A DNA stretch of 64,000 bases from the NCBI RefSeq assembly GCF_009184905.1, contig NZ_WESC01000006.1:1-64000 (forward strand). The letters are read 5' to 3'. Below, in pieces: positions 1 to 64,000 of this stretch (its first letter is position 1; each line of letters starts with the position of its first letter). The DNA is from Parvibaculum sedimenti (lineage in GTDB: Bacteria; Pseudomonadota; Alphaproteobacteria; Parvibaculales; Parvibaculaceae). A program made the position numbers and the translations under genes. Below the pieces are notes generated by a model that was given only the letters and a program-made list of their open reading frames with translations, was not told the DNA's origin and ran no database searches.

Positions 1-133
1 CGACTACCGGACACCGGCGGCCTTCGCCGCCAAGCTCATCGCAACAGGCCTTCACGTTCCACTCTGTGATGGCTCCGTGTGCCGGCCTGTTGCTCAACCC
101 GCCCGAGAGGGCATAATCATGCCGCGGCTCTAA
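1..133 (+). CDS. IS3-type transposase, C-terminal end (partial)
   Basis: The reading frame is open from base 2 and ends with TAA at 131-133. It gives DYRTPAAFAAKLIATG and then a variable tail. The YRTPAAFA motif is typical of the C-terminus of IS3-family OrfB (DDE integrase), where it follows the conserved HSSLGY segment, which would lie just outside the window. Only about 43 residues are visible, so the catalytic residues cannot be checked. The gene marks the left side of the window as mobile DNA. The 170 bases to the next gene hold no ORF I would support. Confidence 0.7.
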   Translation, partial: DYRTPAAFAAKLIATGLHVPLCDGSVCRPVAQPAREGIIMPRL

Positions 134-306
134 TCCCCGATGGGGGAAACTTCAGTTTGCACGGCGCCAGGCCGATATGACGACGGAACTATACTCGAAC
201 AGCTTGGCCGGTCAGCGGGCCGCCGTGCGTTCGTCTGGAACATTCGTGGAGTGGAAATAGCCAGCCGTCTGAGGACAGCATTCAAGTCGGACGGCCAACA
301 GTCTTC

Positions 307-2670
307 CTATTTCAAACTTTCTGTCACGGCGGCGTCGAGGTCCGCAACATGAATGGGAGTAGACTGCCCCGACTTCATCTTCCAAACAGTGTATCCGCCC
401 TTGATGGCTTTACCGCGAAGTTCCGTTTGCTTTCCCTCCGTAATGAAGCGCACAAGAATCTTCGTCTTCCCATCTTCTCTGATGTCGAAAAGCTTCCGTG
501 CAACCGCATCTGACAAGAGGTGGCCGCCTTTTGTATCAAGACAATAAATAAGCCCTTTCCTCCAAACGATGAAGTCAGGATAGAAGGAGGCAGTATCACC
601 CTCGGAAAGAAGAGGAATAAAAAATCCGCCACTCACAGGATTTCTATGCCATGTCGCACCAGTGATATCGAGCGCCCTGGCGAAGACTAATTCAAACTTG
701 TTGAAGCCAGTGTAACGATCATAGAGTGCATTGCTGAAAGCGGGAGCATCTTTAGGCACACGAAGTACTCCGAATTTGAAGGGCTTCACGCTCTCGTACA
801 CTAGGTCAGAGTGCTGGAAGAAAGCGGATACGACCTCTTGCGCTAGCTTGTGCGTTAGCTTGTCAACCCTGCTTTGGACCTGGATACGCACGTCGAACTT
901 TTTTTCTTTCAAATCGACGACGGCAAGAGCGCGCGATGAGCGCGACTTAATAGCGGTGTTTACGAGCCAGCGAAGTCGCATTGGATTGGTGTTGCCGTCC
1001 GGCTTCCACTCCAACGCCCCTTGATCCTTGCCCAGCTCATGTAAGTCCACAAGCTGCGTCGTGGTGTGGGCCTCGCCGAGGGTGTCCGGGTGGCCCTCCG
1101 CAAAAGTCAGAAAATCACTCACGATCTCAGCGATACGCTTCCTGGCCGCTTCGGAATCGACAAAGATGTGATGCAGCTCCACCGGCACGTCATCCTTGGG
1201 CGATAGATCTTCGGCGACGCTACCCTTGGTTCCAAAATTACTGCTGATTTCAATTGGAGCGCCCTCAGACTGTAGCTTTGTCCGAACCTTTTGAATGGCG
1301 TCCGAGAATACGCTCTGGCTATCGACGCGAAGAAAGAAGTGGGCGCTGTTGAGCAGAGGGCTTTCGTAGTGGGTTGCGCCGTATTGACGCAAAACGCGAC
1401 CAATAATCTGCTCTACTTGGATTGACGACCCCATGCTTTTGTCGATGTAAGCGAGATAGCATGCAGGGTCGTCCCAGCCTTCCTGCAATGACAGATTGAA
1501 AATAACATGATGGTAATTTCCCGCTTGAAACTCATCGAAATCGTTCTCGCCCTTTGAAAAGAGGTTTACTACTTTGGGTTTGTTACCATCGACAAAAGTG
1601 AGGTTGGCGTAGATGGCAATGTCTTTCGGCGAGATTCCTTTTTCTTCGACCAGGTAACGCCAAATGCGAATGGGTGGGGCTTTCCGATGTTCAAACGGTT
1701 TTGTGGCGTCATCTTTCTCGCCGTCGTCTGCGATGTTAGTTTTGCAAACGTAGATCGCCTTTGGCTTAAAATTCAGGTCTTGGTTCGCAATCTCGTTGTT
1801 GAGCACGTTCATGCGTTCGCATAGATCGTCCAGGCACTGTTCCATCGCGGCTGTCGTGCCATCGAACTGAATGGCCTTCTTAACGAGCTGTGCTTCGACG
1901 ACCTTTTCGCTGCTCACGGCGGTGGTAATGAAGCGCTCGGCTTCTGGCTTTCCGTCCGAATCGACGGCATTAAGCATCACGAAAGGCGTGGAATCGGAAA
2001 CTTCTTCGAACCAGAGCGAAATAGGCTGGATGACCGATTTCTGGAAATTCGCGGGAAGTTTTAGCGTCGCACTAGCGAGCAGGTATGCGTCTGGTTCCAA
2101 TTCAGCCAGCAATTCCGTCTGCTGTTCCGAGAGATTATGCCCTTCGTCATAGACAATGAGCAGTGGACGGCGCTTTCCGTCGTATTTGCGTTCAATGAGC
2201 CGCTCCCAGGGTGACTGATCGCCGAAAAGGTCGTTGTCCTTCTTATAAATGTTGAGAGCGCCTTCGGATTGATCCTTGTTATTGAACAATCCCGTGGTGG
2301 TCATTAGCAGCAGCGGGGTGGAGCCGTCAGCGATAAGCGTCGGATTGAGTTGTTGAACATTAATGACCTCGAATCCATCCACGATATGGCTGTATTTTCC
2401 ATCGGCGAAATTCGTGTAGGTCTGGGCTACTACTGATTTGGCTTTGGACATCCAAAGCACAATCGGCTCGCAGCCGAAGTAAGCTCGCATGAGTACGACA
2501 GCCTGAGCCAGAATCGGTGTCTTACCGGCGCCTGTCAGCGCGGACAAGGCCTGAAAAAACGGGCGCGGCTTTGTGCCTTTGCGTGGTCGATCAGGATGGC
2601 TGGCGAAATAGGCGTAACGATCTGCCATCGTTCTCGCGCTATCCGCCTGAAAAACCTTAAGCTCAAGCAT
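307..2670 (-). CDS. res: Type III-like restriction enzyme Res subunit (helicase-nuclease)
   Basis: 787 aa from ATG 2670. SF2 helicase motifs are visible: Walker A TGAGKT (residues 46-51), Walker B DEGH (175-178), SAT (200-202) and the arginine motif QIIGRVLRQ. A C-terminal PD-(D/E)XK-type nuclease is suggested by PDF (698-700) and DTK (712-714). The start was chosen because it makes an 8-bp overlap (ATGCTTGA) with the mod stop and begins LELKVFQ, the usual N-terminus of this family. An upstream in-frame start at 2790 would lie inside mod. Together with Mod it should form an ATP-dependent restriction complex that cuts unmethylated DNA. DEGH instead of the common DEPH/DEAH, and a length below the roughly 900-1000 aa of classical type III Res, are mild oddities. 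Confidence 0.88.
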   Translation of the reverse strand: MLELKVFQADSARTMADRYAYFASHPDRPRKGTKPRPFFQALSALTGAGKTPILAQAVVLMRAYFGCEPIVLWMSKAKSVVAQTYTNFADGKYSHIVDGFEVINVQQLNPTLIADGSTPLLLMTTTGLFNNKDQSEGALNIYKKDNDLFGDQSPWERLIERKYDGKRRPLLIVYDEGHNLSEQQTELLAELEPDAYLLASATLKLPANFQKSVIQPISLWFEEVSDSTPFVMLNAVDSDGKPEAERFITTAVSSEKVVEAQLVKKAIQFDGTTAAMEQCLDDLCERMNVLNNEIANQDLNFKPKAIYVCKTNIADDGEKDDATKPFEHRKAPPIRIWRYLVEEKGISPKDIAIYANLTFVDGNKPKVVNLFSKGENDFDEFQAGNYHHVIFNLSLQEGWDDPACYLAYIDKSMGSSIQVEQIIGRVLRQYGATHYESPLLNSAHFFLRVDSQSVFSDAIQKVRTKLQSEGAPIEISSNFGTKGSVAEDLSPKDDVPVELHHIFVDSEAARKRIAEIVSDFLTFAEGHPDTLGEAHTTTQLVDLHELGKDQGALEWKPDGNTNPMRLRWLVNTAIKSRSSRALAVVDLKEKKFDVRIQVQSRVDKLTHKLAQEVVSAFFQHSDLVYESVKPFKFGVLRVPKDAPAFSNALYDRYTGFNKFELVFARALDITGATWHRNPVSGGFFIPLLSEGDTASFYPDFIVWRKGLIYCLDTKGGHLLSDAVARKLFDIREDGKTKILVRFITEGKQTELRGKAIKGGYTVWKMKSGQSTPIHVADLDAAVTESLK

Positions 2671-4651
2671 CCGCACACTCCTCGTTGTTGTAGGCGTCGG
2701 ATCGCGGATTGAACCCGATATGCTCCAGTACTCTGTCGGGGATTTTGTAGAACTCCATGCCAGCGCCTGTGTAAGGCGCAAACGTCGCATATACGTGGTA
2801 GTGAGGTGTGAGCTTGGCAGCCTTCGCTTCGAGGACGATGGACTTGAACACCTCCCTATTCAGCACTGACTCATCATCAGACGACTGCCATACGAGAAAG
2901 AAGCCCTCATTCTTGGTGTTCACGGCAAAGAGATAGCGATGCTGCCCTGCCGGCAGGCGTCGCAGATATGATTTAGCCTTTTCAGCCTTGTCCCAATAGC
3001 TGGTCAGAAGCAAGTCGATCATTTCTTCGCGCGCGAGCGCATTGACCGCTTCGGCGTCAATCTTCTCCTTCTTCAGTTCGATGAAACGGAAGCCTCCAGG
3101 AATTGGCGCGCGCTTGCCAGATGCCCAATCGCCAGTCAGCACCCGCCGGATACGCTCGACGGTCAGTGTTTTGGCGTAGTGGTCGCCTTTTTCCGTGTTC
3201 CCTTGTTCAATAAGTATGAAACGGCGCTTGGCTCCAACCGCCTGATTGAGTTCCACGGTCGCTTGCCCCGTCGTTCCCGAACCTGCAAATGGATCAAGGA
3301 TAATGCCTTCGGGCGGACACCAAATCTGGATAATTTTCTTGATGAGTCGAAGCGGTTTGACGGTTTTGAAATCATGGCCGCGTCCCACAACTTCATCGAG
3401 CTCCGTAACGCCTGCTTGGCTGTGACCTGACTCAACATGATCCCACGATTGCGTGCCGATGTTGAGCGGCGTCTCGTAATCTTCGTCCGCCCAATAAGTC
3501 ATAGGCACTTTGCCCTTCTTAACGTCCTTCAAATACCGTTTGAGCTGCGGTCCCGCTTCGCCTTTCAAGCCAAAGTACAGCGCCGGCCAAGTCCCTTCCT
3601 TCATGCGAAGCAGAGCAGCTTTACGCGCGGCCTTGAGAATTGGCTCTCCGCCAACCTGCTTGCCGTTCTTGAATGAGGTTCCCTTCAGGACGAGCGCATT
3701 GACGCGTATCGTCTTTCCTTTTTCACGAATTTCATTGCCGTCGCCGACCCATACTTCCTGATATGAGCTGCCCCATGCTTCGAGCCAGGCTCTCATACTT
3801 TTCTTTTCATTAGCCCAGCACCGGCCCTGCGGCGGGTAGTAAAGTTCGCCTGTGAACGGGCTTTGAATGGCGTAGACCATTTTCCGATGAGTCGAAGCGT
3901 TTGGACCCGACGCATCACCTGACTTCCATTCATCTGGATCGTTGTCGGGCGTCTGATAGCGCGAGTTCATCGCGACCGTTCGCTCCGTAAGGCCCGTCTT
4001 TGCTCGCTCGGCGTTCTTTGCATAGACGAGAACATACTCGGTGGCTGTAGAGAGGCCCTTGTTGTCGCTCCGTGGCGAGTAGCTCTTCTGCCAGTTGATG
4101 ATCCCGATTCGGTTTTCTTCTTTGAAAATTTCGTCCATCAACATGCCGAGGCGGTAAAGTTCGCGGTGATCGATGCAGATGGCAATGACACCGCCCGGCT
4201 TCAGCATTTCCCGCATCATCCAGACGCGAGGCGTCATAAAGCGAAGCCATTTGCTATGACGCGAGCCGTCGTCTTTGGGAACCAGCTCACCCAAGTCCGG
4301 GTCGTTCGGGTCTTTGTCCCACTTGTCGTTGTATCTAAAATCTTCGCCGGTGTTGTAGGGCGGATCGGTGAGTATCAGATCAACTTGGCCGCGATACTTG
4401 TAGAGCGTGACCATCGCCGAGAGGTTTTCGCCATCCCAAATTTCATTCTCGCACTGTTGTTGTTCATCGCCGACGCAGAGCTTTTTTACGATTCTAGAGA
4501 GCTTCGGCTTCACTAGCCGGATGATCTGCCACGGCGCGGCCCGGCCCGTGTAGTTCATCACGATGCCGTCCTTGCCCGCGTCGTTGAGCGCAGCGTCGTT
4601 CTGCTGAAGCAGTCGAATCAGCGCAGAGCGAGACAACTGGTCGTAATTCAT
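2663..4651 (-). CDS. mod: Type III-like DNA N6-adenine/N4-cytosine methyltransferase (Mod)
   Basis: 662 aa from ATG 4651. The catalytic motif DPPY is at residues 96-99 and the SAM-binding motif DPFAGSGTT at 453-461. This order (IV, target recognition domain, I) is the beta class used by type III Mod proteins. The region between residues about 190 and 420 would be the target recognition domain and sets the recognised sequence, which cannot be read from the DNA. The frame extends upstream to 4750, but the first residues there do not look like Mod; MNYDQLSRSALIRLL is a normal start. It is followed directly by res with an 8-bp overlap, so the two are translated together. Confidence 0.9.
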   Translation of the reverse strand: MNYDQLSRSALIRLLQQNDAALNDAGKDGIVMNYTGRAAPWQIIRLVKPKLSRIVKKLCVGDEQQQCENEIWDGENLSAMVTLYKYRGQVDLILTDPPYNTGEDFRYNDKWDKDPNDPDLGELVPKDDGSRHSKWLRFMTPRVWMMREMLKPGGVIAICIDHRELYRLGMLMDEIFKEENRIGIINWQKSYSPRSDNKGLSTATEYVLVYAKNAERAKTGLTERTVAMNSRYQTPDNDPDEWKSGDASGPNASTHRKMVYAIQSPFTGELYYPPQGRCWANEKKSMRAWLEAWGSSYQEVWVGDGNEIREKGKTIRVNALVLKGTSFKNGKQVGGEPILKAARKAALLRMKEGTWPALYFGLKGEAGPQLKRYLKDVKKGKVPMTYWADEDYETPLNIGTQSWDHVESGHSQAGVTELDEVVGRGHDFKTVKPLRLIKKIIQIWCPPEGIILDPFAGSGTTGQATVELNQAVGAKRRFILIEQGNTEKGDHYAKTLTVERIRRVLTGDWASGKRAPIPGGFRFIELKKEKIDAEAVNALAREEMIDLLLTSYWDKAEKAKSYLRRLPAGQHRYLFAVNTKNEGFFLVWQSSDDESVLNREVFKSIVLEAKAAKLTPHYHVYATFAPYTGAGMEFYKIPDRVLEHIGFNPRSDAYNNEECADA

Positions 4652-4810
4652 GGCTTGCCTGACGGTTGGAGGGTGCGGAGAGGAAAGTTGAAGGAGAACA
4701 TATAGAGAATGCCCAACCTTATTGAACACAAAAAAAGCATGCGGATTCACAGCAAGCTGTCGGGGCGCTGGGCAATCTTACAAGACCCGCCAAAATCGGC
4801 TAGTCAGCGG

Positions 4811-5265
4811 TCAGGAGCGGGCAAACGCCCACAGCAGACTATAGTCTTGGTTATCGGCTGCCTGTAGCGCGGCGATATACGCCTTTCGGATTTCGTCCGG
4901 CACGCGGTGAACACTGTCGCGCCTCGTAAAGTGTAGCTGGCCAACTCGGACAGCCAGCATGTACGCCATCTGGCGTGACCAGCGACCATTGCCATTCGGG
5001 AACGGATGCATCCAAACGATGTCGCGGTGGAATCGCACCGCGATCTTGTCGGGAGGATAGGTCTTGTTTTCGATCCAGTTGTGGACGTCATCGAACACCC
5101 GCAGTAATTTAGGCTGCACCTCCCAATGATTGACGCCAAGTTTCTTGTTGGTCTTGAGATAGATGCCAGCCCATTTCCAGACCTGGCCACAAAAATGCGT
5201 TGATGAAGATTGATCGCAGAGCACCGCTTAGCCTCATTAATCGGGCTCTCTGAAATATCACAAAT
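4811..5265 (-). pseudogene. Fic-domain protein (mobile mystery protein B-like), frameshifted
   Basis: The intact frame (4811-5224) encodes FGQVWKWAG-like sequence, TNKKLGV, WIENKTYPPD and the Fic motif HPFPNGNGRWSR, which would bind ATP/Mg and AMPylate a target hydroxyl. The segment that should precede it, INLHQRIF, is encoded just upstream in a different frame, after an in-frame stop near 5266. The join lies at the run CATTTTTGTGG (near 5185-5195 on the minus strand), where about one or two bases shift the frame. Family members are about 200 aa and start well before this point, so the N-terminal region is missing or scrambled. The catalytic motif is intact, so residual activity cannot be excluded. 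It lies beside the res/mod pair, a common setting for such genes. Confidence 0.65.
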
Positions 5266-5355
5266 TTACAAGCGGCCTATCGTGGGGTGGTCGCCGGTCA
5301 TTTCCCCCCTTGGGGTGCCTGCGCCTCTGCAACAACCGAGGCCCCTCATCGCCAC

Positions 5356-5664
5356 CTAGTCGCCCCTCGCCTCATCCTCAGTGCCGCCTTCCCGCGTCAC
5401 CTCAATACCCACCACCGGCCACCGCTCGGCAAACGCCTGTGCGGTCACCAAGTCTGGGAGGAAGAGATGGACCGCATCCGGTAGCCTCATACCAGACGGT
5501 AACCACTGGTAACCGCCCCTCCCGACAGTCTCATCAAGCCAACGGAGCATCTCGCGCAGGTCCCGCCCGAAGCCCTGCGGGGGCGTTAGGAGGGGGAGCC
5601 GGACGAGCATGGTCTTCTCTGCCCTACTGCGTCTCTCTTTCATCAGGTTCGCGCGTTGCATCAT
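5356..5664 (-). CDS. Small hypothetical protein (102 aa)
   Basis: I do not recognise a family. The 102-aa product has a basic N-terminus (KERRSRAEK) and then a folded-looking region (LREMLRWLDETVGRGGYQW, and DAVHLFLPDLVTAQAFAERWP) with good amphipathic helix character, which is why I keep it over the overlapping plus-strand frames. No clear ribosome binding site is visible, and the true start may be the ATG at 5643. It sits alone between the Fic remnant and the recombinase. Confidence 0.35.
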   Translation of the reverse strand: MMQRANLMKERRSRAEKTMLVRLPLLTPPQGFGRDLREMLRWLDETVGRGGYQWLPSGMRLPDAVHLFLPDLVTAQAFAERWPVVGIEVTREGGTEDEARGD

Positions 5665-5846
5665 GGCAGGGTGCCCAGTCTATGTTCTCCCTCTGTTCAC
5701 GCTAACACAGGTGGCGACCGGCTGGGAACCGAGAACACACCTCAGGCGACTCATAGGAGGCGCTGGGGAAGCATTAAGGGCCTAGGCAGGGAATTCCCAC
5801 CTAAGCCCCCAATCGACTCAGCGACTCGCTATGCGCCCGCACGCCT

Positions 5847-5923
5847 AGTCTCATTTTCTATACTCTAAGAGACATTACGCTTGACATGTCTCATTCCATG
5901 TCTCATAAGACAATTCTCATGAG
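5847..5923 (+). promoter_or_regulatory. Promoter and repeat cluster before the serine recombinase
   Basis: Three TCTCAT copies (5849-5854, 5889-5894, 5901-5906), the last two inside 9-bp direct repeats ATGTCTCAT spaced 12 bp apart, plus an inverted GAGACAT (5869-5875). The last repeat is part of a palindrome TGTCTCATAAGACA (5899-5912), followed by CTCATGAG (5916-5923). A sigma70-like pair TTGACA (5881-5886) and CATAAG (5904-5909) with 17-bp spacing is embedded in these repeats. Recombinase binding here would therefore also repress the recombinase gene, as in res/hix-type autoregulated systems. Function is inferred. Confidence 0.55.
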
Positions 5924-5945
5924 GTAAAGACATTGGGAGACGAAC

Positions 5946-6557
5946 ATGGCACGGGTCGGGTACGCGCGGGTGAGTTCTATCGGGCAGTCGCTAGAGGTCC
6001 AGCTAGCCAAGCTGAAGGATTGCGACAAGGTATTCAGCGAGAAGCGATCCGGCCTTGATAGTTCCCGCCCCGAGTTGAAGTCTTGTCTCGACTACCTGAG
6101 AGATGGCGACACGTTCGTAATTAGCCGCCTCGACCGGCTCGCTCGCTCGACACTCCACCTTCATCAGATTGCTGACGGCCTGAAGCGCAAGAACGTGAAC
6201 ATGGTGGTGCTCGACCAGAGCATCGACACCTCCACTCCCCACGGGAAGCTTCTGTTCGATGTGCTCGCCTCCATCGCAGAGTTTGAGACCGGCATCCGCA
6301 AAGAGAGGCAGATGGATGGCATCGCCAAGGCCAAAGAGAAAATGGTGCGGTTCGGGCCGCCACGCAAAATCGAAGACGCAGGCAAGGCAGAGATCAGACG
6401 GAAGCGTGCCGAGGGGGTGCTTATCAAAGACCTCATGGCCGAGTACAAGCTTTCCAAGGCTCACGTCTATCGCATCCTAGGCCACGCTCCGAATGACCAA
6501 GACAATCCCGCTGTCTCAGCCGGTGGCAATGATCTATCGGACGGTGGCCGAACTTGA
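5946..6557 (+). CDS. Serine recombinase (resolvase/invertase family)
   Basis: 203 aa. N-terminal catalytic domain with VGYARVS (nucleophile Ser10), ISRLDRLARS, and the family hallmark FDVLASIAEFETGIRKERQMDGIAKAK. The C-terminal 50 residues look like the helix-turn-helix of resolvases (AEYKLSKAHVYRIL). The length is normal for a small resolvase/invertase. The ATG is preceded by GGGAGACGAAC. It would break and rejoin DNA through a phosphoserine link at a short site, probably the repeat cluster just upstream. It could resolve cointegrates or invert DNA within the element. Confidence 0.9.
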   Translation: MARVGYARVSSIGQSLEVQLAKLKDCDKVFSEKRSGLDSSRPELKSCLDYLRDGDTFVISRLDRLARSTLHLHQIADGLKRKNVNMVVLDQSIDTSTPHGKLLFDVLASIAEFETGIRKERQMDGIAKAKEKMVRFGPPRKIEDAGKAEIRRKRAEGVLIKDLMAEYKLSKAHVYRILGHAPNDQDNPAVSAGGNDLSDGGRT

Positions 6558-6606
6558 AGAGGCATACCCAGGACATAAGTTCACGCCCGATGGATACCCC
6601 GCCTGA
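6493..6606 (+). pseudogene. Truncated DUF6998-like gene start
   Basis: A 37-codon frame overlapping the recombinase 3' end reads IYRTVAELEEAYPGHKFTPDG and then stops after YPA. This resembles the N-terminus of the DUF6998 proteins, which continue as a GHLVGSIGE-type sequence. Here the match ends at FTPDG and TGA follows. I read it as the 5' stub of a deleted gene; family assignment rests on a short stretch remembered from homologues. Confidence 0.35.
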
Positions 6607-6733
6607 ATAAACTCCGTGCGCTGGCACAAACCATCAGCGAACAAGACTGAACTGAGACCTAATCGGTTGCGGGCCCGCATGCTTAGTGCCTTCCGCCTTC
6701 AAGTGACTTCATCGACGTGTAAAGGCGAGGCAT

Positions 6734-8053
6734 ATGACGGGACGTCTATATCTACGTGACGGCAAGGCGAAGGTGTCTGTCTCACCTGCCCCCAAAGAGC
6801 CCCCTATCCGTGACCGTCCGTTCGACCCTTGGCGCAGCGCGAAGTCACCTTCGGCAAAGGCCATCGTTGCCGACATCATCAATGAGCTTGAGCACTACGA
6901 AGAGCATAAGGGACTTCGCCAGAGACGGCGGAAGGCTACCGACCAAAAGACATTCGAGTTGATGATCGAGGCCATCGTCTGTGACGCGATGTATTGCACG
7001 CTCGCCTCGCCGGACCGGGCCATCATGACGCCCATGTCGAAGGAAAAGCTGAGCCGCGCAAATCGGTATCGGGCACCAGCCCTCAACAAGACCTTTCCCG
7101 AAGCGTTGAAACGTTTGGCGTCGAAGGAACTATCCTTCCTCCGCCTCAAAGAAGGCTATCGAGGCGCATTCGGACCCGGTCGGCGGACGACATGCACCGC
7201 TGGCTGGAGGCTTCTAAAGCTCATGCGTGAAAGTGAGATCACGCTTGGCGACCTCAGGCAGCGCAAAGGGCGCGAGATCATCGTCCTGAAGGGAGCCAAA
7301 GAGGGGCGGCTTGGTAGCAAGCAGACAATCGCCTACGCCGAGACACCGGCAACGATCCGCCTCAGAAGTGACTTGGAGATGATCAACACATGGCTTGATG
7401 AAGCTGAGCTGAACTTCGATGAAGGACTGGAGACCAAACACCCTGTAGACATCGATGACCGATCGATGCGGCGCATGTTCAACAATGGAGCGTTCAATCA
7501 GGGGGGTCGATTGTTCGGTGGCTTTTGGCAAGGGCTTAAAAAAGAAGAGCGAGCCTCAGGTTTGCTAATCGATGATGAAGAAGTCGTGACCATCGACTAC
7601 CGGCAAATGTCGGCACGCACTCTCTACGGCCTCTGTGGGGCGACGCCGCCAGCGGACTGCTATGCCGTGCCCGGTTATGAAATACATCGAGAGGGGTGGA
7701 AGAAGCTGTGGAATGCAGCCCTCTTCAATGGCCCCGTCTTTAGCCGGATGCCGGCCAACACAAGACCTCTGTTCCCCAATGGTCTTGCGATCAGTGACGC
7801 CTTGAAATTGTTGCTCAAGTTTCACAAGCCGGTGGCGACGAAGATCGTGCCTGACCTCGGCTTCTCACTTCAATACGTCGAGAGCAACATCCTTGTTGAA
7901 GTTCTCCTCTCGCTGATGAGCAAGGGCGTTGTTGCTCTCCCTGTTCATGATGCTGTGATCGTGAAGGCGAGCGACGCCGACGTTACAGAGACGGCGATGG
8001 TCAACATCTTTAAGAAGCACACGGGCCTGATAGGCCAGGTGTCGAGGGAATAG
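6734..8053 (+). CDS. Putative mobile-element polymerase related to family A polymerases (TV-Pol-like)
   Basis: 439 aa. The C-terminal half carries VVTIDYRQMSARTLYGLCG (about residues 287-305), which has the form of polymerase motif A (D-Y-x-Q...R), and LPVHDAVIVKASDAD near residue 405, which matches motif C (HD). Between them lies EGWKKLWNAALFN, in the place of the conserved R/K helix. Family A DNA polymerases and T7-type RNA polymerases share this order. A related family (TV-Pol) has been described from transposons and phages. Residues 1-140 have no recognised domain. It would synthesise DNA or RNA for the element. The gene is complete, with a weak GGCGAGGCAT stretch before the ATG. Confidence 0.55.
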   Translation: MTGRLYLRDGKAKVSVSPAPKEPPIRDRPFDPWRSAKSPSAKAIVADIINELEHYEEHKGLRQRRRKATDQKTFELMIEAIVCDAMYCTLASPDRAIMTPMSKEKLSRANRYRAPALNKTFPEALKRLASKELSFLRLKEGYRGAFGPGRRTTCTAGWRLLKLMRESEITLGDLRQRKGREIIVLKGAKEGRLGSKQTIAYAETPATIRLRSDLEMINTWLDEAELNFDEGLETKHPVDIDDRSMRRMFNNGAFNQGGRLFGGFWQGLKKEERASGLLIDDEEVVTIDYRQMSARTLYGLCGATPPADCYAVPGYEIHREGWKKLWNAALFNGPVFSRMPANTRPLFPNGLAISDALKLLLKFHKPVATKIVPDLGFSLQYVESNILVEVLLSLMSKGVVALPVHDAVIVKASDADVTETAMVNIFKKHTGLIGQVSRE

Positions 8054-8142
8054 GCCCCCGGATGACCTACCTACAACCATCACCCTCCGAATACCCTAAG
8101 CGAAGAGGCTCAAGTGAGATTGAGGATGATGGACCATCTAGG

Positions 8143-8190
8143 TACTACCCTAGGGGGAGATGGTGAGGGGGGTAGTATGGTCTATATAAT
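8143..8190 (+). promoter_or_regulatory. Inverted repeat and promoter before the Zn-motif gene
   Basis: TACTACCC (8143-8150) and GGGTAGTA (8170-8177) form a perfect 8-bp inverted repeat. A TATAAT box follows at 8185-8190, within an AT-rich stretch (TATATAATCTTATATA). No convincing -35 is seen, so an activator or repressor acting at the repeat is plausible. Confidence 0.4.
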
Positions 8191-8232
8191 CTTATATACA
8201 ACCTACGTTCACCATAGAGGGGCCCGTAAGGA

Positions 8233-8931
8233 ATGAGCGGGTCCACTGAACGCCGCCATAAGCGGAGCACAGATGTCCAACAGCGCGTTGCCGCAAAGGC
8301 CACACCGTATCCCCGCTGCCGCATCTTCGATTGCAAGAAGCCGACACGCGCCGCATCCGGTAAGGGACTCAATCGGCTCTATTGTCGAAGCCACGAAGAT
8401 CATTTTCAGCGCCACGGCAGCTACACCAAGAAGTCCTACACCGCCGCCGAGCTTTCGCCACATCGGGCCACCGCCACGGCGTGGTTGCAGGCGCATAGCG
8501 ATGACATCGAAGTCCGCAACGCGGTGGATGCTATTGCCTCGCTCATGCGACGTAGTGGGCCTGCTGTGGAAGCGTTCAGGTTACGCGGACTGCCCCCTGA
8601 GAAGCGAGCGAAGGCTACATGGGCGCGGCTACGACAAGCGAACGTCGATCCGCTAGCCATTATCGCCGCCGCTATCTCTGTCGTCTTAGCCATCAAGAAT
8701 GATCTTCAACCAGACTTACATGTTGAATTCCGGGAGGTGCAGATGGCTAAGGCAGTTCATCGCATGGCGAGCGGAACTCACAAGCATTGGGAGCGAGAGC
8801 GGACCGGAGGGGGACGGTTGTCCGTGTTGCTTCATAAATTTCCGATTAGCAGAGGACGAGTGCTTCGTCATCTAGGCGGTCAGCTGCATCTCTCCACCGA
8901 GATCATCCGGGCTGAGCTTTGCAGCATATAA
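8233..8931 (+). CDS. Hypothetical protein with N-terminal Cys/His zinc motif
   Basis: 232 aa. Cys29, Cys34, Cys51 and His54 (with His57 and His61) form a C-x4-C-x16-C-x2-H pattern followed by FQRHG. This resembles the small treble-clef motif found next to HNH-type sequences in phage and mobile-element proteins, but no HNH catalytic core is visible. The rest is mostly helical (SLMRRSGPAVEAFRLRGLPPEKRAKATWARLRQANVDPLAIIAAAISVVLAI). It follows the polymerase-like gene, and I infer a replication or DNA-binding accessory. The AAGGA sits unusually close to the ATG. Confidence 0.5.
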   Translation: MSGSTERRHKRSTDVQQRVAAKATPYPRCRIFDCKKPTRAASGKGLNRLYCRSHEDHFQRHGSYTKKSYTAAELSPHRATATAWLQAHSDDIEVRNAVDAIASLMRRSGPAVEAFRLRGLPPEKRAKATWARLRQANVDPLAIIAAAISVVLAIKNDLQPDLHVEFREVQMAKAVHRMASGTHKHWERERTGGGRLSVLLHKFPISRGRVLRHLGGQLHLSTEIIRAELCSI

Positions 8932-8993
8932 TATGCTAAGTTCACATTGACTGACTTAGAAGACCAACGCCGGAAAGCGGCTGATTTATTCGT

Positions 8994-9560
8994 GTGACTG
9001 AGGGGCGACAATTGGCAATTACTGAAATGCCTATGGTTTGGAACTCTGCGCTCTCAAGTGCGAAATACCTTGAACTGGCAAAAGCAGAGGTACGCCTAAA
9101 TGGAATTGGTTCGGATGCTGGAAATCAAAGGCTGATGGATGAAATAAGCGACGCGTTCTTGGAGGAGAACGAGGGGTTGACGTCGCTCCTCGACTCCAAG
9201 AATTGGAATGTTTCGCGCCCTTCAGTCACTCTGTGCGTTGTCATAAATCAGGCCAAAAGCCTCACGTGTCGATGGCATCCTGCTAACGGATGTTCGGCAG
9301 ACTTTCAGGCTGACACCATAGAGCGTTTGCTACGAGACTTCGATCCTGGATACGACCGTCCATTTTCTGAAATAATGTGGATACGAAATTTCGGAGGAAT
9401 TTATCGGCGCTATTTTCAGGAATGTCCTATCGTCCGGGAGCTTCTTATTTTTGCGACAAGGGCTCGGTATGGAGAAATAGTTTCGAAAATTCAGGAAGTT
9501 CTAGACGTCAAGAATAGTGATCAAGGCGAATTTGATTGGTCGACCGGACTCGTGGTGTAG
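8994..9560 (+). CDS. Hypothetical protein, AT-richer than its surroundings
   Basis: 188 aa from GTG 8994, or 177 aa from ATG 9027; neither has a strong ribosome binding site. I recognise no family. The sequence is compact and globular (NQRLMDEISDAFLEENEGL, CVVINQAKSLTCRWHP), without signal peptide or membrane segment. Its base composition and third positions are clearly more AT-rich than those of both neighbours, which suggests separate acquisition into the element. Confidence 0.45.
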   Translation: MTEGRQLAITEMPMVWNSALSSAKYLELAKAEVRLNGIGSDAGNQRLMDEISDAFLEENEGLTSLLDSKNWNVSRPSVTLCVVINQAKSLTCRWHPANGCSADFQADTIERLLRDFDPGYDRPFSEIMWIRNFGGIYRRYFQECPIVRELLIFATRARYGEIVSKIQEVLDVKNSDQGEFDWSTGLVV

Positions 9561-9706
9561 AAGCAGGTGAGGCTTTTATCGATCACCCGACGGGATGCCA
9601 GCTACACGGCATATGGCAGCTTGAGTTTCGGACATGTACCGGCCAGGGTCGGCTATTGCGGCCTCTCTCCCTCCGTCCCCTGCCATTACCTGAGAGAAAT
9701 TCTGCA

Positions 9707-10279
9707 ATGCACGCGAAATGGGCAAGAGCGACGATGGCAATCGTCGTCTTGTGGTCGCCGGTCAGCGCCGATGAGCTGCGCCCGTTCCAAAGCGGCGCGG
9801 CTTACCGTGTCTGCTTCACGCCCGGCATGGACTGCGAGGGTATGATTGTCGCCGCCATCGCCAGCGCCAAACACACGATCAAGGTTCAGGCGTATTCGTT
9901 CACGTCCGCGCCCATCGCCAATGCCATCGCCGAGGCGTCTGAACGTGGCGTCGAGGTGCTGGCTATAGTGGACAAGAGCCAACGGACGGCCCGTTACACT
10001 GGCGCAACCTTCCTCGCTAACGCGCACATCCCGGTGCTGGTCGATGTCAAACCAAAGATCGCCCACAACAAAGTCGTCATCATTGATAAAGGGGATGCGA
10101 GGCCGATTGTGCTGACCGGCTCGTTCAACTTCACCAAGGCAGCACAGAGGTCCAATGCTGAGAACGTCATCGAGATTGTCGGCAACCGGAATGTGGCCGC
10201 TGCTCATGCCGCGAACTTCATGAGTCGAAAGGCTGTGTCGGTGCCCTATGAACTTAGGCAAGGCACGCGCATCAACTAA
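9707..10279 (+). CDS. Secreted phospholipase D-like nuclease (Nuc/EndA type)
   Basis: 190 aa from ATG 9707. A signal peptide (ARATMAIVVLWSPVSA, cleavage after VSA) is followed by one PLD domain: AIASAKHTIKVQAYSFTSAPIANAI, then the HKD motif HNKVVIID and GSFNFT. Single-HKD proteins of this size are periplasmic Nuc/EndA-like endonucleases that act as dimers. Longer in-frame starts exist upstream, but only this one gives a signal peptide. Plasmids and integrative elements often carry such nucleases. It ends 4 bp before the convergent integrase gene. Confidence 0.8.
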   Translation: MHAKWARATMAIVVLWSPVSADELRPFQSGAAYRVCFTPGMDCEGMIVAAIASAKHTIKVQAYSFTSAPIANAIAEASERGVEVLAIVDKSQRTARYTGATFLANAHIPVLVDVKPKIAHNKVVIIDKGDARPIVLTGSFNFTKAAQRSNAENVIEIVGNRNVAAAHAANFMSRKAVSVPYELRQGTRIN

Positions 10280-10283
10280 TCGC

Positions 10284-11978
10284 TTACGCCAGATGTCTGA
10301 GATTGAGTTTTGGATAAGCGATCTTCTCCACCACATCCGACAATTGCGGAAGCGTCAGTCCAATACTGTAGATGCTGTAGCTCATAGAAAGCTTCTCATG
10401 ACCGAGTATCTGCACAGCTTCGCTCTCGGGCACCCTCGCACGCTCTAGCGCCGTCCCCACGTTCTTCCTGAAGGAATGGAAGACAACCTTGTCTCGGGTT
10501 ATGCCCGCGTCCATCCTCAGGTCGAAGAAGCGTTGCACGAATTGAGTGTTGTACTTCTTGTCACGCCCACCGCTTTTAAGGCCGGGAAACAGTAACGTCT
10601 CCCTCTCAACGTGCTTGAGGTACTTCAGAAAGCCGCACTCTATTAACTTGGAATGGACAGGCACCTTCCGCACAGAAGCGTCCGTCTTCAACTCTTGGTT
10701 CTCTCCCTCTTCGGACACGTTGAAGCGCCAGACGCCATCCTCCTTCGCCACGTCGCCGGGCCTTAGCTGGCAAATTTCATTCGACCGCAGCCCGCAATAC
10801 AGGGAGATGATCGGAGCCCATAGCAGGGCTTGCTTCATCGTGTGAACTTTTGGCCTCAGCCTCTCCTCAAGTGTTGCCTCCTTGTAGAGTGTGGAGCCGA
10901 ATAGTGCGTTCAGTTCCTCAAGGTTGAAGGGAACCCAACCGTCATTCTTCGACACGCGCCGCATGAGGCCACTGAACGGATTGTCGGATGTGACTACCCC
11001 GTTCGTGCGAGCCCACTTCCAAAGGCCGTTTAAGGCGGTGAGATGTCGATTGAGGGTTTTGTTACCCAAGCCACCGTCGTTGCTCTTGAACTTCTGAAGA
11101 AGCTCTGAGAACGACATCTGTTTCGCGCCCCTGCCGCGCCCGTAGGACGGATTGAGTGTGGCGATAGCGTCAAGGAAGGAGGCGGCATCCTCGCGCGTCA
11201 CCGACGCCAGCGGGCAATCCTCAACGTAGTCCTCAAACAGTCTGAAGGTGGCCTCATACTGCGCCTTGGTCTGCTGGGACCAAGCCACCGTCGCATCCCT
11301 CATAGAAGCATCAACATACCGGCTGGCGACCGTCGAGAACCGTCCGTCCTTCCCAGAGGCCCCGGCCTTCACCTTCTGCTGGCGGGACGCTATGACAGGT
11401 TGCAAGGTCAGGGGATCGAGTTCGGTGCGGGTGAAGTTGGCCCTAGGAGTGAACGCCTGCCCCTTCAGGAAGGCCCTACGCCCGTTGAAGGCTTCTAGGT
11501 GGGCGAGGCAGAGGGCGGCGCATAGCGCGTTGTAAATCGGGCTACCGACTGCAACAGTTGCTCCCCGACTCCCGATGACTTCAGCGGCCTCGCCTGCCAC
11601 AAGCGCGTAGCGCCGGTCCCTCAGCGCGTCCCCATAGAGGCTGATTGCGGTGTCTATGTCATCGTCTTCATCGGAGGGGTTCTGCCCCAGCCCAGCATAG
11701 ATCGCCAACTGGGATTGATAGGCGTCCCTCGCTGCCCCTTCGATGTCGGCGCTAGTGAGGCTTACCTTGCCCCGGAGGCGGGCGAAGACCTCTCTTACCC
11801 TGACCACCTCAACAGACGCCAAGCCGCGCGCCTCGCGCTTGTCAGTGGTCCCCAATGGCACTGCTACGAGTGCCTTGCCAAACGCTGCTCGCACGTCCTT
11901 CGGCACCCCTATCTGGAACCACCATTGGTTCCCTCGTTGTTTGAGGTAGGAGGGCTCGCGGGTGGGTTTAGGGGGCAT
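10284..11978 (-). CDS. Tyrosine recombinase/integrase (DUF6538 N-terminus)
   Basis: 564 aa. The N-terminus YLKQRGNQWWFQIGVPKDVRAAFG is the DUF6538 arm-binding segment. The catalytic domain shows the first Arg in CGLRSNEICQL, HSFRKNVGT (HxxR), LGHEKLS and a C-terminal Tyr (SYSIYS). This is a full-length integrase of the type that moves genomic islands in alphaproteobacteria. It lies at the right edge of the mobile region with its start facing the chromosomal mddA gene, so the attachment site should be close to 11.98-12.25 kb. Confidence 0.9.
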   Translation of the reverse strand: MPPKPTREPSYLKQRGNQWWFQIGVPKDVRAAFGKALVAVPLGTTDKREARGLASVEVVRVREVFARLRGKVSLTSADIEGAARDAYQSQLAIYAGLGQNPSDEDDDIDTAISLYGDALRDRRYALVAGEAAEVIGSRGATVAVGSPIYNALCAALCLAHLEAFNGRRAFLKGQAFTPRANFTRTELDPLTLQPVIASRQQKVKAGASGKDGRFSTVASRYVDASMRDATVAWSQQTKAQYEATFRLFEDYVEDCPLASVTREDAASFLDAIATLNPSYGRGRGAKQMSFSELLQKFKSNDGGLGNKTLNRHLTALNGLWKWARTNGVVTSDNPFSGLMRRVSKNDGWVPFNLEELNALFGSTLYKEATLEERLRPKVHTMKQALLWAPIISLYCGLRSNEICQLRPGDVAKEDGVWRFNVSEEGENQELKTDASVRKVPVHSKLIECGFLKYLKHVERETLLFPGLKSGGRDKKYNTQFVQRFFDLRMDAGITRDKVVFHSFRKNVGTALERARVPESEAVQILGHEKLSMSYSIYSIGLTLPQLSDVVEKIAYPKLNLRHLA

Positions 11979-11987
11979 TTTCCCTCA

Positions 11988-12013
11988 GAGTTTAGTACAG
12001 GAGTTTAGTACAG
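11988..12013. repeat. 13-bp perfect tandem repeat before the integrase start
   Basis: GAGTTTAGTACAG occurs twice head to tail (11988-12000, 12001-12013), beginning 9 bp upstream of the integrase ATG. It may be a core/arm binding site of the integrase, a repressor site, or a trace of the attachment core at the island edge. I found no further copy in the window. Confidence 0.7.
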
Positions 12014-12194
12014 CCCTTTATCCCTAACCCTATGAAAATAAGCAAGCATTTGAAATCAAAATGAAAATGTCACTCGTTGATGATCGTCCTAGTCCCCCAG
12101 CCAATCTTTGCCAGACCGACGAAAAATCTGCCCTTAGGAAGCCATCGCCGCTGCTGCCGGCGCTTGGGCGATCTTGATGTTTTCCATCATGGTG

Positions 12195-12220
12195 GGGGAT
12201 CCGGGTCGTCTCGGATCCCC
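12195..12220 (-). terminator. GC hairpin downstream of mddA
   Basis: GGGGATCCG (12195-12203) and CGGATCCCC (12212-12220) form a perfect 9-bp stem with an 8-nt loop, 36 bp past the mddA stop. No T-run follows, so it could be a terminator or an mRNA 3'-end stabiliser. The rest of 12014-12255 holds no gene I can support. Confidence 0.45.
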
Positions 12221-12255
12221 GATATGCGACGGATGGCCGTCTCTTGCGCGCCTGC

Positions 12256-13017
12256 CTATCGACGGACGAGGCGCGGTTCGGGGGCTGAGCCACGCCTGCG
12301 GGTAGAAGGGACCAACATCGGCACTCGGCGGCGATAGTCTCGGTAGGTGTCGCCGAAATTGGCGATCAGATCGGCTTCCTCGAGCTGCAAGGCGATCAGG
12401 ATATAGAGCGTGGTCGCCGCGGCAAAGACGAGGTGGCCGAGCGTCATGATTGGCGCCGCCCAGAAGGCAATGATGAAGCCCAGCATGATTGGATGGCGGA
12501 CCAGTCCATAGAGCATGGGCGTATGGAACATAGCCGATCGGACGGCGCGCCCGCTGAAGGCGGCATAGGCTTGCGTGAGCCCGAACAATTCGAAGTGGCT
12601 CAACATGAAGGTCGAAATCAGAACGACGACCCAGCCAAGCAGACAGGTGCCAAGAACGAGCTGCGCAGGAAGCCCGTCAAGCGCCCAGATCGTCGCCTCA
12701 AGCGGACGCCATTGCCAGAATAGCAGCGCCATGGCGAGGCTTGTCGCGACGACATAGGTGCTGCGCTCGATGCCGACGGGGACGATCCGCGTCCACCAAC
12801 GTTTGAAGGCAGGGCGGGCCATGACGCTGTGCTGGATGGCGAAGAGCCCCAGCAGTGACGCGTCGATCGCCAGCGATGACAGTAGTGTCGCGGGTTCCCC
12901 GCCATCGATCGACTTGGGCACCAGAAAGTTGCCCACGAAACCTATCGAATAAAGGAACACGACCAGAAAGAGCGCATAGGCGCCAACGGCGTAAAGCATT
13001 TGCAAGAACCTGCCCAT
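12256..13017 (-). CDS. mddA: Methanethiol S-methyltransferase-like membrane protein
   Basis: 253 aa from ATG 13017, which has GGAGG eight bases upstream. Several hydrophobic helices are visible (MLYAVGAYALFLVVFLYSIG, LVLGTCLLGWVVVLISTFML, FIIAFWAAPIMTL). The C-terminal SAM-binding segment LYGLVRHPIMLGF...EEADLIANFGDTYRDY is shared by NnrU and isoprenylcysteine methyltransferase-like enzymes. Family members of this exact type (FVGNFLVPKSID, IQHSVMARPAFKRWW) are annotated as MddA, which methylates methanethiol to dimethyl sulfide. It is divergent from the MocR gene with only 117 bp between, so it is the likely target of that regulator. Confidence 0.72.
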   Translation of the reverse strand: MGRFLQMLYAVGAYALFLVVFLYSIGFVGNFLVPKSIDGGEPATLLSSLAIDASLLGLFAIQHSVMARPAFKRWWTRIVPVGIERSTYVVATSLAMALLFWQWRPLEATIWALDGLPAQLVLGTCLLGWVVVLISTFMLSHFELFGLTQAYAAFSGRAVRSAMFHTPMLYGLVRHPIMLGFIIAFWAAPIMTLGHLVFAAATTLYILIALQLEEADLIANFGDTYRDYRRRVPMLVPSTRRRGSAPEPRLVRR

Positions 13018-13075
13018 GAGGTTGTCCTCCATTTGTGCAATGGGGGAATGCTGAAGGTTCCGCGTGAAATTGGCC

Positions 13076-13129
13076 CGGACAATTCGGCCGCAATTGTCCG
13101 CCACTGTACCGGTCAGCCGGTGGTACAGT
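13076..13129. promoter_or_regulatory. Two inverted repeats between mddA and the MocR gene
   Basis: CGGACAATT (13076-13084) and AATTGTCCG (13092-13100) form a perfect 9-bp inverted repeat with a 7-bp spacer. ACTGTACC (13103-13110) and GGTACAGT (13122-13129) form a second perfect 8-bp repeat with an 11-bp spacer, ending 5 bp before the MocR start codon. They are the obvious candidate operators for autoregulation and for control of mddA. Confidence 0.6.
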
Positions 13130-13134
13130 CTTTC

Positions 13135-14565
13135 ATGGCCATCGTCTCGCAAGGTCTCATCGTCGAGCTAGGGCAGCGCCCGGACGATACCCGTCCGGCG
13201 GCAGACCGTATTTGCGACGCGGTACTGAGGCAGATTGAGCGGAAGGTGCTGGTGAGCGGCACCCGCCTGCCTTCAATCCGCGCCATGGCGGCTGCATGCG
13301 GAACGAGCCGGCACGCGGTCGTCGATGCCTATGACCGGTTGACAGCTCAGGGTTATCTCGACGCGCGGCCCGGCGCTGGCTTCTACGTCGCCGAAGGTCA
13401 TCGCCGTTTGGCGCCAGAGCCGGAAGATACCCGCAACTATGACGTCGCGTGGTTGATCCGTGAGGTACTCGAAACCTCGGACGATTGGCTGAAGGTCGGA
13501 GGTCCATGGCTGCCGGACGACTGGATGGATGTCGAGGCGATGCAGCAGGTCGTGCGGTCGCTGGGGCGGGGCGACATCACTCACCTCACACGTTATGGGC
13601 CGCCGCTGGGATATTTGCCGTTACGGCGGGAACTGCAGGGGATGATGGCCCGGCTTGGCGTCGAACTGGGCCTGGAACAGATATTGACGACAGGTGGAAC
13701 CAGTCAGGGTTTTGACCTCATCCTTCGTAGTCTGATCAAGCCTGGCGACGCAGTGCTGGTCGAGGATCCAGGTTACTACAATCTCTTCGGCTACCTGCGT
13801 TTTCACGGTGCGCGGCTCATAGGCGTGCCCAGGCGGGTCGACGGTCCCGACGTTGACGCTTTGTGCAGGCTTGCCACTGAACACGGCGCGAGGATCTTCT
13901 TCACCCAATCGGCTCTGCAGAATCCTACCGGCTCCGATACCTCCCCGGCAGTCGCGCACCGGCTGTTGCAGGCTGCGAAGGAGCTCGACCTCATCCTTGT
14001 TGAGGATGACACCTATTGCGACCTCGATCCGATACAAGGCGTGCGGCTGGCTACGCTCGATCAATTGGATCGGGTCCTCTATGTGAGGAGTTTCTCCAAG
14101 GCACTTTCGGGCAGTCTGCGCGTGGGCTTCGTCGCCGCCAGCAGGGAACTGATCGACAATCTGGCCAACATCAAGGTGCTATCCTCCATCTCGACATCGC
14201 TCTTCGGTGAAAAACTTGTCTGCCGGCTGCTGACGGATGGGCATTACGGCCGCTATCTCAGGCGGATGCACGAACGCATCGTCGAGGCGCGCAACTCGGC
14301 GTTGCGTCTTCTGCGCGACGCGGGAATGGAAATTTTTCTCGAACCGCGCGGCGGCAACTTCCTGTGGGCGCGCTTTCCCGGAATTGACGACGCGAAGCAG
14401 CTTTCCGAGCGTGCGCGAAGGCAGGGCGTTATCCTTGGCGTCGGTGAGGTCTTTCGACCCAATCTGGAGCGGTCGCCCTGGATGCGGTTCAACGTGGCCT
14501 TGTGCGACGACCCGAGGCTCGGCCGCTTTCTGAACCAGATTCGCGGTGAGGATGAGGAGGACTGA
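13135..14565 (+). CDS. MocR-type regulator (GntR HTH fused to aminotransferase domain)
   Basis: 476 aa from ATG 13135. An N-terminal GntR winged helix (LVSGTRLPSIRAMAAACGTSRHAVVDAYDRLTAQGYL) is joined to a fold-type I PLP domain with QNPTG, VEDDTYCDL and the PLP-lysine region YVRSFSKAL. MocR proteins sense PLP or amino-compounds and usually bind at their own promoter. The frame opens at 13000, but that part overlaps mddA and is not conserved in character. The gene is divergent from mddA over two inverted repeats. Confidence 0.85.
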   Translation: MAIVSQGLIVELGQRPDDTRPAADRICDAVLRQIERKVLVSGTRLPSIRAMAAACGTSRHAVVDAYDRLTAQGYLDARPGAGFYVAEGHRRLAPEPEDTRNYDVAWLIREVLETSDDWLKVGGPWLPDDWMDVEAMQQVVRSLGRGDITHLTRYGPPLGYLPLRRELQGMMARLGVELGLEQILTTGGTSQGFDLILRSLIKPGDAVLVEDPGYYNLFGYLRFHGARLIGVPRRVDGPDVDALCRLATEHGARIFFTQSALQNPTGSDTSPAVAHRLLQAAKELDLILVEDDTYCDLDPIQGVRLATLDQLDRVLYVRSFSKALSGSLRVGFVAASRELIDNLANIKVLSSISTSLFGEKLVCRLLTDGHYGRYLRRMHERIVEARNSALRLLRDAGMEIFLEPRGGNFLWARFPGIDDAKQLSERARRQGVILGVGEVFRPNLERSPWMRFNVALCDDPRLGRFLNQIRGEDEED

Positions 14566-14709
14566 GGTCTTCGTCCTTCGTTTCCCGCTTCGTATGGCTT
14601 TACCCGTGGGACCGACCTGTTACACTCCGCCTCAACTGAAAGAACAGGAGTCCGGCTGGCAGCGCGGCCCCCGCATGGGGCATTCGCAGCTCCCCGGGTC
14701 AGGTCGACC

Positions 14710-16089
14710 GTGCACCCAGAAGGTGACCGGGGCGGCGAGGGCAATGTCCCTTCGGCGTCCCAGGCTGGTCAGGCGGAACAAGGCGTGGCGTCACATGACG
14801 CCCGTATTGCGGTTTCGTCTCCGGCTGCCGATAGCGCTTCTGCCGAGCGCGCCCCTCGCAAGGGGCGGAGGCGTCGCCGCGCGCGTCGTGGAAAAGCATC
14901 CGCGAGCGGCGCAAACGCTGAGGTCGCGAAGCAATCCCCAAAGCCGGCCCAACGCCCCGCCGCGCCGCAAACCGCGGGCCGTGCCGGATCGCAGGGCAAG
15001 GCCGCGCGTCCAAATGGCGGTGGGCGTCGTCCCGAGGGGCAGCGTGGAACCCGGCCCGGCGATGAGCATCTCTATGGCGCGCTCGATCTCGGCACGAATA
15101 ATTGCCGCCTTCTGATCGCGCGGCGTTCGCGCGACGGCTTCAAGGTGGTCGATGCCTTTTCGCGCATCGTGCGCCTGGGCGAGGGGCTGACGGCGAGCGG
15201 TCGGCTGAGCGACGAGGCCATGAACCGCGCTACCGATGCGCTGCGCGTCTGTGCCGAGAAGATGAAGCGCCGAGGCGTCACCCGGGCGCGTCTTATCGCG
15301 ACGGAAGCCTGCCGCCGGGCGGCCAACGGGGCGGCGTTCATTGAGCGCGTGAAGCACGATACGGGGCTCGACCTCGAAATCGTCTCCAACGAGGACGAAG
15401 CGAAGCTCGCGGTTGCGGGCTGCGCGCCGTTGCTCGACCGCGAATGTTCGTCGGCGCTGGTCTTCGACATTGGCGGCGGCTCGACCGAGCTTATCTGGGT
15501 GCGCCAGCAAGGTGGCGGTGGATCGGGCGACCGGCCCCATATCGAGGACTGGACGTCGCTTCCCTGCGGTGTGGTTACGCTGGCCGAAGGCCATGGCGGC
15601 ATCGACATATCGCCTGAACTCTATGACCGCATGGTCGATGAGGTGAGCGAGCGCATTGCGCCCTTCATCGCGCGGCTTCGGGCGACGCGGGGCACCGACG
15701 GGGAGGAGAGTTTTCACCTCCTCGGAACCTCGGGCACGGTGACGACCATCGCGGGCGTCCATCTCGGCCTCGAGCGCTACGACCGATCCCGGGTGGACGG
15801 TATCTGGATCACGCCCGGCGATGTCTACCGGGTGACGCGCGATCTCCTTGCGCTCGATTATCAGGCCCGTGCGGCGCATCCTTGCGTGGGGCGCGAGCGC
15901 GCCGATCTGGTGCTCGCCGGCTGCGCTATTTTCGAGGCGATCGCGATAGCCTGGCCCGCCGAACGGCTCAGGGTTGCCGACAGGGGTTTGCGTGAAGGCA
16001 TTCTTCTGTCACTCATGGAAACAGATATGGCGCGTACGCGCCGCCGTCGCCGCCGCCGCGGCGCCCGGCGCGCCGCCGCAGGAGAATAG
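14710..16089 (+). CDS. Ppx/GppA family phosphatase with basic N-terminal extension
   Basis: 459 aa from GTG 14710. Residues about 120 onward show the ASKHA phosphate motifs [17 protein letters not shown] and [14 protein letters not shown], so it should hydrolyse polyphosphate or pppGpp. The first 115 residues and the tail ([12 protein letters not shown]) are Ala/Arg/Gly-rich and probably disordered; many alphaproteobacterial members have such extensions, which may bind RNA or polyphosphate. The exact start is uncertain because the N-terminus is low complexity. It is followed after 5 bp by rlmE, suggesting one transcript. Confidence 0.85.
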
Positions 16090-16094
16090 TCCGC

Positions 16095-16829
16095 ATGACA
16101 GGCAAAAAGCCTACAAAGGGCCTTACAAAGGGCAATGCGCCGCGCGCGCTCAAGGTGCGGGTGAAGACGGCGAAGAAGCGCACACTGTCCTCGACACTCT
16201 GGCTTCAGCGCCAGCTCAATGATCCCTATGTCCACGCTGCGAAGAAGGAGGGCTTCCGGTCGCGCGCGGCCTACAAGCTCGCCGAGATGGATGACAAGTT
16301 CCACTTCCTGAAGGCGGGCGGCCGGGTGGTCGATCTCGGCGCCGCGCCGGGCGGCTGGTGCCAGATTGCGGTCGAGCGCGTGAAGGCGCTCGAGGGTCGC
16401 GGCGATAAGCAGGGGCGGGTGATCGGCGTCGATATTCTCGACATGGAGCCCATGGCCGGCGCCACCATCATGAAGCTCGACTTCCTGTCCGACGGCGCCG
16501 ACGATCAGGTGAAGGAGATTCTGGGTGGCGAGGCGGATGTCGTGCTCTCCGACATGGCCGCCCATGCGACGGGCCATCGCCAGACCGACCATTTGAAGAT
16601 CATGGCGCTCTGCGAGGCGGCGGCCCAGTTTGCGACCGAGGTTCTGAGCGAGGGTGGCACCTATTGCGCCAAGGTATTGCGCGGCGGGACGGAGAACGAG
16701 CTTCTGGCCACGCTCAAGCAGCACTTCAAGAATGTGCGCCATGTGAAGCCGGCTGCGAGCCGAGCCGATTCGGCAGAAATGTATGTTTTGGCTCAAGGCT
16801 TTCGAAAGCAAAGCGTAGAGTCTGAGTGA
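16095..16829 (+). CDS. rlmE: 23S rRNA 2'-O-uridine methyltransferase RlmE (FtsJ/RrmJ)
   Basis: 244 aa. The SAM-binding motif [30 protein letters not shown] and [13 protein letters not shown] carry the K-D-K-E-type catalytic set of FtsJ enzymes, which methylate U2552 of 23S rRNA. The N-terminal 35 residues are basic. The preceding gene ends 5 bp upstream, so translation is probably coupled. The 170 bp after it lead to guaB. Confidence 0.92.
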
Positions 16830-16939
16830 GCTTTTTCGGTGCTGTCGGCCGGGCACCGAAGCGGGGCTGACAATCATCGGAAGCTGCGTCAAACCGCCGT
16901 CGCCCAATCTTCCTTTGCATTCCTGGGTAACGATGGTAG

Positions 16940-18460
<1,521 letters not shown>

Positions 18461-18478
18461 TTTCAGTCAGGCGGAAAC

Positions 18479-19777
18479 ATGACCCCCGGGGCCCGTCTTC
18501 AGGCGGCGATCGATATTCTTTCAACCATCGCCGAGATGAGGCACCCCGCCGATCGTGTGGTCGATGGCTGGGCTCGGGCGAGCCGCTTCGCGGGATCGAA
18601 GGATCGCGCGGCGGTGAGCGAACTCGTCTATAGCGTACTGCGGCATCGTGCCGAACTTGCCGCTGCGCTGGGCGCTGATACGCCGCGTCTCCTCGCGCTT
18701 GGCGCTGTCGCGCTCATCGACGGGGCTGGACATGCGGGCGCCATGGCGCTGGCCGACGGCGCGCGCCATGCGCCCGCCGCGCTCGCGCCGGATGAGGCGG
18801 CGGCGCTGCGCGCCGCGGTGCTGCCTGCCGCCGATGCGCCGGCTTCCGTGCGGCTCAATTATCCCGAATGGCTCCATGCCGAATTCGAGCGCGCCTTCGG
18901 TGGCGATCTCGAAGCCGAGATGGTCGCTCTGATGGAGCGCGCGCCGACCGACCTGCGCGTCAACCTGCTGAAGGGAACGCGCGAGGCGGCGATGGAAGCG
19001 TTGGCCGCCGAGAATGTAGAAACGGAGTCTTGCCCGCTTTCGCCCTGGGGACTGCGTCTCAAGGGCCGCGCCAACATCACGGGGCTCAAGGCCTTCCGCG
19101 ACGGGCTCGTCGAAGTGCAGGACGAGGGCTCGCAGCTTGCCTGCCTCGTCGCGGGCGCTGCGCCAGGTGAACAGGTGGTCGATCTCTGCGCGGGCGGCGG
19201 CGGCAAGTCGCTGGCGCTAGCGGCGCTCATGGGCAATCGCGGGCAGATACACGCCTGCGACACGGATCGCCGTCGCCTCGCGAAGCTGATGCCCCGCGCG
19301 CAGCGGGCGGGCACGCGCAATATCCAGACGCGCTTCATCAAGCCGCATATCCTGCCGGGCGGCGCCGATGCGGACTTTCCCGATCTTGAGGGCAAAGCAG
19401 ATAGCGTGCTGGTCGATGCGCCGTGCAGCGGCACGGGCGCCTGGCGACGCAGCCCCGATGCGCGCTGGCGGCTCACGCCGGAACTGCTCGAAAGCTACCG
19501 GGTGACGCAGGCCGAAGTTCTGGCTCGCGGCGCGCGTCTCGTCCGCCCCGGCGGACGGCTCGTCTACGTCACCTGTTCGCTTCTTCCATCGGAGAACGAA
19601 GACCGCATCGCGGGTTTCCTCGGCCAGTGTGAGGATTTTGTGCAGCTGCCTTGGCAGGCTCGCTGGCCGGACGACTTGCCGGTGCCCCATGCGCCGCCCG
19701 GTCTTGCTCTTCGGCTCTCGCCCGTCCGGTGCGGAACGGACGGATTCTTTGTCGCCATCATGCAGAGAAAGACCTGA
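18479..19777 (+). CDS. RsmB/NOP-family RNA cytosine-C5 methyltransferase
   Basis: 432 aa. The C-terminal methyltransferase has VVDLCAGGGGKSLALA, VLVDAPCSGTGAWRRSPD (PC motif) and VTCSLLPSENE (catalytic TCS cysteine). An N-terminal helical region of about 130 aa (AAIDILSTIAEM, DRAAVSELVYSVLRHRAEL) matches the arrangement of alphaproteobacterial RsmB-like proteins between guaB and guaA. The likely substrate is 16S rRNA, but the exact base is not proven by sequence. Starts 18 bp after guaB. Confidence 0.9.
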   Translation: MTPGARLQAAIDILSTIAEMRHPADRVVDGWARASRFAGSKDRAAVSELVYSVLRHRAELAAALGADTPRLLALGAVALIDGAGHAGAMALADGARHAPAALAPDEAAALRAAVLPAADAPASVRLNYPEWLHAEFERAFGGDLEAEMVALMERAPTDLRVNLLKGTREAAMEALAAENVETESCPLSPWGLRLKGRANITGLKAFRDGLVEVQDEGSQLACLVAGAAPGEQVVDLCAGGGGKSLALAALMGNRGQIHACDTDRRRLAKLMPRAQRAGTRNIQTRFIKPHILPGGADADFPDLEGKADSVLVDAPCSGTGAWRRSPDARWRLTPELLESYRVTQAEVLARGARLVRPGGRLVYVTCSLLPSENEDRIAGFLGQCEDFVQLPWQARWPDDLPVPHAPPGLALRLSPVRCGTDGFFVAIMQRKT

Positions 19778-19859
19778 AATCATGCGCGGATGGAGGGCTC
19801 TTGACGCAATCGGGCAGGGGTGGTCCAACGGATCACGTTCCCCTTCGAGGCCACGACGG

Positions 19860-20324
19860 ATGACGGCCGTTTTCCTCCGCTCCCTCTGCGTTCTGGCGCC
19901 GCTCTTCGCGAGCGCGCTGCCTGCCGCTGCCCAGGTTAACGCGGCTTCGCAACAGGCCTCTGTCCGGCTCGCAGACAAGGGGATGGCCGCGCTTGCCGAT
20001 GGCGACGCGATCCGCGCCAAACGCCTGCTGGAAGAGGCTATTGTAGCCGACCCCGCCAACGCCCGCGCACTGGCGCAACTCGGCCGGTACTACCAGTCTC
20101 AAAACCAACGCGACGCCGCGCGCAAATATTTCCTTTTCGCCCTTGATGTCGAGCCGGCCGAGCCCGATGCGCTGCTCGGCGCGGGCAAGCTCGATCTGGC
20201 CGACGGCAAGACTGCCGAGGCAAAGGACAGGCTCAGATTGCTTCGCCTCACCTGCGCGACATGCTCGCAGACGGTTGCGCTCACCGCAGCACTCAATTCC
20301 ACTTCACCCGTAAATCATCCCTAG
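19860..20324 (+). CDS. Secreted TPR-repeat protein
   Basis: 154 aa from ATG 19860. A signal peptide ([20 protein letters not shown], cut before Q) precedes two to three TPR-like helices: [42 protein letters not shown] and [18 protein letters not shown]. The C-terminus has CATC, typical of a small subfamily. It probably scaffolds an envelope protein complex. Longer in-frame starts exist but overlap rsmB and destroy the signal peptide. Ends 7 bp before guaA. Confidence 0.75.
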
Positions 20325-20331
20325 GCTGATT

Positions 20332-21879
20332 ATGACCGATCGTATTCTCATCATTGATTTTGGCAGCCAGGTCACGCAGCTCATCGCGCGGCGCGTTCGC
20401 GAAAGCGGCGTCTATTGCGAGATCGTTCCCTTCAACCGCACAGAGGGGCTGCTCGATACCTTCAAGCCTAAGGGCATCATCCTTTCAGGCAGTCCGGCAA
20501 GCACCACGGGCATCGGTTCGCCCCGCGCAGACGACTGGGTTTTCACCTGCGGTCTTCCCGTTCTCGGCATCTGCTATGGCGAGCAGACCATGTGCGCGCA
20601 GCTCGGTGGCAAGGTCGAAAGTTCGGAAGAGCGAGAGTTCGGCCGCGCGGTCATTACGGTCACCGAGGATTGCAAGCTCTTCGAAGGGCTGTTCACCGTC
20701 GATGAGCAGGAACCTGTCTGGATGAGCCATGGCGACCGCGTCGTCGCGATCCCGGAAGGCTTCAAGGTCGTGGCGGTGAGCCGCAATGCGCCTTTCGCTG
20801 CCATCGCCGACGAGACACGCAATTTCTACGGTATCCAGTTCCATGCCGAAGTCGCGCATACGCCGCGCGGCCGCGACATGCTCCGCAACTTCACGCATGT
20901 GATTTGCGGCTGCAAGGGCGACTGGACCATGGCCGCCTTCCGCGAGAACGAGATCGCGAAGGTGCGCGAGCAGGTTGGCTCCGGCAAGGTCATCTGCGGC
21001 CTTTCGGGCGGCGTCGATTCTTCGGTCGTCGCCGTACTGCTGCATGAGGCGATCGGCGACCAGCTGCAATGCGTCTTCGTCGATACCGGCCTTCTGCGCG
21101 CGGGCGAGGCGGAGCAGGTGGTGAACCTTTTCCGCCATCACTACAATATCCCGCTTGTCCATGTGGACGCGGGCGAGCTCTTCCTCGGCAAGCTCGACGG
21201 CATCAGCGACCCGGAACAGAAGCGCAAGATCATCGGCGCGACCTTCATCGACGTTTTCGAGGCGGAAGCGAAGAAAATCGGCGGCGCGGGTTTCCTCGCG
21301 CAGGGCACTCTGTATCCGGACGTTATCGAAAGCGTTTCCTTCACGGGCGGCCCCTCGGTCACGATCAAGAGCCACCACAATGTCGGCGGCCTGCCCGAGC
21401 GCATGAACATGAAGCTCGTGGAGCCACTGCGCGAACTCTTCAAGGACGAGGTTCGCGTGCTCGGCAAGGAGCTTGGCCTGCCGGAAGAATTCGTCAGCCG
21501 CCATCCTTTCCCGGGGCCGGGCCTCGCCATCCGCGTGCCGGGCGAGATCACGCGCGAGAAGCTCGAACTGCTGCGCAAGGCCGACACGATCTATCTCGAA
21601 GAGATCCGCCACGCCGGCCTCTATCATGATATCTGGCAGGCCTTCGCCGTGCTGCTCCCCGTGCGCACGGTCGGCGTGATGGGTGACGAGCGCACCTACG
21701 ACTATGTTTGCGCGCTCCGCGCCGTGACATCGACGGATGGTATGACGGCGGATTACTACCCGTTCAGCCACGACTTCCTGAGCCACGTCTCCACGCGCAT
21801 CATCAACGAAGTCCGCGGCATCAACCGCGTCGTCTACGACGTGACCTCGAAGCCGCCGGGAACAATCGAGTGGGAATGA
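20332..21879 (+). CDS. guaA: GMP synthase (glutamine-hydrolysing)
   Basis: 515 aa. A class I glutamine amidotransferase domain (VLGICYGEQ with the nucleophile Cys, and QFHAEVAHT) is followed by the ATP-pyrophosphatase loop [10 protein letters not shown] and the C-terminal dimer domain ending KPPGTIEWE. It converts XMP to GMP. The 3' end of guaA is a known integration hotspot for P4-type integrases, and such an integrase lies 317 bp downstream here. The gene itself is intact. Confidence 0.97.
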
Positions 21880-21993
21880 AACGATGTGGTTCCAGATGTT
21901 TCGGAGACTATCGGAAATACGGGTTAACCAACTGATATAAAATATTTTTCCTGCCAAGATCTATCGTCATCTATCGGTGTCTAGCGCTTCAAT

Positions 21994-22176
21994 CTGACGG
22001 TATTCCTGACGGTATCGATCTCTCTTGCCTCAACCTCAATCTGGAGATACCGTCAGCCAATAAATGGTCATGACGGTATTTTTAATGGCCTAAGCGTCGG
22101 AAAGAACTAGAGAAATACCGGTTAAGGGTGCTCCAAAAAAGGCTGACGGTATTTTTTGACTGATCCGACGGTTTTT
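21994..22176. repeat. CTGACGGTAT iterons between guaA and the integrase
   Basis: CTGACGGTAT occurs at 21994-22003, 22006-22015 and 22143-22152, inverted at 22047-22056, and as ATGACGGTATT at 22070-22080. A degenerate CGACGGTTTTT is at 22166-22176. Copies 1 and 2 are 12 bp apart. The array fills the 317-bp stretch before the integrase start; such arrays are typical arm-type binding sites for an integrase or AlpA/Xis protein, and may also control int transcription. No gene is seen in the stretch. Confidence 0.75.
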
Positions 22177-22196
22177 GGACCGACTGGAGACAGGCG

Positions 22197-23453
22197 ATGC
22201 TGACGGACATTGCTCTTAAGAACCTGAAAGTACAGGATAATCCATACAAGGTGGCGGACCGTGACGGTATGTATGTCGTCGTCGCGACCTCAGGTACGGT
22301 GACCTTTCGATACGACTATCGGCTCAACGGTCGCCGCGAGACATTGACCATCGGGCGATATGGGCCATCGGGGTTGTCGCTTGCCCGCGCCCGCGAGAAG
22401 TGCATCGACGCGCGACGGGCGATCGCAGAAGGGCGGTCGCCAGCACAAGAAAAGCAGCGAGAGAAGCGCCGCATCAAGGAGGCCAAGAGCTTTGGTGAAT
22501 TTGGCGAACGGTGGCTCAAAGAAGCCAGGATGGCAGACAGTACGCGGGCGATGAGGCGGGCGATCTTTGAGCGTGATATTCTACCGCCTTTGCGAAACCG
22601 GCTTCTGACGGAAATTGCGTCGGGTGACGTGCGGGCGTTGTGCGCAAAGGTGAAGGATCGTGGTGCTCCTGCGACCGCAGTCCACGTTCGCGACATCATC
22701 AAGCTCGTCTATAGCTTCGCAATCCTGCACGGCGAGAAAGTGCCGAACCCCGCTGGCGAGGTTGGACCGGCGTCGATCGCGACATTCGTTCCGAAGGACC
22801 GGTCTCTGTCGCCCAGTGAAATCCGGATAATGCTGAAGCAGATCGAACATGTTCCGACGCTGCCTACCATCCGACTGGGAATGAAGCTCTTTCTGTTGAC
22901 GATGGTTCGTAAGAGCGAACTGCAGGACGCTACGTGGGACGAGGTCGACTTCGAGAATGCGGTCTGGTCCCTTCCGAAGGAGCGGATGAAACGATCCAAG
23001 CCGCACAACGTCTATCTCTCGCAGCAAGTGCTCGACATTTTGATCGCGCTGAAAACCTGTGCAGGCAACTCGCGTTATCTGCTGCCATCCCGCTATGACG
23101 CGGACGCGCCGATGTCGCGCGCGACCTTCAATCGGATTACCTATGCTGTTGTTGAGCGGGCCAAGAAAGAGGGGCTGCCTTTGGAACCTTTCACGGTCCA
23201 CGATCTCCGTCGGACCGGCTCAACCCTCCTCAATGAGCTCGGCTTTAATAGCGACTGGATCGAGAAGTGCCTGGCGCACGAGGATGGACGCTCGTCGCGT
23301 GGCATCTACAACAAGGCTGAGTATGAGTATCAGCGCCGTCACATGATGCAGGAATGGGCCGATATGGTCGATGCCTGGGTCGAAGGTCGCAAGCACACAC
23401 CGACGCTCTACCCGCCGTCGATGGAGTTGATGGTCGCTGAACCTACTGTCTGA
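22197..23453 (+). CDS. P4-type tyrosine integrase
   Basis: 418 aa. A short DUF4102-like arm-binding N-terminus (VADRDGMYVVV, YDYRLNGRRETLTIGRYG, LSLARAREK) precedes a SAM-like core-binding domain and the catalytic domain: MVRKSELQDATWDEV (Arg), VHDLRRTGSTLL (HxxR), LAHEDGRSSRGIYNKAEY (His and Tyr). This subfamily inserts islands at tRNA 3' ends and at guaA. Both kinds of target are adjacent here: intact guaA upstream and a tRNA-fMet 3' fragment downstream. Its 3' end overlaps the convergent AlpA-like gene by 11 bp. Confidence 0.92.
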   Translation: MLTDIALKNLKVQDNPYKVADRDGMYVVVATSGTVTFRYDYRLNGRRETLTIGRYGPSGLSLARAREKCIDARRAIAEGRSPAQEKQREKRRIKEAKSFGEFGERWLKEARMADSTRAMRRAIFERDILPPLRNRLLTEIASGDVRALCAKVKDRGAPATAVHVRDIIKLVYSFAILHGEKVPNPAGEVGPASIATFVPKDRSLSPSEIRIMLKQIEHVPTLPTIRLGMKLFLLTMVRKSELQDATWDEVDFENAVWSLPKERMKRSKPHNVYLSQQVLDILIALKTCAGNSRYLLPSRYDADAPMSRATFNRITYAVVERAKKEGLPLEPFTVHDLRRTGSTLLNELGFNSDWIEKCLAHEDGRSSRGIYNKAEYEYQRRHMMQEWADMVDAWVEGRKHTPTLYPPSMELMVAEPTV

Positions 23454-23787
23454 CCGGGCGGATTTTGCGTTGTCTAACGTCAGGGATTGGCGCGCGTTTC
23501 ATTTGAAAGGAATCGGACGCAAGGCGGCGTTCTTCGATCCATGCTTCGATCTCGGCTAGATCCCAGACCACGCAGCGGGGCGTGAGATGAAAGCGCCTTG
23601 GAAACTCGCCTCGTTGCTCCATCTCATAGATGGTCGAATCGGCGAGCGGCACGATCTCCCGCAAATGCGCCCGGCGGATCGTGCGCCGAATAGGGTGAGA
23701 CTCGACGTGTGGAAGTCCGGGAAGCCCGTCCTTGGAGTCCTCTCGTCGCTCAGCGGGATTGGCTGAGTGCTGCTGACGCTTGATCAT
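23443..23787 (-). CDS. AlpA-family excisionase/regulator
   Basis: 114 aa from ATG 23787. The core RRAHLREIVPLADSTIYEMEQRGEFPRRFHLTPRCVVWDLAEIEAWIEER is the AlpA/MerR-like winged helix with the hallmark ...IY..E..G.FP....L......W...E...W. AlpA proteins activate or bend DNA for P4-type integrases and promote excision. It lies tail to tail with the integrase, while its partner iterons lie on the far side of int. The N-terminal 40 residues are basic and probably disordered. Confidence 0.8.
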   Translation of the reverse strand: MIKRQQHSANPAERREDSKDGLPGLPHVESHPIRRTIRRAHLREIVPLADSTIYEMEQRGEFPRRFHLTPRCVVWDLAEIEAWIEERRLASDSFQMKRAPIPDVRQRKIRPVRQ

Positions 23788-23986
23788 GTCCCTGTCCAAA
23801 TTTCCGCAGCCTCGCGCTGGATGTCCGGACCAAGGATCGCTCATAATGCCAGATTTTCTTGCAGCCTTTATGTACGACGATGCGCCTTTGAATGCGGCTG
23901 TGGCGCATAATTGCCCAAATCGATTGGGCAGATTTGGGGGCTATCCGCTCATAACAAGGTGTAATGGAGCGGCAATGATCGCAGAA

Positions 23987-24031
23987 CTCATAACCTGAAG
24001 GTCGTAGGTTCAAATCCTACCCCCGCAACCA
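23987..24031 (+). tRNA. 3' fragment of initiator tRNA-Met (attachment-site remnant)
   Basis: From the anticodon loop CTCATAA (anticodon CAT) through the T-arm GTAGG-TTCAAAT-CCTAC, the acceptor strand CCCCGCA and the encoded ACCA, 45 nt match the 3' half of tRNA-fMet. The 5' side does not: CAGAA replaces the pairing strand of the anticodon stem, and no D-arm or 5' acceptor is present. It is therefore not a working tRNA but the kind of duplication left at one end of an island inserted into tRNA-fMet. Confidence 0.85.
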
Positions 24032-24066
24032 CTTTTGTTATAACTCGCTCGAAATCCAGATATGAT

Positions 24067-24102
24067 AAAGGCCGCCCAGACTTAAGTGTCTGGGCGGCCT
24101 TT
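24067..24102. terminator. Strong rho-independent terminator
   Basis: AAAGGCCGCCCAGAC (24067-24081) pairs perfectly with GTCTGGGCGGCCTTT (24088-24102) around a 6-nt loop. It works in both directions. Its place 35 bp after the tRNA fragment suggests it was the original terminator of the tRNA-fMet gene. A weaker 7-bp hairpin (23912-23918 with 23924-23930) lies on the other side of the fragment; otherwise 23788-24143 holds no gene. Confidence 0.85.
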
Positions 24103-24143
24103 GGATTTTGACTATTTGCCGATGTTGCTGATGCATTCCGCGA

Positions 24144-24870
24144 TCAACCGGTGGCCTCCGCTCGGGCCCGAGTGCCGTCGTCCTCCAGCCGTCCGTCCCG
24201 CAGGCGAACAATGCGGTCGAAGCGATCGAAGACCTTCTCGTCGTGCGTCACCACGATAACCGCCGCTTGGCGCTCGCGGGCGACATGGCGAAGAAGGTCC
24301 ATGACGGTGCCGGCGCGTTGTGAATCTAGGGCCGCCGTCGGCTCGTCGGCGAGGATGATCCGTGGCTCGTTCGCCAGGGCCCGCGCGATCGCCACGCGCT
24401 GAGCTTCACCGCCCGAGAGGTTGGCCGGCATCGCGTCGCGGCGCTTGCCGATGTCCAGGTATTCCAACAACTCTTGCGCGCGGCCTGCGCGCCGCCGACC
24501 GCTCGACGCCGGCGAGGTCGAGAACCACCGCCACATCGTCGACCGCATCGAGGAAGGGCAGAAGGTTGTACCACTGGAAGATAAACCCGATCTTTTCGAG
24601 CCGTAAACGCCGGAGGTCGCCCCGCAGCCAACGGCCGTCGTAGACCTGCTCGCCATCGAGGTGCATTTGCTCGCTGCTCGGCTCCACGATGCAACCGATC
24701 ACGTTGAGGAGCGTGCTCTTCCCGGAGCCGCTGGGCCCCACGAGGCCGATCAACTCGCCGGGATGTACGTGGAGGCTGACGTCGCGGAGAACGTCGACGC
24801 GCGTGCTCCCAGAGCCGAAACGTTTCGAGATCTCGCGAAGCTCGATTAATGGCAGGATTTTGGTCGGCAT
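24144..24870 (-). pseudogene. ABC transporter ATPase (LolD/MacB type), frameshifted
   Basis: The first frame (24870 to about 24500) encodes LIELREISKRFGSG, Walker A GPSGSGKST and the Q-loop FIFQWYNLLPFLDAVDDV. A second frame (about 24490 to 24144) continues with RAQELLEYLDIG, the signature LSGGEAQRVAIARALA, Walker B IILADEPTAALD and the switch VVTHD. The two halves join in the GC-rich run near 24475-24505, where one indel breaks the frame. All motifs are present if the frame is repaired. Either the gene is decaying or the base call is wrong there; the permease next to it carries an independent break. Confidence 0.75.
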
Positions 24871-24873
24871 CGC

Positions 24874-25847
24874 TCAGCCTGCCAGCGCCGTCGCCGAGTC
24901 GATCTTCAGCACATAGCGCACGCTGATCGTGCTGGCGAGCAGGCGGACCAGCACGACGATACCGGCCAGAACGAGCCCGTCCCGCAGTTGGAGCACCACG
25001 CGGCGAGGAAAATAGCCGACGATCGCATTGACCATGACGGCCCCGAACAGGAGGCCGATGATGCCCATCGCGAGCGCCTGCTGGATGATCAGTCCGACGA
25101 TCCTCCGGTCCGGCGCCCCGATCAGCTTGAGCGTCGCAATCTCGCGACGCTTGTCGAGCGTCATCGTGTAGGCGATGAGCGCAATGATCGCCGTGGCGAC
25201 CAACATGAGGATCACGGTAAACAATCGATCTGAGGGCTCGTGCGCTCGATCACGGAGCGGGTCAGGACGTCCTCCTGCTGCGCCTCGGTCATAGCCCCCA
25301 GGTACCTCCAACGCCGCGCGGTGGCGGCTGCTTGTTCCGGCAGAACGTTCGGGCTCACGCGCGCCACCACGGCGTTGACCATGTCCGTCGTGGATGCATT
25401 GGCGCTCCGCGCCAGATCTCGCCGCGCCGCGGGCGACGCCAGTTCGAACTGAAGCTCCTGCGAATCCAGCAATGTAATGAACGCGGCAGGGTCGCCCCCC
25501 GAGTTCACGAGATTCTCGGTCAAGCCGACGACGGTGAACATGTTGCGGCCGAGTCGCACCCACTCGCCGATACCCAGGCCGGCACGACGATCGAGAACCA
25601 TCTCGTAGTGGCTCCGCGCAATACCGCGACCGGCGACGATAGCGAGCGGGCCGCCGGGTCGGCCAGGCTCGAAACCCACGACGTACAAGCGGATTTTGCG
25701 GCCGGCGTGCAGAGCCTCTGCCGGCTGGTAAGTCAGGCTTTCGGCGGCTTCGACGCCGCGCAGCCGCGCTACCGCTTCGCGCGTATCGTCCGGAATGCGG
25801 GACGACTCCGCGAAGGGCCCCCGCGTACCGGACTCGACCATCCACAT
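24874..25847 (-). pseudogene. FtsX-like ABC permease, truncated and frameshifted
   Basis: The first frame (from 25847) reads VESGTRGPFAESSRIP, a periplasmic domain ending TSPQID. The second frame picks up LFTVILMLVATAIIALIAYTMT and continues through KREIATLKLIGAPDRRIVGLI and the C-terminal membrane helices. A single missing base near 25222-25226 explains the switch. The N-terminal membrane helix and about 50-60 residues seen in homologues are absent, because the AraC gene ends only a few bases upstream. With the broken ATPase this unit is probably non-functional. Confidence 0.75.
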
Positions 25848-25852
25848 GCAAA

Positions 25853-26752
25853 TCAGCTCCGGTCTATCCGGAAGCGGGACGGCGTTGTGCCTGTCATCCT
25901 GCGGAAATTGTCGGTGAAGTGGCTGTGGCTGGCGAAGCCAACGGAGAGCGCGATCTCGGCGATCGACTGTTCGGCGCCGAGCAACAGTTCCTTTGCTCGG
26001 CGGATGCGCCGTTCGACCAGGTAGCGATGCGGCGATGTGCCGGTGGAGGCCTTGAATGCCTCGCCGAAATGATGCGTGCTCAAGCCAGCCTGCGCGGCCA
26101 GGTCGCGGAGGCTAATGTCGTCGGCGAGGTGTGCTTCGATGTAGTCGACGACGCGCCGCAGGCGCAGCGCGCCGAGTCCGCCGATCACCGGCGGCGGCCG
26201 GCTGAGACCATCACCATAGGTACGGTAGACATGTACGGCGAGCGCCGAACCCAACCCTTCTGTGTAGAGCCGCCCGCCCGCGCCGCGTTCCGCCAGTTCC
26301 CGGCGCCACGCTGCGGTCATGCCATCGATGACCGGATCGTGGATGCCGATCTGAGTCCTGAAGGTCGGCTCCTTCCCATCGAAAGCCTCGCCCAGGACCT
26401 GCGTGATGAACGGCTGTTCGATTGCAATGACGAGAAGGCTAGGTAAGCTTGTCCAGCGCAGGAAGACCGGCTGGTCGCCCGGAGTGATATGAAGGTTACC
26501 CGAGACGATCCGCCGGCGCTCGATTTCGCGCGCGTCCGGCAGGCGCCACTCCATGTCAATTGGTGGGCCTTCGTGAATGGCAACAGCGAACTGCGTGGCG
26601 CCGATCTCCGTCCTCGCGTTGGGCTGCAGTGTGCAGCGGCTGACGCTGACTCCACCGTGGACCACCCGCTCGACGTAGGACAACCGAGCCGGAGCAGTTT
26701 CGGAACCGAAGTCGATCAATTCAGTTTGGCTCTTGGGCTGCGAATCCGGCAT
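25853..26752 (-). CDS. AraC-family transcriptional regulator
   Basis: 299 aa from ATG 26752 (an upstream ATG at 26791 is also possible). The C-terminal 100 residues form the double HTH: RVVDYIEAHLADDISLRDLAAQAGLSTHHFGEAFKASTG, then SIAEIALSVGFASHSHFTDNFRRMTGTTPSRFR. The N-terminal 190 residues are a cupin-like ligand domain of unknown specificity. It abuts the truncated permease and may have controlled that transporter, but the join looks recombined, so its present target is unclear. Confidence 0.85.
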   Translation of the reverse strand: MPDSQPKSQTELIDFGSETAPARLSYVERVVHGGVSVSRCTLQPNARTEIGATQFAVAIHEGPPIDMEWRLPDAREIERRRIVSGNLHITPGDQPVFLRWTSLPSLLVIAIEQPFITQVLGEAFDGKEPTFRTQIGIHDPVIDGMTAAWRRELAERGAGGRLYTEGLGSALAVHVYRTYGDGLSRPPPVIGGLGALRLRRVVDYIEAHLADDISLRDLAAQAGLSTHHFGEAFKASTGTSPHRYLVERRIRRAKELLLGAEQSIAEIALSVGFASHSHFTDNFRRMTGTTPSRFRIDRS

Positions 26753-26946
26753 CCCTCGAGACCTCCATGTAATGGTATTCGAGGTTGGCATCCGAAAGTC
26801 GAGTATCCATATATTGTCTCGATCGCTCGGGTCACATCCACGTGCAATAGAGAAAACAATAGTAGAAGAGTTGAACCAGGATAAGGCGAGTATTCCAGAG
26901 AGAACATTTGTAAATTTTTATGTAAATTGTACTTTGTATTCTTGAT

Positions 26947-27565
26947 TTAGGCCGTGGACTCATAAGCATGCAGCCAGATGCGTATTGAGGCGAGCTTGAT
27001 CATAGCCATGAAGGTCGAAACGGGTTTGTCGTATCGGGTGGCGATGCGTCGGAAGAACTTCAGCTTATTGAAGAAGCACTCGAAGAAATTGCGATCCTTG
27101 TAGAGCGTAGCGCTGAAGCAGGCCTTCCACTTGCGGTTTGCCTTGCTCGGGATGTTCGGGGTCGCGCCCTGATCCTCGATCTGCCGTCTGATCCAGTCGG
27201 CGTCGTAGGCCTTGTCGGCCAGAATCAACTGCCCCCCTCTAGAGACCCGATAGCAACTCCCTCGCTGGAACGGCATCATGTGTTTCGCTGGCTGTGACGG
27301 CAAGGCGAATGAGAAGCCCGGTTGCGTCGGTGACCGCGTGGATTTTGGTCGTCAGCCTCCTCGGCTTCGACCCATATGTCGACCCGGGTGGTTTTTTTAT
27401 AGTAGCGGCAGAGTGACTGACGCGCACGCTTGTGCCGTCGATCATCTGGATGTCGCCATCATGGGCAGCGGTCACCGCGCCCATGATCCGGTCCCAGATG
27501 CCAGCCTTGGTCCAGCGGCGGAAGCGATTGTAGCAGGTGGTGTAAGGTCCGTAGCGTTCCGGCAA
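26947..27565 (-). pseudogene. IS5-family transposase remnant (two frames)
   Basis: The upstream frame (27565 to 27239) reads MPERYGPYTTCYNRFRRWTKAGIWDRI, DIQMIDGTSVRVSHSAA and ETHDAVPARELLSGL, carrying the first DDE Asp. It stops at TAG just before a G6 run. The second frame (27303 to 26947) continues with GGQLILADKAYDADWIRRQIEDQG (second Asp) and FFECFFNKLKFFRRIATRYDK (Glu region), ending AYESTA. Related elements join the two frames by frameshifting. About 60 N-terminal residues are lost, so the product is inactive. Confidence 0.75.
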
Positions 27566-27575
27566 GTCGGCCTAG
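26947..27575 (-). mobile_element. Truncated IS5-family insertion sequence
   Basis: Contains the C-terminal three quarters of an IS5-family (IS427-like) transposase. The 5' part of the element, with the transposase N-terminus and left terminal repeat, is missing: homology starts at the DLPERYG segment near 27572 and runs straight into a DUF1302 gene at a CTAG. On the other side the transposase stop at 26947 is followed by about 150 bp of unusually AT-rich DNA in which no clear terminal repeat was recognised. Confidence 0.75.
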
Positions 27576-28747
27576 CTAATTTTCATAGCAACTTGCCGAT
27601 CGGCGCCATTTCGAATGCAACAAGCGAGTTTACGTCCTTCGACGGAACAGTGACCCCGGTGAACATGGCGACAGCTTGCGCGAACGCGGCCGTCATCGCA
27701 AATAAAGCGCAGGGAGGCGTGCTTGGAATGGCGGGCGCGATGAACATACCAGGACTTGGTCATAACTGCTTGCCCGGTGGACCGCTAAATGGGCTTGTGG
27801 TGCTCGCCGGCTGGTCCACCAAAAATAGCGTTATCCAGTACGTGGAGGACACATGCTGGGGTTCAGCTTCAACACGGCGCTCGCGGACTTCCTCGACGGT
27901 TCGGCGCTCTCGGGTGAACTGGCGTTCTCGCCGAATATGCCGTTCCAGGTCGCGGATCCCGAATCCCGAATCCAACGCCAACAGCCTCGACCAGTTGAAA
28001 CTCTCCCAAACGGATGCTTGGCTTCAGCGGCCAGGCGACGCGACGGCCGATCTGAACGCTTTGAGCGCTTATCTGAATTCTATTTCGGCCGAACCGATTC
28101 TCACCGATTGCCGCTCGTTGGCGGCCCCCGGTGCAAATACGCCAGGCTACGACAGGGAGGCAGTGCTGACTGGGCAGTCTTCAGTCATCAGTGTATTGAG
28201 CACACAGAATCCGGTCCCGTCTGCGCTTGGCGCGGACCTTATCCCGCTGGTGTTCAGTGCCGGGTTCCAGTATCTACCGGAACTTGGCGACCATCAAAAC
28301 GATCTTGCGCTTCCGCGGACCGGCAACTATCACGATCAGCCGCTCGTCAACTGGACGCTCGGTTCTGGAGTTACTTGCGGCTCCCAGGCTTTGGCCAAGG
28401 CGCTTGCTCCGGTCGCGAGTGGAAACAAAAGTGCGGGTGCTCAATACGTTACTTCGTTCTCATGGGGCTACCGGCTGGTGGTGCCGGCACAATACAACAA
28501 TGCGTTCGGCACGGCTTGGACTGTGACGCCTTCCGTTCAATGGGCGCATGATGTGGGCGGATATTCTGCCGGTCCGACGGGGTCTGGTTTTATCGAGGGC
28601 AGTAAGACAATTACCCTCGGCGTTGCGGGTTCCCCGCAGAACACATGGAACGCATCCGTGAACTGGACTTCTAGTTTTGGCAACAGATTTCAGAACTTTA
28701 TGTATGACAAGGACTTTGCGCAGTTCAATGTGAGTTACGCATTCTAG
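27575..28747 (+). pseudogene. DUF1302 outer-membrane protein, N-terminally deleted and frameshifted
   Basis: The C-terminal part of a beta-barrel protein: ANFHSNLPIG (compare the YHSRLP segment of DUF1302), NSVIQYVEDT, then in another frame MLGFSFNTALADFLDGSALSGELAFSPNMPFQVA, then back to LSQTDAWLQ and alternating barrel strands up to the C-terminal Phe of NVSYAF. The first half is missing where the IS5 remnant begins, and two indels (about 27860 and 27950) move the frame out and back. DUF1302 proteins usually pair with DUF1329 proteins in steroid or hydrocarbon uptake loci; no DUF1329 gene is in the window. Confidence 0.7.
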
Positions 28748-28864
28748 CGCGAGAACTCAATGCCAATAGCCGCCTTGCGGCACTGAGGAATGTCGCGAGT
28801 TCGTGCGTATACGGATATACAGGATTGATGAATCGTACGAATTTGGACAGTCGGTTTTTTGATA

Positions 28865-28877
28865 ATCAGTATCTGAT
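28865..28877. promoter_or_regulatory. Palindrome before the MBL-fold gene
   Basis: ATCAG-TAT-CTGAT, a perfect 5-bp inverted repeat 48 bp upstream of the start codon in an AT-rich stretch. Candidate operator; no matching copy was noticed elsewhere. Confidence 0.3.
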
Positions 28878-28924
28878 ACGGTGATGCCGGTCGAAAATGA
28901 AGAATGACGAGGAGAAAAAATAAT

Positions 28925-30130
28925 ATGTGTCATGTTATCGGAGAAGCGATTGAGGTGGCCGTCGGGCGGAGACAGGTTCTGACCGGCGTGGCGGCGGGCG
29001 CCGCCGCGAGCCTCGTGCTAGGAAAGCCGGCAAGCGCCGCGGAAATCGTGAGCCAGCGAAAGCGTATTGAAGCGACGAAAATCGAGGCCGCCCAATACCG
29101 TACAAAGCTGATGCTGCTTGGAACGGCGGGCGGTCCTGCGTTTTGGCCGGGAACTGATCGGCGCAGCACTTCTTCGGCCGTTGCCGTGGGTGACGCAATT
29201 TATATGGTCGACTGCGGTGACGGCGCGGGACGGCGGCTGCAGGATGCCTGGGGATCCGAGACGGACGGTGCCAGCGCGATAAAGGACGTACGTGCCCTTT
29301 TCCTGACGCACCTCCATTCGGATCACATCGCTGATTATCCTACGCTCATCCTCTATGGCACGTTTGCCGGCCTACAGGTCAAGACGCCACTGAAGGTCTT
29401 CGGGCCCGGTCGCCGTGGTGAAATGGAACCGGTCTTCGCGCCATCCGGAGTTGCGCCGACGTCACTCCCCGTGATCAACCCCGAAAACCCGACGCCGGGC
29501 ACGAAAGACATGACAGGCTATCTCTACCAGGCATTTGCGACCGACCTCAATGATCGCGTCCGCGACACTCATCGTCCCGATCCCAACTTGACGATTGTGG
29601 CTCAGGACATCGTCATTCCGGAAATCGCGGGGTTCAAGAGTCCCAATGAGACGCCCGAACCGAAGATGGAGCCGTTCAAGGTCTACGAAGATGACCGTGT
29701 GCGCGTTTCCGCAATCCTCGTAAATCATTTTCCCGTATGGCCGGCATTCGCTTTCCGCTTCGATACTGATGATGGATCAATCGTCTTTTCGGGGGATACC
29801 TGCGTTAGCGAAAATCTGATCCGTCTTGCAAGGGGCGCGGACATACTCGTTCACGAAGTCATTTTGTCCGCATGGGTTGACAAGATACTGCCCGCGCCGC
29901 GATCGGAAGTTGAGGAATCCATACATAACCATTTGCTTAACGCTCACACTCCGGTTGAAAAGGTGGGCAAGGTCGCGGCGGATGCGGGCGTATCGATGCT
30001 GGTGCTGAGTCACATCGTGCCCGGGAACGCTCGATCGGAAGAATTGCAAACCGCTCAGCATGGTTTTGGCGGGAAGCTCGTCATTGGCGAAGATCTGCTG
30101 CAGATCGGTGTCGGCAAGAAACGGATCTAG
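28925..30130 (+). CDS. Tat-exported metallo-beta-lactamase-fold hydrolase
   Basis: 401 aa from ATG 28925, chosen for AGGAG nine bases upstream. A twin-arginine signal (GRRQVLTGVAAGAAASLVLG, cleavage after ASA) precedes an MBL domain with LTHLHSDHIADYP, FSGDTCVSENLI and LSHIVPG, giving the His/Asp ligands for two metals. This resembles the AtsA/RNase Z-like arylsulfatase branch. A periplasmic hydrolase in a catabolic island may cleave a conjugate or ester before uptake. The substrate is unknown. Confidence 0.8.
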   Translation: MCHVIGEAIEVAVGRRQVLTGVAAGAAASLVLGKPASAAEIVSQRKRIEATKIEAAQYRTKLMLLGTAGGPAFWPGTDRRSTSSAVAVGDAIYMVDCGDGAGRRLQDAWGSETDGASAIKDVRALFLTHLHSDHIADYPTLILYGTFAGLQVKTPLKVFGPGRRGEMEPVFAPSGVAPTSLPVINPENPTPGTKDMTGYLYQAFATDLNDRVRDTHRPDPNLTIVAQDIVIPEIAGFKSPNETPEPKMEPFKVYEDDRVRVSAILVNHFPVWPAFAFRFDTDDGSIVFSGDTCVSENLIRLARGADILVHEVILSAWVDKILPAPRSEVEESIHNHLLNAHTPVEKVGKVAADAGVSMLVLSHIVPGNARSEELQTAQHGFGGKLVIGEDLLQIGVGKKRI

Positions 30131-30227
30131 CGATCTGGTGGGAATTTTGGCAGCGGCCGCTTTCGCGCCTACTTCTTGTCCGAACCATATTCGACAAGTA
30201 GCAGGGAAGATCGGCCCAGCCTCGACG

Positions 30228-31460
30228 TCAGATGACGCCGTCGGCCATCAGGGCGTCGATTTCGCTGTCGCTGAGCCCCAGCACGCCGCCGTAAATTTCG
30301 CGATTGTGCTCGCCGAGCCTCGCGTTGGACGCGCCCATCATCTGCGGCGTGCCGTGATACCGCAAGGGGCTGTTCGGCACCACAATGCGTCCCAGACTGT
30401 AGTGGTCGATCCATTGCAGCATGCCGCGCTCGTGCATATGCGGGCTGTTCATTACTTCGACGAGATTGCGCACCGGCGCGGTGGGCAAGCGATATGCGCG
30501 CGACGCCTCGAAAATCTCGGCGCGCGTCAGGTTTTTCGTCCATTCCTCGACGACGGCGTCCGTCTCGTCCATGTGCGTGACGCGAGCGGCGTTGTCGATG
30601 AAGCGCGGATCGTCTTTCAGTTCCCCGCGTCCCATGGCCTTGAGCAGATTCGTCCAGTGGGCTTCGACCAGGCAAATGATCGCGACGTGTCCGTCCCTGC
30701 AGGGATAGACGTTGTAGGGCGAGATCGCGAGGCCACCATGCCGGTTGCCAGTGCGCGGCGGCGGTGGCCCTAGATCGGACTGGATCATGCCGAGGTTGGA
30801 GGCAAGCGTCGGATAGATGGTTTCGACCATCGCCACCTCTACCATACGGCCGAGTCCCGTCCGTTCGCGCTCGAACAGCGCCGTCACGATCGCACCGTAA
30901 AGGTGGGTGCCGGAAATGAAATCGGCGACCGCAGGGCCGGCTTTCAGAGGCGGTCCGTCCGGAAAGCCCGTCACGCTCATGATGCCTGATGCGGCCTGAA
31001 CGGTAAGGTCCATGGCGAGGCTGTCCCGCTCCGGCCCTGACAGGCCGTAGCCCGTCGCCGAGGCGTATACGAGGCGCGGATTGACCTCGAACAGCGTTTT
31101 CGCGCCCACGCCCAGGCGGTCCATGACACCCGGTGCGTAATTCTCGATCAGGACGTCGCTGCGGCTGACGAGAGCCTTGAGAAGTTCACATCCCCGTGGG
31201 GTCTTCAGATTGAGCGTGATGGCGCGCTTGTTGGAATTGAGCATGGCCATCGGCAGCGACGCTCCGCCGCCCAGCGCCTCGCGTATTCGCACCGGCTCGC
31301 CGTGGAGCGGCTCGACCTTTATGACATCGGCTCCGGCTTTCGCCATCAGGAAGGCGGCGTAGGGGCCCTGATATACCTGACCCAGATCGACCACCTTCAC
31401 CCCTTGCAGCGGCTGCGGTCTCGCTTCATCGTCGTCCATGGCCGGGTCCGCCGTCGTCAT
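30228..31460 (-). CDS. CaiB/BaiF family (type III) CoA transferase
   Basis: 410 aa from ATG 31460, which overlaps the preceding acyl-CoA dehydrogenase stop by ATGA. Motifs are GVKVVDLGQVYQGPYAAFLMAKAGADVIKVE, NKRAITLNLKTPRG, and LAMDLTVQAASGIMSVTG, whose Asp is the expected catalytic nucleophile. It would move CoA between carboxylic acids, activating a substrate without ATP. Being translationally coupled to a dehydrogenase suggests the pair acts on the same acyl group. Confidence 0.88.
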   Translation of the reverse strand: MTTADPAMDDDEARPQPLQGVKVVDLGQVYQGPYAAFLMAKAGADVIKVEPLHGEPVRIREALGGGASLPMAMLNSNKRAITLNLKTPRGCELLKALVSRSDVLIENYAPGVMDRLGVGAKTLFEVNPRLVYASATGYGLSGPERDSLAMDLTVQAASGIMSVTGFPDGPPLKAGPAVADFISGTHLYGAIVTALFERERTGLGRMVEVAMVETIYPTLASNLGMIQSDLGPPPPRTGNRHGGLAISPYNVYPCRDGHVAIICLVEAHWTNLLKAMGRGELKDDPRFIDNAARVTHMDETDAVVEEWTKNLTRAEIFEASRAYRLPTAPVRNLVEVMNSPHMHERGMLQWIDHYSLGRIVVPNSPLRYHGTPQMMGASNARLGEHNREIYGGVLGLSDSEIDALMADGVI

Positions 31461-32620
31461 AGCGATGCGCCGAAAAGATTGCGAGCCATGACCAGGCGCT
31501 GCACCTCGCTCGGCCCCTCGCCGATGCGCCGGATCCGCATCTCGCGGTACCAGCGCTCCAGCGGCAGATCCTTGGTGACGCCGTAGCCGCCGTGAATCTG
31601 GATGGCGCGATCGACGACGCGGCTGGCGCCTTCCGTGGAGAGAAGTTTTGCCATCGCGGCTTCGGTGCGGAAGGGCTCGCCGCGATCCGCCTTGCAGGCG
31701 GCGTCCAGCGTCGCCCACCTGGCGGTGCGGATGTCGATTTCGTTATCCACCACCATCCATTGCACAGCCTGCCGTGTGGCGAGAGGCGCCCCGAAAGTCT
31801 CGCGCAGTTTGGCGTACTCGATGCACATTTCCTGTGCCTTGATGGCGATGCCTATGCAACTGGCCGCATAAGGAATGCGCTGTCGGCTCAGCCGGTCGTT
31901 GGCGATCGCGAATCCCTTGTTCACCTCGCCCAGCACATTCGCTGATGGCACGCGCATGTTCTCGAACTGAAGCTCCGTCGCATAATAGGCAGATCGAAGC
32001 GTGTGGACGACGCGGCGGACGTGAAACCCGGGCGTATCCGTATCGACGATGAAGCAGGTAATGCCGTTGCGGCCCTTGCCGACATCGGTCCGTGCGAAAA
32101 CGATGCCGTATTCCGCCTTGTCCGCACCAGAGATGAAAATCTTCGCGCCGTTGATGACCCAGTCATCGCCATCCTTGACCGCCCGCGTTTGTATGGCGCG
32201 CGCCGGATCGGAGCCGCCGGACGGTTCGGTCAGTCCGAAAAAGCCGTGTTTCTCGCCGTTCAGCGTCGGATAGAGATAACGCTTTTTCAGATCCTCGCTC
32301 GCCTCGTAAAGGTGGGCGAGCCCGGCGCCGCCGAAGCTTCCGTAGCAGGGCGAATATAGGCCTGCGCGATGCTGCGAAATTTCGATCGCGATCAGCGTCA
32401 TGGTGACGGTATCGATGTCTGGGCCGCCGTATTCGGGAGGAACGCCGAGGCCGTGCAGGCCCATGTCCTTCACCTTCGAGACGAGGCGCGCGTAATCGTC
32501 GGGGCCGAGCCGACTCTCGTCGGGATCGAGCTTGTCTTCAAGTGGGGCGACTTCCTCGCGCACGAAGCGCCGTACCTGTTCGATGATGAGTCGCTGCTCG
32601 TCCGTCATGGCAAAATCCAT
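31457..32620 (-). CDS. Acyl-CoA dehydrogenase
   Basis: 387 aa, full length. N-terminal MDFAMTDEQRLIIEQVRRFVREEV, FAD contacts FGLTEPSGGSDPA and DWVINGAKIFISGA, and C-terminal GGYGVTKDLPLERWYREMRIRRIGEGPSEVQ, in which the Glu of GEGPSEV is the expected catalytic base. It oxidises an acyl-CoA at alpha-beta and passes electrons to ETF. It is coupled to the CaiB gene and lies downstream of the crotonase at 33.0-33.8 kb on the same strand. Confidence 0.9.
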   Translation of the reverse strand: MDFAMTDEQRLIIEQVRRFVREEVAPLEDKLDPDESRLGPDDYARLVSKVKDMGLHGLGVPPEYGGPDIDTVTMTLIAIEISQHRAGLYSPCYGSFGGAGLAHLYEASEDLKKRYLYPTLNGEKHGFFGLTEPSGGSDPARAIQTRAVKDGDDWVINGAKIFISGADKAEYGIVFARTDVGKGRNGITCFIVDTDTPGFHVRRVVHTLRSAYYATELQFENMRVPSANVLGEVNKGFAIANDRLSRQRIPYAASCIGIAIKAQEMCIEYAKLRETFGAPLATRQAVQWMVVDNEIDIRTARWATLDAACKADRGEPFRTEAAMAKLLSTEGASRVVDRAIQIHGGYGVTKDLPLERWYREMRIRRIGEGPSEVQRLVMARNLFGASL

Positions 32621-32687
32621 GATCTTCCTTCCCTTGCTGTCGTCCGGCCTTCGCGGCCTTGTCCTTTTTCGCGTCGTTTCGGATATC

Positions 32688-33026
32688 TCAGCCGATGCTC
32701 AGCCGGCCGATTTTGCGGTTGCCTTCGAAGGCGTTTCCCGCCGGAAGCGATCCGTGGTCGGCCATATGGACCATCAGAAGTTCTTCGTAACGGCTCATGT
32801 ATTGGCAATTTATTTCGACGCGGAAGAGGGTGCGGCGGTCGCGATATTCTTCCAGCGCCTTGAGGAGCTCACCCCGCAACCCGAAAAGGGAACGCCCGCC
32901 AGCGAAACCGATGCGGAGGACATGTTCTTTTTCGTCGGCGATCTGGTAGATGCCAAGCTCGCCGCCGAGCGCCGCGACGTTGGCGGTCGTGAGCTCCTGC
33001 CAGGCTTTTTTCATTCGAACAGACAT
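32688..33026 (-). CDS. Small hypothetical protein with GIY-YIG-like spacing
   Basis: 112 aa from ATG 33026, which has AGGTG nine bases upstream. I do not recognise a named function. The sequence ELGIYQIADEKEHVLRIGFAGG, followed by a helical segment and RYEELLMVHMADHG, follows the order of GIY, (Y)IG and the metal-binding Glu in GIY-YIG nucleases, but the second Tyr is Arg and the resemblance may be only of fold. It sits inside a beta-oxidation-type operon (crotonase, this gene, dehydrogenase, CoA transferase), so a catabolic or CoA-related role is as likely as nucleic-acid work. Confidence 0.6.
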   Translation of the reverse strand: MSVRMKKAWQELTTANVAALGGELGIYQIADEKEHVLRIGFAGGRSLFGLRGELLKALEEYRDRRTLFRVEINCQYMSRYEELLMVHMADHGSLPAGNAFEGNRKIGRLSIG

Positions 33027-33043
33027 TGGTCTTGTCACCTTTC

Positions 33044-33799
33044 TTACTGGCCTTTGAAAACCGCCGTCCGGCGTTCGAGAAGGGCGGCAATGCCCTCCCG
33101 CGCGTCGGCACTGTCTCCCGCGGCGCGCACAAGCCGGTCTATATCGTCATGCGGCACGCCGTCGCGGAAAGTCATGGCGCGCACCAGCACCGCCTTCATG
33201 GCCCGCAAGGACAGCGGCGCGTTGGCGGCCAGTCGGGAGACGATTTTCGAGGCCTCCTCCTCCAGTCCGGCGGCAGGCGCGATCCGGGCTATCAGTCCGA
33301 GTTCGTGCATCCGGCGCGAGGTCAGCAGGTCGCCCAGTAGCAGCATTTCCCGCGCGCCGACCGGCCCGGCGACTTCGAGAATTTTCTTCGCCAGGAACCA
33401 GGTGGGGGCGAGGCCGATTTTGGCGAGCGACATGCCAAATCGCGCGTCCGTGCTGGCGATGACAAAATCACAGTGCAGCGCGAGTTCATTGCCGCCTGCG
33501 ATTGCATCGCCCTGAACGACTGCGACCACCGGCAAGGGATAAGTCTCGATCGCGTGCAGCATCGTTTCGATGGATACCGCCCCGAGCGTTCCTGCGTCTC
33601 GCACGCGCAAATCGAGGCCAGAACAGAACACAGAGCCTTCGGCGCGAATAACGGTGACGCGTTCTTCCTCCGGCGGTGTCTGCCGAAAGGCGGCGGTCAG
33701 GCCCTCGAGCATTCCTCCGTCAAGGGCATTGCGCTTTTCAACGCGTGCAAGCGTGATGGTCCTGACGCCGCCCGCGTTTTCAATCCTCACCGTCCCCAA
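33044..33799 (-). CDS. Enoyl-CoA hydratase/isomerase (crotonase)
   Basis: 251 aa from a TTG at 33799, preceded by GGAGG with six-base spacing. This gives the usual start GTVRIENAGGVRTITLARVEKRNAL. An ATG at 33886 would add 29 low-complexity residues, and the longest frame would overlap the divergent thiolase-like gene. Crotonase motifs: oxyanion-hole segments SVFCSGLDLRV and GDAIAGGNELALHCDF. The residue in the usual second catalytic Glu position lies in LAKIGLAPTWF, lacking the common GGTQ, so isomerase or hydrolase activity is possible. Confidence 0.85.
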   Translation of the reverse strand: MGTVRIENAGGVRTITLARVEKRNALDGGMLEGLTAAFRQTPPEEERVTVIRAEGSVFCSGLDLRVRDAGTLGAVSIETMLHAIETYPLPVVAVVQGDAIAGGNELALHCDFVIASTDARFGMSLAKIGLAPTWFLAKKILEVAGPVGAREMLLLGDLLTSRRMHELGLIARIAPAAGLEEEASKIVSRLAANAPLSLRAMKAVLVRAMTFRDGVPHDDIDRLVRAAGDSADAREGIAALLERRTAVFKGQ

Positions 33800-33906
33800 T
33801 CCGTTCCTCCCTCGCTCGACCTGTTCTTCCGATCGGCCATAACCGGCGCTTCCGCCTTTCGTGGACGGACTGGACGTATCCCCCATGAATGCGCTAAGCA
33901 ATAAGG

Positions 33907-33919
33907 AAATCATGATAAG
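33907..33919 (+). promoter_or_regulatory. AT-rich motif before the thiolase-like gene
   Basis: AAATCATGATAAG, 9 bases from the start codon. It differs at one position from AAATCATTATAAG before CYP153-1 (43012-43024). Candidate operator; see the shared-motif finding. Confidence 0.4.
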
Positions 33920-33928
33920 GGAATAGGG

Positions 33929-35104
33929 ATGGGTATCAACGGAAAATCCTACATAGTCGGCATCTACGAGCATCCGTGCCGCGCGGCGCTGGACAAGACG
34001 CTGCCGCAACTTCACGCCGAGATCGCGAAGGGCGCGCTGGCGGACGCAGGTCTTTCAAAGGACGATGTTGACGCATATTTCTGCGCCGGCGACGCACCGG
34101 GGTTGGGCCCGATCAACATGATCGAATACATGGGCCTCAACAATGTGCGTCATATGGACAGCACGGAGACCGGCGGGTCTTCCTACATCGTCCATGTCAA
34201 TCACGCAGCGCAGGCCATCGCCGCGGGGCATTGCAATGTGGCGCTGATCACGCTGGCAGGCAGGCCGGTTGCCGACGCGAAAGAAGGTAAGCCCGTCCGT
34301 TACTACAACCAGCAAGCGCCGGACTTTCCGTTCGAAATGCCTTATGGCCCCAACGTCACGAACATGTACGCCATGTGTGCGATGCGGCATATGTACGAAT
34401 ACGGTACCACCAGCGAGCAACTCGCATGGATCAAGGTCGCCGCATCCCATCACGCCCAGTACAATGAACATGCCAGGCTCCGCGACGTTGTGACCGTGGA
34501 GGATGTCGTCAATTCGCCGATGATTGCCGATCCATTGCACAGGCTCGACTGTTGCGTCATCACCGACGGCGGCGGCGGCATTGTGATGGTGAGCCCGGAA
34601 GTGGCGAAGTCGCTGAAGCGTACCCGCGTCAAGGTTCTCGGCGCCGGTGAGGCGCCCAAGCATCTCGCGGCGGGCCAGGTCGATCTGACCTATTCCGGCG
34701 CGCGTTGGAGCGGGCCCAAAGCGTTCGCTGAAGCCGGTGTCACGCCCGCCGATATCAAATACGCCTCCGTCTATGATTCCTTCACTATTACAGTGCTGGA
34801 AACGCTCGAAGATCTGGGTTTTTGCAAAAAAGGTGAGGGCGGGAAGTTCGTCTCGGACGGCAATCTGATTTCCGGCGTCGGCAAGTTGCCCTTCAACACG
34901 GATGGCGGGGGATTGTGCAACAATCACCCGGGCAATCGCGGCGGCATGACCAAGGTTCTTGAAGCGGTTCGTCAGGTTCGCGGTGAGGCTCATCCGAAGG
35001 TTCAGGTTCGCAATTGCGATATTGCACTGGCGCATGGAACCGGCGGGCTTCTGGGATCGCGTATGGGCAGCGCAACCGTTATTCTTGGAAATGAAGCCGC
35101 ATGA
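33929..35104 (+). CDS. Thiolase-fold protein (SCP-x/Ltp2-like), lacks usual nucleophilic Cys
   Basis: 391 aa. Thiolase fold of the lipid-transfer/SCP-x group, with C-terminal NTDGGGLCNNHPGNRGG in place of the NGGALSLGHPLGATG motif. In the N-terminal active-site loop the usual C-A-T-G-S reads E-T-G-G-S, so the acyl-accepting Cys appears absent. The gene overlaps a DUF35 gene by ATGA. In steroid side-chain degradation such Cys-less proteins (Ltp2) form a complex with DUF35 partners and act as retro-aldolases. By analogy this pair may cleave a beta-hydroxyacyl-CoA. Known thiolase chemistry is less likely. Confidence 0.8.
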   Translation: MGINGKSYIVGIYEHPCRAALDKTLPQLHAEIAKGALADAGLSKDDVDAYFCAGDAPGLGPINMIEYMGLNNVRHMDSTETGGSSYIVHVNHAAQAIAAGHCNVALITLAGRPVADAKEGKPVRYYNQQAPDFPFEMPYGPNVTNMYAMCAMRHMYEYGTTSEQLAWIKVAASHHAQYNEHARLRDVVTVEDVVNSPMIADPLHRLDCCVITDGGGGIVMVSPEVAKSLKRTRVKVLGAGEAPKHLAAGQVDLTYSGARWSGPKAFAEAGVTPADIKYASVYDSFTITVLETLEDLGFCKKGEGGKFVSDGNLISGVGKLPFNTDGGGLCNNHPGNRGGMTKVLEAVRQVRGEAHPKVQVRNCDIALAHGTGGLLGSRMGSATVILGNEAA

Positions 35105-35493
35105 ACACCGATCAGAAAAACAAGATCAATCTTGTCGTCAATTCCGAGAGTAAGCCCTACTGGGAAGGCGCCGCCAAGGGGCAACTCCTGATCCGGGCTT
35201 GCAACGCCTGCGGCAAGGCGCACTACTATCCGCGGACTATTTGCCCGCATTGCTTCTCGGAGGACACGGCGTTCGTCGAGGCTTCGGGCAATGGCGTGAT
35301 CTACAGCTATTCGGTCACGAGGCAAGCCAAGCCGCCTTATGTCATCGCCTATGTTAAGCTTGATGAAGGGGTTTCGATGCTCACGAATATCGTCGATTGC
35401 GAAATCGACAAGATTCGCATCGGACAGAAAGTCAGGGTCAAATTCTCCGAAGCCGGCGACGGATACGCGCTGCCGGTGTTCACGTCCGCATGA
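35101..35493 (+). CDS. DUF35 OB-fold/zinc-ribbon partner of the thiolase-like protein
   Basis: 130 aa. Rubredoxin-like zinc ribbon CNACGKAHYYPRTICPHC (four Cys), then an OB-fold (GNGVIYSYSVTRQAKPPYVIAYVKLDEG, IDKIRIGQKVRVKF). Such proteins bind acyl-CoA and dock on thiolase-fold enzymes. The 4-bp overlap with the preceding gene implies equal production. A perfect 10-bp hairpin follows 23 bp later. Confidence 0.88.
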   Translation: MNTDQKNKINLVVNSESKPYWEGAAKGQLLIRACNACGKAHYYPRTICPHCFSEDTAFVEASGNGVIYSYSVTRQAKPPYVIAYVKLDEGVSMLTNIVDCEIDKIRIGQKVRVKFSEAGDGYALPVFTSA

Positions 35494-35516
35494 TGCGGAA
35501 TTTTCGTTGAACGGCA

Positions 35517-35544
35517 TTCCGGCAGGTTTGACTTCCTGCCGGAA
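35517..35544. terminator. Hairpin after the DUF35 gene
   Basis: TTCCGGCAGG (35517-35526) pairs with CCTGCCGGAA (35535-35544) around an 8-nt loop. No T-run follows, so it is more likely an attenuating or mRNA-protecting hairpin between the aldolase-like pair and the CoA ligase. Confidence 0.5.
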
Positions 35545-35646
35545 CGTCCGGCGACGGGTCGGTTGAGACAACGGACGGTTAAGGACGGAACGGCTTGATC
35601 GCAAGAAAGCCGACCCGCGAGGACCGGATTTTTCAGGGAGGATTAT

Positions 35647-37257
35647 ATGGCGTGGAATTTCGGTGACATTCTCGACAGTATCTCGCCGGTTTTGCCGCCG
35701 AATGCGCCCGCCCTTATTCATGGCGATCGGGTGATCACATGGGGAGAAACGGCACGGAGATCCAACAATCTCGGGCGCGCGCTTATCGCGCGCGGCGCCA
35801 GACCCGGCGACAAGGTCGCATTCTATATGCGAAACCGGCCCGAATATGTCGAGACCATGGCGGCCTGCTTCAAGAGCCGTCTTGTCCATGTCAACATCAA
35901 CTACCGCTACAAGGCGGACGAAGTTTTCTACATCTTCGATGATTCCGACGCGCAAACGGTCGTTTACGGTTCCGAGTTCCGGGACATCATCGTCGAACTG
36001 AAAGACCGGCTGACGAAAGTCGCCACGTTCATTGAGGTGAACGAAGACGGATCCGCCGCGCCCTTCGCGGAAAATTACGAAAAGATCGTCACCGGCGGAG
36101 ATGGCGCGCCTCTCGGCATCGAGCGGTCTCCGGACGATTTACTGTTCATCTATACAGGTGGCACGACGGGCATGCCCAAAGGCGTCATGTGGCGCCACGA
36201 CGACATGCGCGAAGCTCAGCTTACGACGCTTCGAGCGCTGGGTCCGATCCCGGAGACACTTCCCGCGTTGGTCGAATTTATCAAGACTTCCGGTCCGGGG
36301 CCCAAGGCGATGCCTGCCTGCCCGCTGATGCACGGCACCGGCTTCATTACGGCTATTGGCAATATGATGAGTGGCGGCTGCATCGTCACGCTGGAGAGCC
36401 CGACCCTCGACGCGCATGAGCTCTGGGCGGCGGTTTCGCGCAATGGTGTCAATTCGCTGGCGATCGTCGGCGACGCTTTCGCCCGGCCGATGCTGGCTGC
36501 GCTCGACGAGGCGCCTGGCAAATACAACCTGGCCAGCGTCGTCTCGATCGTTTCTTCCGGCGTTATGTGGAGCACGGAAGTGAAGCGCGGCCTGCTCAGG
36601 CATTTGCCGAATGTCATCCTGATGGATTCCTTCGGCGCCTCGGAGGGACTCGGTTTCGGCAGTTCGATCATGACGAGCGCCGGCGAGGTCAAGACCGCCA
36701 GGTTCCAGATCGGCGGCCGGTGCCGCGTGTTCGATGAAAACGATCAGCCGGTCGAACCCGGCAGCGGCAAGCCGGGCATCATCGCCCTGGGGGGGCCGAT
36801 TCCTGTTGGCTATTACAAGGATCCGGAAAAGACCGCCAAGACCTTCAAGACCATCGCCGGGGCTCGCTATTCAATTCCCGGCGATTGGTGCGTTGTGGAA
36901 AAAGACGGCAGCCTGACATTGCTGGGACGCGGCAGCGTCTGCATCAACACGGCGGGCGAGAAGGTCTACCCGGAGGAGATCGAGGAAGTTCTGAAGACGC
37001 ATCCCGCCGTCGAGGACGCGCTTGTCGTCGGTGTGCCCGACCAGAAATGGGGTCAGGCGGTCACCGGCATCGTCATGCTGGCGACCGGCGCGAAGTTTGA
37101 CGAAGAGGATTTGCGCAAACACGTCCGCTCGCACCTTGCTGGCTACAAAACGCCCAAACGCATTCTGGTTGGGGCCGTGCCTCTTCGCGCGTCGAACGGC
37201 AAGGCCGACTACAAGGGCGTTACCGATTTCGCGAAACGCGAGCTTGGGGTTGCCTAG
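35647..37257 (+). CDS. Acyl-CoA synthetase (AMP-forming)
   Basis: 536 aa. ANL-family P-loop LLFIYTGGTTGMPKGVMWRHDD, the adenylate motif MDSFGASEGLGFG, GDWCVVEKDGSLTLLGRGSVCINTAGEKVYPEEIEE (hinge and CoA region) and the C-terminal Lys in ASNGKADYKG. It activates a carboxylate, probably medium-chain or cyclic, with ATP and CoA. The ATG follows CAGGGAGG. It lies between the thiolase-like/DUF35 pair and an SDR on the same strand. Confidence 0.9.
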   Translation: MAWNFGDILDSISPVLPPNAPALIHGDRVITWGETARRSNNLGRALIARGARPGDKVAFYMRNRPEYVETMAACFKSRLVHVNINYRYKADEVFYIFDDSDAQTVVYGSEFRDIIVELKDRLTKVATFIEVNEDGSAAPFAENYEKIVTGGDGAPLGIERSPDDLLFIYTGGTTGMPKGVMWRHDDMREAQLTTLRALGPIPETLPALVEFIKTSGPGPKAMPACPLMHGTGFITAIGNMMSGGCIVTLESPTLDAHELWAAVSRNGVNSLAIVGDAFARPMLAALDEAPGKYNLASVVSIVSSGVMWSTEVKRGLLRHLPNVILMDSFGASEGLGFGSSIMTSAGEVKTARFQIGGRCRVFDENDQPVEPGSGKPGIIALGGPIPVGYYKDPEKTAKTFKTIAGARYSIPGDWCVVEKDGSLTLLGRGSVCINTAGEKVYPEEIEEVLKTHPAVEDALVVGVPDQKWGQAVTGIVMLATGAKFDEEDLRKHVRSHLAGYKTPKRILVGAVPLRASNGKADYKGVTDFAKRELGVA

Positions 37258-37313
37258 ACGACGATTTGAGTGATGGCGCCGGAGGCGGCGCGGCACCCCG
37301 ATGGGAGGACTGC

Positions 37314-38066
37314 ATGGGACGGGTAGACGGGAAAATCGCCTTTGTGACGGGCGGCGCCAACGGCATGGGGCGTTCCCACGCCTTGCTGCTTGCGCGTGAA
37401 GGCGCAACGCTGATCGTGACCGACATGGACGAGAAGGGCGGCAACGCCGTGGTTGAGGAGATTAACGATCACGGTGGGCAGGCGCGATTTTTCAAACACG
37501 ATGTGTCGAGCGTCTCGGATTGGGAACGGATTTCACAGGAAGCGATGTCCACTTTCGGACGCGTCGACATCCTCGTGAACAATGCCGGTATTCTCGTCTT
37601 TTCCGCTGTGCAGGACACCTCGAATGAAGACTTCGCACGTGTTCTCGACGTCAATGTAAAGAGCGTATTCTACGGCACGAAATATATATTGCCCGCGATG
37701 AAGGCGGCCGGCGGCGGTTCGATCGTCAATATTTCCTCGATCTACGGACTGATCGGCGCGCCCGCCACGGCGGCGTATCAGGCATCGAAGGGCGCCGTTC
37801 GCCTGCTGACGAAATCGACGGCTGTGGATTATGCGCCTTTCAAGATTCGCGTGAATTCCGTGCACCCCGGAATCATCCGCACGAATATGACAAAGGATCT
37901 TCTCGGCGATGCGGATGTCGCCAAACAGGTCTTGAGCGCCACGCTTATTGGTCGACCGGCCGAACCCGTCGAGGTTTCCTATGCGGTCCTGTTTTTGGCA
38001 TCCGATGAGTCCTCTTATATGACCGGCTCCGAGGTTGTCGTCGACGGAGGCTACACGACCATGTGA
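37314..38066 (+). CDS. SDR-family NAD(P)-dependent dehydrogenase
   Basis: 250 aa from ATG 37314 (GGGAGGAC just upstream). Classical SDR with VTGGANGMGRSHA cofactor loop, DILVNNAGI, Ser in VNISSIYG, catalytic YQASK, and the C-terminal MTGSEVVVDGGY. Asp in IVTDMDEKG suggests NAD(H) preference. It would oxidise a secondary alcohol, perhaps a ring hydroxyl or a beta-hydroxyacyl-CoA, in the same operon. Confidence 0.88.
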   Translation: MGRVDGKIAFVTGGANGMGRSHALLLAREGATLIVTDMDEKGGNAVVEEINDHGGQARFFKHDVSSVSDWERISQEAMSTFGRVDILVNNAGILVFSAVQDTSNEDFARVLDVNVKSVFYGTKYILPAMKAAGGGSIVNISSIYGLIGAPATAAYQASKGAVRLLTKSTAVDYAPFKIRVNSVHPGIIRTNMTKDLLGDADVAKQVLSATLIGRPAEPVEVSYAVLFLASDESSYMTGSEVVVDGGYTTM

Positions 38067-38189
38067 CGCATTGCGATGCGATGCGATGGACTCTGGATTC
38101 GGTAAAGGTCGAAGCCGGTTTGTCGCTGGGGTGGAAAAACAATCGCGTGCCGGTCTTGTGGCCGGCCAAACGGCGAGGAAGGAAGCGCT

Positions 38190-39602
38190 ATGAGTACATC
38201 CGGTGCGAGCAACTCATTCGATCACATTCGTCAAAGTCTGGATTCGTGTCTTGTCGAGGACCCGTCGAGCGGTCGCTTCATGCTTGATCGCGCCATATTC
38301 ACTGATCCTAAATTGTTCGATCTCGAGATGAAGCACATCTTTGAGCGCAACTGGGTGTTTCTCGCCCATGAAAGCCAGCTCGTCAACGAAAGCGCCTTTC
38401 TGACCCTGACAATCGGTCGTCAATCCGTGCTTCTGACCCGGAACCGGTCGGGTGAATTGAAATGCTTTATCAATGCATGCACGCATCGCGGCGCGCGGCT
38501 GTGCCGGGAAAAACGGGGCAGGCGAACGACATTCACATGCCCGTTTCACGGCTGGACATTCAGCAACGACGGCGTGCTGCTGAATGTAACAGACGAGGAA
38601 AATGGCGCGTATCCGGAACATTTCGACCGGAGCGATCTGGGCCTGAGCGAAGTCGGACGCCTGGAATCCTACAAGGGATTCATTTTCGCCAGCCTTTCGG
38701 CAGACGTGCCGCCGCTGAGCGATTACCTTGCGGGTGCGAAGACCTTCATCGACCTCATGGTGGACCAGTCGCCCGAAGGGAAGCTTGAAATCATCCGCGG
38801 AGTCGGGCGGTATACCTATCGTGGCAACTGGAAGATGCAGACCGAGAACGGTCTCGACGGGTATCACGTGCCGACCGTGCATTCCAACTACCTGTTGACC
38901 GTCGCAAACCGGATGACGGGCGGTTCAGCGAACCCTACCAAGAGCGCAAATGTGTCCGCGTGGATGAAGACAGATCAGGGCGGTTTTTTCTCATTCGATC
39001 ACGGACACGCTTTGATCTGGAACGCGTCGGCCAGTTCTCCTTCCCGGCCCAGTTTTGAGTTTGTCGATCAGTACAAGCAGAAATTCGGCGAGGAGCGCAC
39101 CCGCTGGATGACCGAAACCACGCGAAATCTTCTTTTGTTTCCGAACGTATTCCTGATGGATCAGGTCAGCACGCAAGTCCGTATCGTGCGTCCGATCTCG
39201 GTCGATGAAACAGAAATAACGACATATTGCATCGCGCCGGTTGGAGAAAGTGCGCGGGCGCGGGCGATGCGCATTCGACAGTATGAGGATTTTTTCAATG
39301 CCAGCGGCATGGCCACGCCCGACGATTTGGCGGAGTTCAACAATTGCCAGATCGCATATGGCCGCGATGGTGGTCGCTATAACGACTTGTCGCGCGGGGC
39401 TACGAGAGGCGTTCAAGGGTCGGGAAAATTTGGCAAGGGGCTCGACATCGACGCGACCTTGAGCAGCGTCAATGTCGCCGATGAAGGACTTTTCGTCACC
39501 ATGCACAAGGAATGGATCGAGCGAATGAAACACGCGATCGCGCAGGAACGGGCGGAAGCGTCCCTCACTCGCGAAAACGATCATTCGAGGGCCGCGGAAT
39601 GA
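38190..39602 (+). CDS. Rieske non-heme iron dioxygenase, alpha subunit
   Basis: 470 aa. Rieske ligands Cys97, His99 (CTHRGA) and Cys117, His120 (CPFHGW); mononuclear iron site in ENGLDGYHVPTVH (Asp223, His226, His231). Overall it resembles the benzoate/toluate dioxygenase group. It overlaps the beta-subunit gene by ATGA, and a PdxA-like dehydrogenase follows, the same order as in terephthalate-type clusters. It should add O2 across a ring double bond, most likely next to a carboxylate. No dedicated reductase gene is in the window. Confidence 0.9.
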   Translation: MSTSGASNSFDHIRQSLDSCLVEDPSSGRFMLDRAIFTDPKLFDLEMKHIFERNWVFLAHESQLVNESAFLTLTIGRQSVLLTRNRSGELKCFINACTHRGARLCREKRGRRTTFTCPFHGWTFSNDGVLLNVTDEENGAYPEHFDRSDLGLSEVGRLESYKGFIFASLSADVPPLSDYLAGAKTFIDLMVDQSPEGKLEIIRGVGRYTYRGNWKMQTENGLDGYHVPTVHSNYLLTVANRMTGGSANPTKSANVSAWMKTDQGGFFSFDHGHALIWNASASSPSRPSFEFVDQYKQKFGEERTRWMTETTRNLLLFPNVFLMDQVSTQVRIVRPISVDETEITTYCIAPVGESARARAMRIRQYEDFFNASGMATPDDLAEFNNCQIAYGRDGGRYNDLSRGATRGVQGSGKFGKGLDIDATLSSVNVADEGLFVTMHKEWIERMKHAIAQERAEASLTRENDHSRAAE

Positions 39603-40093
39603 CGAACGGCGAACGATGCTGGATTTCGGTGCAGCGGTTTCTTGGCAGGGAAGCGCTTTGCCTCGATGAGCGCAAATGGGATGATTGGCTGGCGCTTTAT
39701 CGCGAGGACGCCGAATACTGGTTGCCGGCATGGGACGATGATGGGGAACTCACGGTCGATCCGCAGAGCGAAATCTCGCTGATTTACTATCCAAACCGTG
39801 CCGGTCTGGAGGATCGCATCTACCGCATTCGATCGCGCCGGTCGTCCGCGACGATGCCGCTCATGCGGACCTGCCACATGTTTACGCTGCTTTCCGTTGA
39901 AGGACAGGAAGGTGGCGTCAGTGTGCGAACTTCCTGGACGGTTCAGTCAATTCGCGATGATCGAACACTCACCTATTACGGATGGGCGGAATATGATCTG
40001 GCGACGCATGGAGATACCTGGCTTATCGTCCGGAAGAAGACCGTCGTTCTGAACGACGTCGCCGACACGATGATCGATGTCTACAACGTCTGA
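39599..40093 (+). CDS. Ring-hydroxylating dioxygenase, beta subunit
   Basis: 164 aa from ATG 39599, which overlaps the alpha-subunit stop. The family pattern is clear: FLGREALCLDERKWDDWLALYREDAEYWLPAW, LIYYPNRAGLEDRIYRIRS, then WLIVRKKTVVLND. Non-catalytic subunit of the alpha3beta3 oxygenase. An upstream in-frame start at 39512 would lie inside the alpha gene and is rejected. Confidence 0.9.
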   Translation: MTNGERCWISVQRFLGREALCLDERKWDDWLALYREDAEYWLPAWDDDGELTVDPQSEISLIYYPNRAGLEDRIYRIRSRRSSATMPLMRTCHMFTLLSVEGQEGGVSVRTSWTVQSIRDDRTLTYYGWAEYDLATHGDTWLIVRKKTVVLNDVADTMIDVYNV

Positions 40094-40105
40094 GGACAGC
40101 AGACC

Positions 40106-41095
40106 GTGAACAGCAAGCAAGCGCGACCCATTGTCGGCACGATGATCGGAGATCCGGCAGGGGTCGGTCCCGAGGTGATTGCCCGCGCCCTCGCGACCGG
40201 CCATGTGCATAAGCTGTCCATTCCTGTCCTGATCGGCAGCGCGGCGGCAATGGAGCGCGCCGTGGAAATCACCGGGGCGTCGTGCAGCGTGCGGGTGATC
40301 CGATCGATCGATGATCTGAGCGACGACCCCGCTATCATCGACATCATCGATTCAGGCGCCATGAAAACGTCCGAACTGCCGCTCGCGGAGGATACGGTGC
40401 GCGGCGGGGAGGTGTCGGCGCTGTGGCTCGACGAAATGAGCGCCCTTGCATCCGGCGGAGCCATCGCGGCTGGCGTCATGGGACCCATCAGTTCCGGCTC
40501 CCTCAAACTTGCCCGCAAGGTGCCGAGCATCGTCAGTCCGACACCCGGCGAAAGCTATCTTGTTCTGCTGACCGGACCGCTCCGTGTTGCGCATCTGACC
40601 GACCATATTCCGCTCCGGCGCGTTTGTGAAATCATCAGCCCCGATCTCGTGGCGCTTGCCTTGCGGCAGATAGACGGCGCTATGCGGAACTGGGGGATCG
40701 CGCGCCCGCGGATTGTCGTCGCGGGACTCAACCCTCACGCAATGGGAGATGAAGACCGCGAAGCCATCGCGCCCGGCGTCGCGCGGGCGAGGGCGGAAGG
40801 CATCGATGTCGAAGGGCCCGTAAGTCCCGACTCCGTGTTCCGGCAATGCGTCGAAGGCAGATACGACATCGTCCTCGCCATGTATCACGATCAGGGACAC
40901 ATCGCGGTCAAGACATGGGGCTTTTCCGGCAATTGCGCCATCATCCTCGGGCCGTCCTACCTGCATGTGACGGTCGCGCATGGAACGGCCTATGACATTG
41001 CGGGCAAGGGCACGGCCGATCCGGCGATGATGCTGAGCGCCATGCGCACGGCGGCCTCTCTTGCCGCGGGCCGGGGATTTCCCGAGGAGCGCTGA
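40106..41095 (+). CDS. PdxA/TphB-like dehydrogenase
   Basis: 329 aa. PdxA fold: MIGDPAGVGPEVIARAL, TDHIPLRRVCEIISPDLV, VAGLNPHAMGDEDREAIAPG, MYHDQGHIAVKTWGFSGNCAIILG, and HGTAYDIAGKGTADPAMML, with the His/Asp metal ligands present. Vitamin B6 PdxA enzymes look similar, but homologues downstream of ring dioxygenases (TphB type) oxidise and decarboxylate cis-diol carboxylates. The position 12 bp after the beta subunit argues strongly for the catabolic role. Confidence 0.85.
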   Translation: MNSKQARPIVGTMIGDPAGVGPEVIARALATGHVHKLSIPVLIGSAAAMERAVEITGASCSVRVIRSIDDLSDDPAIIDIIDSGAMKTSELPLAEDTVRGGEVSALWLDEMSALASGGAIAAGVMGPISSGSLKLARKVPSIVSPTPGESYLVLLTGPLRVAHLTDHIPLRRVCEIISPDLVALALRQIDGAMRNWGIARPRIVVAGLNPHAMGDEDREAIAPGVARARAEGIDVEGPVSPDSVFRQCVEGRYDIVLAMYHDQGHIAVKTWGFSGNCAIILGPSYLHVTVAHGTAYDIAGKGTADPAMMLSAMRTAASLAAGRGFPEER

Positions 41096-41113
41096 GGGGC
41101 GGGACGCAGGATT

Positions 41114-41581
41114 TTATGTTCCGGAGGCGTCAGACCGGCCAGCCATCATTCGCAATGGCGTATATTCGATCACCGTTTCGTTTCGTTGAGTCACGATGCG
41201 GTTGCGGGTGCGGACCAGACCGCGCCCCTTGGATGTCGGTCGCGCCTGAAGAACTTCGCATTCCACATGAATCGTGTCGCCGACAAAGGTAGGTCCCTTG
41301 ACGTTGAACTCCATGTGCAGAAAGGCGAGGCCCGTCTCCTGCATCATCGACTGGACGAGCAAACCTTCGGCCATGCAATAGACCAGCGCGCCGGGCACCA
41401 CGCGGCCGTTCATAGGGCCGTGGGCCTTGAGATATTCGACATCGGTGAAAAGCACTTCCACCATGCCTGTCGTGTTGATGAAATTGACCAGATCGGTTTC
41501 AGTGATCGTCCGGCCGATGGTGCGGAATTCCTCGCCGACCGTGAGGTCGTTCCAGCACATGCCGAGGCCTATCTTTCGCAT
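41114..41581 (-). CDS. MaoC-like hotdog protein without the hydratase dyad
   Basis: 155 aa. Hotdog fold with WNDLTVGEEFRTIGRTITETDLVNFIN, GRVVPGALVYCMAEGLLVQ and HMEFNVKGPTFVGDTIHVECEV. In R-specific hydratases the catalytic loop is S-G-D-F-N-P-x-H; here the aligned residues are T-G-M-V-E-V-L-F, so both catalytic Asp and His are replaced. It may bind an acyl-CoA without hydrating it or use another chemistry. Last gene of a minus-strand run that includes CYP153-1. Confidence 0.8.
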   Translation of the reverse strand: MRKIGLGMCWNDLTVGEEFRTIGRTITETDLVNFINTTGMVEVLFTDVEYLKAHGPMNGRVVPGALVYCMAEGLLVQSMMQETGLAFLHMEFNVKGPTFVGDTIHVECEVLQARPTSKGRGLVRTRNRIVTQRNETVIEYTPLRMMAGRSDASGT

Positions 41582-41668
41582 GCCCTCTCCTTGCAGGTAG
41601 CGTCGGTGACACAGCCCGCCCGCGACATCCTGTGACTGATGCCCGGAAATGCGTTCCCGTGTTTTGCT

Positions 41669-42934
41669 TCAGCCTGGAATTCTGACCGGCATGCTCGAGT
41701 AGCCCTTGATCAGATTTGAGAAAACCCTCTCCGGTTCGCCGACCACTTCGATCGGCTTGTCGGGCCAGCGTTTCAGGATTTCCTCCCAGACGACACGGAG
41801 CTGCATTTCCGCAAGCCGGTTGCCGACGCAGCGATGGATACCGAAGCCGAAGGACAGGTGCTGACGTGGATGCTTGCGGTCGATGATGAAGCTGTTGGCG
41901 TTTTCGATCGCCTCCTCATCCCGGTTGCCCGAGACGTACCACATGACGACTTTGTCGCCCTTCTTGATTTGCTTGCCGCCAAGCTCCGTATCCTGAAGCG
42001 CGGTACGGCGCATATGCGACAAGGGTGTCTGCCAACGGATGATTTCGGGGACCATGGATTCGACGAGCGATGGGTTGTCCCGCAGCTTCTTGTATTGAGC
42101 CGGGTTCTGGTTCAGGGCCAGAAGGCCACCGGTGATCGAGTTGCGGGTCGTGTCGTTGCCGCCGACGATCAGGAGAAGAATGTTCCCCAGATACTCCATC
42201 GGCCCCATGTTTTTCGTCGCTTCGCCCTGAGCCAGCATGGTGATGAGATCGTTTCCCGGCTCGGTCGCGTTGACGCGCTGATTCCACAACTCGGTGAAGT
42301 AGGCGGCGCAATCGCGCAATTCATTCCTGCGGGCCTTCTCGGCCTCCTCGTCGCCGAAGGCGGTGCCTGCGGTGGCGACATCCGACCAGCGGGTGAGCTT
42401 CCGGCGTTCTTCCCAAGGGAAATCGAAAAGGGTAGCGAGCATCTGCGTCGTCAACTCGATCGACACGCGGTCCACCCAGTTGAACGTCTCATTGATCGGC
42501 AGCGAATCGAGAATCGTGCCGGCGCGCTCGCGGATCGTGCTTTCGAGTTTCGCCAGATTGCCGGGCGCGACGATCGGGCTCACAACCTTGCGCTGCGCGT
42601 CGTGCTTGGGCGGGTCCATCATGATGAACATGGGCAGGAAGAAACCTTCCTCCTGATTGCGGAGGGCGACGCCGCCCAGGGTGGCTTCGGACGAATAGAT
42701 GCCGTGGTTGGTGTCGACATGCATGATGTCTTTATATTTGGTCACCGACCAGAACGGGCCGTATTCGCTCTCCTTGCAGTAATGGACCGGGTCTTCACGG
42801 CGCAGACGCTCGAAATACGGCCACATCGTATCTGTCCTGAAGAGCTCCGGGTCGCTGACGTCGATCTTTTCAAGCGGGATCGCGTAGGCGTCCGCAATCG
42901 ACTTGTCTCGATCGGCAGCCAGGGCATTACTCAT
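41669..42934 (-). CDS. Cytochrome P450, CYP153 type (copy 1)
   Basis: 421 aa. I-helix GGNDTTRNS, K-helix EIIRW, heme loop FGFGIHRCVGNR with ligand Cys369, and CYP153-type segments (LPMFIMMDPPKHDAQRKVVSPIVAP, NWVDRVSIELTTQMLATLFDFPW). CYP153 enzymes are soluble terminal hydroxylases of alkanes and of alkyl groups on rings. Near copy 2 in sequence (about 80 percent by eye). It lies downstream of an AliA-like ligase and has its own 209-bp upstream region with an AT-rich motif at 43011-43024. Confidence 0.92.
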   Translation of the reverse strand: MSNALAADRDKSIADAYAIPLEKIDVSDPELFRTDTMWPYFERLRREDPVHYCKESEYGPFWSVTKYKDIMHVDTNHGIYSSEATLGGVALRNQEEGFFLPMFIMMDPPKHDAQRKVVSPIVAPGNLAKLESTIRERAGTILDSLPINETFNWVDRVSIELTTQMLATLFDFPWEERRKLTRWSDVATAGTAFGDEEAEKARRNELRDCAAYFTELWNQRVNATEPGNDLITMLAQGEATKNMGPMEYLGNILLLIVGGNDTTRNSITGGLLALNQNPAQYKKLRDNPSLVESMVPEIIRWQTPLSHMRRTALQDTELGGKQIKKGDKVVMWYVSGNRDEEAIENANSFIIDRKHPRQHLSFGFGIHRCVGNRLAEMQLRVVWEEILKRWPDKPIEVVGEPERVFSNLIKGYSSMPVRIPG

Positions 42935-43010
42935 GACGGCGTCTCCATTGTGTTTCCGGAAGCCTGAGAAGGCGTGACATATGGGATGCCGATTAGCCGA
43001 CTTTCCCCCA

Positions 43011-43024
43011 TTAAATCATTATAA
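43011..43024 (-). promoter_or_regulatory. AT-rich motif before CYP153-1
   Basis: On the gene strand TTATAATGATTTAA, 77-90 bp before the start codon. The copy before CYP153-3 (TTATAATGAATTTA) is at the same distance. A 6-bp hairpin (43063-43068 with 43074-43079) lies further up and may end the aliA transcript. Confidence 0.45.
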
Positions 43025-43143
43025 GCATATTCCCGCGGATTGTCAGGTTGCATTCATCGGGCGGCGACGCGGGGTCGCCAACTTTCCGAACAGTCCGTCA
43101 CACGCCTGTTGCCGGCCTTCCGCCACCGGCTGCCTGCGGAATG

Positions 43144-44784
43144 TCATGCCGGCAGGGCGACGGCGATCTCGCGCAGCTTGAACTTCTGTACCTTGCCGCT
43201 CGGTGTTCGAGGCAGTTCGCCGACGATTTCCGCCCGTTCCGGCAGGTATTGCCTCGCTACCCTGTGCTCTTCGAGGAAGGCGACCACCTCGCGCAAGCCA
43301 ACCTCGCGGCCGGGCTTCGGCACGATGAACGCACATGCCCGTTCGCCCAGCCGTTCATCCGGTACGCCGACGATCGCTACATCCTGAATGTCGGGATGAC
43401 GGAAGAGCAGGCCTTCGATCTCGACCACGGGGATATTCTCGCCGCCGCGGATGATGATGTCCTTGGAGCGTCCGGTCAGCCGGATATAGCCCTGGCCGTC
43501 GATCCGCGCGAGGTCGCCTGTATCGAACCAGCCTTCCGCGTCATGATTGTACCAGTCCGGTCTTTTGAGATAGCCAACAAAAGTCGAACAGGCGCGAGCC
43601 TTGAGCATGCCCTCCTCGCCGGCGGGCAGGGGTCTGTTCTCGCTGTCGACCACCTGGACCTCCATGCCTGGCAGCGCGCGTCCGTCAGTATTGATCGCCT
43701 TGTCGTCCGGATCGTCGAGGCATGTCGTCGTCACCAGGCCGTTCTCGGTCATGCCCCAGGCCGACACGATGTTCGTCCCGAGGATTTGCCGCGCGCGCTC
43801 GACAAGCGCGCGGGGGATGGGGGCGCCCGCCACCAGGAAGATGCGCAAACGGGAGACGTCGCTCCCGTCCGCCGCCACCGTTTCGGTCAGATCGGACAGG
43901 AACGGCGTGGACGCCATCGTGAAGGTGATTCCTTCGCGGGAGATCGACGCGGAGGCGCGCTTCGGCTCCCACACATCCTGCAGAATGGCGGTCGCTCCGG
44001 CCACAACGGGCATCACCAGCCCGTACATGAAGCCTGTCTGGTGCGCCATCGGCGACGCCATGAACATCACGTCGTCCGCGCCTAGCCCGAGGCGCTCGGC
44101 GCAGATGAGGATATTGGAGAGCAGCGTATTCGACGTATGCATGACGCCTTTCGGTTCGCCGGTCGTGCCGGACGTATACATCAACTGCGTTACGTCGTCG
44201 GGATCGGGCCGTCGCGCCGCGAAGAGACGGCCGGCGTCGCGCCGCTGCTCCCACGGCGTATCCAGAAGGACTTTCTCAAAGCTGGTTTCGCCGTCGCCGC
44301 CGATGACGAGCACATTCTTCAGCTGCGGCAGGCCGACCCGGATATTGGCCACCATGGCGGGATAATCGAAGCCGCGAAAGGCGCGCGGGATGACGAGTAC
44401 CTTGCTTTCCGCAAGGCCAAGCATGAAGGACAATTCGCGCTCGCGAAAAATCGGCATCAATGGATTGGTCACGGCGCCGATCCGTACGCAAGCCAGATGC
44501 AGCGCGGTGAATTGCCACCAGTTCGGCAATTGGCAGGAAACAACGTCGCCTTTCTCCACGCCGAGTTCCGCGAGGCCGACCGCGATACGTTCGACGATCT
44601 TGCCGAAATCGCGGTAGCTGAGGCGGGTGGCCTCGTTCGTTGTGGAGTTGAAATCGGCGACGGCCGTCTTGTCCGGCATTTCAGCGATGCAACCGTCGAG
44701 GTAGTCAGCGGCGGTCTTGCCCGGCCAGAAGCCGCCGGCGTTCATCGCCTCGACACGCTTCCTGGTCAGAATTGGATCGAACAT
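43144..44784 (-). CDS. aliA: Cyclohexanecarboxylate-CoA ligase-like enzyme (AliA-like)
   Basis: 546 aa. ANL motifs LMYTSGTTGEPKGVMHT, SAWGMTENGLV, GWFDTGDLARIDGQGYIRLTGRSKDIIIRGGENI and the C-terminal Lys in RTPSGKVQKFKL. The N-terminal part (VSCQLPNWWQFTALHLACVRIGAVTNPLMPIFRERELSFML) closely recalls AliA of Rhodopseudomonas-type cyclohexanecarboxylate clusters. It would make cyclohexanecarboxyl-CoA for AliB. Close relatives accept other cyclic or short-chain acids, so the exact substrate is inferred from the bad/ali genes 2 kb away. Confidence 0.78.
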   Translation of the reverse strand: MFDPILTRKRVEAMNAGGFWPGKTAADYLDGCIAEMPDKTAVADFNSTTNEATRLSYRDFGKIVERIAVGLAELGVEKGDVVSCQLPNWWQFTALHLACVRIGAVTNPLMPIFRERELSFMLGLAESKVLVIPRAFRGFDYPAMVANIRVGLPQLKNVLVIGGDGETSFEKVLLDTPWEQRRDAGRLFAARRPDPDDVTQLMYTSGTTGEPKGVMHTSNTLLSNILICAERLGLGADDVMFMASPMAHQTGFMYGLVMPVVAGATAILQDVWEPKRASASISREGITFTMASTPFLSDLTETVAADGSDVSRLRIFLVAGAPIPRALVERARQILGTNIVSAWGMTENGLVTTTCLDDPDDKAINTDGRALPGMEVQVVDSENRPLPAGEEGMLKARACSTFVGYLKRPDWYNHDAEGWFDTGDLARIDGQGYIRLTGRSKDIIIRGGENIPVVEIEGLLFRHPDIQDVAIVGVPDERLGERACAFIVPKPGREVGLREVVAFLEEHRVARQYLPERAEIVGELPRTPSGKVQKFKLREIAVALPA

Positions 44785-44817
44785 CGGTAACGCTCCCCTC
44801 GCAGGCGGGCTTGAACC

Positions 44818-45684
44818 TCAGCTATTCTTTGGCTGGAAATAATCCGGTCGTCCGGGGGGCCACGGGTCGCCCCAGAGCTGCTCGCCGCCATCGACCGTCA
44901 ATACCTCGCCGGTAATAAACTTGGCGCCGGGCGAGGCGAGATAGGCGACAGCCTCGGCGATGTCGTGGGCATCGCCGACACGCAACATCGGATTTGCGCC
45001 AGGATAGGTCTTGAGACCTTCGGGCGGATATTGCACGAAGCCGCTCGTTTCGCAGACGCCCGGTGCGACGCAGTTGACGCGGATGCGATGCGGCGCCCAT
45101 TCGACGGCCACCGATTTGGACAGGTAGGCAACGCCGGCGCGCGCCGCGCATGTGTGCGCGATGCCCGGCATTCCGCGCCATATGTCCGCGATGATGTTCA
45201 CGATCGAGCCGGAGGTCTTTCTTTCGACCCACTGCCGCGCGGCGCTTTGCATCATGTACCAGGTGCCGTTGAGATTGGTGTCGATGACGGCGTTCCATCC
45301 CTTGACCTTGAAGTCGAGGGCCATTTGCGGAAACTGGCCACCGGCGTTGTTCACGAGAAGGTCGAGCGCGCCGAATTTATCCCAGACCGCTTCAACAAAA
45401 CTGTCGACCTGATCCGGATCGCGTATGGTCAGGGACCGGCTGAAGACCTGCGCGCCGATGCTTTCCAGAAAAGGAACCGTCGCGGCAAGTTTTTCTTCGT
45501 TGCGCCCGCATATGGCCACGTTCGCGCCCAGTCGCGCCAGGAGACAGGCGATCGCCTTGCCGAAACCGCTGCCGCCGCCGGAAACGACGACCGTTTTGCC
45601 CGAAAAAAGATCGGCGCGATAAACCGTGGGCAGAGCCTTCAGTTCCTCATCGGAAAACCCGAAATGAGTCTTCTGGACTTCCAT
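44818..45684 (-). CDS. SDR of the 2,4-dienoyl-CoA reductase type
   Basis: 288 aa. Cofactor loop VSGGGSGFGKAIA, LLVNNAGGQF, NIIADIW, and VDGGEQLWGDPW at the C-terminus. The usual YxxxK reads A-R-A-G-V-A-Y-L-S-K: the classical Tyr position is Ala, as in peroxisomal dienoyl-CoA and trans-2-enoyl-CoA reductases, which use a different residue. So it is more likely an enoyl/dienoyl-CoA reductase than an alcohol dehydrogenase. Lies between the TetR gene and the CoA ligase in one minus-strand run. Confidence 0.8.
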   Translation of the reverse strand: MEVQKTHFGFSDEELKALPTVYRADLFSGKTVVVSGGGSGFGKAIACLLARLGANVAICGRNEEKLAATVPFLESIGAQVFSRSLTIRDPDQVDSFVEAVWDKFGALDLLVNNAGGQFPQMALDFKVKGWNAVIDTNLNGTWYMMQSAARQWVERKTSGSIVNIIADIWRGMPGIAHTCAARAGVAYLSKSVAVEWAPHRIRVNCVAPGVCETSGFVQYPPEGLKTYPGANPMLRVGDAHDIAEAVAYLASPGAKFITGEVLTVDGGEQLWGDPWPPGRPDYFQPKNS

Positions 45685-45709
45685 GCGCGTCTCCCTCGAA
45701 TGTTTTCCG

Positions 45710-46345
45710 TCACGCGACCGTTTCGTTTTCCCTGCTTCGCGCGGGTTCTTCGATTCCGATTCCGTTGAACAGCATCAGGCACATATGGTCGGCTATCGTC
45801 CGAATGGACGTCCTGCCGGGCTGGTACCATTCGACCGACCAGTTGAGGGCGCCCATCAGCAGCATGCGTACGAGACCGAGATCGACGTCGCGGCGCAAGG
45901 CGCCCGATTTCTGCGCCTTGGTGAGAATGCGCCGCCAGAGTTCGGCGTAAGCGTCGCGCTGCCTGATGTGATGCTTTTGTACCTCTTCGGGGACCTGTCC
46001 GAAAATGCGGATATTGGCGGATGTGTAGTCGTCATGCTTCAGAAGTGTTGCAAGATGCGCCTCGACGGCGACGCGAATTCGGTCGCGGTGCGATGAATCC
46101 GCAGGCAGACGTTCCTGGCTCTCCTCGACAGCTTCGTGAACCCGCCTCATGCCTATGTCGAGAACTTCCTCGAGGAGTTCGTCCTTCGAACCGAAATGGT
46201 AATAGAGGCTGCCCGCCTGCATACCGGCGGCTCTCGCGATTTCGATCAGGGTCGTCGCCGCGTAGCCTTTTTGCCGAAACGTCTTGGCGGCGGCGTCCAG
46301 TATCCTCGCGCGGCTGATGTCGGATTTGCTTTGCTCGCTCGTCAC
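45710..46345 (-). CDS. TetR-family regulator of the alicyclic genes
   Basis: 211 aa. N-terminal HTH: ARILDAAAKTFRQKGYAATTLIEIARAAGMQAGSLYYHFGSKDELLEEVL. The C-terminal domain is of the kind that binds acyl-CoA (KstR2/PaaR-like size). It is divergent from badH with 166 bp between and heads the minus-strand run SDR-aliA-CYP153-MaoC, so it probably controls both directions. Ligand unknown. Confidence 0.85.
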   Translation of the reverse strand: MTSEQSKSDISRARILDAAAKTFRQKGYAATTLIEIARAAGMQAGSLYYHFGSKDELLEEVLDIGMRRVHEAVEESQERLPADSSHRDRIRVAVEAHLATLLKHDDYTSANIRIFGQVPEEVQKHHIRQRDAYAELWRRILTKAQKSGALRRDVDLGLVRMLLMGALNWSVEWYQPGRTSIRTIADHMCLMLFNGIGIEEPARSRENETVA

Positions 46346-46511
46346 GAACGCCCCCTCGACGTCTGTCTGGCGGTGCCGATCGTAAATCTAATGTACGTTC
46401 GAAACATGTTGCACTCCATCGAAAATCGAACTAGTATTAGAAAAAATGTACCGCTATTGCTATGGCAAAATAAAAATATGCCTAAAGCATGCGGCGAGGG
46501 AGACGACAAAC
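46346..46511. promoter_or_regulatory. Divergent control region tetR/badH
   Basis: An AT-rich 166-bp region compared with its flanks. It contains TGTACGTTCGAAACATG (from 46392) with an imperfect palindrome around TTCGAA, and a repeated ATCGAA/TTCGA core. No perfect sigma70 pair stands out. GGCGAGGGAG lies before the badH start. Confidence 0.4.
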
Positions 46512-47273
46512 ATGCGCGGACTCGATCGGAAGCCGGTCATCGTTACCGGTGGCGCGAGCGGTATCGGAAAAGCGATCGTGCTCAGGCTTGGCGAAGAGGG
46601 TGCCAGGGTTGCCGTCTTCGACATGAATGAGAAGGGTGCCGAGGCCGCCGCCGCCGAAATTCGCCAGAAGGGCGGAGAGGCTTGGGCCTATAAGGTCGAT
46701 ATCACCGACTATGCGGCAGTGGCGCGGGCCGTCGATGCGTTCGAAAAGGCGGTCGGTCAGATTTATGGACTGGTGAACAATGCCGGTTGGGACGAGGCGA
46801 AGCCTTTTATCCAGACAGAGCCCGATTTCTGGAAAAAGGTGATCGACATCAATCTTTACGGGCCACTCAATCTCACCCATGTCGTTGCGCGCCGACTTGC
46901 CGAGCAGGGTGCCGGTCGGGTCGTCAGCATTTCGTCGGATGCGGGCCGTGTGGGCTCGTCTGGCGAGGCCGTCTATTCCGCGGCCAAGGGCGGTGTCATC
47001 GCCTTCATGAAGACGATGGCGCGCGAGTTCGCCCGGAAGGGCGTCACCTTCAACACGATCTGTCCGGGTCCGACGGACACGCCGCTGCTCGCCTCCGTGG
47101 ATGCGTCGGGCGGCGGACGTCTGACCGAAGCGCTCACCAAGGCGATCCCGATGCGCCGCCTGGCGCGACCGGACGATTATCCGGGCATGGTCGCATTCTT
47201 TCTGAGCGACGATGCGGGTTTCATCACCGGCCAGACGATCAGCGTCTCGGGCGGTCTCTCCATGCACGGCTGA
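46512..47273 (+). CDS. badH: 2-hydroxycyclohexanecarboxyl-CoA dehydrogenase
   Basis: 253 aa from ATG 46512. SDR with VTGGASGIGKAIV, LVNNAGWDEAKPF, Ser in SISSDAGRVGSSGEAVYSAAK (catalytic YSAAK) and the ending FITGQTISVSGGLSMHG. The segments NNAGWD, SDAGRVGSSGEAVY and PGPTDTPLL are those I associate with BadH. It oxidises 2-hydroxycyclohexane-1-carboxyl-CoA to the 2-keto form with NAD+. First gene of the operon badH-badI-aliB-crotonase. Confidence 0.82.
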   Translation: MRGLDRKPVIVTGGASGIGKAIVLRLGEEGARVAVFDMNEKGAEAAAAEIRQKGGEAWAYKVDITDYAAVARAVDAFEKAVGQIYGLVNNAGWDEAKPFIQTEPDFWKKVIDINLYGPLNLTHVVARRLAEQGAGRVVSISSDAGRVGSSGEAVYSAAKGGVIAFMKTMAREFARKGVTFNTICPGPTDTPLLASVDASGGGRLTEALTKAIPMRRLARPDDYPGMVAFFLSDDAGFITGQTISVSGGLSMHG

Positions 47274-47285
47274 CGGGGGATTTCC

Positions 47286-48077
47286 ATGGACTACGAAGAC
47301 ATTCTGTATGACGAGAAAAATGGCGTTGCGACCATCACCATCAATCGTCCCAAGGTCTATAATGCTTTCCGCCCCCGCACCTGCGTCGAACTGATTGACG
47401 CTTTCCTGAAGGCGGGCTGGAACGAGGAGATCGGTGCGATCGTGCTGACCGGCGCGGGCAACAAGGCGTTTTGCACCGGCGGCGATCAATCGGATCATGA
47501 CGGCACCTATGGTGACGGCGAGACGCGTGGAACCATCGGCATGCCGGTCGAGGAACTGCACACGGTCATTCGCGACGTGCCCAAGCCGGTGATCGCGAAG
47601 GTGCGGGGCTACGCCATCGGCGGCGGCAATGTGCTGGCGACGTTGTGCGACATGACGATTGCGGGCGAGAGCGCAATTTTTGGCCAGGTGGGTCCCAAGA
47701 TGGGTTCCGTCGATCCGGGCTTCGGCACCGCCTATCTCGCCCGCGTGGTCGGGGAGAAGAAGGCGCGCGAAATCTGGTACATGTGTCGGCGTTACCCGGC
47801 GCGCGAGGCGCTGGCGATGGGTCTCGCCAATGCGGTCGTTCCCGACGACAAGCTTGACGAGGAGGTGGATGCCTGGTGCGCCGAGCTTGTCGAGCGCAGT
47901 CCGACGGCGATTGCGATCGCCAAGAAATCGTTCAACGCCGACAGCGATAATATTCGCGGCATTGGCGGTCTCGGCATGCAGGCGCTCCGCCTCTACTACA
48001 ACTCGGCGGAGTCGAAAGAGGGCGTCAACGCGCTCAATGAAAAGCGCAAGCCGGAATTCCGCAAGCATATGAAATAG
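47286..48077 (+). CDS. badI: 2-ketocyclohexanecarboxyl-CoA hydrolase
   Basis: 263 aa. Crotonase-fold, MenB-like. The run FCTGGDQSDHDGTY, MPVEELHTVIRDVPKPVIAKV, GYAIGGGNVLATLCD and GQVGPKMGSVDPGFGTAYLA matches BadI almost residue for residue, including the Asp-Gln-Ser and Gly-Gln-Val-Gly pockets. It opens the ring hydrolytically to give pimeloyl-CoA. Begins 12 bp after badH. This is the most specific marker of the pathway in the window. Confidence 0.9.
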   Translation: MDYEDILYDEKNGVATITINRPKVYNAFRPRTCVELIDAFLKAGWNEEIGAIVLTGAGNKAFCTGGDQSDHDGTYGDGETRGTIGMPVEELHTVIRDVPKPVIAKVRGYAIGGGNVLATLCDMTIAGESAIFGQVGPKMGSVDPGFGTAYLARVVGEKKAREIWYMCRRYPAREALAMGLANAVVPDDKLDEEVDAWCAELVERSPTAIAIAKKSFNADSDNIRGIGGLGMQALRLYYNSAESKEGVNALNEKRKPEFRKHMK

Positions 48078-48085
48078 GTGGTATC

Positions 48086-49243
48086 TTGGATTTCGCATTT
48101 ACGTCCGACCAAGGAGCCATTCGAGACACTGCAGCGCGGTTTGCGCGTGAGCGGCTTGCGCCCGCCTACAAGGCGCGCGAAACCGCTGGAGTGATCGATC
48201 GACAGCTCGTCCGGGATATGGGCGAGCTTGGCCTTATCGGCGCCGATTTGCCCGAAAAATTCGGGGCGCCGGGACTCGATAGCGTCACAACCGGCATTAT
48301 TATCGAGGAAATATCACGCGGCGACATTAGCGTCGGCTATGTCCAGCTCCTGGGCTCTCTGATGGGGTCGATCATCGCCGCTCATGCAAGGCCTGAAGTC
48401 GCCGATGAAATCGTTCCGAAGATTTGCTCGGGCGAGGCGATTGTCGCGCTCGGTCTGACGGAGCCGCGAGGCGGCTCCGACGCGGCGCATCTGCAGACGA
48501 AGGCGCGCGCCGACGGCGACGGCTACGTCCTGTCGGGCGAGAAAACCTCGATCTCGATGGCCGAACAGGCTGATTACATTCTTGTGCTCGCGCGCACGGA
48601 TGAAAGCAATCCCGGCGCCGGCGGCGTGTCGGCCTTTCTGGTGCCGCTCGACGCGCCGGGTATCACCTGCTCGAGCTTCGACGATGTGGGTTCGAAAGCC
48701 GTCGGCCGCGGCTCGGTATTCTTCGACAATGTGAAGGTGTCGACGCGCTACATGGTCGGTCCGGAGGGAGAAGGTTTCCGGAAGGTCATGCAGGGGTTCG
48801 ATTATTCCCGTGCGCTGATCGGCCTGCAATGTCTGGCTCCTGCCTTCGTATCAGTGGAAGAGACCTGGAAATATGTGACCGAGCGCGTTGCCTTCGGCAA
48901 TCCGCTGGCTAAATATCAGGGCGTCACCGAACCGCTGGCCGAAGCCCAGACGTTGCTCGAGGCGGCGCGCCTGCTTTGCTACAAGACGCTTTGGCTCCGC
49001 GACAATGATTTGCCGCATACTACCGAAGCCGCGATGTGCAAATGGTGGGCACCCAAGACGGCTTTCCAGGTCATCCACCGTTGCCTGCTCACGCACGGAC
49101 ATGGCGGTTACAGCACCGATCTGCCTCATCAGCAGAGATTGCGCGACGTGATGGGGCTGCAGATCGGCGACGGCACCGAGCAAATCCAGAAGATGATCAT
49201 TTCGCGTGAGAAAGTCGGCCGAGTGGCCGTGCCTTATGCGTGA
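48086..49243 (+). CDS. aliB: Cyclohexanecarboxyl-CoA dehydrogenase
   Basis: 385 aa from a TTG start with AGGTGG just upstream. Acyl-CoA dehydrogenase fold (LGLTEPRGGSDAAHL, GYVLSGEKTSISMAEQAD). At the usual catalytic Glu (E-G-T-S-E-I-Q) it reads G-D-G-T-E-Q-I-Q, so the base is Asp, as far as I can align it. Overall sequence and neighbours fit AliB, which makes cyclohex-1-ene-1-carboxyl-CoA. Starts 8 bp after badI. Confidence 0.8.
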   Translation: MDFAFTSDQGAIRDTAARFARERLAPAYKARETAGVIDRQLVRDMGELGLIGADLPEKFGAPGLDSVTTGIIIEEISRGDISVGYVQLLGSLMGSIIAAHARPEVADEIVPKICSGEAIVALGLTEPRGGSDAAHLQTKARADGDGYVLSGEKTSISMAEQADYILVLARTDESNPGAGGVSAFLVPLDAPGITCSSFDDVGSKAVGRGSVFFDNVKVSTRYMVGPEGEGFRKVMQGFDYSRALIGLQCLAPAFVSVEETWKYVTERVAFGNPLAKYQGVTEPLAEAQTLLEAARLLCYKTLWLRDNDLPHTTEAAMCKWWAPKTAFQVIHRCLLTHGHGGYSTDLPHQQRLRDVMGLQIGDGTEQIQKMIISREKVGRVAVPYA

Positions 49244-49253
49244 GGGGGGCGAT

Positions 49254-50042
49254 ATGACGAGCGCCGCGGAAGCCCCGGTCCAGATCGAGATGCGAGACGG
49301 CGTCGGCATCGTGACGCTCAACAGGCCTGAAAAGTTCAATTGCCTCTCATCGGGTGTCATGGCCGGTCTCGACGAGGCTCTCGCAAAGTTCGAGGGAGAC
49401 AGGAAGGTTCGTGCCGTTCTGTTGGTCGCGCGGGGCAAGCACTTCTGCACCGGCGCCGATCTTGACGAGGTCCTCGACGCTCGCAGGGAGCGGGGTCGGC
49501 TGGAAGCGTTTATCACGGGCGGTCATCGCGTCCTGCGCCGTCTTGAGGTCTCGCCTCTGCCGATTGTCGCCGCGGTGAACGGTCTGTGTCTTGCGGGCGG
49601 GCTGGAATTGATGATGGCATGTGACGTGGTTTTTGCGGGGCAGTCGGCGCAGATGGGATGCCAGCATGCCCGCTACGGGCTCGTGCCGGGTTGGGGTGGC
49701 ACGCAGCGTCTCGCGCGCATCGTCGGTTCGCGGCGTGCCCTTGATCTGATGTTCAGCGGCCGCTGGCTCAAGGCGGACGAGGCGCTGGCCTGGGGGCTTG
49801 TGAACCATATCGTTGACGACGGCGCGCTTGTCGGCAAGGCGGAAGCCTATTGTGCCGATCTCGCCAAAAAGAATCCGGGCGGTCTTGCCGCCATGAAGCA
49901 GCTTTGCAGGAACGGGCTCGACGGATCGCTCCAGGAAGGTCTGGATATGGAGCGGAGCGAAGTCGTGGACGCGCTGATGAGCGAAAATGTTTCGGAAGGT
50001 CTGGCGGCGTTCCGGGAGCGCCGGGAACCATTATTCCGCTGA
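49254..50042 (+). CDS. Enoyl-CoA hydratase in the BadK position
   Basis: 262 aa from ATG 49254. Crotonase motifs: GKHFCTGADLDEV, NGLCLAGGLELMMACDVVFA, ARYGLVPGWGGTQRLARIVG with both expected active-site regions intact. In this operon its likely job is hydration of cyclohex-1-ene-1-carboxyl-CoA to the 2-hydroxy compound, the step between AliB and BadH. Sequence similarity to BadK itself is only general, so the name is not applied. Confidence 0.82.
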   Translation: MTSAAEAPVQIEMRDGVGIVTLNRPEKFNCLSSGVMAGLDEALAKFEGDRKVRAVLLVARGKHFCTGADLDEVLDARRERGRLEAFITGGHRVLRRLEVSPLPIVAAVNGLCLAGGLELMMACDVVFAGQSAQMGCQHARYGLVPGWGGTQRLARIVGSRRALDLMFSGRWLKADEALAWGLVNHIVDDGALVGKAEAYCADLAKKNPGGLAAMKQLCRNGLDGSLQEGLDMERSEVVDALMSENVSEGLAAFRERREPLFR

Positions 50043-50080
50043 CTGATAATCAAGTGGACCTCTTTGGGAGAAGTGCGATC

Positions 50081-51232
50081 ATGAAACACGAAGCCCAGGT
50101 CGAGCAGTTGCAGAAGATCTTCGGCTATCTCGACGCGGGTGAGACCGCGATGGGCGATGCCGCGTATCGTCATCATGTCAGTGACTACATCAGTCCGGAT
50201 CAGGCTGGCCGAGAACGGGAGATGCTGTTCCGGCATGAGCCACTCCTGATCGGATTGAGCTGCGAATTGCCCAATCCCGGCGACTATGTAACCGACGATT
50301 TTTCGGGCGTCCCGATCCTGGTGGTGCGGAATGAAGCGGGGCAGGTCAATGCCTTCATCAATGTCTGCCGCCACCGTGGCGCGCGCGTTGCGTCGGGCTG
50401 CGGCAGCGGCAAGGCCGTGTTCACTTGTCCCTATCACGCATGGACCTATGACCGGAGCGGCAGGCTGAGGTCGATACCGTTCGAGCAGGGCTTCGAGAGC
50501 GTCGACAAGACGAGCCACGGCTTGCGGCCTCTGCCAGTGGTGGAGAAATACGGCATGATCTGGGTCATGCCGACGCCTGGCGGGTCGATCGACATCGACG
50601 GCCATCTTGGGGGGATGGCGGACGATCTCGTCGCGTTCGGCCTTGCGAGTTACAGCCACTACGAGACACGCGTGCTCCGGGCGCGGCTCAACTGGAAGCT
50701 CGTGATCGACACGTTTCTCGAAACCTACCATCTGAGCACGCTGCACAAGAATACGATCGCACCGATCCTGCACTCGAACCTCGGCGCGTTCGACGGCATG
50801 GCGCGAAATCTGCGCATGATTGCCGCCCGCAAGACGATCGACGCGTTGCGCCAGAGGCCGGAAAGCGAGTGGGATCTGGTCCGCCACTCCGCGCTTGTCT
50901 ACGTGCTCTTTCCGAATACGGTTTTCATCATGCAGGGCGATCATCTGGAGACGTGGCGGGTTTATCCGGGCGACAGCGTGGATGAATCGAAAATGCACGT
51001 CTCTCTCTATACGCCCGAACCCGCCGTGACCGACAAGGCCAGAAAGTACTGGACCAAGAACATGGACTTGCTGATGGCGACGGTGCAGCAGGAAGATTTT
51101 CCGCTGGCGGAAAATATCCAGCGTGATTTTCACTCGGGTGCACAGGATTTCGTGACGTTCGGTGCCAACGAGCCGGCTCTTGCATATTTCCATCGGTCGA
51201 TCAGGAAGACGCTGGGGATCGACGCCGCGTGA
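50081..51232 (+). CDS. Rieske (2Fe-2S) oxygenase, single-subunit type
   Basis: 383 aa from ATG 50081. Rieske ligands Cys96, His98 (CRHRGAR) and Cys116, His119 (CPYHAW), then WKLVIDTFLETYHLSTLH for the mononuclear iron. The overall shape is of the aromatic ring-hydroxylating/quaternary amine group without a beta subunit. It follows the bad/ali genes by 38 bp and precedes an LLM flavin oxidoreductase and CYP153-2, implying an oxygenative step linked to the alicyclic route. Substrate unknown; no reductase gene adjacent. Confidence 0.85.
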   Translation: MKHEAQVEQLQKIFGYLDAGETAMGDAAYRHHVSDYISPDQAGREREMLFRHEPLLIGLSCELPNPGDYVTDDFSGVPILVVRNEAGQVNAFINVCRHRGARVASGCGSGKAVFTCPYHAWTYDRSGRLRSIPFEQGFESVDKTSHGLRPLPVVEKYGMIWVMPTPGGSIDIDGHLGGMADDLVAFGLASYSHYETRVLRARLNWKLVIDTFLETYHLSTLHKNTIAPILHSNLGAFDGMARNLRMIAARKTIDALRQRPESEWDLVRHSALVYVLFPNTVFIMQGDHLETWRVYPGDSVDESKMHVSLYTPEPAVTDKARKYWTKNMDLLMATVQQEDFPLAENIQRDFHSGAQDFVTFGANEPALAYFHRSIRKTLGIDAA

Positions 51233-51260
51233 AGCGGAATTGAACAAAAAGGAGTTTCCC

Positions 51261-52376
51261 ATGCATGTCGGTATGAGTACGTTCTTCCAGAACCTCGCTG
51301 GCGGTTATACCGACCAGGAGGTCTACGCCCATGAGATCGCGATGGCCGACATGGCCGAGCCGCTCGGCTTCGATTCCATATGGGCGGCCGAGCACCATTT
51401 CGACGAATACACCATGTGCCCGAACGTGGCACAGTTCCTCACCTATATGGCTGGCCGCACCAACAGGGTCGGTCTCGGCTCGATGGTGATGGTGCTGCCA
51501 TGGCACGATCCCATCCGGCTCGCGGAAGAAGTGCTGGTGCTCGACCATGTTTCGAAAGGCCGCGCCATTCTGGGCGTTGGCCGCGGTCTTGGCCGGATCG
51601 AGTTCGAGGGCTTCCGCATCAATATGGGTGAATCCCGCGAACGCTTCGTCGAATACGCTGAGGCAATTCTGAACGCCTTCGAAACGGGTTATATCGAGGC
51701 GAACGGGCAGTTTTACAAACAGCCGCGAACGGCCATCAGGCCGTTCCCGTTCCAGAGTTTCCGCGGCCGGACCTATGCGGCGGCGGTTTCGCCGGAGTCG
51801 GCGCGCATCATGGCGCGGCTTGGTATTGGCATTCTGATCATCGCTCAGAAGCCTTGGGAAACGACGGTCGCCGAACTCAACAACTACCGGGAAATCTACA
51901 GGGAGATAAACGGTACCGAGGCGCCCAAGCCGATCATCGCCAGTTTCATCGCCTGTCATGAGGACGCATCGGTCGCTCAGGAGATGTACGAAAAATACAT
52001 AAGGGGATACAGCCGTTCGGCCCTGAACCACTACGAATTTCACAACAAGGGGCTCGCGGACATCAAGGGCTATGAGTATTACGGAGCGCTCGCCCGTAAT
52101 ATCGAAAAGCACGGAGTCGACGAGTTTGTCGATTTTCTGGCGAAGCTTCAGGTCTGGGGCACGCCGGATCAGGTCTTCGAGCAGATCATGGAAAACCAGA
52201 AGCGCGTCGATGCGGCGGGGCTGATTTCCATTTTCAGCTATGGCGGCATGCCGCAGGAACTTGCCACTAAGAACATGAAACTTTTCGCGGAAAAGGTTTT
52301 ACCGCGTCTGAAGCGTCAGGAAGTCAATGGAAGCGTCGGCGGCATACGCGGTCGCGTGACGATCGCCGCCGACTAG
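51261..52376 (+). CDS. LLM-class (luciferase-like) flavin-dependent monooxygenase
   Basis: 371 aa from ATG 51261 with AAAGGAG upstream. TIM-barrel bacterial-luciferase family: EPLGFDSIWAAEHHFDEYTMCP, TNRVGLGSMVMVLPWHDPIRLAEEVLVLDHVSKGRAILGVGRG. Such enzymes use reduced FMN or F420. The His-His-Phe motif suits a monooxygenase. It lies between the Rieske oxygenase and CYP153-2. No flavin reductase is nearby. Confidence 0.85.
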   Translation: MHVGMSTFFQNLAGGYTDQEVYAHEIAMADMAEPLGFDSIWAAEHHFDEYTMCPNVAQFLTYMAGRTNRVGLGSMVMVLPWHDPIRLAEEVLVLDHVSKGRAILGVGRGLGRIEFEGFRINMGESRERFVEYAEAILNAFETGYIEANGQFYKQPRTAIRPFPFQSFRGRTYAAAVSPESARIMARLGIGILIIAQKPWETTVAELNNYREIYREINGTEAPKPIIASFIACHEDASVAQEMYEKYIRGYSRSALNHYEFHNKGLADIKGYEYYGALARNIEKHGVDEFVDFLAKLQVWGTPDQVFEQIMENQKRVDAAGLISIFSYGGMPQELATKNMKLFAEKVLPRLKRQEVNGSVGGIRGRVTIAAD

Positions 52377-52422
52377 GGGTGGTTGCGCCGATGAACATTC
52401 GTCAACAAACGAGGATAAGATC

Positions 52423-53688
52423 ATGAGCAGCGTCAACATAGCCGAGAGCGTCTATCCCTTGGACGATCCATATGCCATTCCGCTCGACAAGATCAATGTC
52501 AGCGATCCGGAACTCTTCAGGTCCAATCGGATGTGGCCGTATTTCGAACGGCTGCGTCGCGAGGATCCCGTGCATTATTGTGCGGAAAGCGCTTATGGAC
52601 CTTTCTGGTCCGTGACGAAGTACAAGGACATCATGCATGTCGAGACCAACCATGGCATCTATTCGTCCGACGTCGAGCAGGGCGGCATCACGATTCGCGA
52701 CAATAATGCGGGTCTGAAGCTTCCGATGTTCATCGCAATGGACCCCCCGAAGCATGACGCGCAGCGCAAAGTGGTAAGTCCGATCGTCGCGCCGGCCAAT
52801 CTGGCCAAACTCGAAGGCACGATCCGCGAGCGCGCCGGCAAGATTCTCGATTCGCTTCCGGTCAACGAGACGTTCAACTGGGTCGATCGCGTGTCGATTG
52901 AGTTGACGACGCAGATGCTCGCCACCCTGTTCGACTTCCCTTGGGAAGATCGCCGCAAACTCACCCGCTGGTCCGATGTCGCAACCTCGGAGGAAGCCTT
53001 CAAGACACCGGAAGGCGAGGCAGCCCGCGAAGCGGAGCTTCTCGAATGCGCCACCTATTTTACCGAGTTATGGAATCAGCGCGTCAATGCAACTGAACCG
53101 GGCGGCGATCTGATCACCATGCTGGCCCAGGGTGAGTCCACCAAGAACATGAGTCCGATGGAGTATTTGGGAAATGTCATTCTGCTGATCGTCGGCGGCA
53201 ACGATACGACCCGCAATTCGCTCACCGGCGGTTTGCTCGCGCTCAGCGAGAACCCGGATCAGTACAGGAAACTGCGCGAAAATCCGGCGCTCGTTGAAAC
53301 CATGATACCGGAAATCATCCGCTGGCAGACGCCGCTCACCCATATGCGCCGCACCGCGCTCCAGGATACGGAGTTGGCCGGCAGGAAGATCAAGAAGGGC
53401 GACAGGGTTGTCATGTGGTACGTCTCGGGCAACCGGGACGAGGAGGCGATCGACGAGCCGAACCGTTTCATCATCGATCGCCCAAGGCCGCGTCAGCATC
53501 TCTCCTTCGGCTTCGGCATTCATCGCTGCGTCGGCAACCGCTTGGCGGAAATGCAACTCCGCATCGTCTGGGAAGAAATCCTGAAGCGCTGGCCCGACAA
53601 GCCGATCGAAGTGGTCGGCGAACCAAAGCGGGTCTTTTCCAACTTCATCAAGGGCTATGAGGCCTTGCCGGTAAGAATCCCGGGCTGA
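52423..53688 (+). CDS. Cytochrome P450, CYP153 type (copy 2)
   Basis: 421 aa. Same architecture as copy 1: GGNDTTRNS, EIIRW, FGFGIHRCVGNR with heme ligand Cys369, and the CYP153 segments LPMFIAMDPPKHDAQRKVVSP and RWPDKPIEVVGEPKRVFSNF. It differs from copy 1 mainly near the N-terminus, residues 84-97 and 190-207, including parts likely to shape substrate entry. Last gene of the plus-strand run from badH; a strong terminator follows 8 bp later. Confidence 0.92.
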   Translation: MSSVNIAESVYPLDDPYAIPLDKINVSDPELFRSNRMWPYFERLRREDPVHYCAESAYGPFWSVTKYKDIMHVETNHGIYSSDVEQGGITIRDNNAGLKLPMFIAMDPPKHDAQRKVVSPIVAPANLAKLEGTIRERAGKILDSLPVNETFNWVDRVSIELTTQMLATLFDFPWEDRRKLTRWSDVATSEEAFKTPEGEAAREAELLECATYFTELWNQRVNATEPGGDLITMLAQGESTKNMSPMEYLGNVILLIVGGNDTTRNSLTGGLLALSENPDQYRKLRENPALVETMIPEIIRWQTPLTHMRRTALQDTELAGRKIKKGDRVVMWYVSGNRDEEAIDEPNRFIIDRPRPRQHLSFGFGIHRCVGNRLAEMQLRIVWEEILKRWPDKPIEVVGEPKRVFSNFIKGYEALPVRIPG

Positions 53689-53696
53689 ACCTGGAG

Positions 53697-53733
53697 GTGG
53701 CGGGTGGAAAACTTCCACCCGCCACATATTTTT
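53697..53733 (+). terminator. Rho-independent terminator after CYP153-2
   Basis: GTGGCGGGTGGAA (53697-53709) pairs perfectly with TTCCACCCGCCAC (53713-53725) around a 3-nt loop, followed by ATATTTTT. It ends the badH-to-CYP153 transcript and separates it from the convergent crotonase gene. Confidence 0.88.
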
Positions 53734-53759
53734 GAAGACGGCGCGGCGAGTGGCCGCCG

Positions 53760-54500
53760 TCATTTTTTTCCGAATGAGGCGACGCGTTCGCGCGCGTCGA
53801 AACAGGCACCGGGGCTATGCGCGAGTTCGTAGGCCAGCCCCGCCTGGGCGGTCATGCCATCGGTCGCGCCCAACAGACCTTTGTTGACCTGATTGCTGTA
53901 GGTCGAATTGGCGGCGATACGCTGAGCAAGGTCGTTTGTCGCCTGTTCCAGTTCGGCATCGTCGACACAAATGTCGACCAGCCCCATGCGCTCGGCCACC
54001 TCCGCCGCGAAAATATCGGAGGTAAACATCATCTGCTTGGCCTTCGACAGCCCGACGCGACGCGGCAGTCTTTGCGTCATGCCCCAGAGCGGGCTCAGTC
54101 CCCACTTGCTATGCGTGTCGCCGAACTTGGCGGAGCGCGCGGCGATGATGATGTCTGCCGCGAGCGCAAGCTCCAGTCCGCCAGTATAGCAATGCCCGCG
54201 GATGCAGGCGACGACCGGTTGCGGCAGTTCGGCCAGCGCCTGAATGGTCTTCGCCTGGAAATGCGGTTCCGGCGGGCGCTCGCCCTTCTGGATGTCCTTC
54301 AGATCGTGGCCGGCTGAAAAAGCCTTGCCCGCGCCCGTGATGACGACGCATGCCACCTCGTGAACCTGTCCACGAAGCGCATCTACATGCCCGCGCAATT
54401 CTTCGAACAGCGGGACATTGAGCGCGTTCAAGGTTTCCGGACGATTGAGCGTCAGCGTACAAATACGCCCGCTGTCCTTGCGAAGAACCAGATTCGACAT
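53760..54500 (-). CDS. Enoyl-CoA hydratase/isomerase
   Basis: 246 aa. Crotonase motifs KAFSAGHDLKDIQ (SAGHD oxyanion hole) and CIRGHCYTGGLELALAADIIIA, KWGLSPLWGMTQRLPRRVG. The catalytic Glu of hydratases in the second motif is not obvious, so isomerase or thioesterase-like activity is possible. Downstream of the alpha/beta hydrolase on the same strand (gap 95 bp). Confidence 0.85.
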   Translation of the reverse strand: MSNLVLRKDSGRICTLTLNRPETLNALNVPLFEELRGHVDALRGQVHEVACVVITGAGKAFSAGHDLKDIQKGERPPEPHFQAKTIQALAELPQPVVACIRGHCYTGGLELALAADIIIAARSAKFGDTHSKWGLSPLWGMTQRLPRRVGLSKAKQMMFTSDIFAAEVAERMGLVDICVDDAELEQATNDLAQRIAANSTYSNQVNKGLLGATDGMTAQAGLAYELAHSPGACFDARERVASFGKK

Positions 54501-54595
54501 CGGCTTTCTCCCTTCCCCTTATCGATCTTTATTTGTTTGGCTTGTCTTCATCTGTCGAAGACGTATACGCGGGAATGAATCCACCCGGGCTGGGG

Positions 54596-55471
54596 CTACG
54601 ATGCACTCGCGGCAGGTGCCATTCGCGTCAGAAAATCCAGAACGGCGCTTGTAAATATGTCGTTCTTGTCGCCAGCTACCATATGGCCCGCATTTGCGAC
54701 ATCGATAAACTCGGAATGAGGAACAATTTCGGCGAATTGCCGCGCCGCTTCGACCGTCACGAGGTCGCTGTCGCGGCCCCGGACGAGGAGCGTCGGTATT
54801 TTCAGGGAACGTGCCGCCATTTGGAGGCGCTCGGGTTCGCGGCTGCCTTGCGGCTTTTGCGTGCCGGTGATGAAGCGTGGATCCCAATGCCAGTAGTAGC
54901 GGCCGTTTTCCATGAGGCGAAGGTTCTTTGCCAGTCCGCTCAGGTTTTCGGGGCGAGGCCGGCCGGGCATGTAGCGCGAGATCGTATCGGCCGCTTCCTC
55001 AAGCGATGCGAAGCCTTCTTCCAGATTCGACGACATGAATCCGAGGATTTTTTGAACCCCCTCCATGTTCATCTGAGGGGTGATGTCGACGAGGACCAGC
55101 GCCGCAAACCCGCGCCGTCCGGCCTTTGCGTATTCTCCCTGCGCGATCATGCCCGCGATGCCGCCTAGAGATGCGCCGACCAGGACCGGAGGCACGGAGA
55201 AGCCGTCCGCGACGTCGAGGAGATCCTCCGCGAAACGCTCCATTCTGTAGTCTCCGTCTGGAGACCAGTCGCTTTCGCCGTGTCCGCGCAAATCGACGGC
55301 GAGGGCGTAATACCCGCTTTCCCCCAACCTTTTACCGCAGGCTTGCCAAGCATGGCGTGTCTGCCCGCCGCCATGGGCGAGCATAACAGGACGCCCCTGG
55401 TCGGGACCGAATGCGTCCGCCGCAATTTTGAGATTTTGGGCAAGGGTGAACAAGGTCTGGTTTGCTGACAT
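54596..55471 (-). CDS. Alpha/beta hydrolase
   Basis: 291 aa from ATG 55471. HGGGQTRHAWQACGKRL near the N-terminus (oxyanion region), LRGHGESDWSPDG, nucleophile elbow GASLGG, acid in RGRDSDLVT and catalytic His in NAGHMV. The family includes esterases, lactonases and ring-cleavage hydrolases. It is divergent from the GntR gene whose downstream neighbours include a Baeyer-Villiger monooxygenase, so opening a lactone or ester product is a reasonable guess. Confidence 0.85.
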   Translation of the reverse strand: MSANQTLFTLAQNLKIAADAFGPDQGRPVMLAHGGGQTRHAWQACGKRLGESGYYALAVDLRGHGESDWSPDGDYRMERFAEDLLDVADGFSVPPVLVGASLGGIAGMIAQGEYAKAGRRGFAALVLVDITPQMNMEGVQKILGFMSSNLEEGFASLEEAADTISRYMPGRPRPENLSGLAKNLRLMENGRYYWHWDPRFITGTQKPQGSREPERLQMAARSLKIPTLLVRGRDSDLVTVEAARQFAEIVPHSEFIDVANAGHMVAGDKNDIFTSAVLDFLTRMAPAASAS

Positions 55472-55520
55472 CAAACGCTTTTTCCAATGCTTTTCGTATG
55501 TGTATTAAAGGCCGAAATCC

Positions 55521-55533
55521 ATTATGATGAATT
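55521..55533. promoter_or_regulatory. AT-rich motif between the hydrolase and GntR genes
   Basis: ATTATGATGAATT (reverse AATTCATCATAAT), 91-103 bp before the GntR start and 50-62 bp before the divergent hydrolase start. Matches the CYP153-3 copy at 12 of 13 positions. Confidence 0.45.
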
Positions 55534-55623
55534 GCTGAGATGTTGCAAACACGGACGATGGTGTTGTAGTCGGCTTCTCCCAACCGTTCCCTGATCAGAG
55601 GCGATTGGTCTTGAAAATGAAAA

Positions 55624-56442
55624 ATGCGGGTATCTGAAATGAAAGCGATCGTGTCCGTTTCACGAGTCAGCCGATTTCCGAAAGGGTCCGGCAAGCGTGC
55701 CCTCTCAGTTGCGAGGCAGATTGTCGAGGACATCGAGCAGCAAGGTGCCGAGGTCGGAGATCGTTTGCTGCCAGAACAGGAGATGCTCGTACGGTATGGA
55801 GTGGCCCGCGCGACCTTGCGGGAGGCGCTCAGGTTTCTGGAACTGCAGGGCATCATTTTTCTGCGGCCCGGCCCCGGCGGCGGGCCGATCGTTCAGGAGC
55901 CCCGACCGAAAGATTTTGCCAGTACAATGGCGTTGCTGCTGCAATTTCTCGGCACCACATTCCGTTCGCTAATTGAAGTGAGGCAAGCGGTCGGTCCGAC
56001 CATGGCGGCGCTTGCGGCGGAGCGAGCGTCCGATGAAGATATCGACAAGCTGAATACGTCATTGGCCACTTTGAAGACGCTGTCTGTATCTTGCAACTCC
56101 TATGCGGAGGAGAACAGGCGTTTCCACGACGTGCTTGCATGGGCGTCTGGCAATCCCTTGATCGGATTCTTGATCGGTTCGCTTCACAACATCACGAATG
56201 CGTCGGAGGTCGGCATAACTTATACGGAGGGTGAGCGTGACTATCAGATCAAGGCGTACGGACGACTTCTCAAGGCGATTGAAGATCGCAATCCAGACCT
56301 CGCTTTCACCGAAATGTCCCGGTTCATAAGCCGATCCGACAAGTATCTGGAAGCTCGTCATCCCGATATCATGTCCAAAATCGTGCGTTGGCAGGATGCG
56401 GACGACCTGAGCGTGCCGCGGGTTCCCCGACGGAAACGCTAG
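55624..56442 (+). CDS. GntR-family regulator, FadR subgroup
   Basis: 272 aa (an ATG at 55639 is equally possible; neither has a clear ribosome binding site). Winged helix: VARQIVEDIEQQGAEVGDRLLPEQEMLVRYGVARATLREALRFLELQGIIFLRPGPGGG. The C-terminal all-helical FCD domain (EVRQAVGPTMAALAAERAS) normally binds a metal and a carboxylate. It is divergent from the hydrolase and upstream of the nitronate monooxygenase-BVMO genes, and is my candidate for the shared AT-rich operator. Confidence 0.85.
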   Translation: MRVSEMKAIVSVSRVSRFPKGSGKRALSVARQIVEDIEQQGAEVGDRLLPEQEMLVRYGVARATLREALRFLELQGIIFLRPGPGGGPIVQEPRPKDFASTMALLLQFLGTTFRSLIEVRQAVGPTMAALAAERASDEDIDKLNTSLATLKTLSVSCNSYAEENRRFHDVLAWASGNPLIGFLIGSLHNITNASEVGITYTEGERDYQIKAYGRLLKAIEDRNPDLAFTEMSRFISRSDKYLEARHPDIMSKIVRWQDADDLSVPRVPRRKR

Positions 56443-56504
56443 GCGAGTGTTCGCGATTTCGATGTCATTTTTGCGGCACTTGCGCCGCTCCCCGGGCGTC
56501 GCTA

Positions 56505-56520
56505 ATTTATGATCATAAAT
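56505..56520. promoter_or_regulatory. 16-bp perfect palindrome before the nitronate monooxygenase gene
   Basis: ATTTATGATCATAAAT, 38-53 bp before the start codon, in the region where a regulator would block or activate RNA polymerase. The half-site TTATGAT resembles the AT-rich motif found before the GntR gene. Confidence 0.6.
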
Positions 56521-56557
56521 AACGCGGCCGATGAAGTCGCCCGATGGGAGGTTAGCT

Positions 56558-57691
56558 ATGACTCTGCATAGCCGAGTATGTGAAATTCTGGGTATTAAAT
56601 ACCCGATCTTGCTGGCCGGTATGGGCGGCGCGAGCGTTCCGCGTCTTGCGGCGGCGGTATCGAATGCGGGTGGCCTCGGTGTGCTTGGCGCGGCTGCTTG
56701 TTCTCCCGATCAGTTGCGCGAATGGATTCGGGAAACGCGATCGCTGACGGACAAGCCATTTGGTGTAGACACCCTGCTACCAGCCTCCGTGCGTAGGGAA
56801 GCCTACAAGGGCAAGGCGGGTCCGTCTCCGATGGATCTGCTGCCTGAGTACCAGAAATTCGCGCAGGATTTTATGAAGAAGGAAAACATACCGCCGCTGA
56901 AATCCAGGGCGCGGGAATCCGAGGAAGCTCAGCGGTCGTCCAAATCGAACGCGCCGCTGTTTTCGAAAGAATTCTTCGAAGCGCAAATGGAAGTCGTTGT
57001 TGAGGAGCGGGTTCCTGTCTATGCGGCGGGTCTTGGCAATCCGGGGCCCTGGCTTGACCGGCTCCACGCCAACGGCACCAAGGTGATGGCGGTCGTCGGC
57101 GCGGTAAAGCATGCCCTGCAGGTGGTCAATTCCGGCATCGATCTGATCGTCGCGCAAGGCCATGACGGGGGCGGGCACAATTCACCCATCGGAACGATGG
57201 CGCTCATTCCGCAGGTTGTCGATGCGGTCGCGGGTCGCATTCCCGTGCTCGGTGCGGGCGGCATTTCCGATGGGCGCGGCATCGCGGCTGCAATGATGCT
57301 CGGCGCCGAAGGCGCCTGGATCGGTACGGCGTTTCTCGCGACCGACGAGGCGGGCATCGAGGACTTCCAGAAGGAAGCGATTGTCGAGTCGGGTGACGGT
57401 GACACACTTGTTTCTCGAACCGTCACCGGAAAGCCGGCCCGGATCATTCGCAACAAGTGGTCCGAGGCTTTTGTCGCGGCGGGTCTGGAGCCGTTGCCCA
57501 TGCCCTTCCAGCCCATGGTTGCGATGCCGGTGCTGGCGGCGGCGGCGGCGGTAAAGCGGAAAGATATCGCTCCCGGTTTCGCGGGGCAGGGCATGGGTCT
57601 CATTCACAAGGTGAAGCCGGCTGCGGAAGTCATGGCCGATCTCGTGAAAAGCGCCGAAAGCTCGTTGAGCAGGGCAAATATCTATCTGTAA
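56558..57691 (+). CDS. Nitronate monooxygenase-family FMN enzyme
   Basis: 377 aa from ATG 56558 (GGGAGG upstream). TIM-barrel with ILLAGMGGASVPRLAAAVSNAGGLGVLG, VAQGHDGGGHNSPIGTMALIPQ (FMN site and catalytic His region) and GAGGISDGRGIAAAMMLGAEGAWIGTAF. Known members oxidise nitronates, but many in catabolic clusters act as enoyl reductases or on unknown substrates. An insert of about 50 polar residues (ENIPPLKSRARESEEAQRSS) is present near residue 110. First gene of a run with the thioesterase and BVMO. Confidence 0.82.
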   Translation: MTLHSRVCEILGIKYPILLAGMGGASVPRLAAAVSNAGGLGVLGAAACSPDQLREWIRETRSLTDKPFGVDTLLPASVRREAYKGKAGPSPMDLLPEYQKFAQDFMKKENIPPLKSRARESEEAQRSSKSNAPLFSKEFFEAQMEVVVEERVPVYAAGLGNPGPWLDRLHANGTKVMAVVGAVKHALQVVNSGIDLIVAQGHDGGGHNSPIGTMALIPQVVDAVAGRIPVLGAGGISDGRGIAAAMMLGAEGAWIGTAFLATDEAGIEDFQKEAIVESGDGDTLVSRTVTGKPARIIRNKWSEAFVAAGLEPLPMPFQPMVAMPVLAAAAAVKRKDIAPGFAGQGMGLIHKVKPAAEVMADLVKSAESSLSRANIYL

Positions 57692-57740
57692 GCCTCGGCT
57701 GCGCGCCCTGGGGATCATTGAAGGTTTCGGAGAAAACGAG

Positions 57741-58187
57741 ATGGCAATTGTTGCAAAACTGCCGGAGTTCAACCATGAAATCGCACAGGGTTTCATAGAC
57801 GCCAGCAATTCAATGAAAGGGTTGCCCGAGTTTCTGGGGGTCCGTATCACGCATATCGAGCCGGGCAAGCTCACTGCCGAGATGGAAGTCTCCGACCGGC
57901 TGTTGACGCCGATCGGAAACATGCATGGTGGGGTGCTGGCTGCGATGTGCGACCATGTTCTCGGCTGCGTTTGCTATCCGCATATGCGGAAAGGGCAGTG
58001 GGCGGCCACGACGGAATTCAAGCTCAATCTGCTGGCGCCGGTATCGTCGGGCAAGGTGATAGCGGTGGCCGAACTGATCGCGATGACAAAATCGACTGCG
58101 GTGGTTCGTATAGATGTGACGAACGAGGGCCGCGCCTGTTGTGCGGCCCAGGGCACCGTTCTCATTCGCGATCCAAAGCCAGCTTAG
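57741..58187 (+). CDS. PaaI-type hotdog thioesterase
   Basis: 148 aa. FLGVRITHIEPGKLTAEMEVSDRLLTPIGNMHGGVLAAMCDHVLG carries the HGG and Asp of PaaI/YbgC-like thioesterases; the second half TEFKLNLLAPVSSGKVIAVAELI completes the fold. It probably hydrolyses stalled acyl-CoA esters and frees CoA. Lies 50 bp after the preceding gene with GGAGAAAACG before its ATG. Confidence 0.85.
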   Translation: MAIVAKLPEFNHEIAQGFIDASNSMKGLPEFLGVRITHIEPGKLTAEMEVSDRLLTPIGNMHGGVLAAMCDHVLGCVCYPHMRKGQWAATTEFKLNLLAPVSSGKVIAVAELIAMTKSTAVVRIDVTNEGRACCAAQGTVLIRDPKPA

Positions 58188-58283
58188 GCAACGCCGCTCC
58201 CCTCCCGGTGCTGCGGGGAAGATTGCTCGGCGACAGAATATGGTTTCGATAACGACACTCACCGCTTCGTGGTGGGGATATGA

Positions 58284-59933
<1,650 letters not shown>

Positions 59934-59941
59934 TGGATCTG

Positions 59942-59965
59942 CGGCGGCCTCGCTGCCGGTTTTTT
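59942..59965 (+). terminator. Rho-independent terminator after the BVMO gene
   Basis: CGGCGGC (59942-59948) pairs with GCTGCCG (59952-59958, one G-T pair) and is followed by a six-T run. Confidence 0.7.
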
Positions 59966-60017
59966 GGGGCGGCCTGCGGGGGTGAAAGTGTTTGACGCTG
60001 AATCGTCCATATGATTT

Positions 60018-60030
60018 ATTATAATGAATT
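60018..60030. promoter_or_regulatory. AT-rich motif before CYP153-3
   Basis: ATTATAATGAATT, 75-87 bp before the start codon, in a 170-bp stretch otherwise free of genes. Close match to copies before CYP153-1 and the GntR gene. Confidence 0.45.
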
Positions 60031-60104
60031 TATGCAAGGGGCAAGGGATTGCATGCGCCATGACGGGTGGATGCCGCGTAGACATTGATCGGGAGGACAA
60101 AGAG

Positions 60105-61358
60105 ATGACGACCGACACATTGGTTAGAGATCCAGCTTCGACGGTCCCGCTTTCTCAGATGGATGTCAGCGATCCAAAGCTCTTTCAAAGCGACACGATC
60201 GGGAGCTACTTCGCCCGGCTGCGGCGGGAAGACCCCGTCCATTATTGCCCCGAGAGCGCCTACGGGCCCTACTGGTCGGTAACGAAATTCAAGGACATCA
60301 TGCAGGTCGAGGTGAACCACCAGACGTTCTCCTCGGAGGCTAAACTTGGTGGCATCGCCCTGCAGGACATGCAAAGCGGCGAAGCGTCGCTTGAACTTGA
60401 GATGTTCATTGCGATGGATCCGCCCAAGCACGACGCTCAGCGCAAGGCAGTCAGTCCGGTGGTCGCCCCGTCCAATCTTGTTCTGCTGGAGCCCATCATC
60501 CGCGAGCGCGCAGGGCTTATTCTCGATTCGCTTCCCATCGGCGAGGAGATCGACTGGGTTGATCGGGTTTCCATCGAGCTTACGACGATGACGCTGGCGA
60601 CACTGTTCGATTTCCCTTGGGAGGAGCGGCGCAAGCTCACTCGCTGGTCGGATGTTGCGACCGCAACGCCAGAGACGGGCGTGGTTTCTTCGTTTGAGCA
60701 GCGCCGCGAGGAACTCCTCGAATGTGCGCAATACTTCAAGGGTCTGTGGGATCAGCGGGTCAACGAGCCGCCAAAGTCTGATCTGATTTCGATGATGGTG
60801 CATTCGCCGGCGACGCGGGACATGCCGTATCTCGAATTTCTGGGCAACCTGATTCTCCTGATCGTTGGTGGTAACGACACCACGCGTAATTCCATCAGCG
60901 GCGGGGTGCTCGCGCTTAATCAGAACCCGGCCGAGTATCGCAAGCTCATGGCCGATCCGGGCCTCATCCCGAAAATGATCCCCGAGATCATCCGTTGGCA
61001 GACGCCGCTGACGCATATGCGTCGGACGGCGCTCATGGACGCCGAAATCGGTGGCAGAAAGATCAGGAAGGGCGACAAGGTCGTCATGTGGTACCTCTCG
61101 GGAAACCGGGACGACGAGGTGATCGACCGTCCGAACGAGTTCATCATCGACCGCCCGAATTCCCGTCACCATCTTTCCTTCGGTTTCGGTGTGCATCGCT
61201 GCATGGGGAACCGCGTGGCGGAGCTGCAGTTGCGCATCATCTGGGAAGAAATCCTGAAGCGTTTCAGCAAGGTGGAGGTCGTCGGCGCGCCCGAGAGAAC
61301 GCTGTCCAACTTCATCCGCGGGTTCACCCATTTGCCGGTGAAGCTGCACGCGCATTAG
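60105..61358 (+). CDS. Cytochrome P450, CYP153 type (copy 3)
   Basis: 417 aa from ATG 60105 (GGGAGGACAAAG upstream). GGNDTTRNS, EIIRW and FGFGVHRCMGNR with heme ligand Cys366. More distant from copies 1 and 2 than they are from each other; it has a short insert (LQDMQSGEASLELEMF) and RVNEPPKSD where the others have RVNATEPG. It is followed by a ferredoxin gene, the usual electron donor arrangement for CYP153 operons. Confidence 0.92.
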   Translation: MTTDTLVRDPASTVPLSQMDVSDPKLFQSDTIGSYFARLRREDPVHYCPESAYGPYWSVTKFKDIMQVEVNHQTFSSEAKLGGIALQDMQSGEASLELEMFIAMDPPKHDAQRKAVSPVVAPSNLVLLEPIIRERAGLILDSLPIGEEIDWVDRVSIELTTMTLATLFDFPWEERRKLTRWSDVATATPETGVVSSFEQRREELLECAQYFKGLWDQRVNEPPKSDLISMMVHSPATRDMPYLEFLGNLILLIVGGNDTTRNSISGGVLALNQNPAEYRKLMADPGLIPKMIPEIIRWQTPLTHMRRTALMDAEIGGRKIRKGDKVVMWYLSGNRDDEVIDRPNEFIIDRPNSRHHLSFGFGVHRCMGNRVAELQLRIIWEEILKRFSKVEVVGAPERTLSNFIRGFTHLPVKLHAH

Positions 61359-61470
61359 AGTTGGGTCCGGTCTGGCGCATCAATGAATTCGCGACGTAAC
61401 GGGGGTGCCCGTCCCGTCGCGAAAACGCTCTCGCCCCCATTTCATCCAGCCTGATCGACAAGAGAAAAAA

Positions 61471-61797
61471 ATGCCCACAGTCATTTTTATCGAACCGGAC
61501 GGCGCCGAATATCCCATCGTGGTCAAGAGCGGCACGACCGCGAGGGATGCCGCGGTCAACAACAGTGTGCCGGGCATCGACGGCGATTGCGGGGGCGAGT
61601 GTGCCTGCGCGACCTGCCATGTGCATGTCGATGCCGCGTGGATGGCCCGGACCGGCATGGCCGAGCCCGGCGGCATGGAAGCCAACTTGCTGCAGTTTGC
61701 CGAAGGTTCGACGGAAAACAGCCGCCTTGCTTGTCAGATCACCATGACCGACGATCTCGACGGTCTCATGTTGAGAATACCTGACGGTCAGCACTAG
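61471..61797 (+). CDS. [2Fe-2S] ferredoxin (P450 electron donor type)
   Basis: 108 aa from ATG 61471. Cluster ligands Cys40, Cys46, Cys49 and Cys88 (C-x5-C-x2-C...C) in GDCGGECACATCHVHVDAAW, the adrenodoxin/putidaredoxin pattern; Cys44 is extra. MPTVIFIEPDGAEYPIVVKSG is the normal start. It should pass electrons to CYP153-3 and perhaps to the other two P450s. No ferredoxin reductase gene is in the window. Confidence 0.93.
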   Translation: MPTVIFIEPDGAEYPIVVKSGTTARDAAVNNSVPGIDGDCGGECACATCHVHVDAAWMARTGMAEPGGMEANLLQFAEGSTENSRLACQITMTDDLDGLMLRIPDGQH

Positions 61798-62011
61798 TCG
61801 CAGTCGGCGCGCGGGTTTCGAGGTTTCTCCCCCGATCCTCCCCTTGAAAGACGGGCGTCGACTGCACCTTGGGTCGAGAGAGATCCTCCCGACCAAAACC
61901 TCGTCTTCGTGCTGATCCCGAAAGTCGGCAGAGTTGGAACGCTGAATCCACCAAACTCATTCGCCTTCGACGGCGCTGTTTTTTCTGGGTGTCGGCACAA
62001 CGAGTCTGTTC

Positions 62012-62740
62012 TCATTTTTTCCCGGTCTGCGACGTTCGTTTATTTCGCGAGGGTTCTATTTTGCGTATGCCGCCTACGGACATTCCGTCGACCACGAATT
62101 TGAGAAGTACATGCATGTTTTGCTTGAAGGCGCTGTGGCTGACATAGGTTCCCAGCCAGGTTTGCAGCTGCTGATAGTAGATGGCAAACAGGCATCGCGC
62201 TGCTTCGACCGGATCAATATCGGCGCGAATTTCGCCGCGCGCCCGAGCTGCTGAGACGAAATGGACAAGCTTTTCGATAATCGCTTCTGGAATGGTGAGC
62301 ACGTCTTTCCGGCGCCCAGGGTTGCCGGAGAAGCTGAGTTCGCGAATTAGCGCGCGGGCAATGACAACATCGCGTCTGTGATATTCAATAAACCCGTCGA
62401 ACAATGACTCCGCTTGCTCGAGCAACGGGGCCTTCTTCCGAATTGTTCCATACACTTCCTCTATCAACTGGCTCATTTCATCCTTGAAAACCAGGATGAG
62501 GAGGTCTTCCTTTGATTTAGCATAGAGAAATAGTGTGCCAGCTCCGATGTCGGCAGCTTCCGCCACTTCCTGCGTGGTCGTTTCCGTATAACCCTTGATG
62601 TGAAACAGAGTGCGGGCCGCCGCCGTGATGCGCGCGACCTTTTCCCGCTTGTTGCGCTCTCTTCGCCCTTCCGTCTGCGGATGTTCCCTCTTTGCGGATT
62701 TGGCGCTGGCTTGCTTGCTTATTTTCGAGGATGTGTCCAT
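62012..62740 (-). CDS. TetR-family regulator
   Basis: 242 aa. A basic, probably disordered N-terminus of about 30 residues, then the HTH: ARITAAARTLFHIKGYTETTTQEVAEAADIGAGTLFLYAKSKEDLLILVF. The C-terminal domain is of the TetR_C type and gives no ligand clue. It is divergent from the HpaB-like gene, with a perfect palindrome between them. Confidence 0.85.
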   Translation of the reverse strand: MDTSSKISKQASAKSAKREHPQTEGRRERNKREKVARITAAARTLFHIKGYTETTTQEVAEAADIGAGTLFLYAKSKEDLLILVFKDEMSQLIEEVYGTIRKKAPLLEQAESLFDGFIEYHRRDVVIARALIRELSFSGNPGRRKDVLTIPEAIIEKLVHFVSAARARGEIRADIDPVEAARCLFAIYYQQLQTWLGTYVSHSAFKQNMHVLLKFVVDGMSVGGIRKIEPSRNKRTSQTGKK

Positions 62741-62898
62741 CGCGCGTCCTGATTATTGTATGGTTGTGCCCGGCTGCCGCCGGGCCCTTTCTGTCAGATT
62801 ATTTGGCGGTGCGGCAAGTATCTTGACCATTCCTGCGCCAATTGTCGGCGAACCTGGCCGGTTGACAAGTTTGTGCAACGCGCGGAATATATGATGCT

Positions 62899-62912
62899 AC
62901 TCATAAATGAGT
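62899..62912. promoter_or_regulatory. Palindromic operator candidate tetR/hpaB-like
   Basis: ACTCATAAATGAGT (6-bp arms, 2-bp centre), 99-112 bp before the HpaB-like start and about 160 bp before the TetR start. TATATAAAATAT follows immediately and could hold the -10 box. Confidence 0.6.
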
Positions 62913-63010
62913 GTATATAAAATATGGGTGGCTGCGGGTGGATTTACCAGCCATGCTACTTGAGCCGGATGTCGAGACAAGAATCAAGACGAGTATAAAG
63001 GGAGGAAGCC

Positions 63011-64000
63011 ATGCCGGCACGTACGGGCGCACAGTTTTTGGAAGGCCTCAAGCAACCTCGGGAGATTTGGGTCGGCGACCGCAAGATCGAGAGCGTCGCC
63101 GACGACCCCGCATTCGCGGGCGCGGCGCGTGGCGTCGCAGCCGTCTACGATCTCCAGCATAAAGAGGCTGACGCCTGCTTGATGCCGGATCCGGAGACGG
63201 GCGAGAAGATCAATGTTAGCCATATGATTCCTCGATCGAGGCAGGATCTGGCGCGCCGTCGCGCGGGGTTGGAAAAAATCGCCGCCTATTCGGTCGGCCT
63301 GATGGGCCGCACGCCGGACTATATGAATGTGACCTATGCGGGCTTCGCTGGCCGCGCCGAGGAATGGGCCGTAAATGGCAACGAGGAAGGCGCGGAGAAC
63401 CTCGTCAATTATCAGAAATATCTGCGCCGCCACGACATTTCGCTGACGCATACGATCGTCAATCCGACCATCGACAAGGCGCAGGGCGATGCGCCGCAAC
63501 CCGGCAACGATGTGGCCCTTCGCAAGGTCGGCGAAACGGAGCACGGCATCGTCGTGCGCGGTGCGCGGATCCTCGCGACGCTCGCTCCTTTCGCCGACGA
63601 GCTTGCGGTCTATCCGTCTCATCCCTTGCCGCCCGATTGCGACGAGTACGCGATCTCCTTCTGCATTCCGATATCCACCCCTGGTCTCAAATTCATCTGC
63701 CGGGATTCGTTTTCCGAAAGCAGCAATTTTTTCGATCACCCCATCTCGGCCCGGTTCGATGAGCAGGATGCCTTCGTGATCTTCGACAATGTCGAAGTGC
63801 CCCGGGACCGTCTGCACGTCAACTGCAACACCGCCGTCTACAATTCGGTCATGATGCGCAGCTGGTGGCCGAACGTCATGCAGCAGACGACGATCCGGGC
63901 GCTGACGAAACTCGAATTTGCCTGGGGCCTCGCCTCGCGGATGACCGAGGTGATCAACGACGTCAAGCCGCAGACATGGGAGATGCTCGGCGAAATCTGG
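63011..64000 (+). CDS. 4-hydroxyphenylacetate 3-monooxygenase (HpaB)-family oxygenase, partial
   Basis: An open frame from ATG 63011 (GGAGGAAGCC upstream) to the window edge, 330 codons with no stop. RTGAQFLEGLKQPREIWVGDRKIESVADDPAF is the standard N-terminus of the HpaB/HpaH flavin-dependent hydroxylases, followed by VTYAGFAGRAEEW, LTHTIVNPTID, ARILATLAPFADE and VIFDNVEVPRDRL. The family uses reduced FAD from a separate reductase to hydroxylate phenols or pyrroles, or to open rings. The C-terminal third is outside the window. Controlled, by position, by the divergent TetR. Confidence 0.9.
   Translation, partial: MPARTGAQFLEGLKQPREIWVGDRKIESVADDPAFAGAARGVAAVYDLQHKEADACLMPDPETGEKINVSHMIPRSRQDLARRRAGLEKIAAYSVGLMGRTPDYMNVTYAGFAGRAEEWAVNGNEEGAENLVNYQKYLRRHDISLTHTIVNPTIDKAQGDAPQPGNDVALRKVGETEHGIVVRGARILATLAPFADELAVYPSHPLPPDCDEYAISFCIPISTPGLKFICRDSFSESSNFFDHPISARFDEQDAFVIFDNVEVPRDRLHVNCNTAVYNSVMMRSWWPNVMQQTTIRALTKLEFAWGLASRMTEVINDVKPQTWEMLGEIW

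Follow-up and report, generated by a model that had tools for sequence, protein, structure and literature searches.

The bad-ali route for cleavage of the cyclohexane ring is best known from anaerobic and facultative bacteria, and its aerobic use is mostly predicted from genomes. For Aromatoleum sp. CIB, the accessible sections of one report state that aerobic growth on cyclohexanecarboxylate needs the bad-ali genes, and describe bad-ali-like clusters in aerobic Rhodococcus and Cupriavidus, the Gram-positive ones having a TetR-type regulator (PMC9795900). In the open-licence literature we found nothing on a bad-ali cluster in Parvibaculum or on a proteobacterial variant with TetR and Rieske genes. 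We analysed a stretch of 64,000 nucleotides from Parvibaculum sedimenti (the window), and the cluster it carries is probably a TetR-linked form of the bad-ali system for ring cleavage that works aerobically.

Seven genes on the + strand (46512-53688) form a run in the order BadH, BadI, AliB, crotonase, Rieske oxygenase, luciferase-like (LLM) monooxygenase and CYP153-type P450. The initial annotation had described four adjacent, closely spaced genes at 46512-50042, and the open reading frames agree, all four lying on the + strand; 12, 8 and 10 bases, in turn, separate BadH (46512-47273), BadI (47286-48077), AliB (48086-49243; TTG start) and the crotonase (49254-50042). Its end point at 50042 did not stand, as the run continues into the Rieske (50081-51232), LLM (51261-52376) and CYP153 (52423-53688) genes with gaps of 38, 28 and 46 bases, so that spacing throughout the run is at most 46 bases. 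Also outside that extent, and missed in the initial annotation, lies a divergent − strand run (46345-41114) encoding a TetR-family regulator (45710-46345), a short-chain dehydrogenase (SDR; profile match, 44818-45684), the AliA-type CoA ligase (43144-44784), a CYP153-type P450 (41669-42934) and a MaoC-like protein (41114-41581). This run is less surely a single operon because of gaps of 209 bases between AliA and CYP153 and of 87 bases elsewhere in it. Gene starts were chosen from translations, with an open upstream ATG at 46446 as the alternative for BadH.

The assignment of the genes to ring opening is supported by family scores, by a tree and by the presence of AliA in the divergent run. 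AliA scored above the curated NCBIfam cut-off for cyclohexanecarboxylate-CoA ligase (TIGR03208; 802.5 bits, cut-off 792.3). The expected families were the best models for BadI, AliB and BadH, as had been proposed, with all three scores under the curated cut-offs: 455.8-456.3 bits for BadI (TIGR03210, 2-ketocyclohexanecarboxyl-CoA hydrolase type; cut-off 467.6), 555.3 bits for AliB (TIGR03207, cyclohexanecarboxyl-CoA dehydrogenase type; cut-off 575.35, runner-up model 260.2) and 328.4 bits for the SDR BadH (TIGR03206, 2-hydroxycyclohexanecarboxyl-CoA dehydrogenase type; cut-off 431.2, runner-up model 210.1). BadH has the YSAAK and NNAG motifs, and all 63 AliB homologues of at least 50% identity have Asp at the GDGTEQ position. 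Among the matches listed in homologue searches at E limits of 1e-80 and 1e-60, TIGR03210 scores fell into two groups (391-540 and 243-317 bits), which argues that the Bad-type match is not due to chance.

That BadI could instead be MenB or an ordinary enoyl-CoA hydratase, with the operon serving generic beta-oxidation, is very improbable. The nearest solved relatives of BadI are of MenB type, a GS-D-G-G stretch is common to both and the BadI score falls slightly below its cut-off. Against this, the BadI model scored 456.3 bits and the top MenB model 339.9 bits, AliB and AliA lie alongside, and the window BadI fell outside the single branch formed by ten MenB-range sequences (support 97/99; these labelled by score and similarity without annotation), so that the tree did not show the grouping named in the initial annotation as a refutation. 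The root of this tree is unsure owing to the very long branches of its crotonase outgroup. A MenB or generic hydratase identity was rejected on the model scores and the tree.

The fourth gene matched only generic enoyl-CoA hydratase models (top EchA19, 207.4 bits; cut-off 400) and carries His at the equivalent of Glu164; BadK is at most a candidate identity for it. His occupies this position in 24 of 24 homologues (at least 45% identity, in loci of at least 7.5 kb), and eight crotonase matches near Bad genes in canonical-score loci (in five of the ten) carry Glu. The His-type crotonase was found in 24 and the Glu-type in 17 of 102 BadI-locus rows, never at the same locus, an exclusion that is partly by definition given identity limits of 45% and 30%, respectively, and in counts that, like those of the AliB and crotonase homologues above and of sites and BadI loci below, include some genomes twice (e.g., L037/L038 and L050; L041 and L056). 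As a unique mark of the operon the His-type crotonase was dropped; another crotonase in the window (53760-54500) also has His, in a similar motif (DTHSKWG). For the MaoC-like protein as the missing hydratase, no clear D-x4-H motif, which we take to be that of hydratase 2, was seen in its sequence. The accessible sections of PMC9795900 report badK absence for known bad-ali clusters as well.

The 166-bp gap between TetR and BadH (46346-46511) contains two of the three copies in the genome of the palindrome TCTAAN6TT(A/C)GA, at 46387-46402 (+) and 46426-46441 (−), as predicted TetR operators. The regulator reached 97 bits against the ScbR model, under the cut-off of 150. Of 23 retrieved loci that encode a TetR homologue, 21 had a palindrome copy upstream, and in BadI loci, under the double counting noted above, the site occurred in 21 of 21 with TetR and in 1 of 81 without it. 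Operator-like sites also lie directly 5′ of the SDR homologue in L058 and 5′ of the MaoC homologue in L057. Matches to the exact pattern are not in themselves uncommon: reversed, it gave 15 in the genome compared to three for the palindrome, and in other genomes single palindrome matches also occur away from the cluster. It was absent from three of 24 genomes (G022, where the contig starts 384 bases ahead of BadI, G025 and G106). No CAAN4TTG box was present in the TetR-BadH gap of the window or in the gap of nine other loci. The cluster is thus, by its predicted regulation, of a TetR and palindrome type and not of the usual BadR (MarR, CAAN4TTG) type.

All three P450s of the window are predicted to be CYP153-type from their closest solved structures, 7ant, 3rwl and 6hqg being the top three for each and 3rwl (titled CYP153A7) ranking first or second. 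Two of them, 80% identical (41669 and 52423), lie between AliA and MaoC and at the end of the Bad run; the third (60024-61358) belongs to a neighbouring + strand set of GntR, NMO-like, thioesterase, BVMO (58299-59933) and CYP153 genes (55624-61358) that may belong to the pathway and is conserved next to the cluster in G013, G016 and G001. BVMO homologues (43%) also occur near BadI in the gammaproteobacterial loci L105 and L121, as do Rieske genes. The Rieske and LLM genes were assigned by profile matches, the former being CntA/GbcA-like with Glu in ETYHLSTLH. A Rieske homologue was found in 33 and a BadI homologue in 45 of 386 genomes and both in 17, compared to approximately 3.9 expected if independent, although related genomes are clumped in this count; the two genes were at most 5 kb apart in seven of the 17, the window genome included. 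The linked Rieske proteins formed no single clade in a quick tree (long outgroup, eight linked rows labelled, with the G106 and L188-L191 rows placed by handle), so that one co-inherited Rieske clade was not found. The physical link between ring-opening genes and oxygenases suggested by the initial annotation is borne out, CYP153 being in both runs and Rieske recurring beside BadI, and layout and conservation support the view that the oxygenases may feed the ring-opening route.

A plain aerobic cyclohexanecarboxylate cluster, with unrelated alkane or surfactant oxygenase genes nearby by chance, is a doubtful reading. In its favour, the organism is rich in genes of this sort: for P. lavamentivorans DS-1, the accessible part of its description counts no fewer than nine CYP alkane monooxygenases, along with 40 acyl-CoA dehydrogenases (PMC3368416). 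Moreover, the only Bad genes seen with homologues of the nearer two CYP153s beside them are those of the genus and of L055, a close relative of the genus. On the other hand, one CYP153 sits between AliA and MaoC, the Rieske gene lies within the run in several lineages, and in L194 the Rieske and LLM homologues adjoin TetR and its site, the LLM homologue (67%) following the Rieske homologue.

Of 26 other genomes of the genus, 15 carry BadI at 87-100% identity, with its neighbours kept where surroundings were compared, and DS-1 carries an orthologous cluster. Four genomes from a different family (L188-L191) combine TetR and the site with BadI-AliB-crotonase-BadH-Rieske, and the order BadH-BadI-AliB-crotonase-Rieske recurs in Enhydrobacter aerosaccus (L057) and Reyranellaceae (L059). 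In further alphaproteobacterial and gammaproteobacterial lineages, BadI is again accompanied by a CntA/GbcA-like Rieske gene and a His-type crotonase. AliA was absent nearby in four of ten other cluster-bearing genomes in or close to the genus (G001, G002, G006, G012) and from all ten TetR-type loci outside it (50% identity, within 9 kb). In G106, BadI and Rieske lie together, yet the genome lacks the site. In G129 (L194), BadH, TetR, the site, Rieske and LLM occur together in a genome outside the 45 with a BadI match, and some of the module may therefore serve a different function.

In the probable pathway, CYP153 would oxidize a cyclohexane compound at an exocyclic methyl or alkyl end, AliA (by family assignment) would turn the acid into its CoA ester and AliB would introduce a 1,2 double bond. 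Water would be added by the His-type crotonase or another hydratase, BadH would oxidize the alcohol and BadI would hydrolytically open the 2-keto ring to a pimelyl-CoA type product destined for beta-oxidation; PimC/PimD-like dehydrogenase genes are on the same contig. Rieske and LLM may act on a substituent of the ring or chain. TetR, presumably a repressor, would bind the palindrome between the divergent runs, with an alicyclic acid, free or as the CoA ester, causing its release. More tentatively, there may be a second, oxygen-linked BadI class, having TetR with the palindrome, the His-type crotonase and a working CntA/GbcA-like Rieske, that would take ring-substituted cyclohexane acids beyond those of the BadR class, with the Rieske hydroxylating or removing the substituent. 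Alkylcyclohexanes and naphthenic acids, proposed in the initial annotation, are candidate substrates. Counting against the probable reading, the accessible part of PMC3368416 lists cyclohexane, cyclooctane, cyclododecane and cyclohexanone as giving no growth of DS-1.

It is unlikely that the module opens a ring that forms while a larger molecule, be it a terpenoid, a steroid or a bicyclic acid, is degraded, and not the ring of simple naphthenic acids, BadHI and AliB acting late and Rieske, LLM, BVMO and CYP153 earlier. Farther on the contig, a protein resembling 3-ketosteroid dehydrogenase scored 649.3 bits (cut-off 788), and several acyl-CoA dehydrogenases occur there too; these would suit such a role, as would a DUF1329 gene adjoining Rieske in L105 with a DUF1302 gene in the window, an amidohydrolase and an LLM protein past Rieske in L057, and a badKHI cluster without ali genes proposed for monoterpenes in the accessible sections of PMC9795900. 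It is countered by AliA exceeding its cut-off in the divergent run, by the absence of DS-1 growth on camphor, geraniol, citronellol, linalool, menthol and eucalyptol in the accessible part of PMC3368416, and by the downstream extradiol dioxygenase, which reached 167.7 bits against the cut-off of 450 for the steroid enzyme HsaC. This enzyme (322.9 bits against biphenyl-2,3-diol dioxygenase, cut-off 366.45) adjoins HpaE-, HpaG-, HpaH- and HpaI-like genes, and with its low HsaC score the stretch looks like aromatic meta-cleavage. Steroid catabolism was considered as a setting owing to the KstD-like gene.

The cluster forms a clear genetic unit with a predicted switch and operator. As P. lavamentivorans DS-1, a type strain with a sequenced genome that is hard to cultivate according to its description, has the orthologue, the substrate range, regulation and Rieske role of the cluster are directly testable, and with them the aerobic bacterial degradation of ring acids of the oil type. 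The palindrome also provides a marker by which this regulon can be recognized in lineages not yet cultured.

Compared to the bad-ali clusters of Aromatoleum sp. CIB and R. palustris as described in PMC9795900, which have badH, badI, aliB and aliA in common, the window cluster adds Rieske, LLM, CYP153 and MaoC; the CIB cluster likewise has divergent promoters, and aerobic growth on cyclohexanecarboxylate is among its roles. Gram-negative BadR clusters pair a divergent MarR regulator with CAAN4TTG (PMC9795900), whereas the window has TetR with TCTAAN6TT(A/C)GA. The window crotonase is of His type, in contrast to Glu in matches from canonical-score loci. From the Rhodococcus and Cupriavidus clusters, by their description in PMC9795900, it differs in its Gram-negative host, divergent TetR and oxygenases within the run. 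The P450 route from cyclohexanecarboxylate to 4-hydroxybenzoate (ChcB2, ChcC1, ChcC2) shares with the contig a P450, an SDR and a 3-ketosteroid-dehydrogenase-like protein, but the Chc cut-offs were far from reached (ChcB2, 175.6 and 147.1 of 350; ChcC1, 326.5 of 1000). The kind of genes is thus already known from bad-ali systems, and what appears new, judging from sequence, is TetR with its palindrome in place of BadR.

The Bad gene cluster of P. sedimenti is a real TetR-linked form of the bad-ali system, conserved and set among oxygenase genes in a genome of 3.70 Mb. Seven genes encoding BadH, BadI, AliB, a crotonase, a Rieske protein, an LLM protein and a CYP153 run along the forward strand from 46512 to 53688 with gaps of at most 46 bases, and the four proteins of the ring-opening operon proposed in the initial annotation (BadH, BadI, AliB and crotonase) were all found side by side as positions 1–4 of this run. 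A divergent run on the reverse strand, from 46345 down to 41114, encodes TetR, an SDR, AliA, a CYP153 and MaoC (gaps of 25, 33, 209 and 87 bases), with 166 bases separating the TetR and BadH runs. A 538-codon open frame (46482–48098, reverse strand) antisense to BadH and BadI was interpreted as an artefact of coding sequence with high G+C content.

AliA scored above its NCBIfam cut-off (802.5 bits vs 792.3), BadI (456.3 vs 467.6), AliB (555.3 vs 575.35) and BadH (328.4 vs 431.2) scored below theirs, and for each of these four proteins its own model led the runner-up by at least 110 bits. NCBIfam matches of the crotonase were to generic models only. BadI-model matches were present in 50 of 397 genomes of the phylum (E <= 1e-80), with scores in two groups (391–540 vs 291–317 bits) and eight genomes above the cut-off; the gap was repeated in 14 chosen genomes (409–495 vs 243–305 bits; one above cut-off). 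A tree of 49 proteins gathered the ten sequences in the MenB range in a single branch (support 97/99), with the window BadI outside it, adjoining BadI of Parvibaculum, Enhydrobacter and Reyranellaceae (support 91/89). The root of this tree is unsure because branches in the crotonase outgroup are very long, numerous forks lack resolution and the MenB group sits amid BadI sequences; as it stands, the tree does not place BadI with MenB or plain hydratases, the grouping named in the initial annotation as contrary evidence. A ring-opening role of the cluster is likely.

The crotonase, which may hydrate cyclohex-1-ene-1-carboxyl-CoA, keeps the first catalytic Glu, and the position of the second, which we take to be Glu164 in the rat numbering, is His in all 24 homologues. 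Glu occupied this position in 8/8 non-BadI crotonase matches, drawn from five of ten canonical loci, and His was also present in another crotonase of the window. A Rieske gene lay near BadI in 15/24 loci with a His-type crotonase vs 2/78 others (102 BadI loci, some genomes being counted twice).

Among 26 other genomes of the genus, several of them incomplete, 15 carry BadI at 87–100% identity and a sixteenth (G004) has a different BadI (72% identity). Rieske homologues (E <= 1e-90) were detected in 33 and BadI homologues in 45 of the 386 genomes of the class sample; 17 had both, at most 5 kb apart in seven, two of which are the window genome and another member of its genus. Enhydrobacter aerosaccus (L057) and a Reyranellaceae locus (L059) keep the order BadH-BadI-AliB-crotonase-Rieske with the SDR also present, and in the former an amidohydrolase and an LLM protein follow the Rieske gene. 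Four genomes of one family (L188–L191) combine TetR with BadI-AliB-crotonase-BadH-Rieske, and a gammaproteobacterial locus (L121) has nine gene families in common with the window within 13 kb, including BVMO, MaoC and CoA ligase. The linked Rieske proteins do not form one clade, which speaks against simple co-inheritance. Genome G129 holds BadH (70%), TetR, the predicted TetR site, Rieske (48%) and LLM (67%) together (L194, 7791–11590) and is absent among the class-sample genomes with a BadI match; this module raises the question of another end product.

Layout and conservation support the proposed feeding of the ring-opening route by oxygenases. Three P450s (41669, 52423 and 60024) all had CYP153-type proteins as best structural relatives. 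The BVMO matches PDB 6jdk, presumably the P. lavamentivorans protein studied with cyclic ketones, over 544/544 residues (E = 0). The Rieske protein at 50081 is similar to carnitine and glycine-betaine monooxygenases and has Glu in ETYHLSTLH, where a second, BenA-like Rieske protein at 38190 (587.8 bits vs a cut-off of 780.95) has Asp. BenA/BenB-like dioxygenase subunits and a PdxA-like protein occupy 38190–41095; judged by position, the pair is possibly Plav_1761/1762, the BenAB-type pair in the available text of the P. lavamentivorans DS-1 paper (PMC3368416).

We hypothesize an alkylcyclohexane or naphthenic-acid substrate. The available text on DS-1 lists negative growth on C6, C8 and C12 cycloalkanes, cyclohexanone, hydroxyacetophenone, six terpenoids, benzoate and others (PMC3368416), with no mention of cyclohexane acids or methylcyclohexane, and that on Aromatoleum sp. 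CIB assigns bad-ali genes to aerobic growth on cyclohexanecarboxylate (PMC9795900). AliA lies beside the cluster in 6/10 other genomes in or close to the genus and beside 0/10 TetR-type loci outside it, and therefore the acid activated may differ between hosts. The divergent runs of L048 (G001) and L053 (G012) have no AliA between SDR and CYP153, which means that some Parvibaculum can dispense with the ligase, have replaced it or encode it elsewhere. The pimelyl-CoA could be consumed by PimC-like (434.2 bits vs 623.85) and PimD-like (476.5 vs 652.7) proteins, both below cut-off and encoded on opposite strands 41–45 kb from the badH start.

Elsewhere in the window, a phage-type integrase (22197–23453) directly follows guaA (20332–21879), and no homologue of the genes at 30–33 kb turned up in the 6.3 kb upstream of the DS-1 thiolase (L039), which together suggest a variable island border. 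Further along the contig (64.5–69.3 kb; L203, 489–5318) lies a meta-cleavage set of HpaE-like dehydrogenase, BphC-like dioxygenase and HpaG-, HpaI- and HpaH-like proteins, all below cut-offs, adjoined by a 3-ketosteroid delta-1-dehydrogenase-like flavoprotein (L203, 5985–7676; 649.3 bits vs 788).

The TetR-BadH gap contains TCTAATGTACGTTCGA and, inverted, TCTAATACTAGTTCGA. The predicted operator TCTAAN6TT(A/C)GA has three matches genome-wide, two of them in this gap; the reversed pattern has 15. Of 111 loci of at least 7.5 kb, 23 have a TetR homologue, with a site no more than 450 bases upstream of it in 21, and a site occurs anywhere in one of the 88 loci without TetR. The remaining two TetR loci have a near-match in the gap (L059) or sites elsewhere, one just before BadI (L063). 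Sites precede the SDR gene in L058 and, twice, MaoC in L057, which suggests that these two members of the divergent run are part of the same predicted regulon. Counting against this regulatory picture, BadI and Rieske are adjacent in G106 and the site was not found there. Ten loci picked for canonical BadI scores (nine above cut-off, one just below) have no such site, and in six of them, as read from the table, CAAN4TTG lies at most about 350 bases ahead of BadH. This is the box of the MarR repressor BadR in the known Gram-negative bad-ali clusters, as described in the available text of PMC9795900. It was absent from the window gap and from that of nine other loci, and the rest of the window has seven copies vs 13.3 expected. 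Compared with BadR-type clusters, the window gap thus carries predicted TetR sites in place of the CAAN4TTG box.
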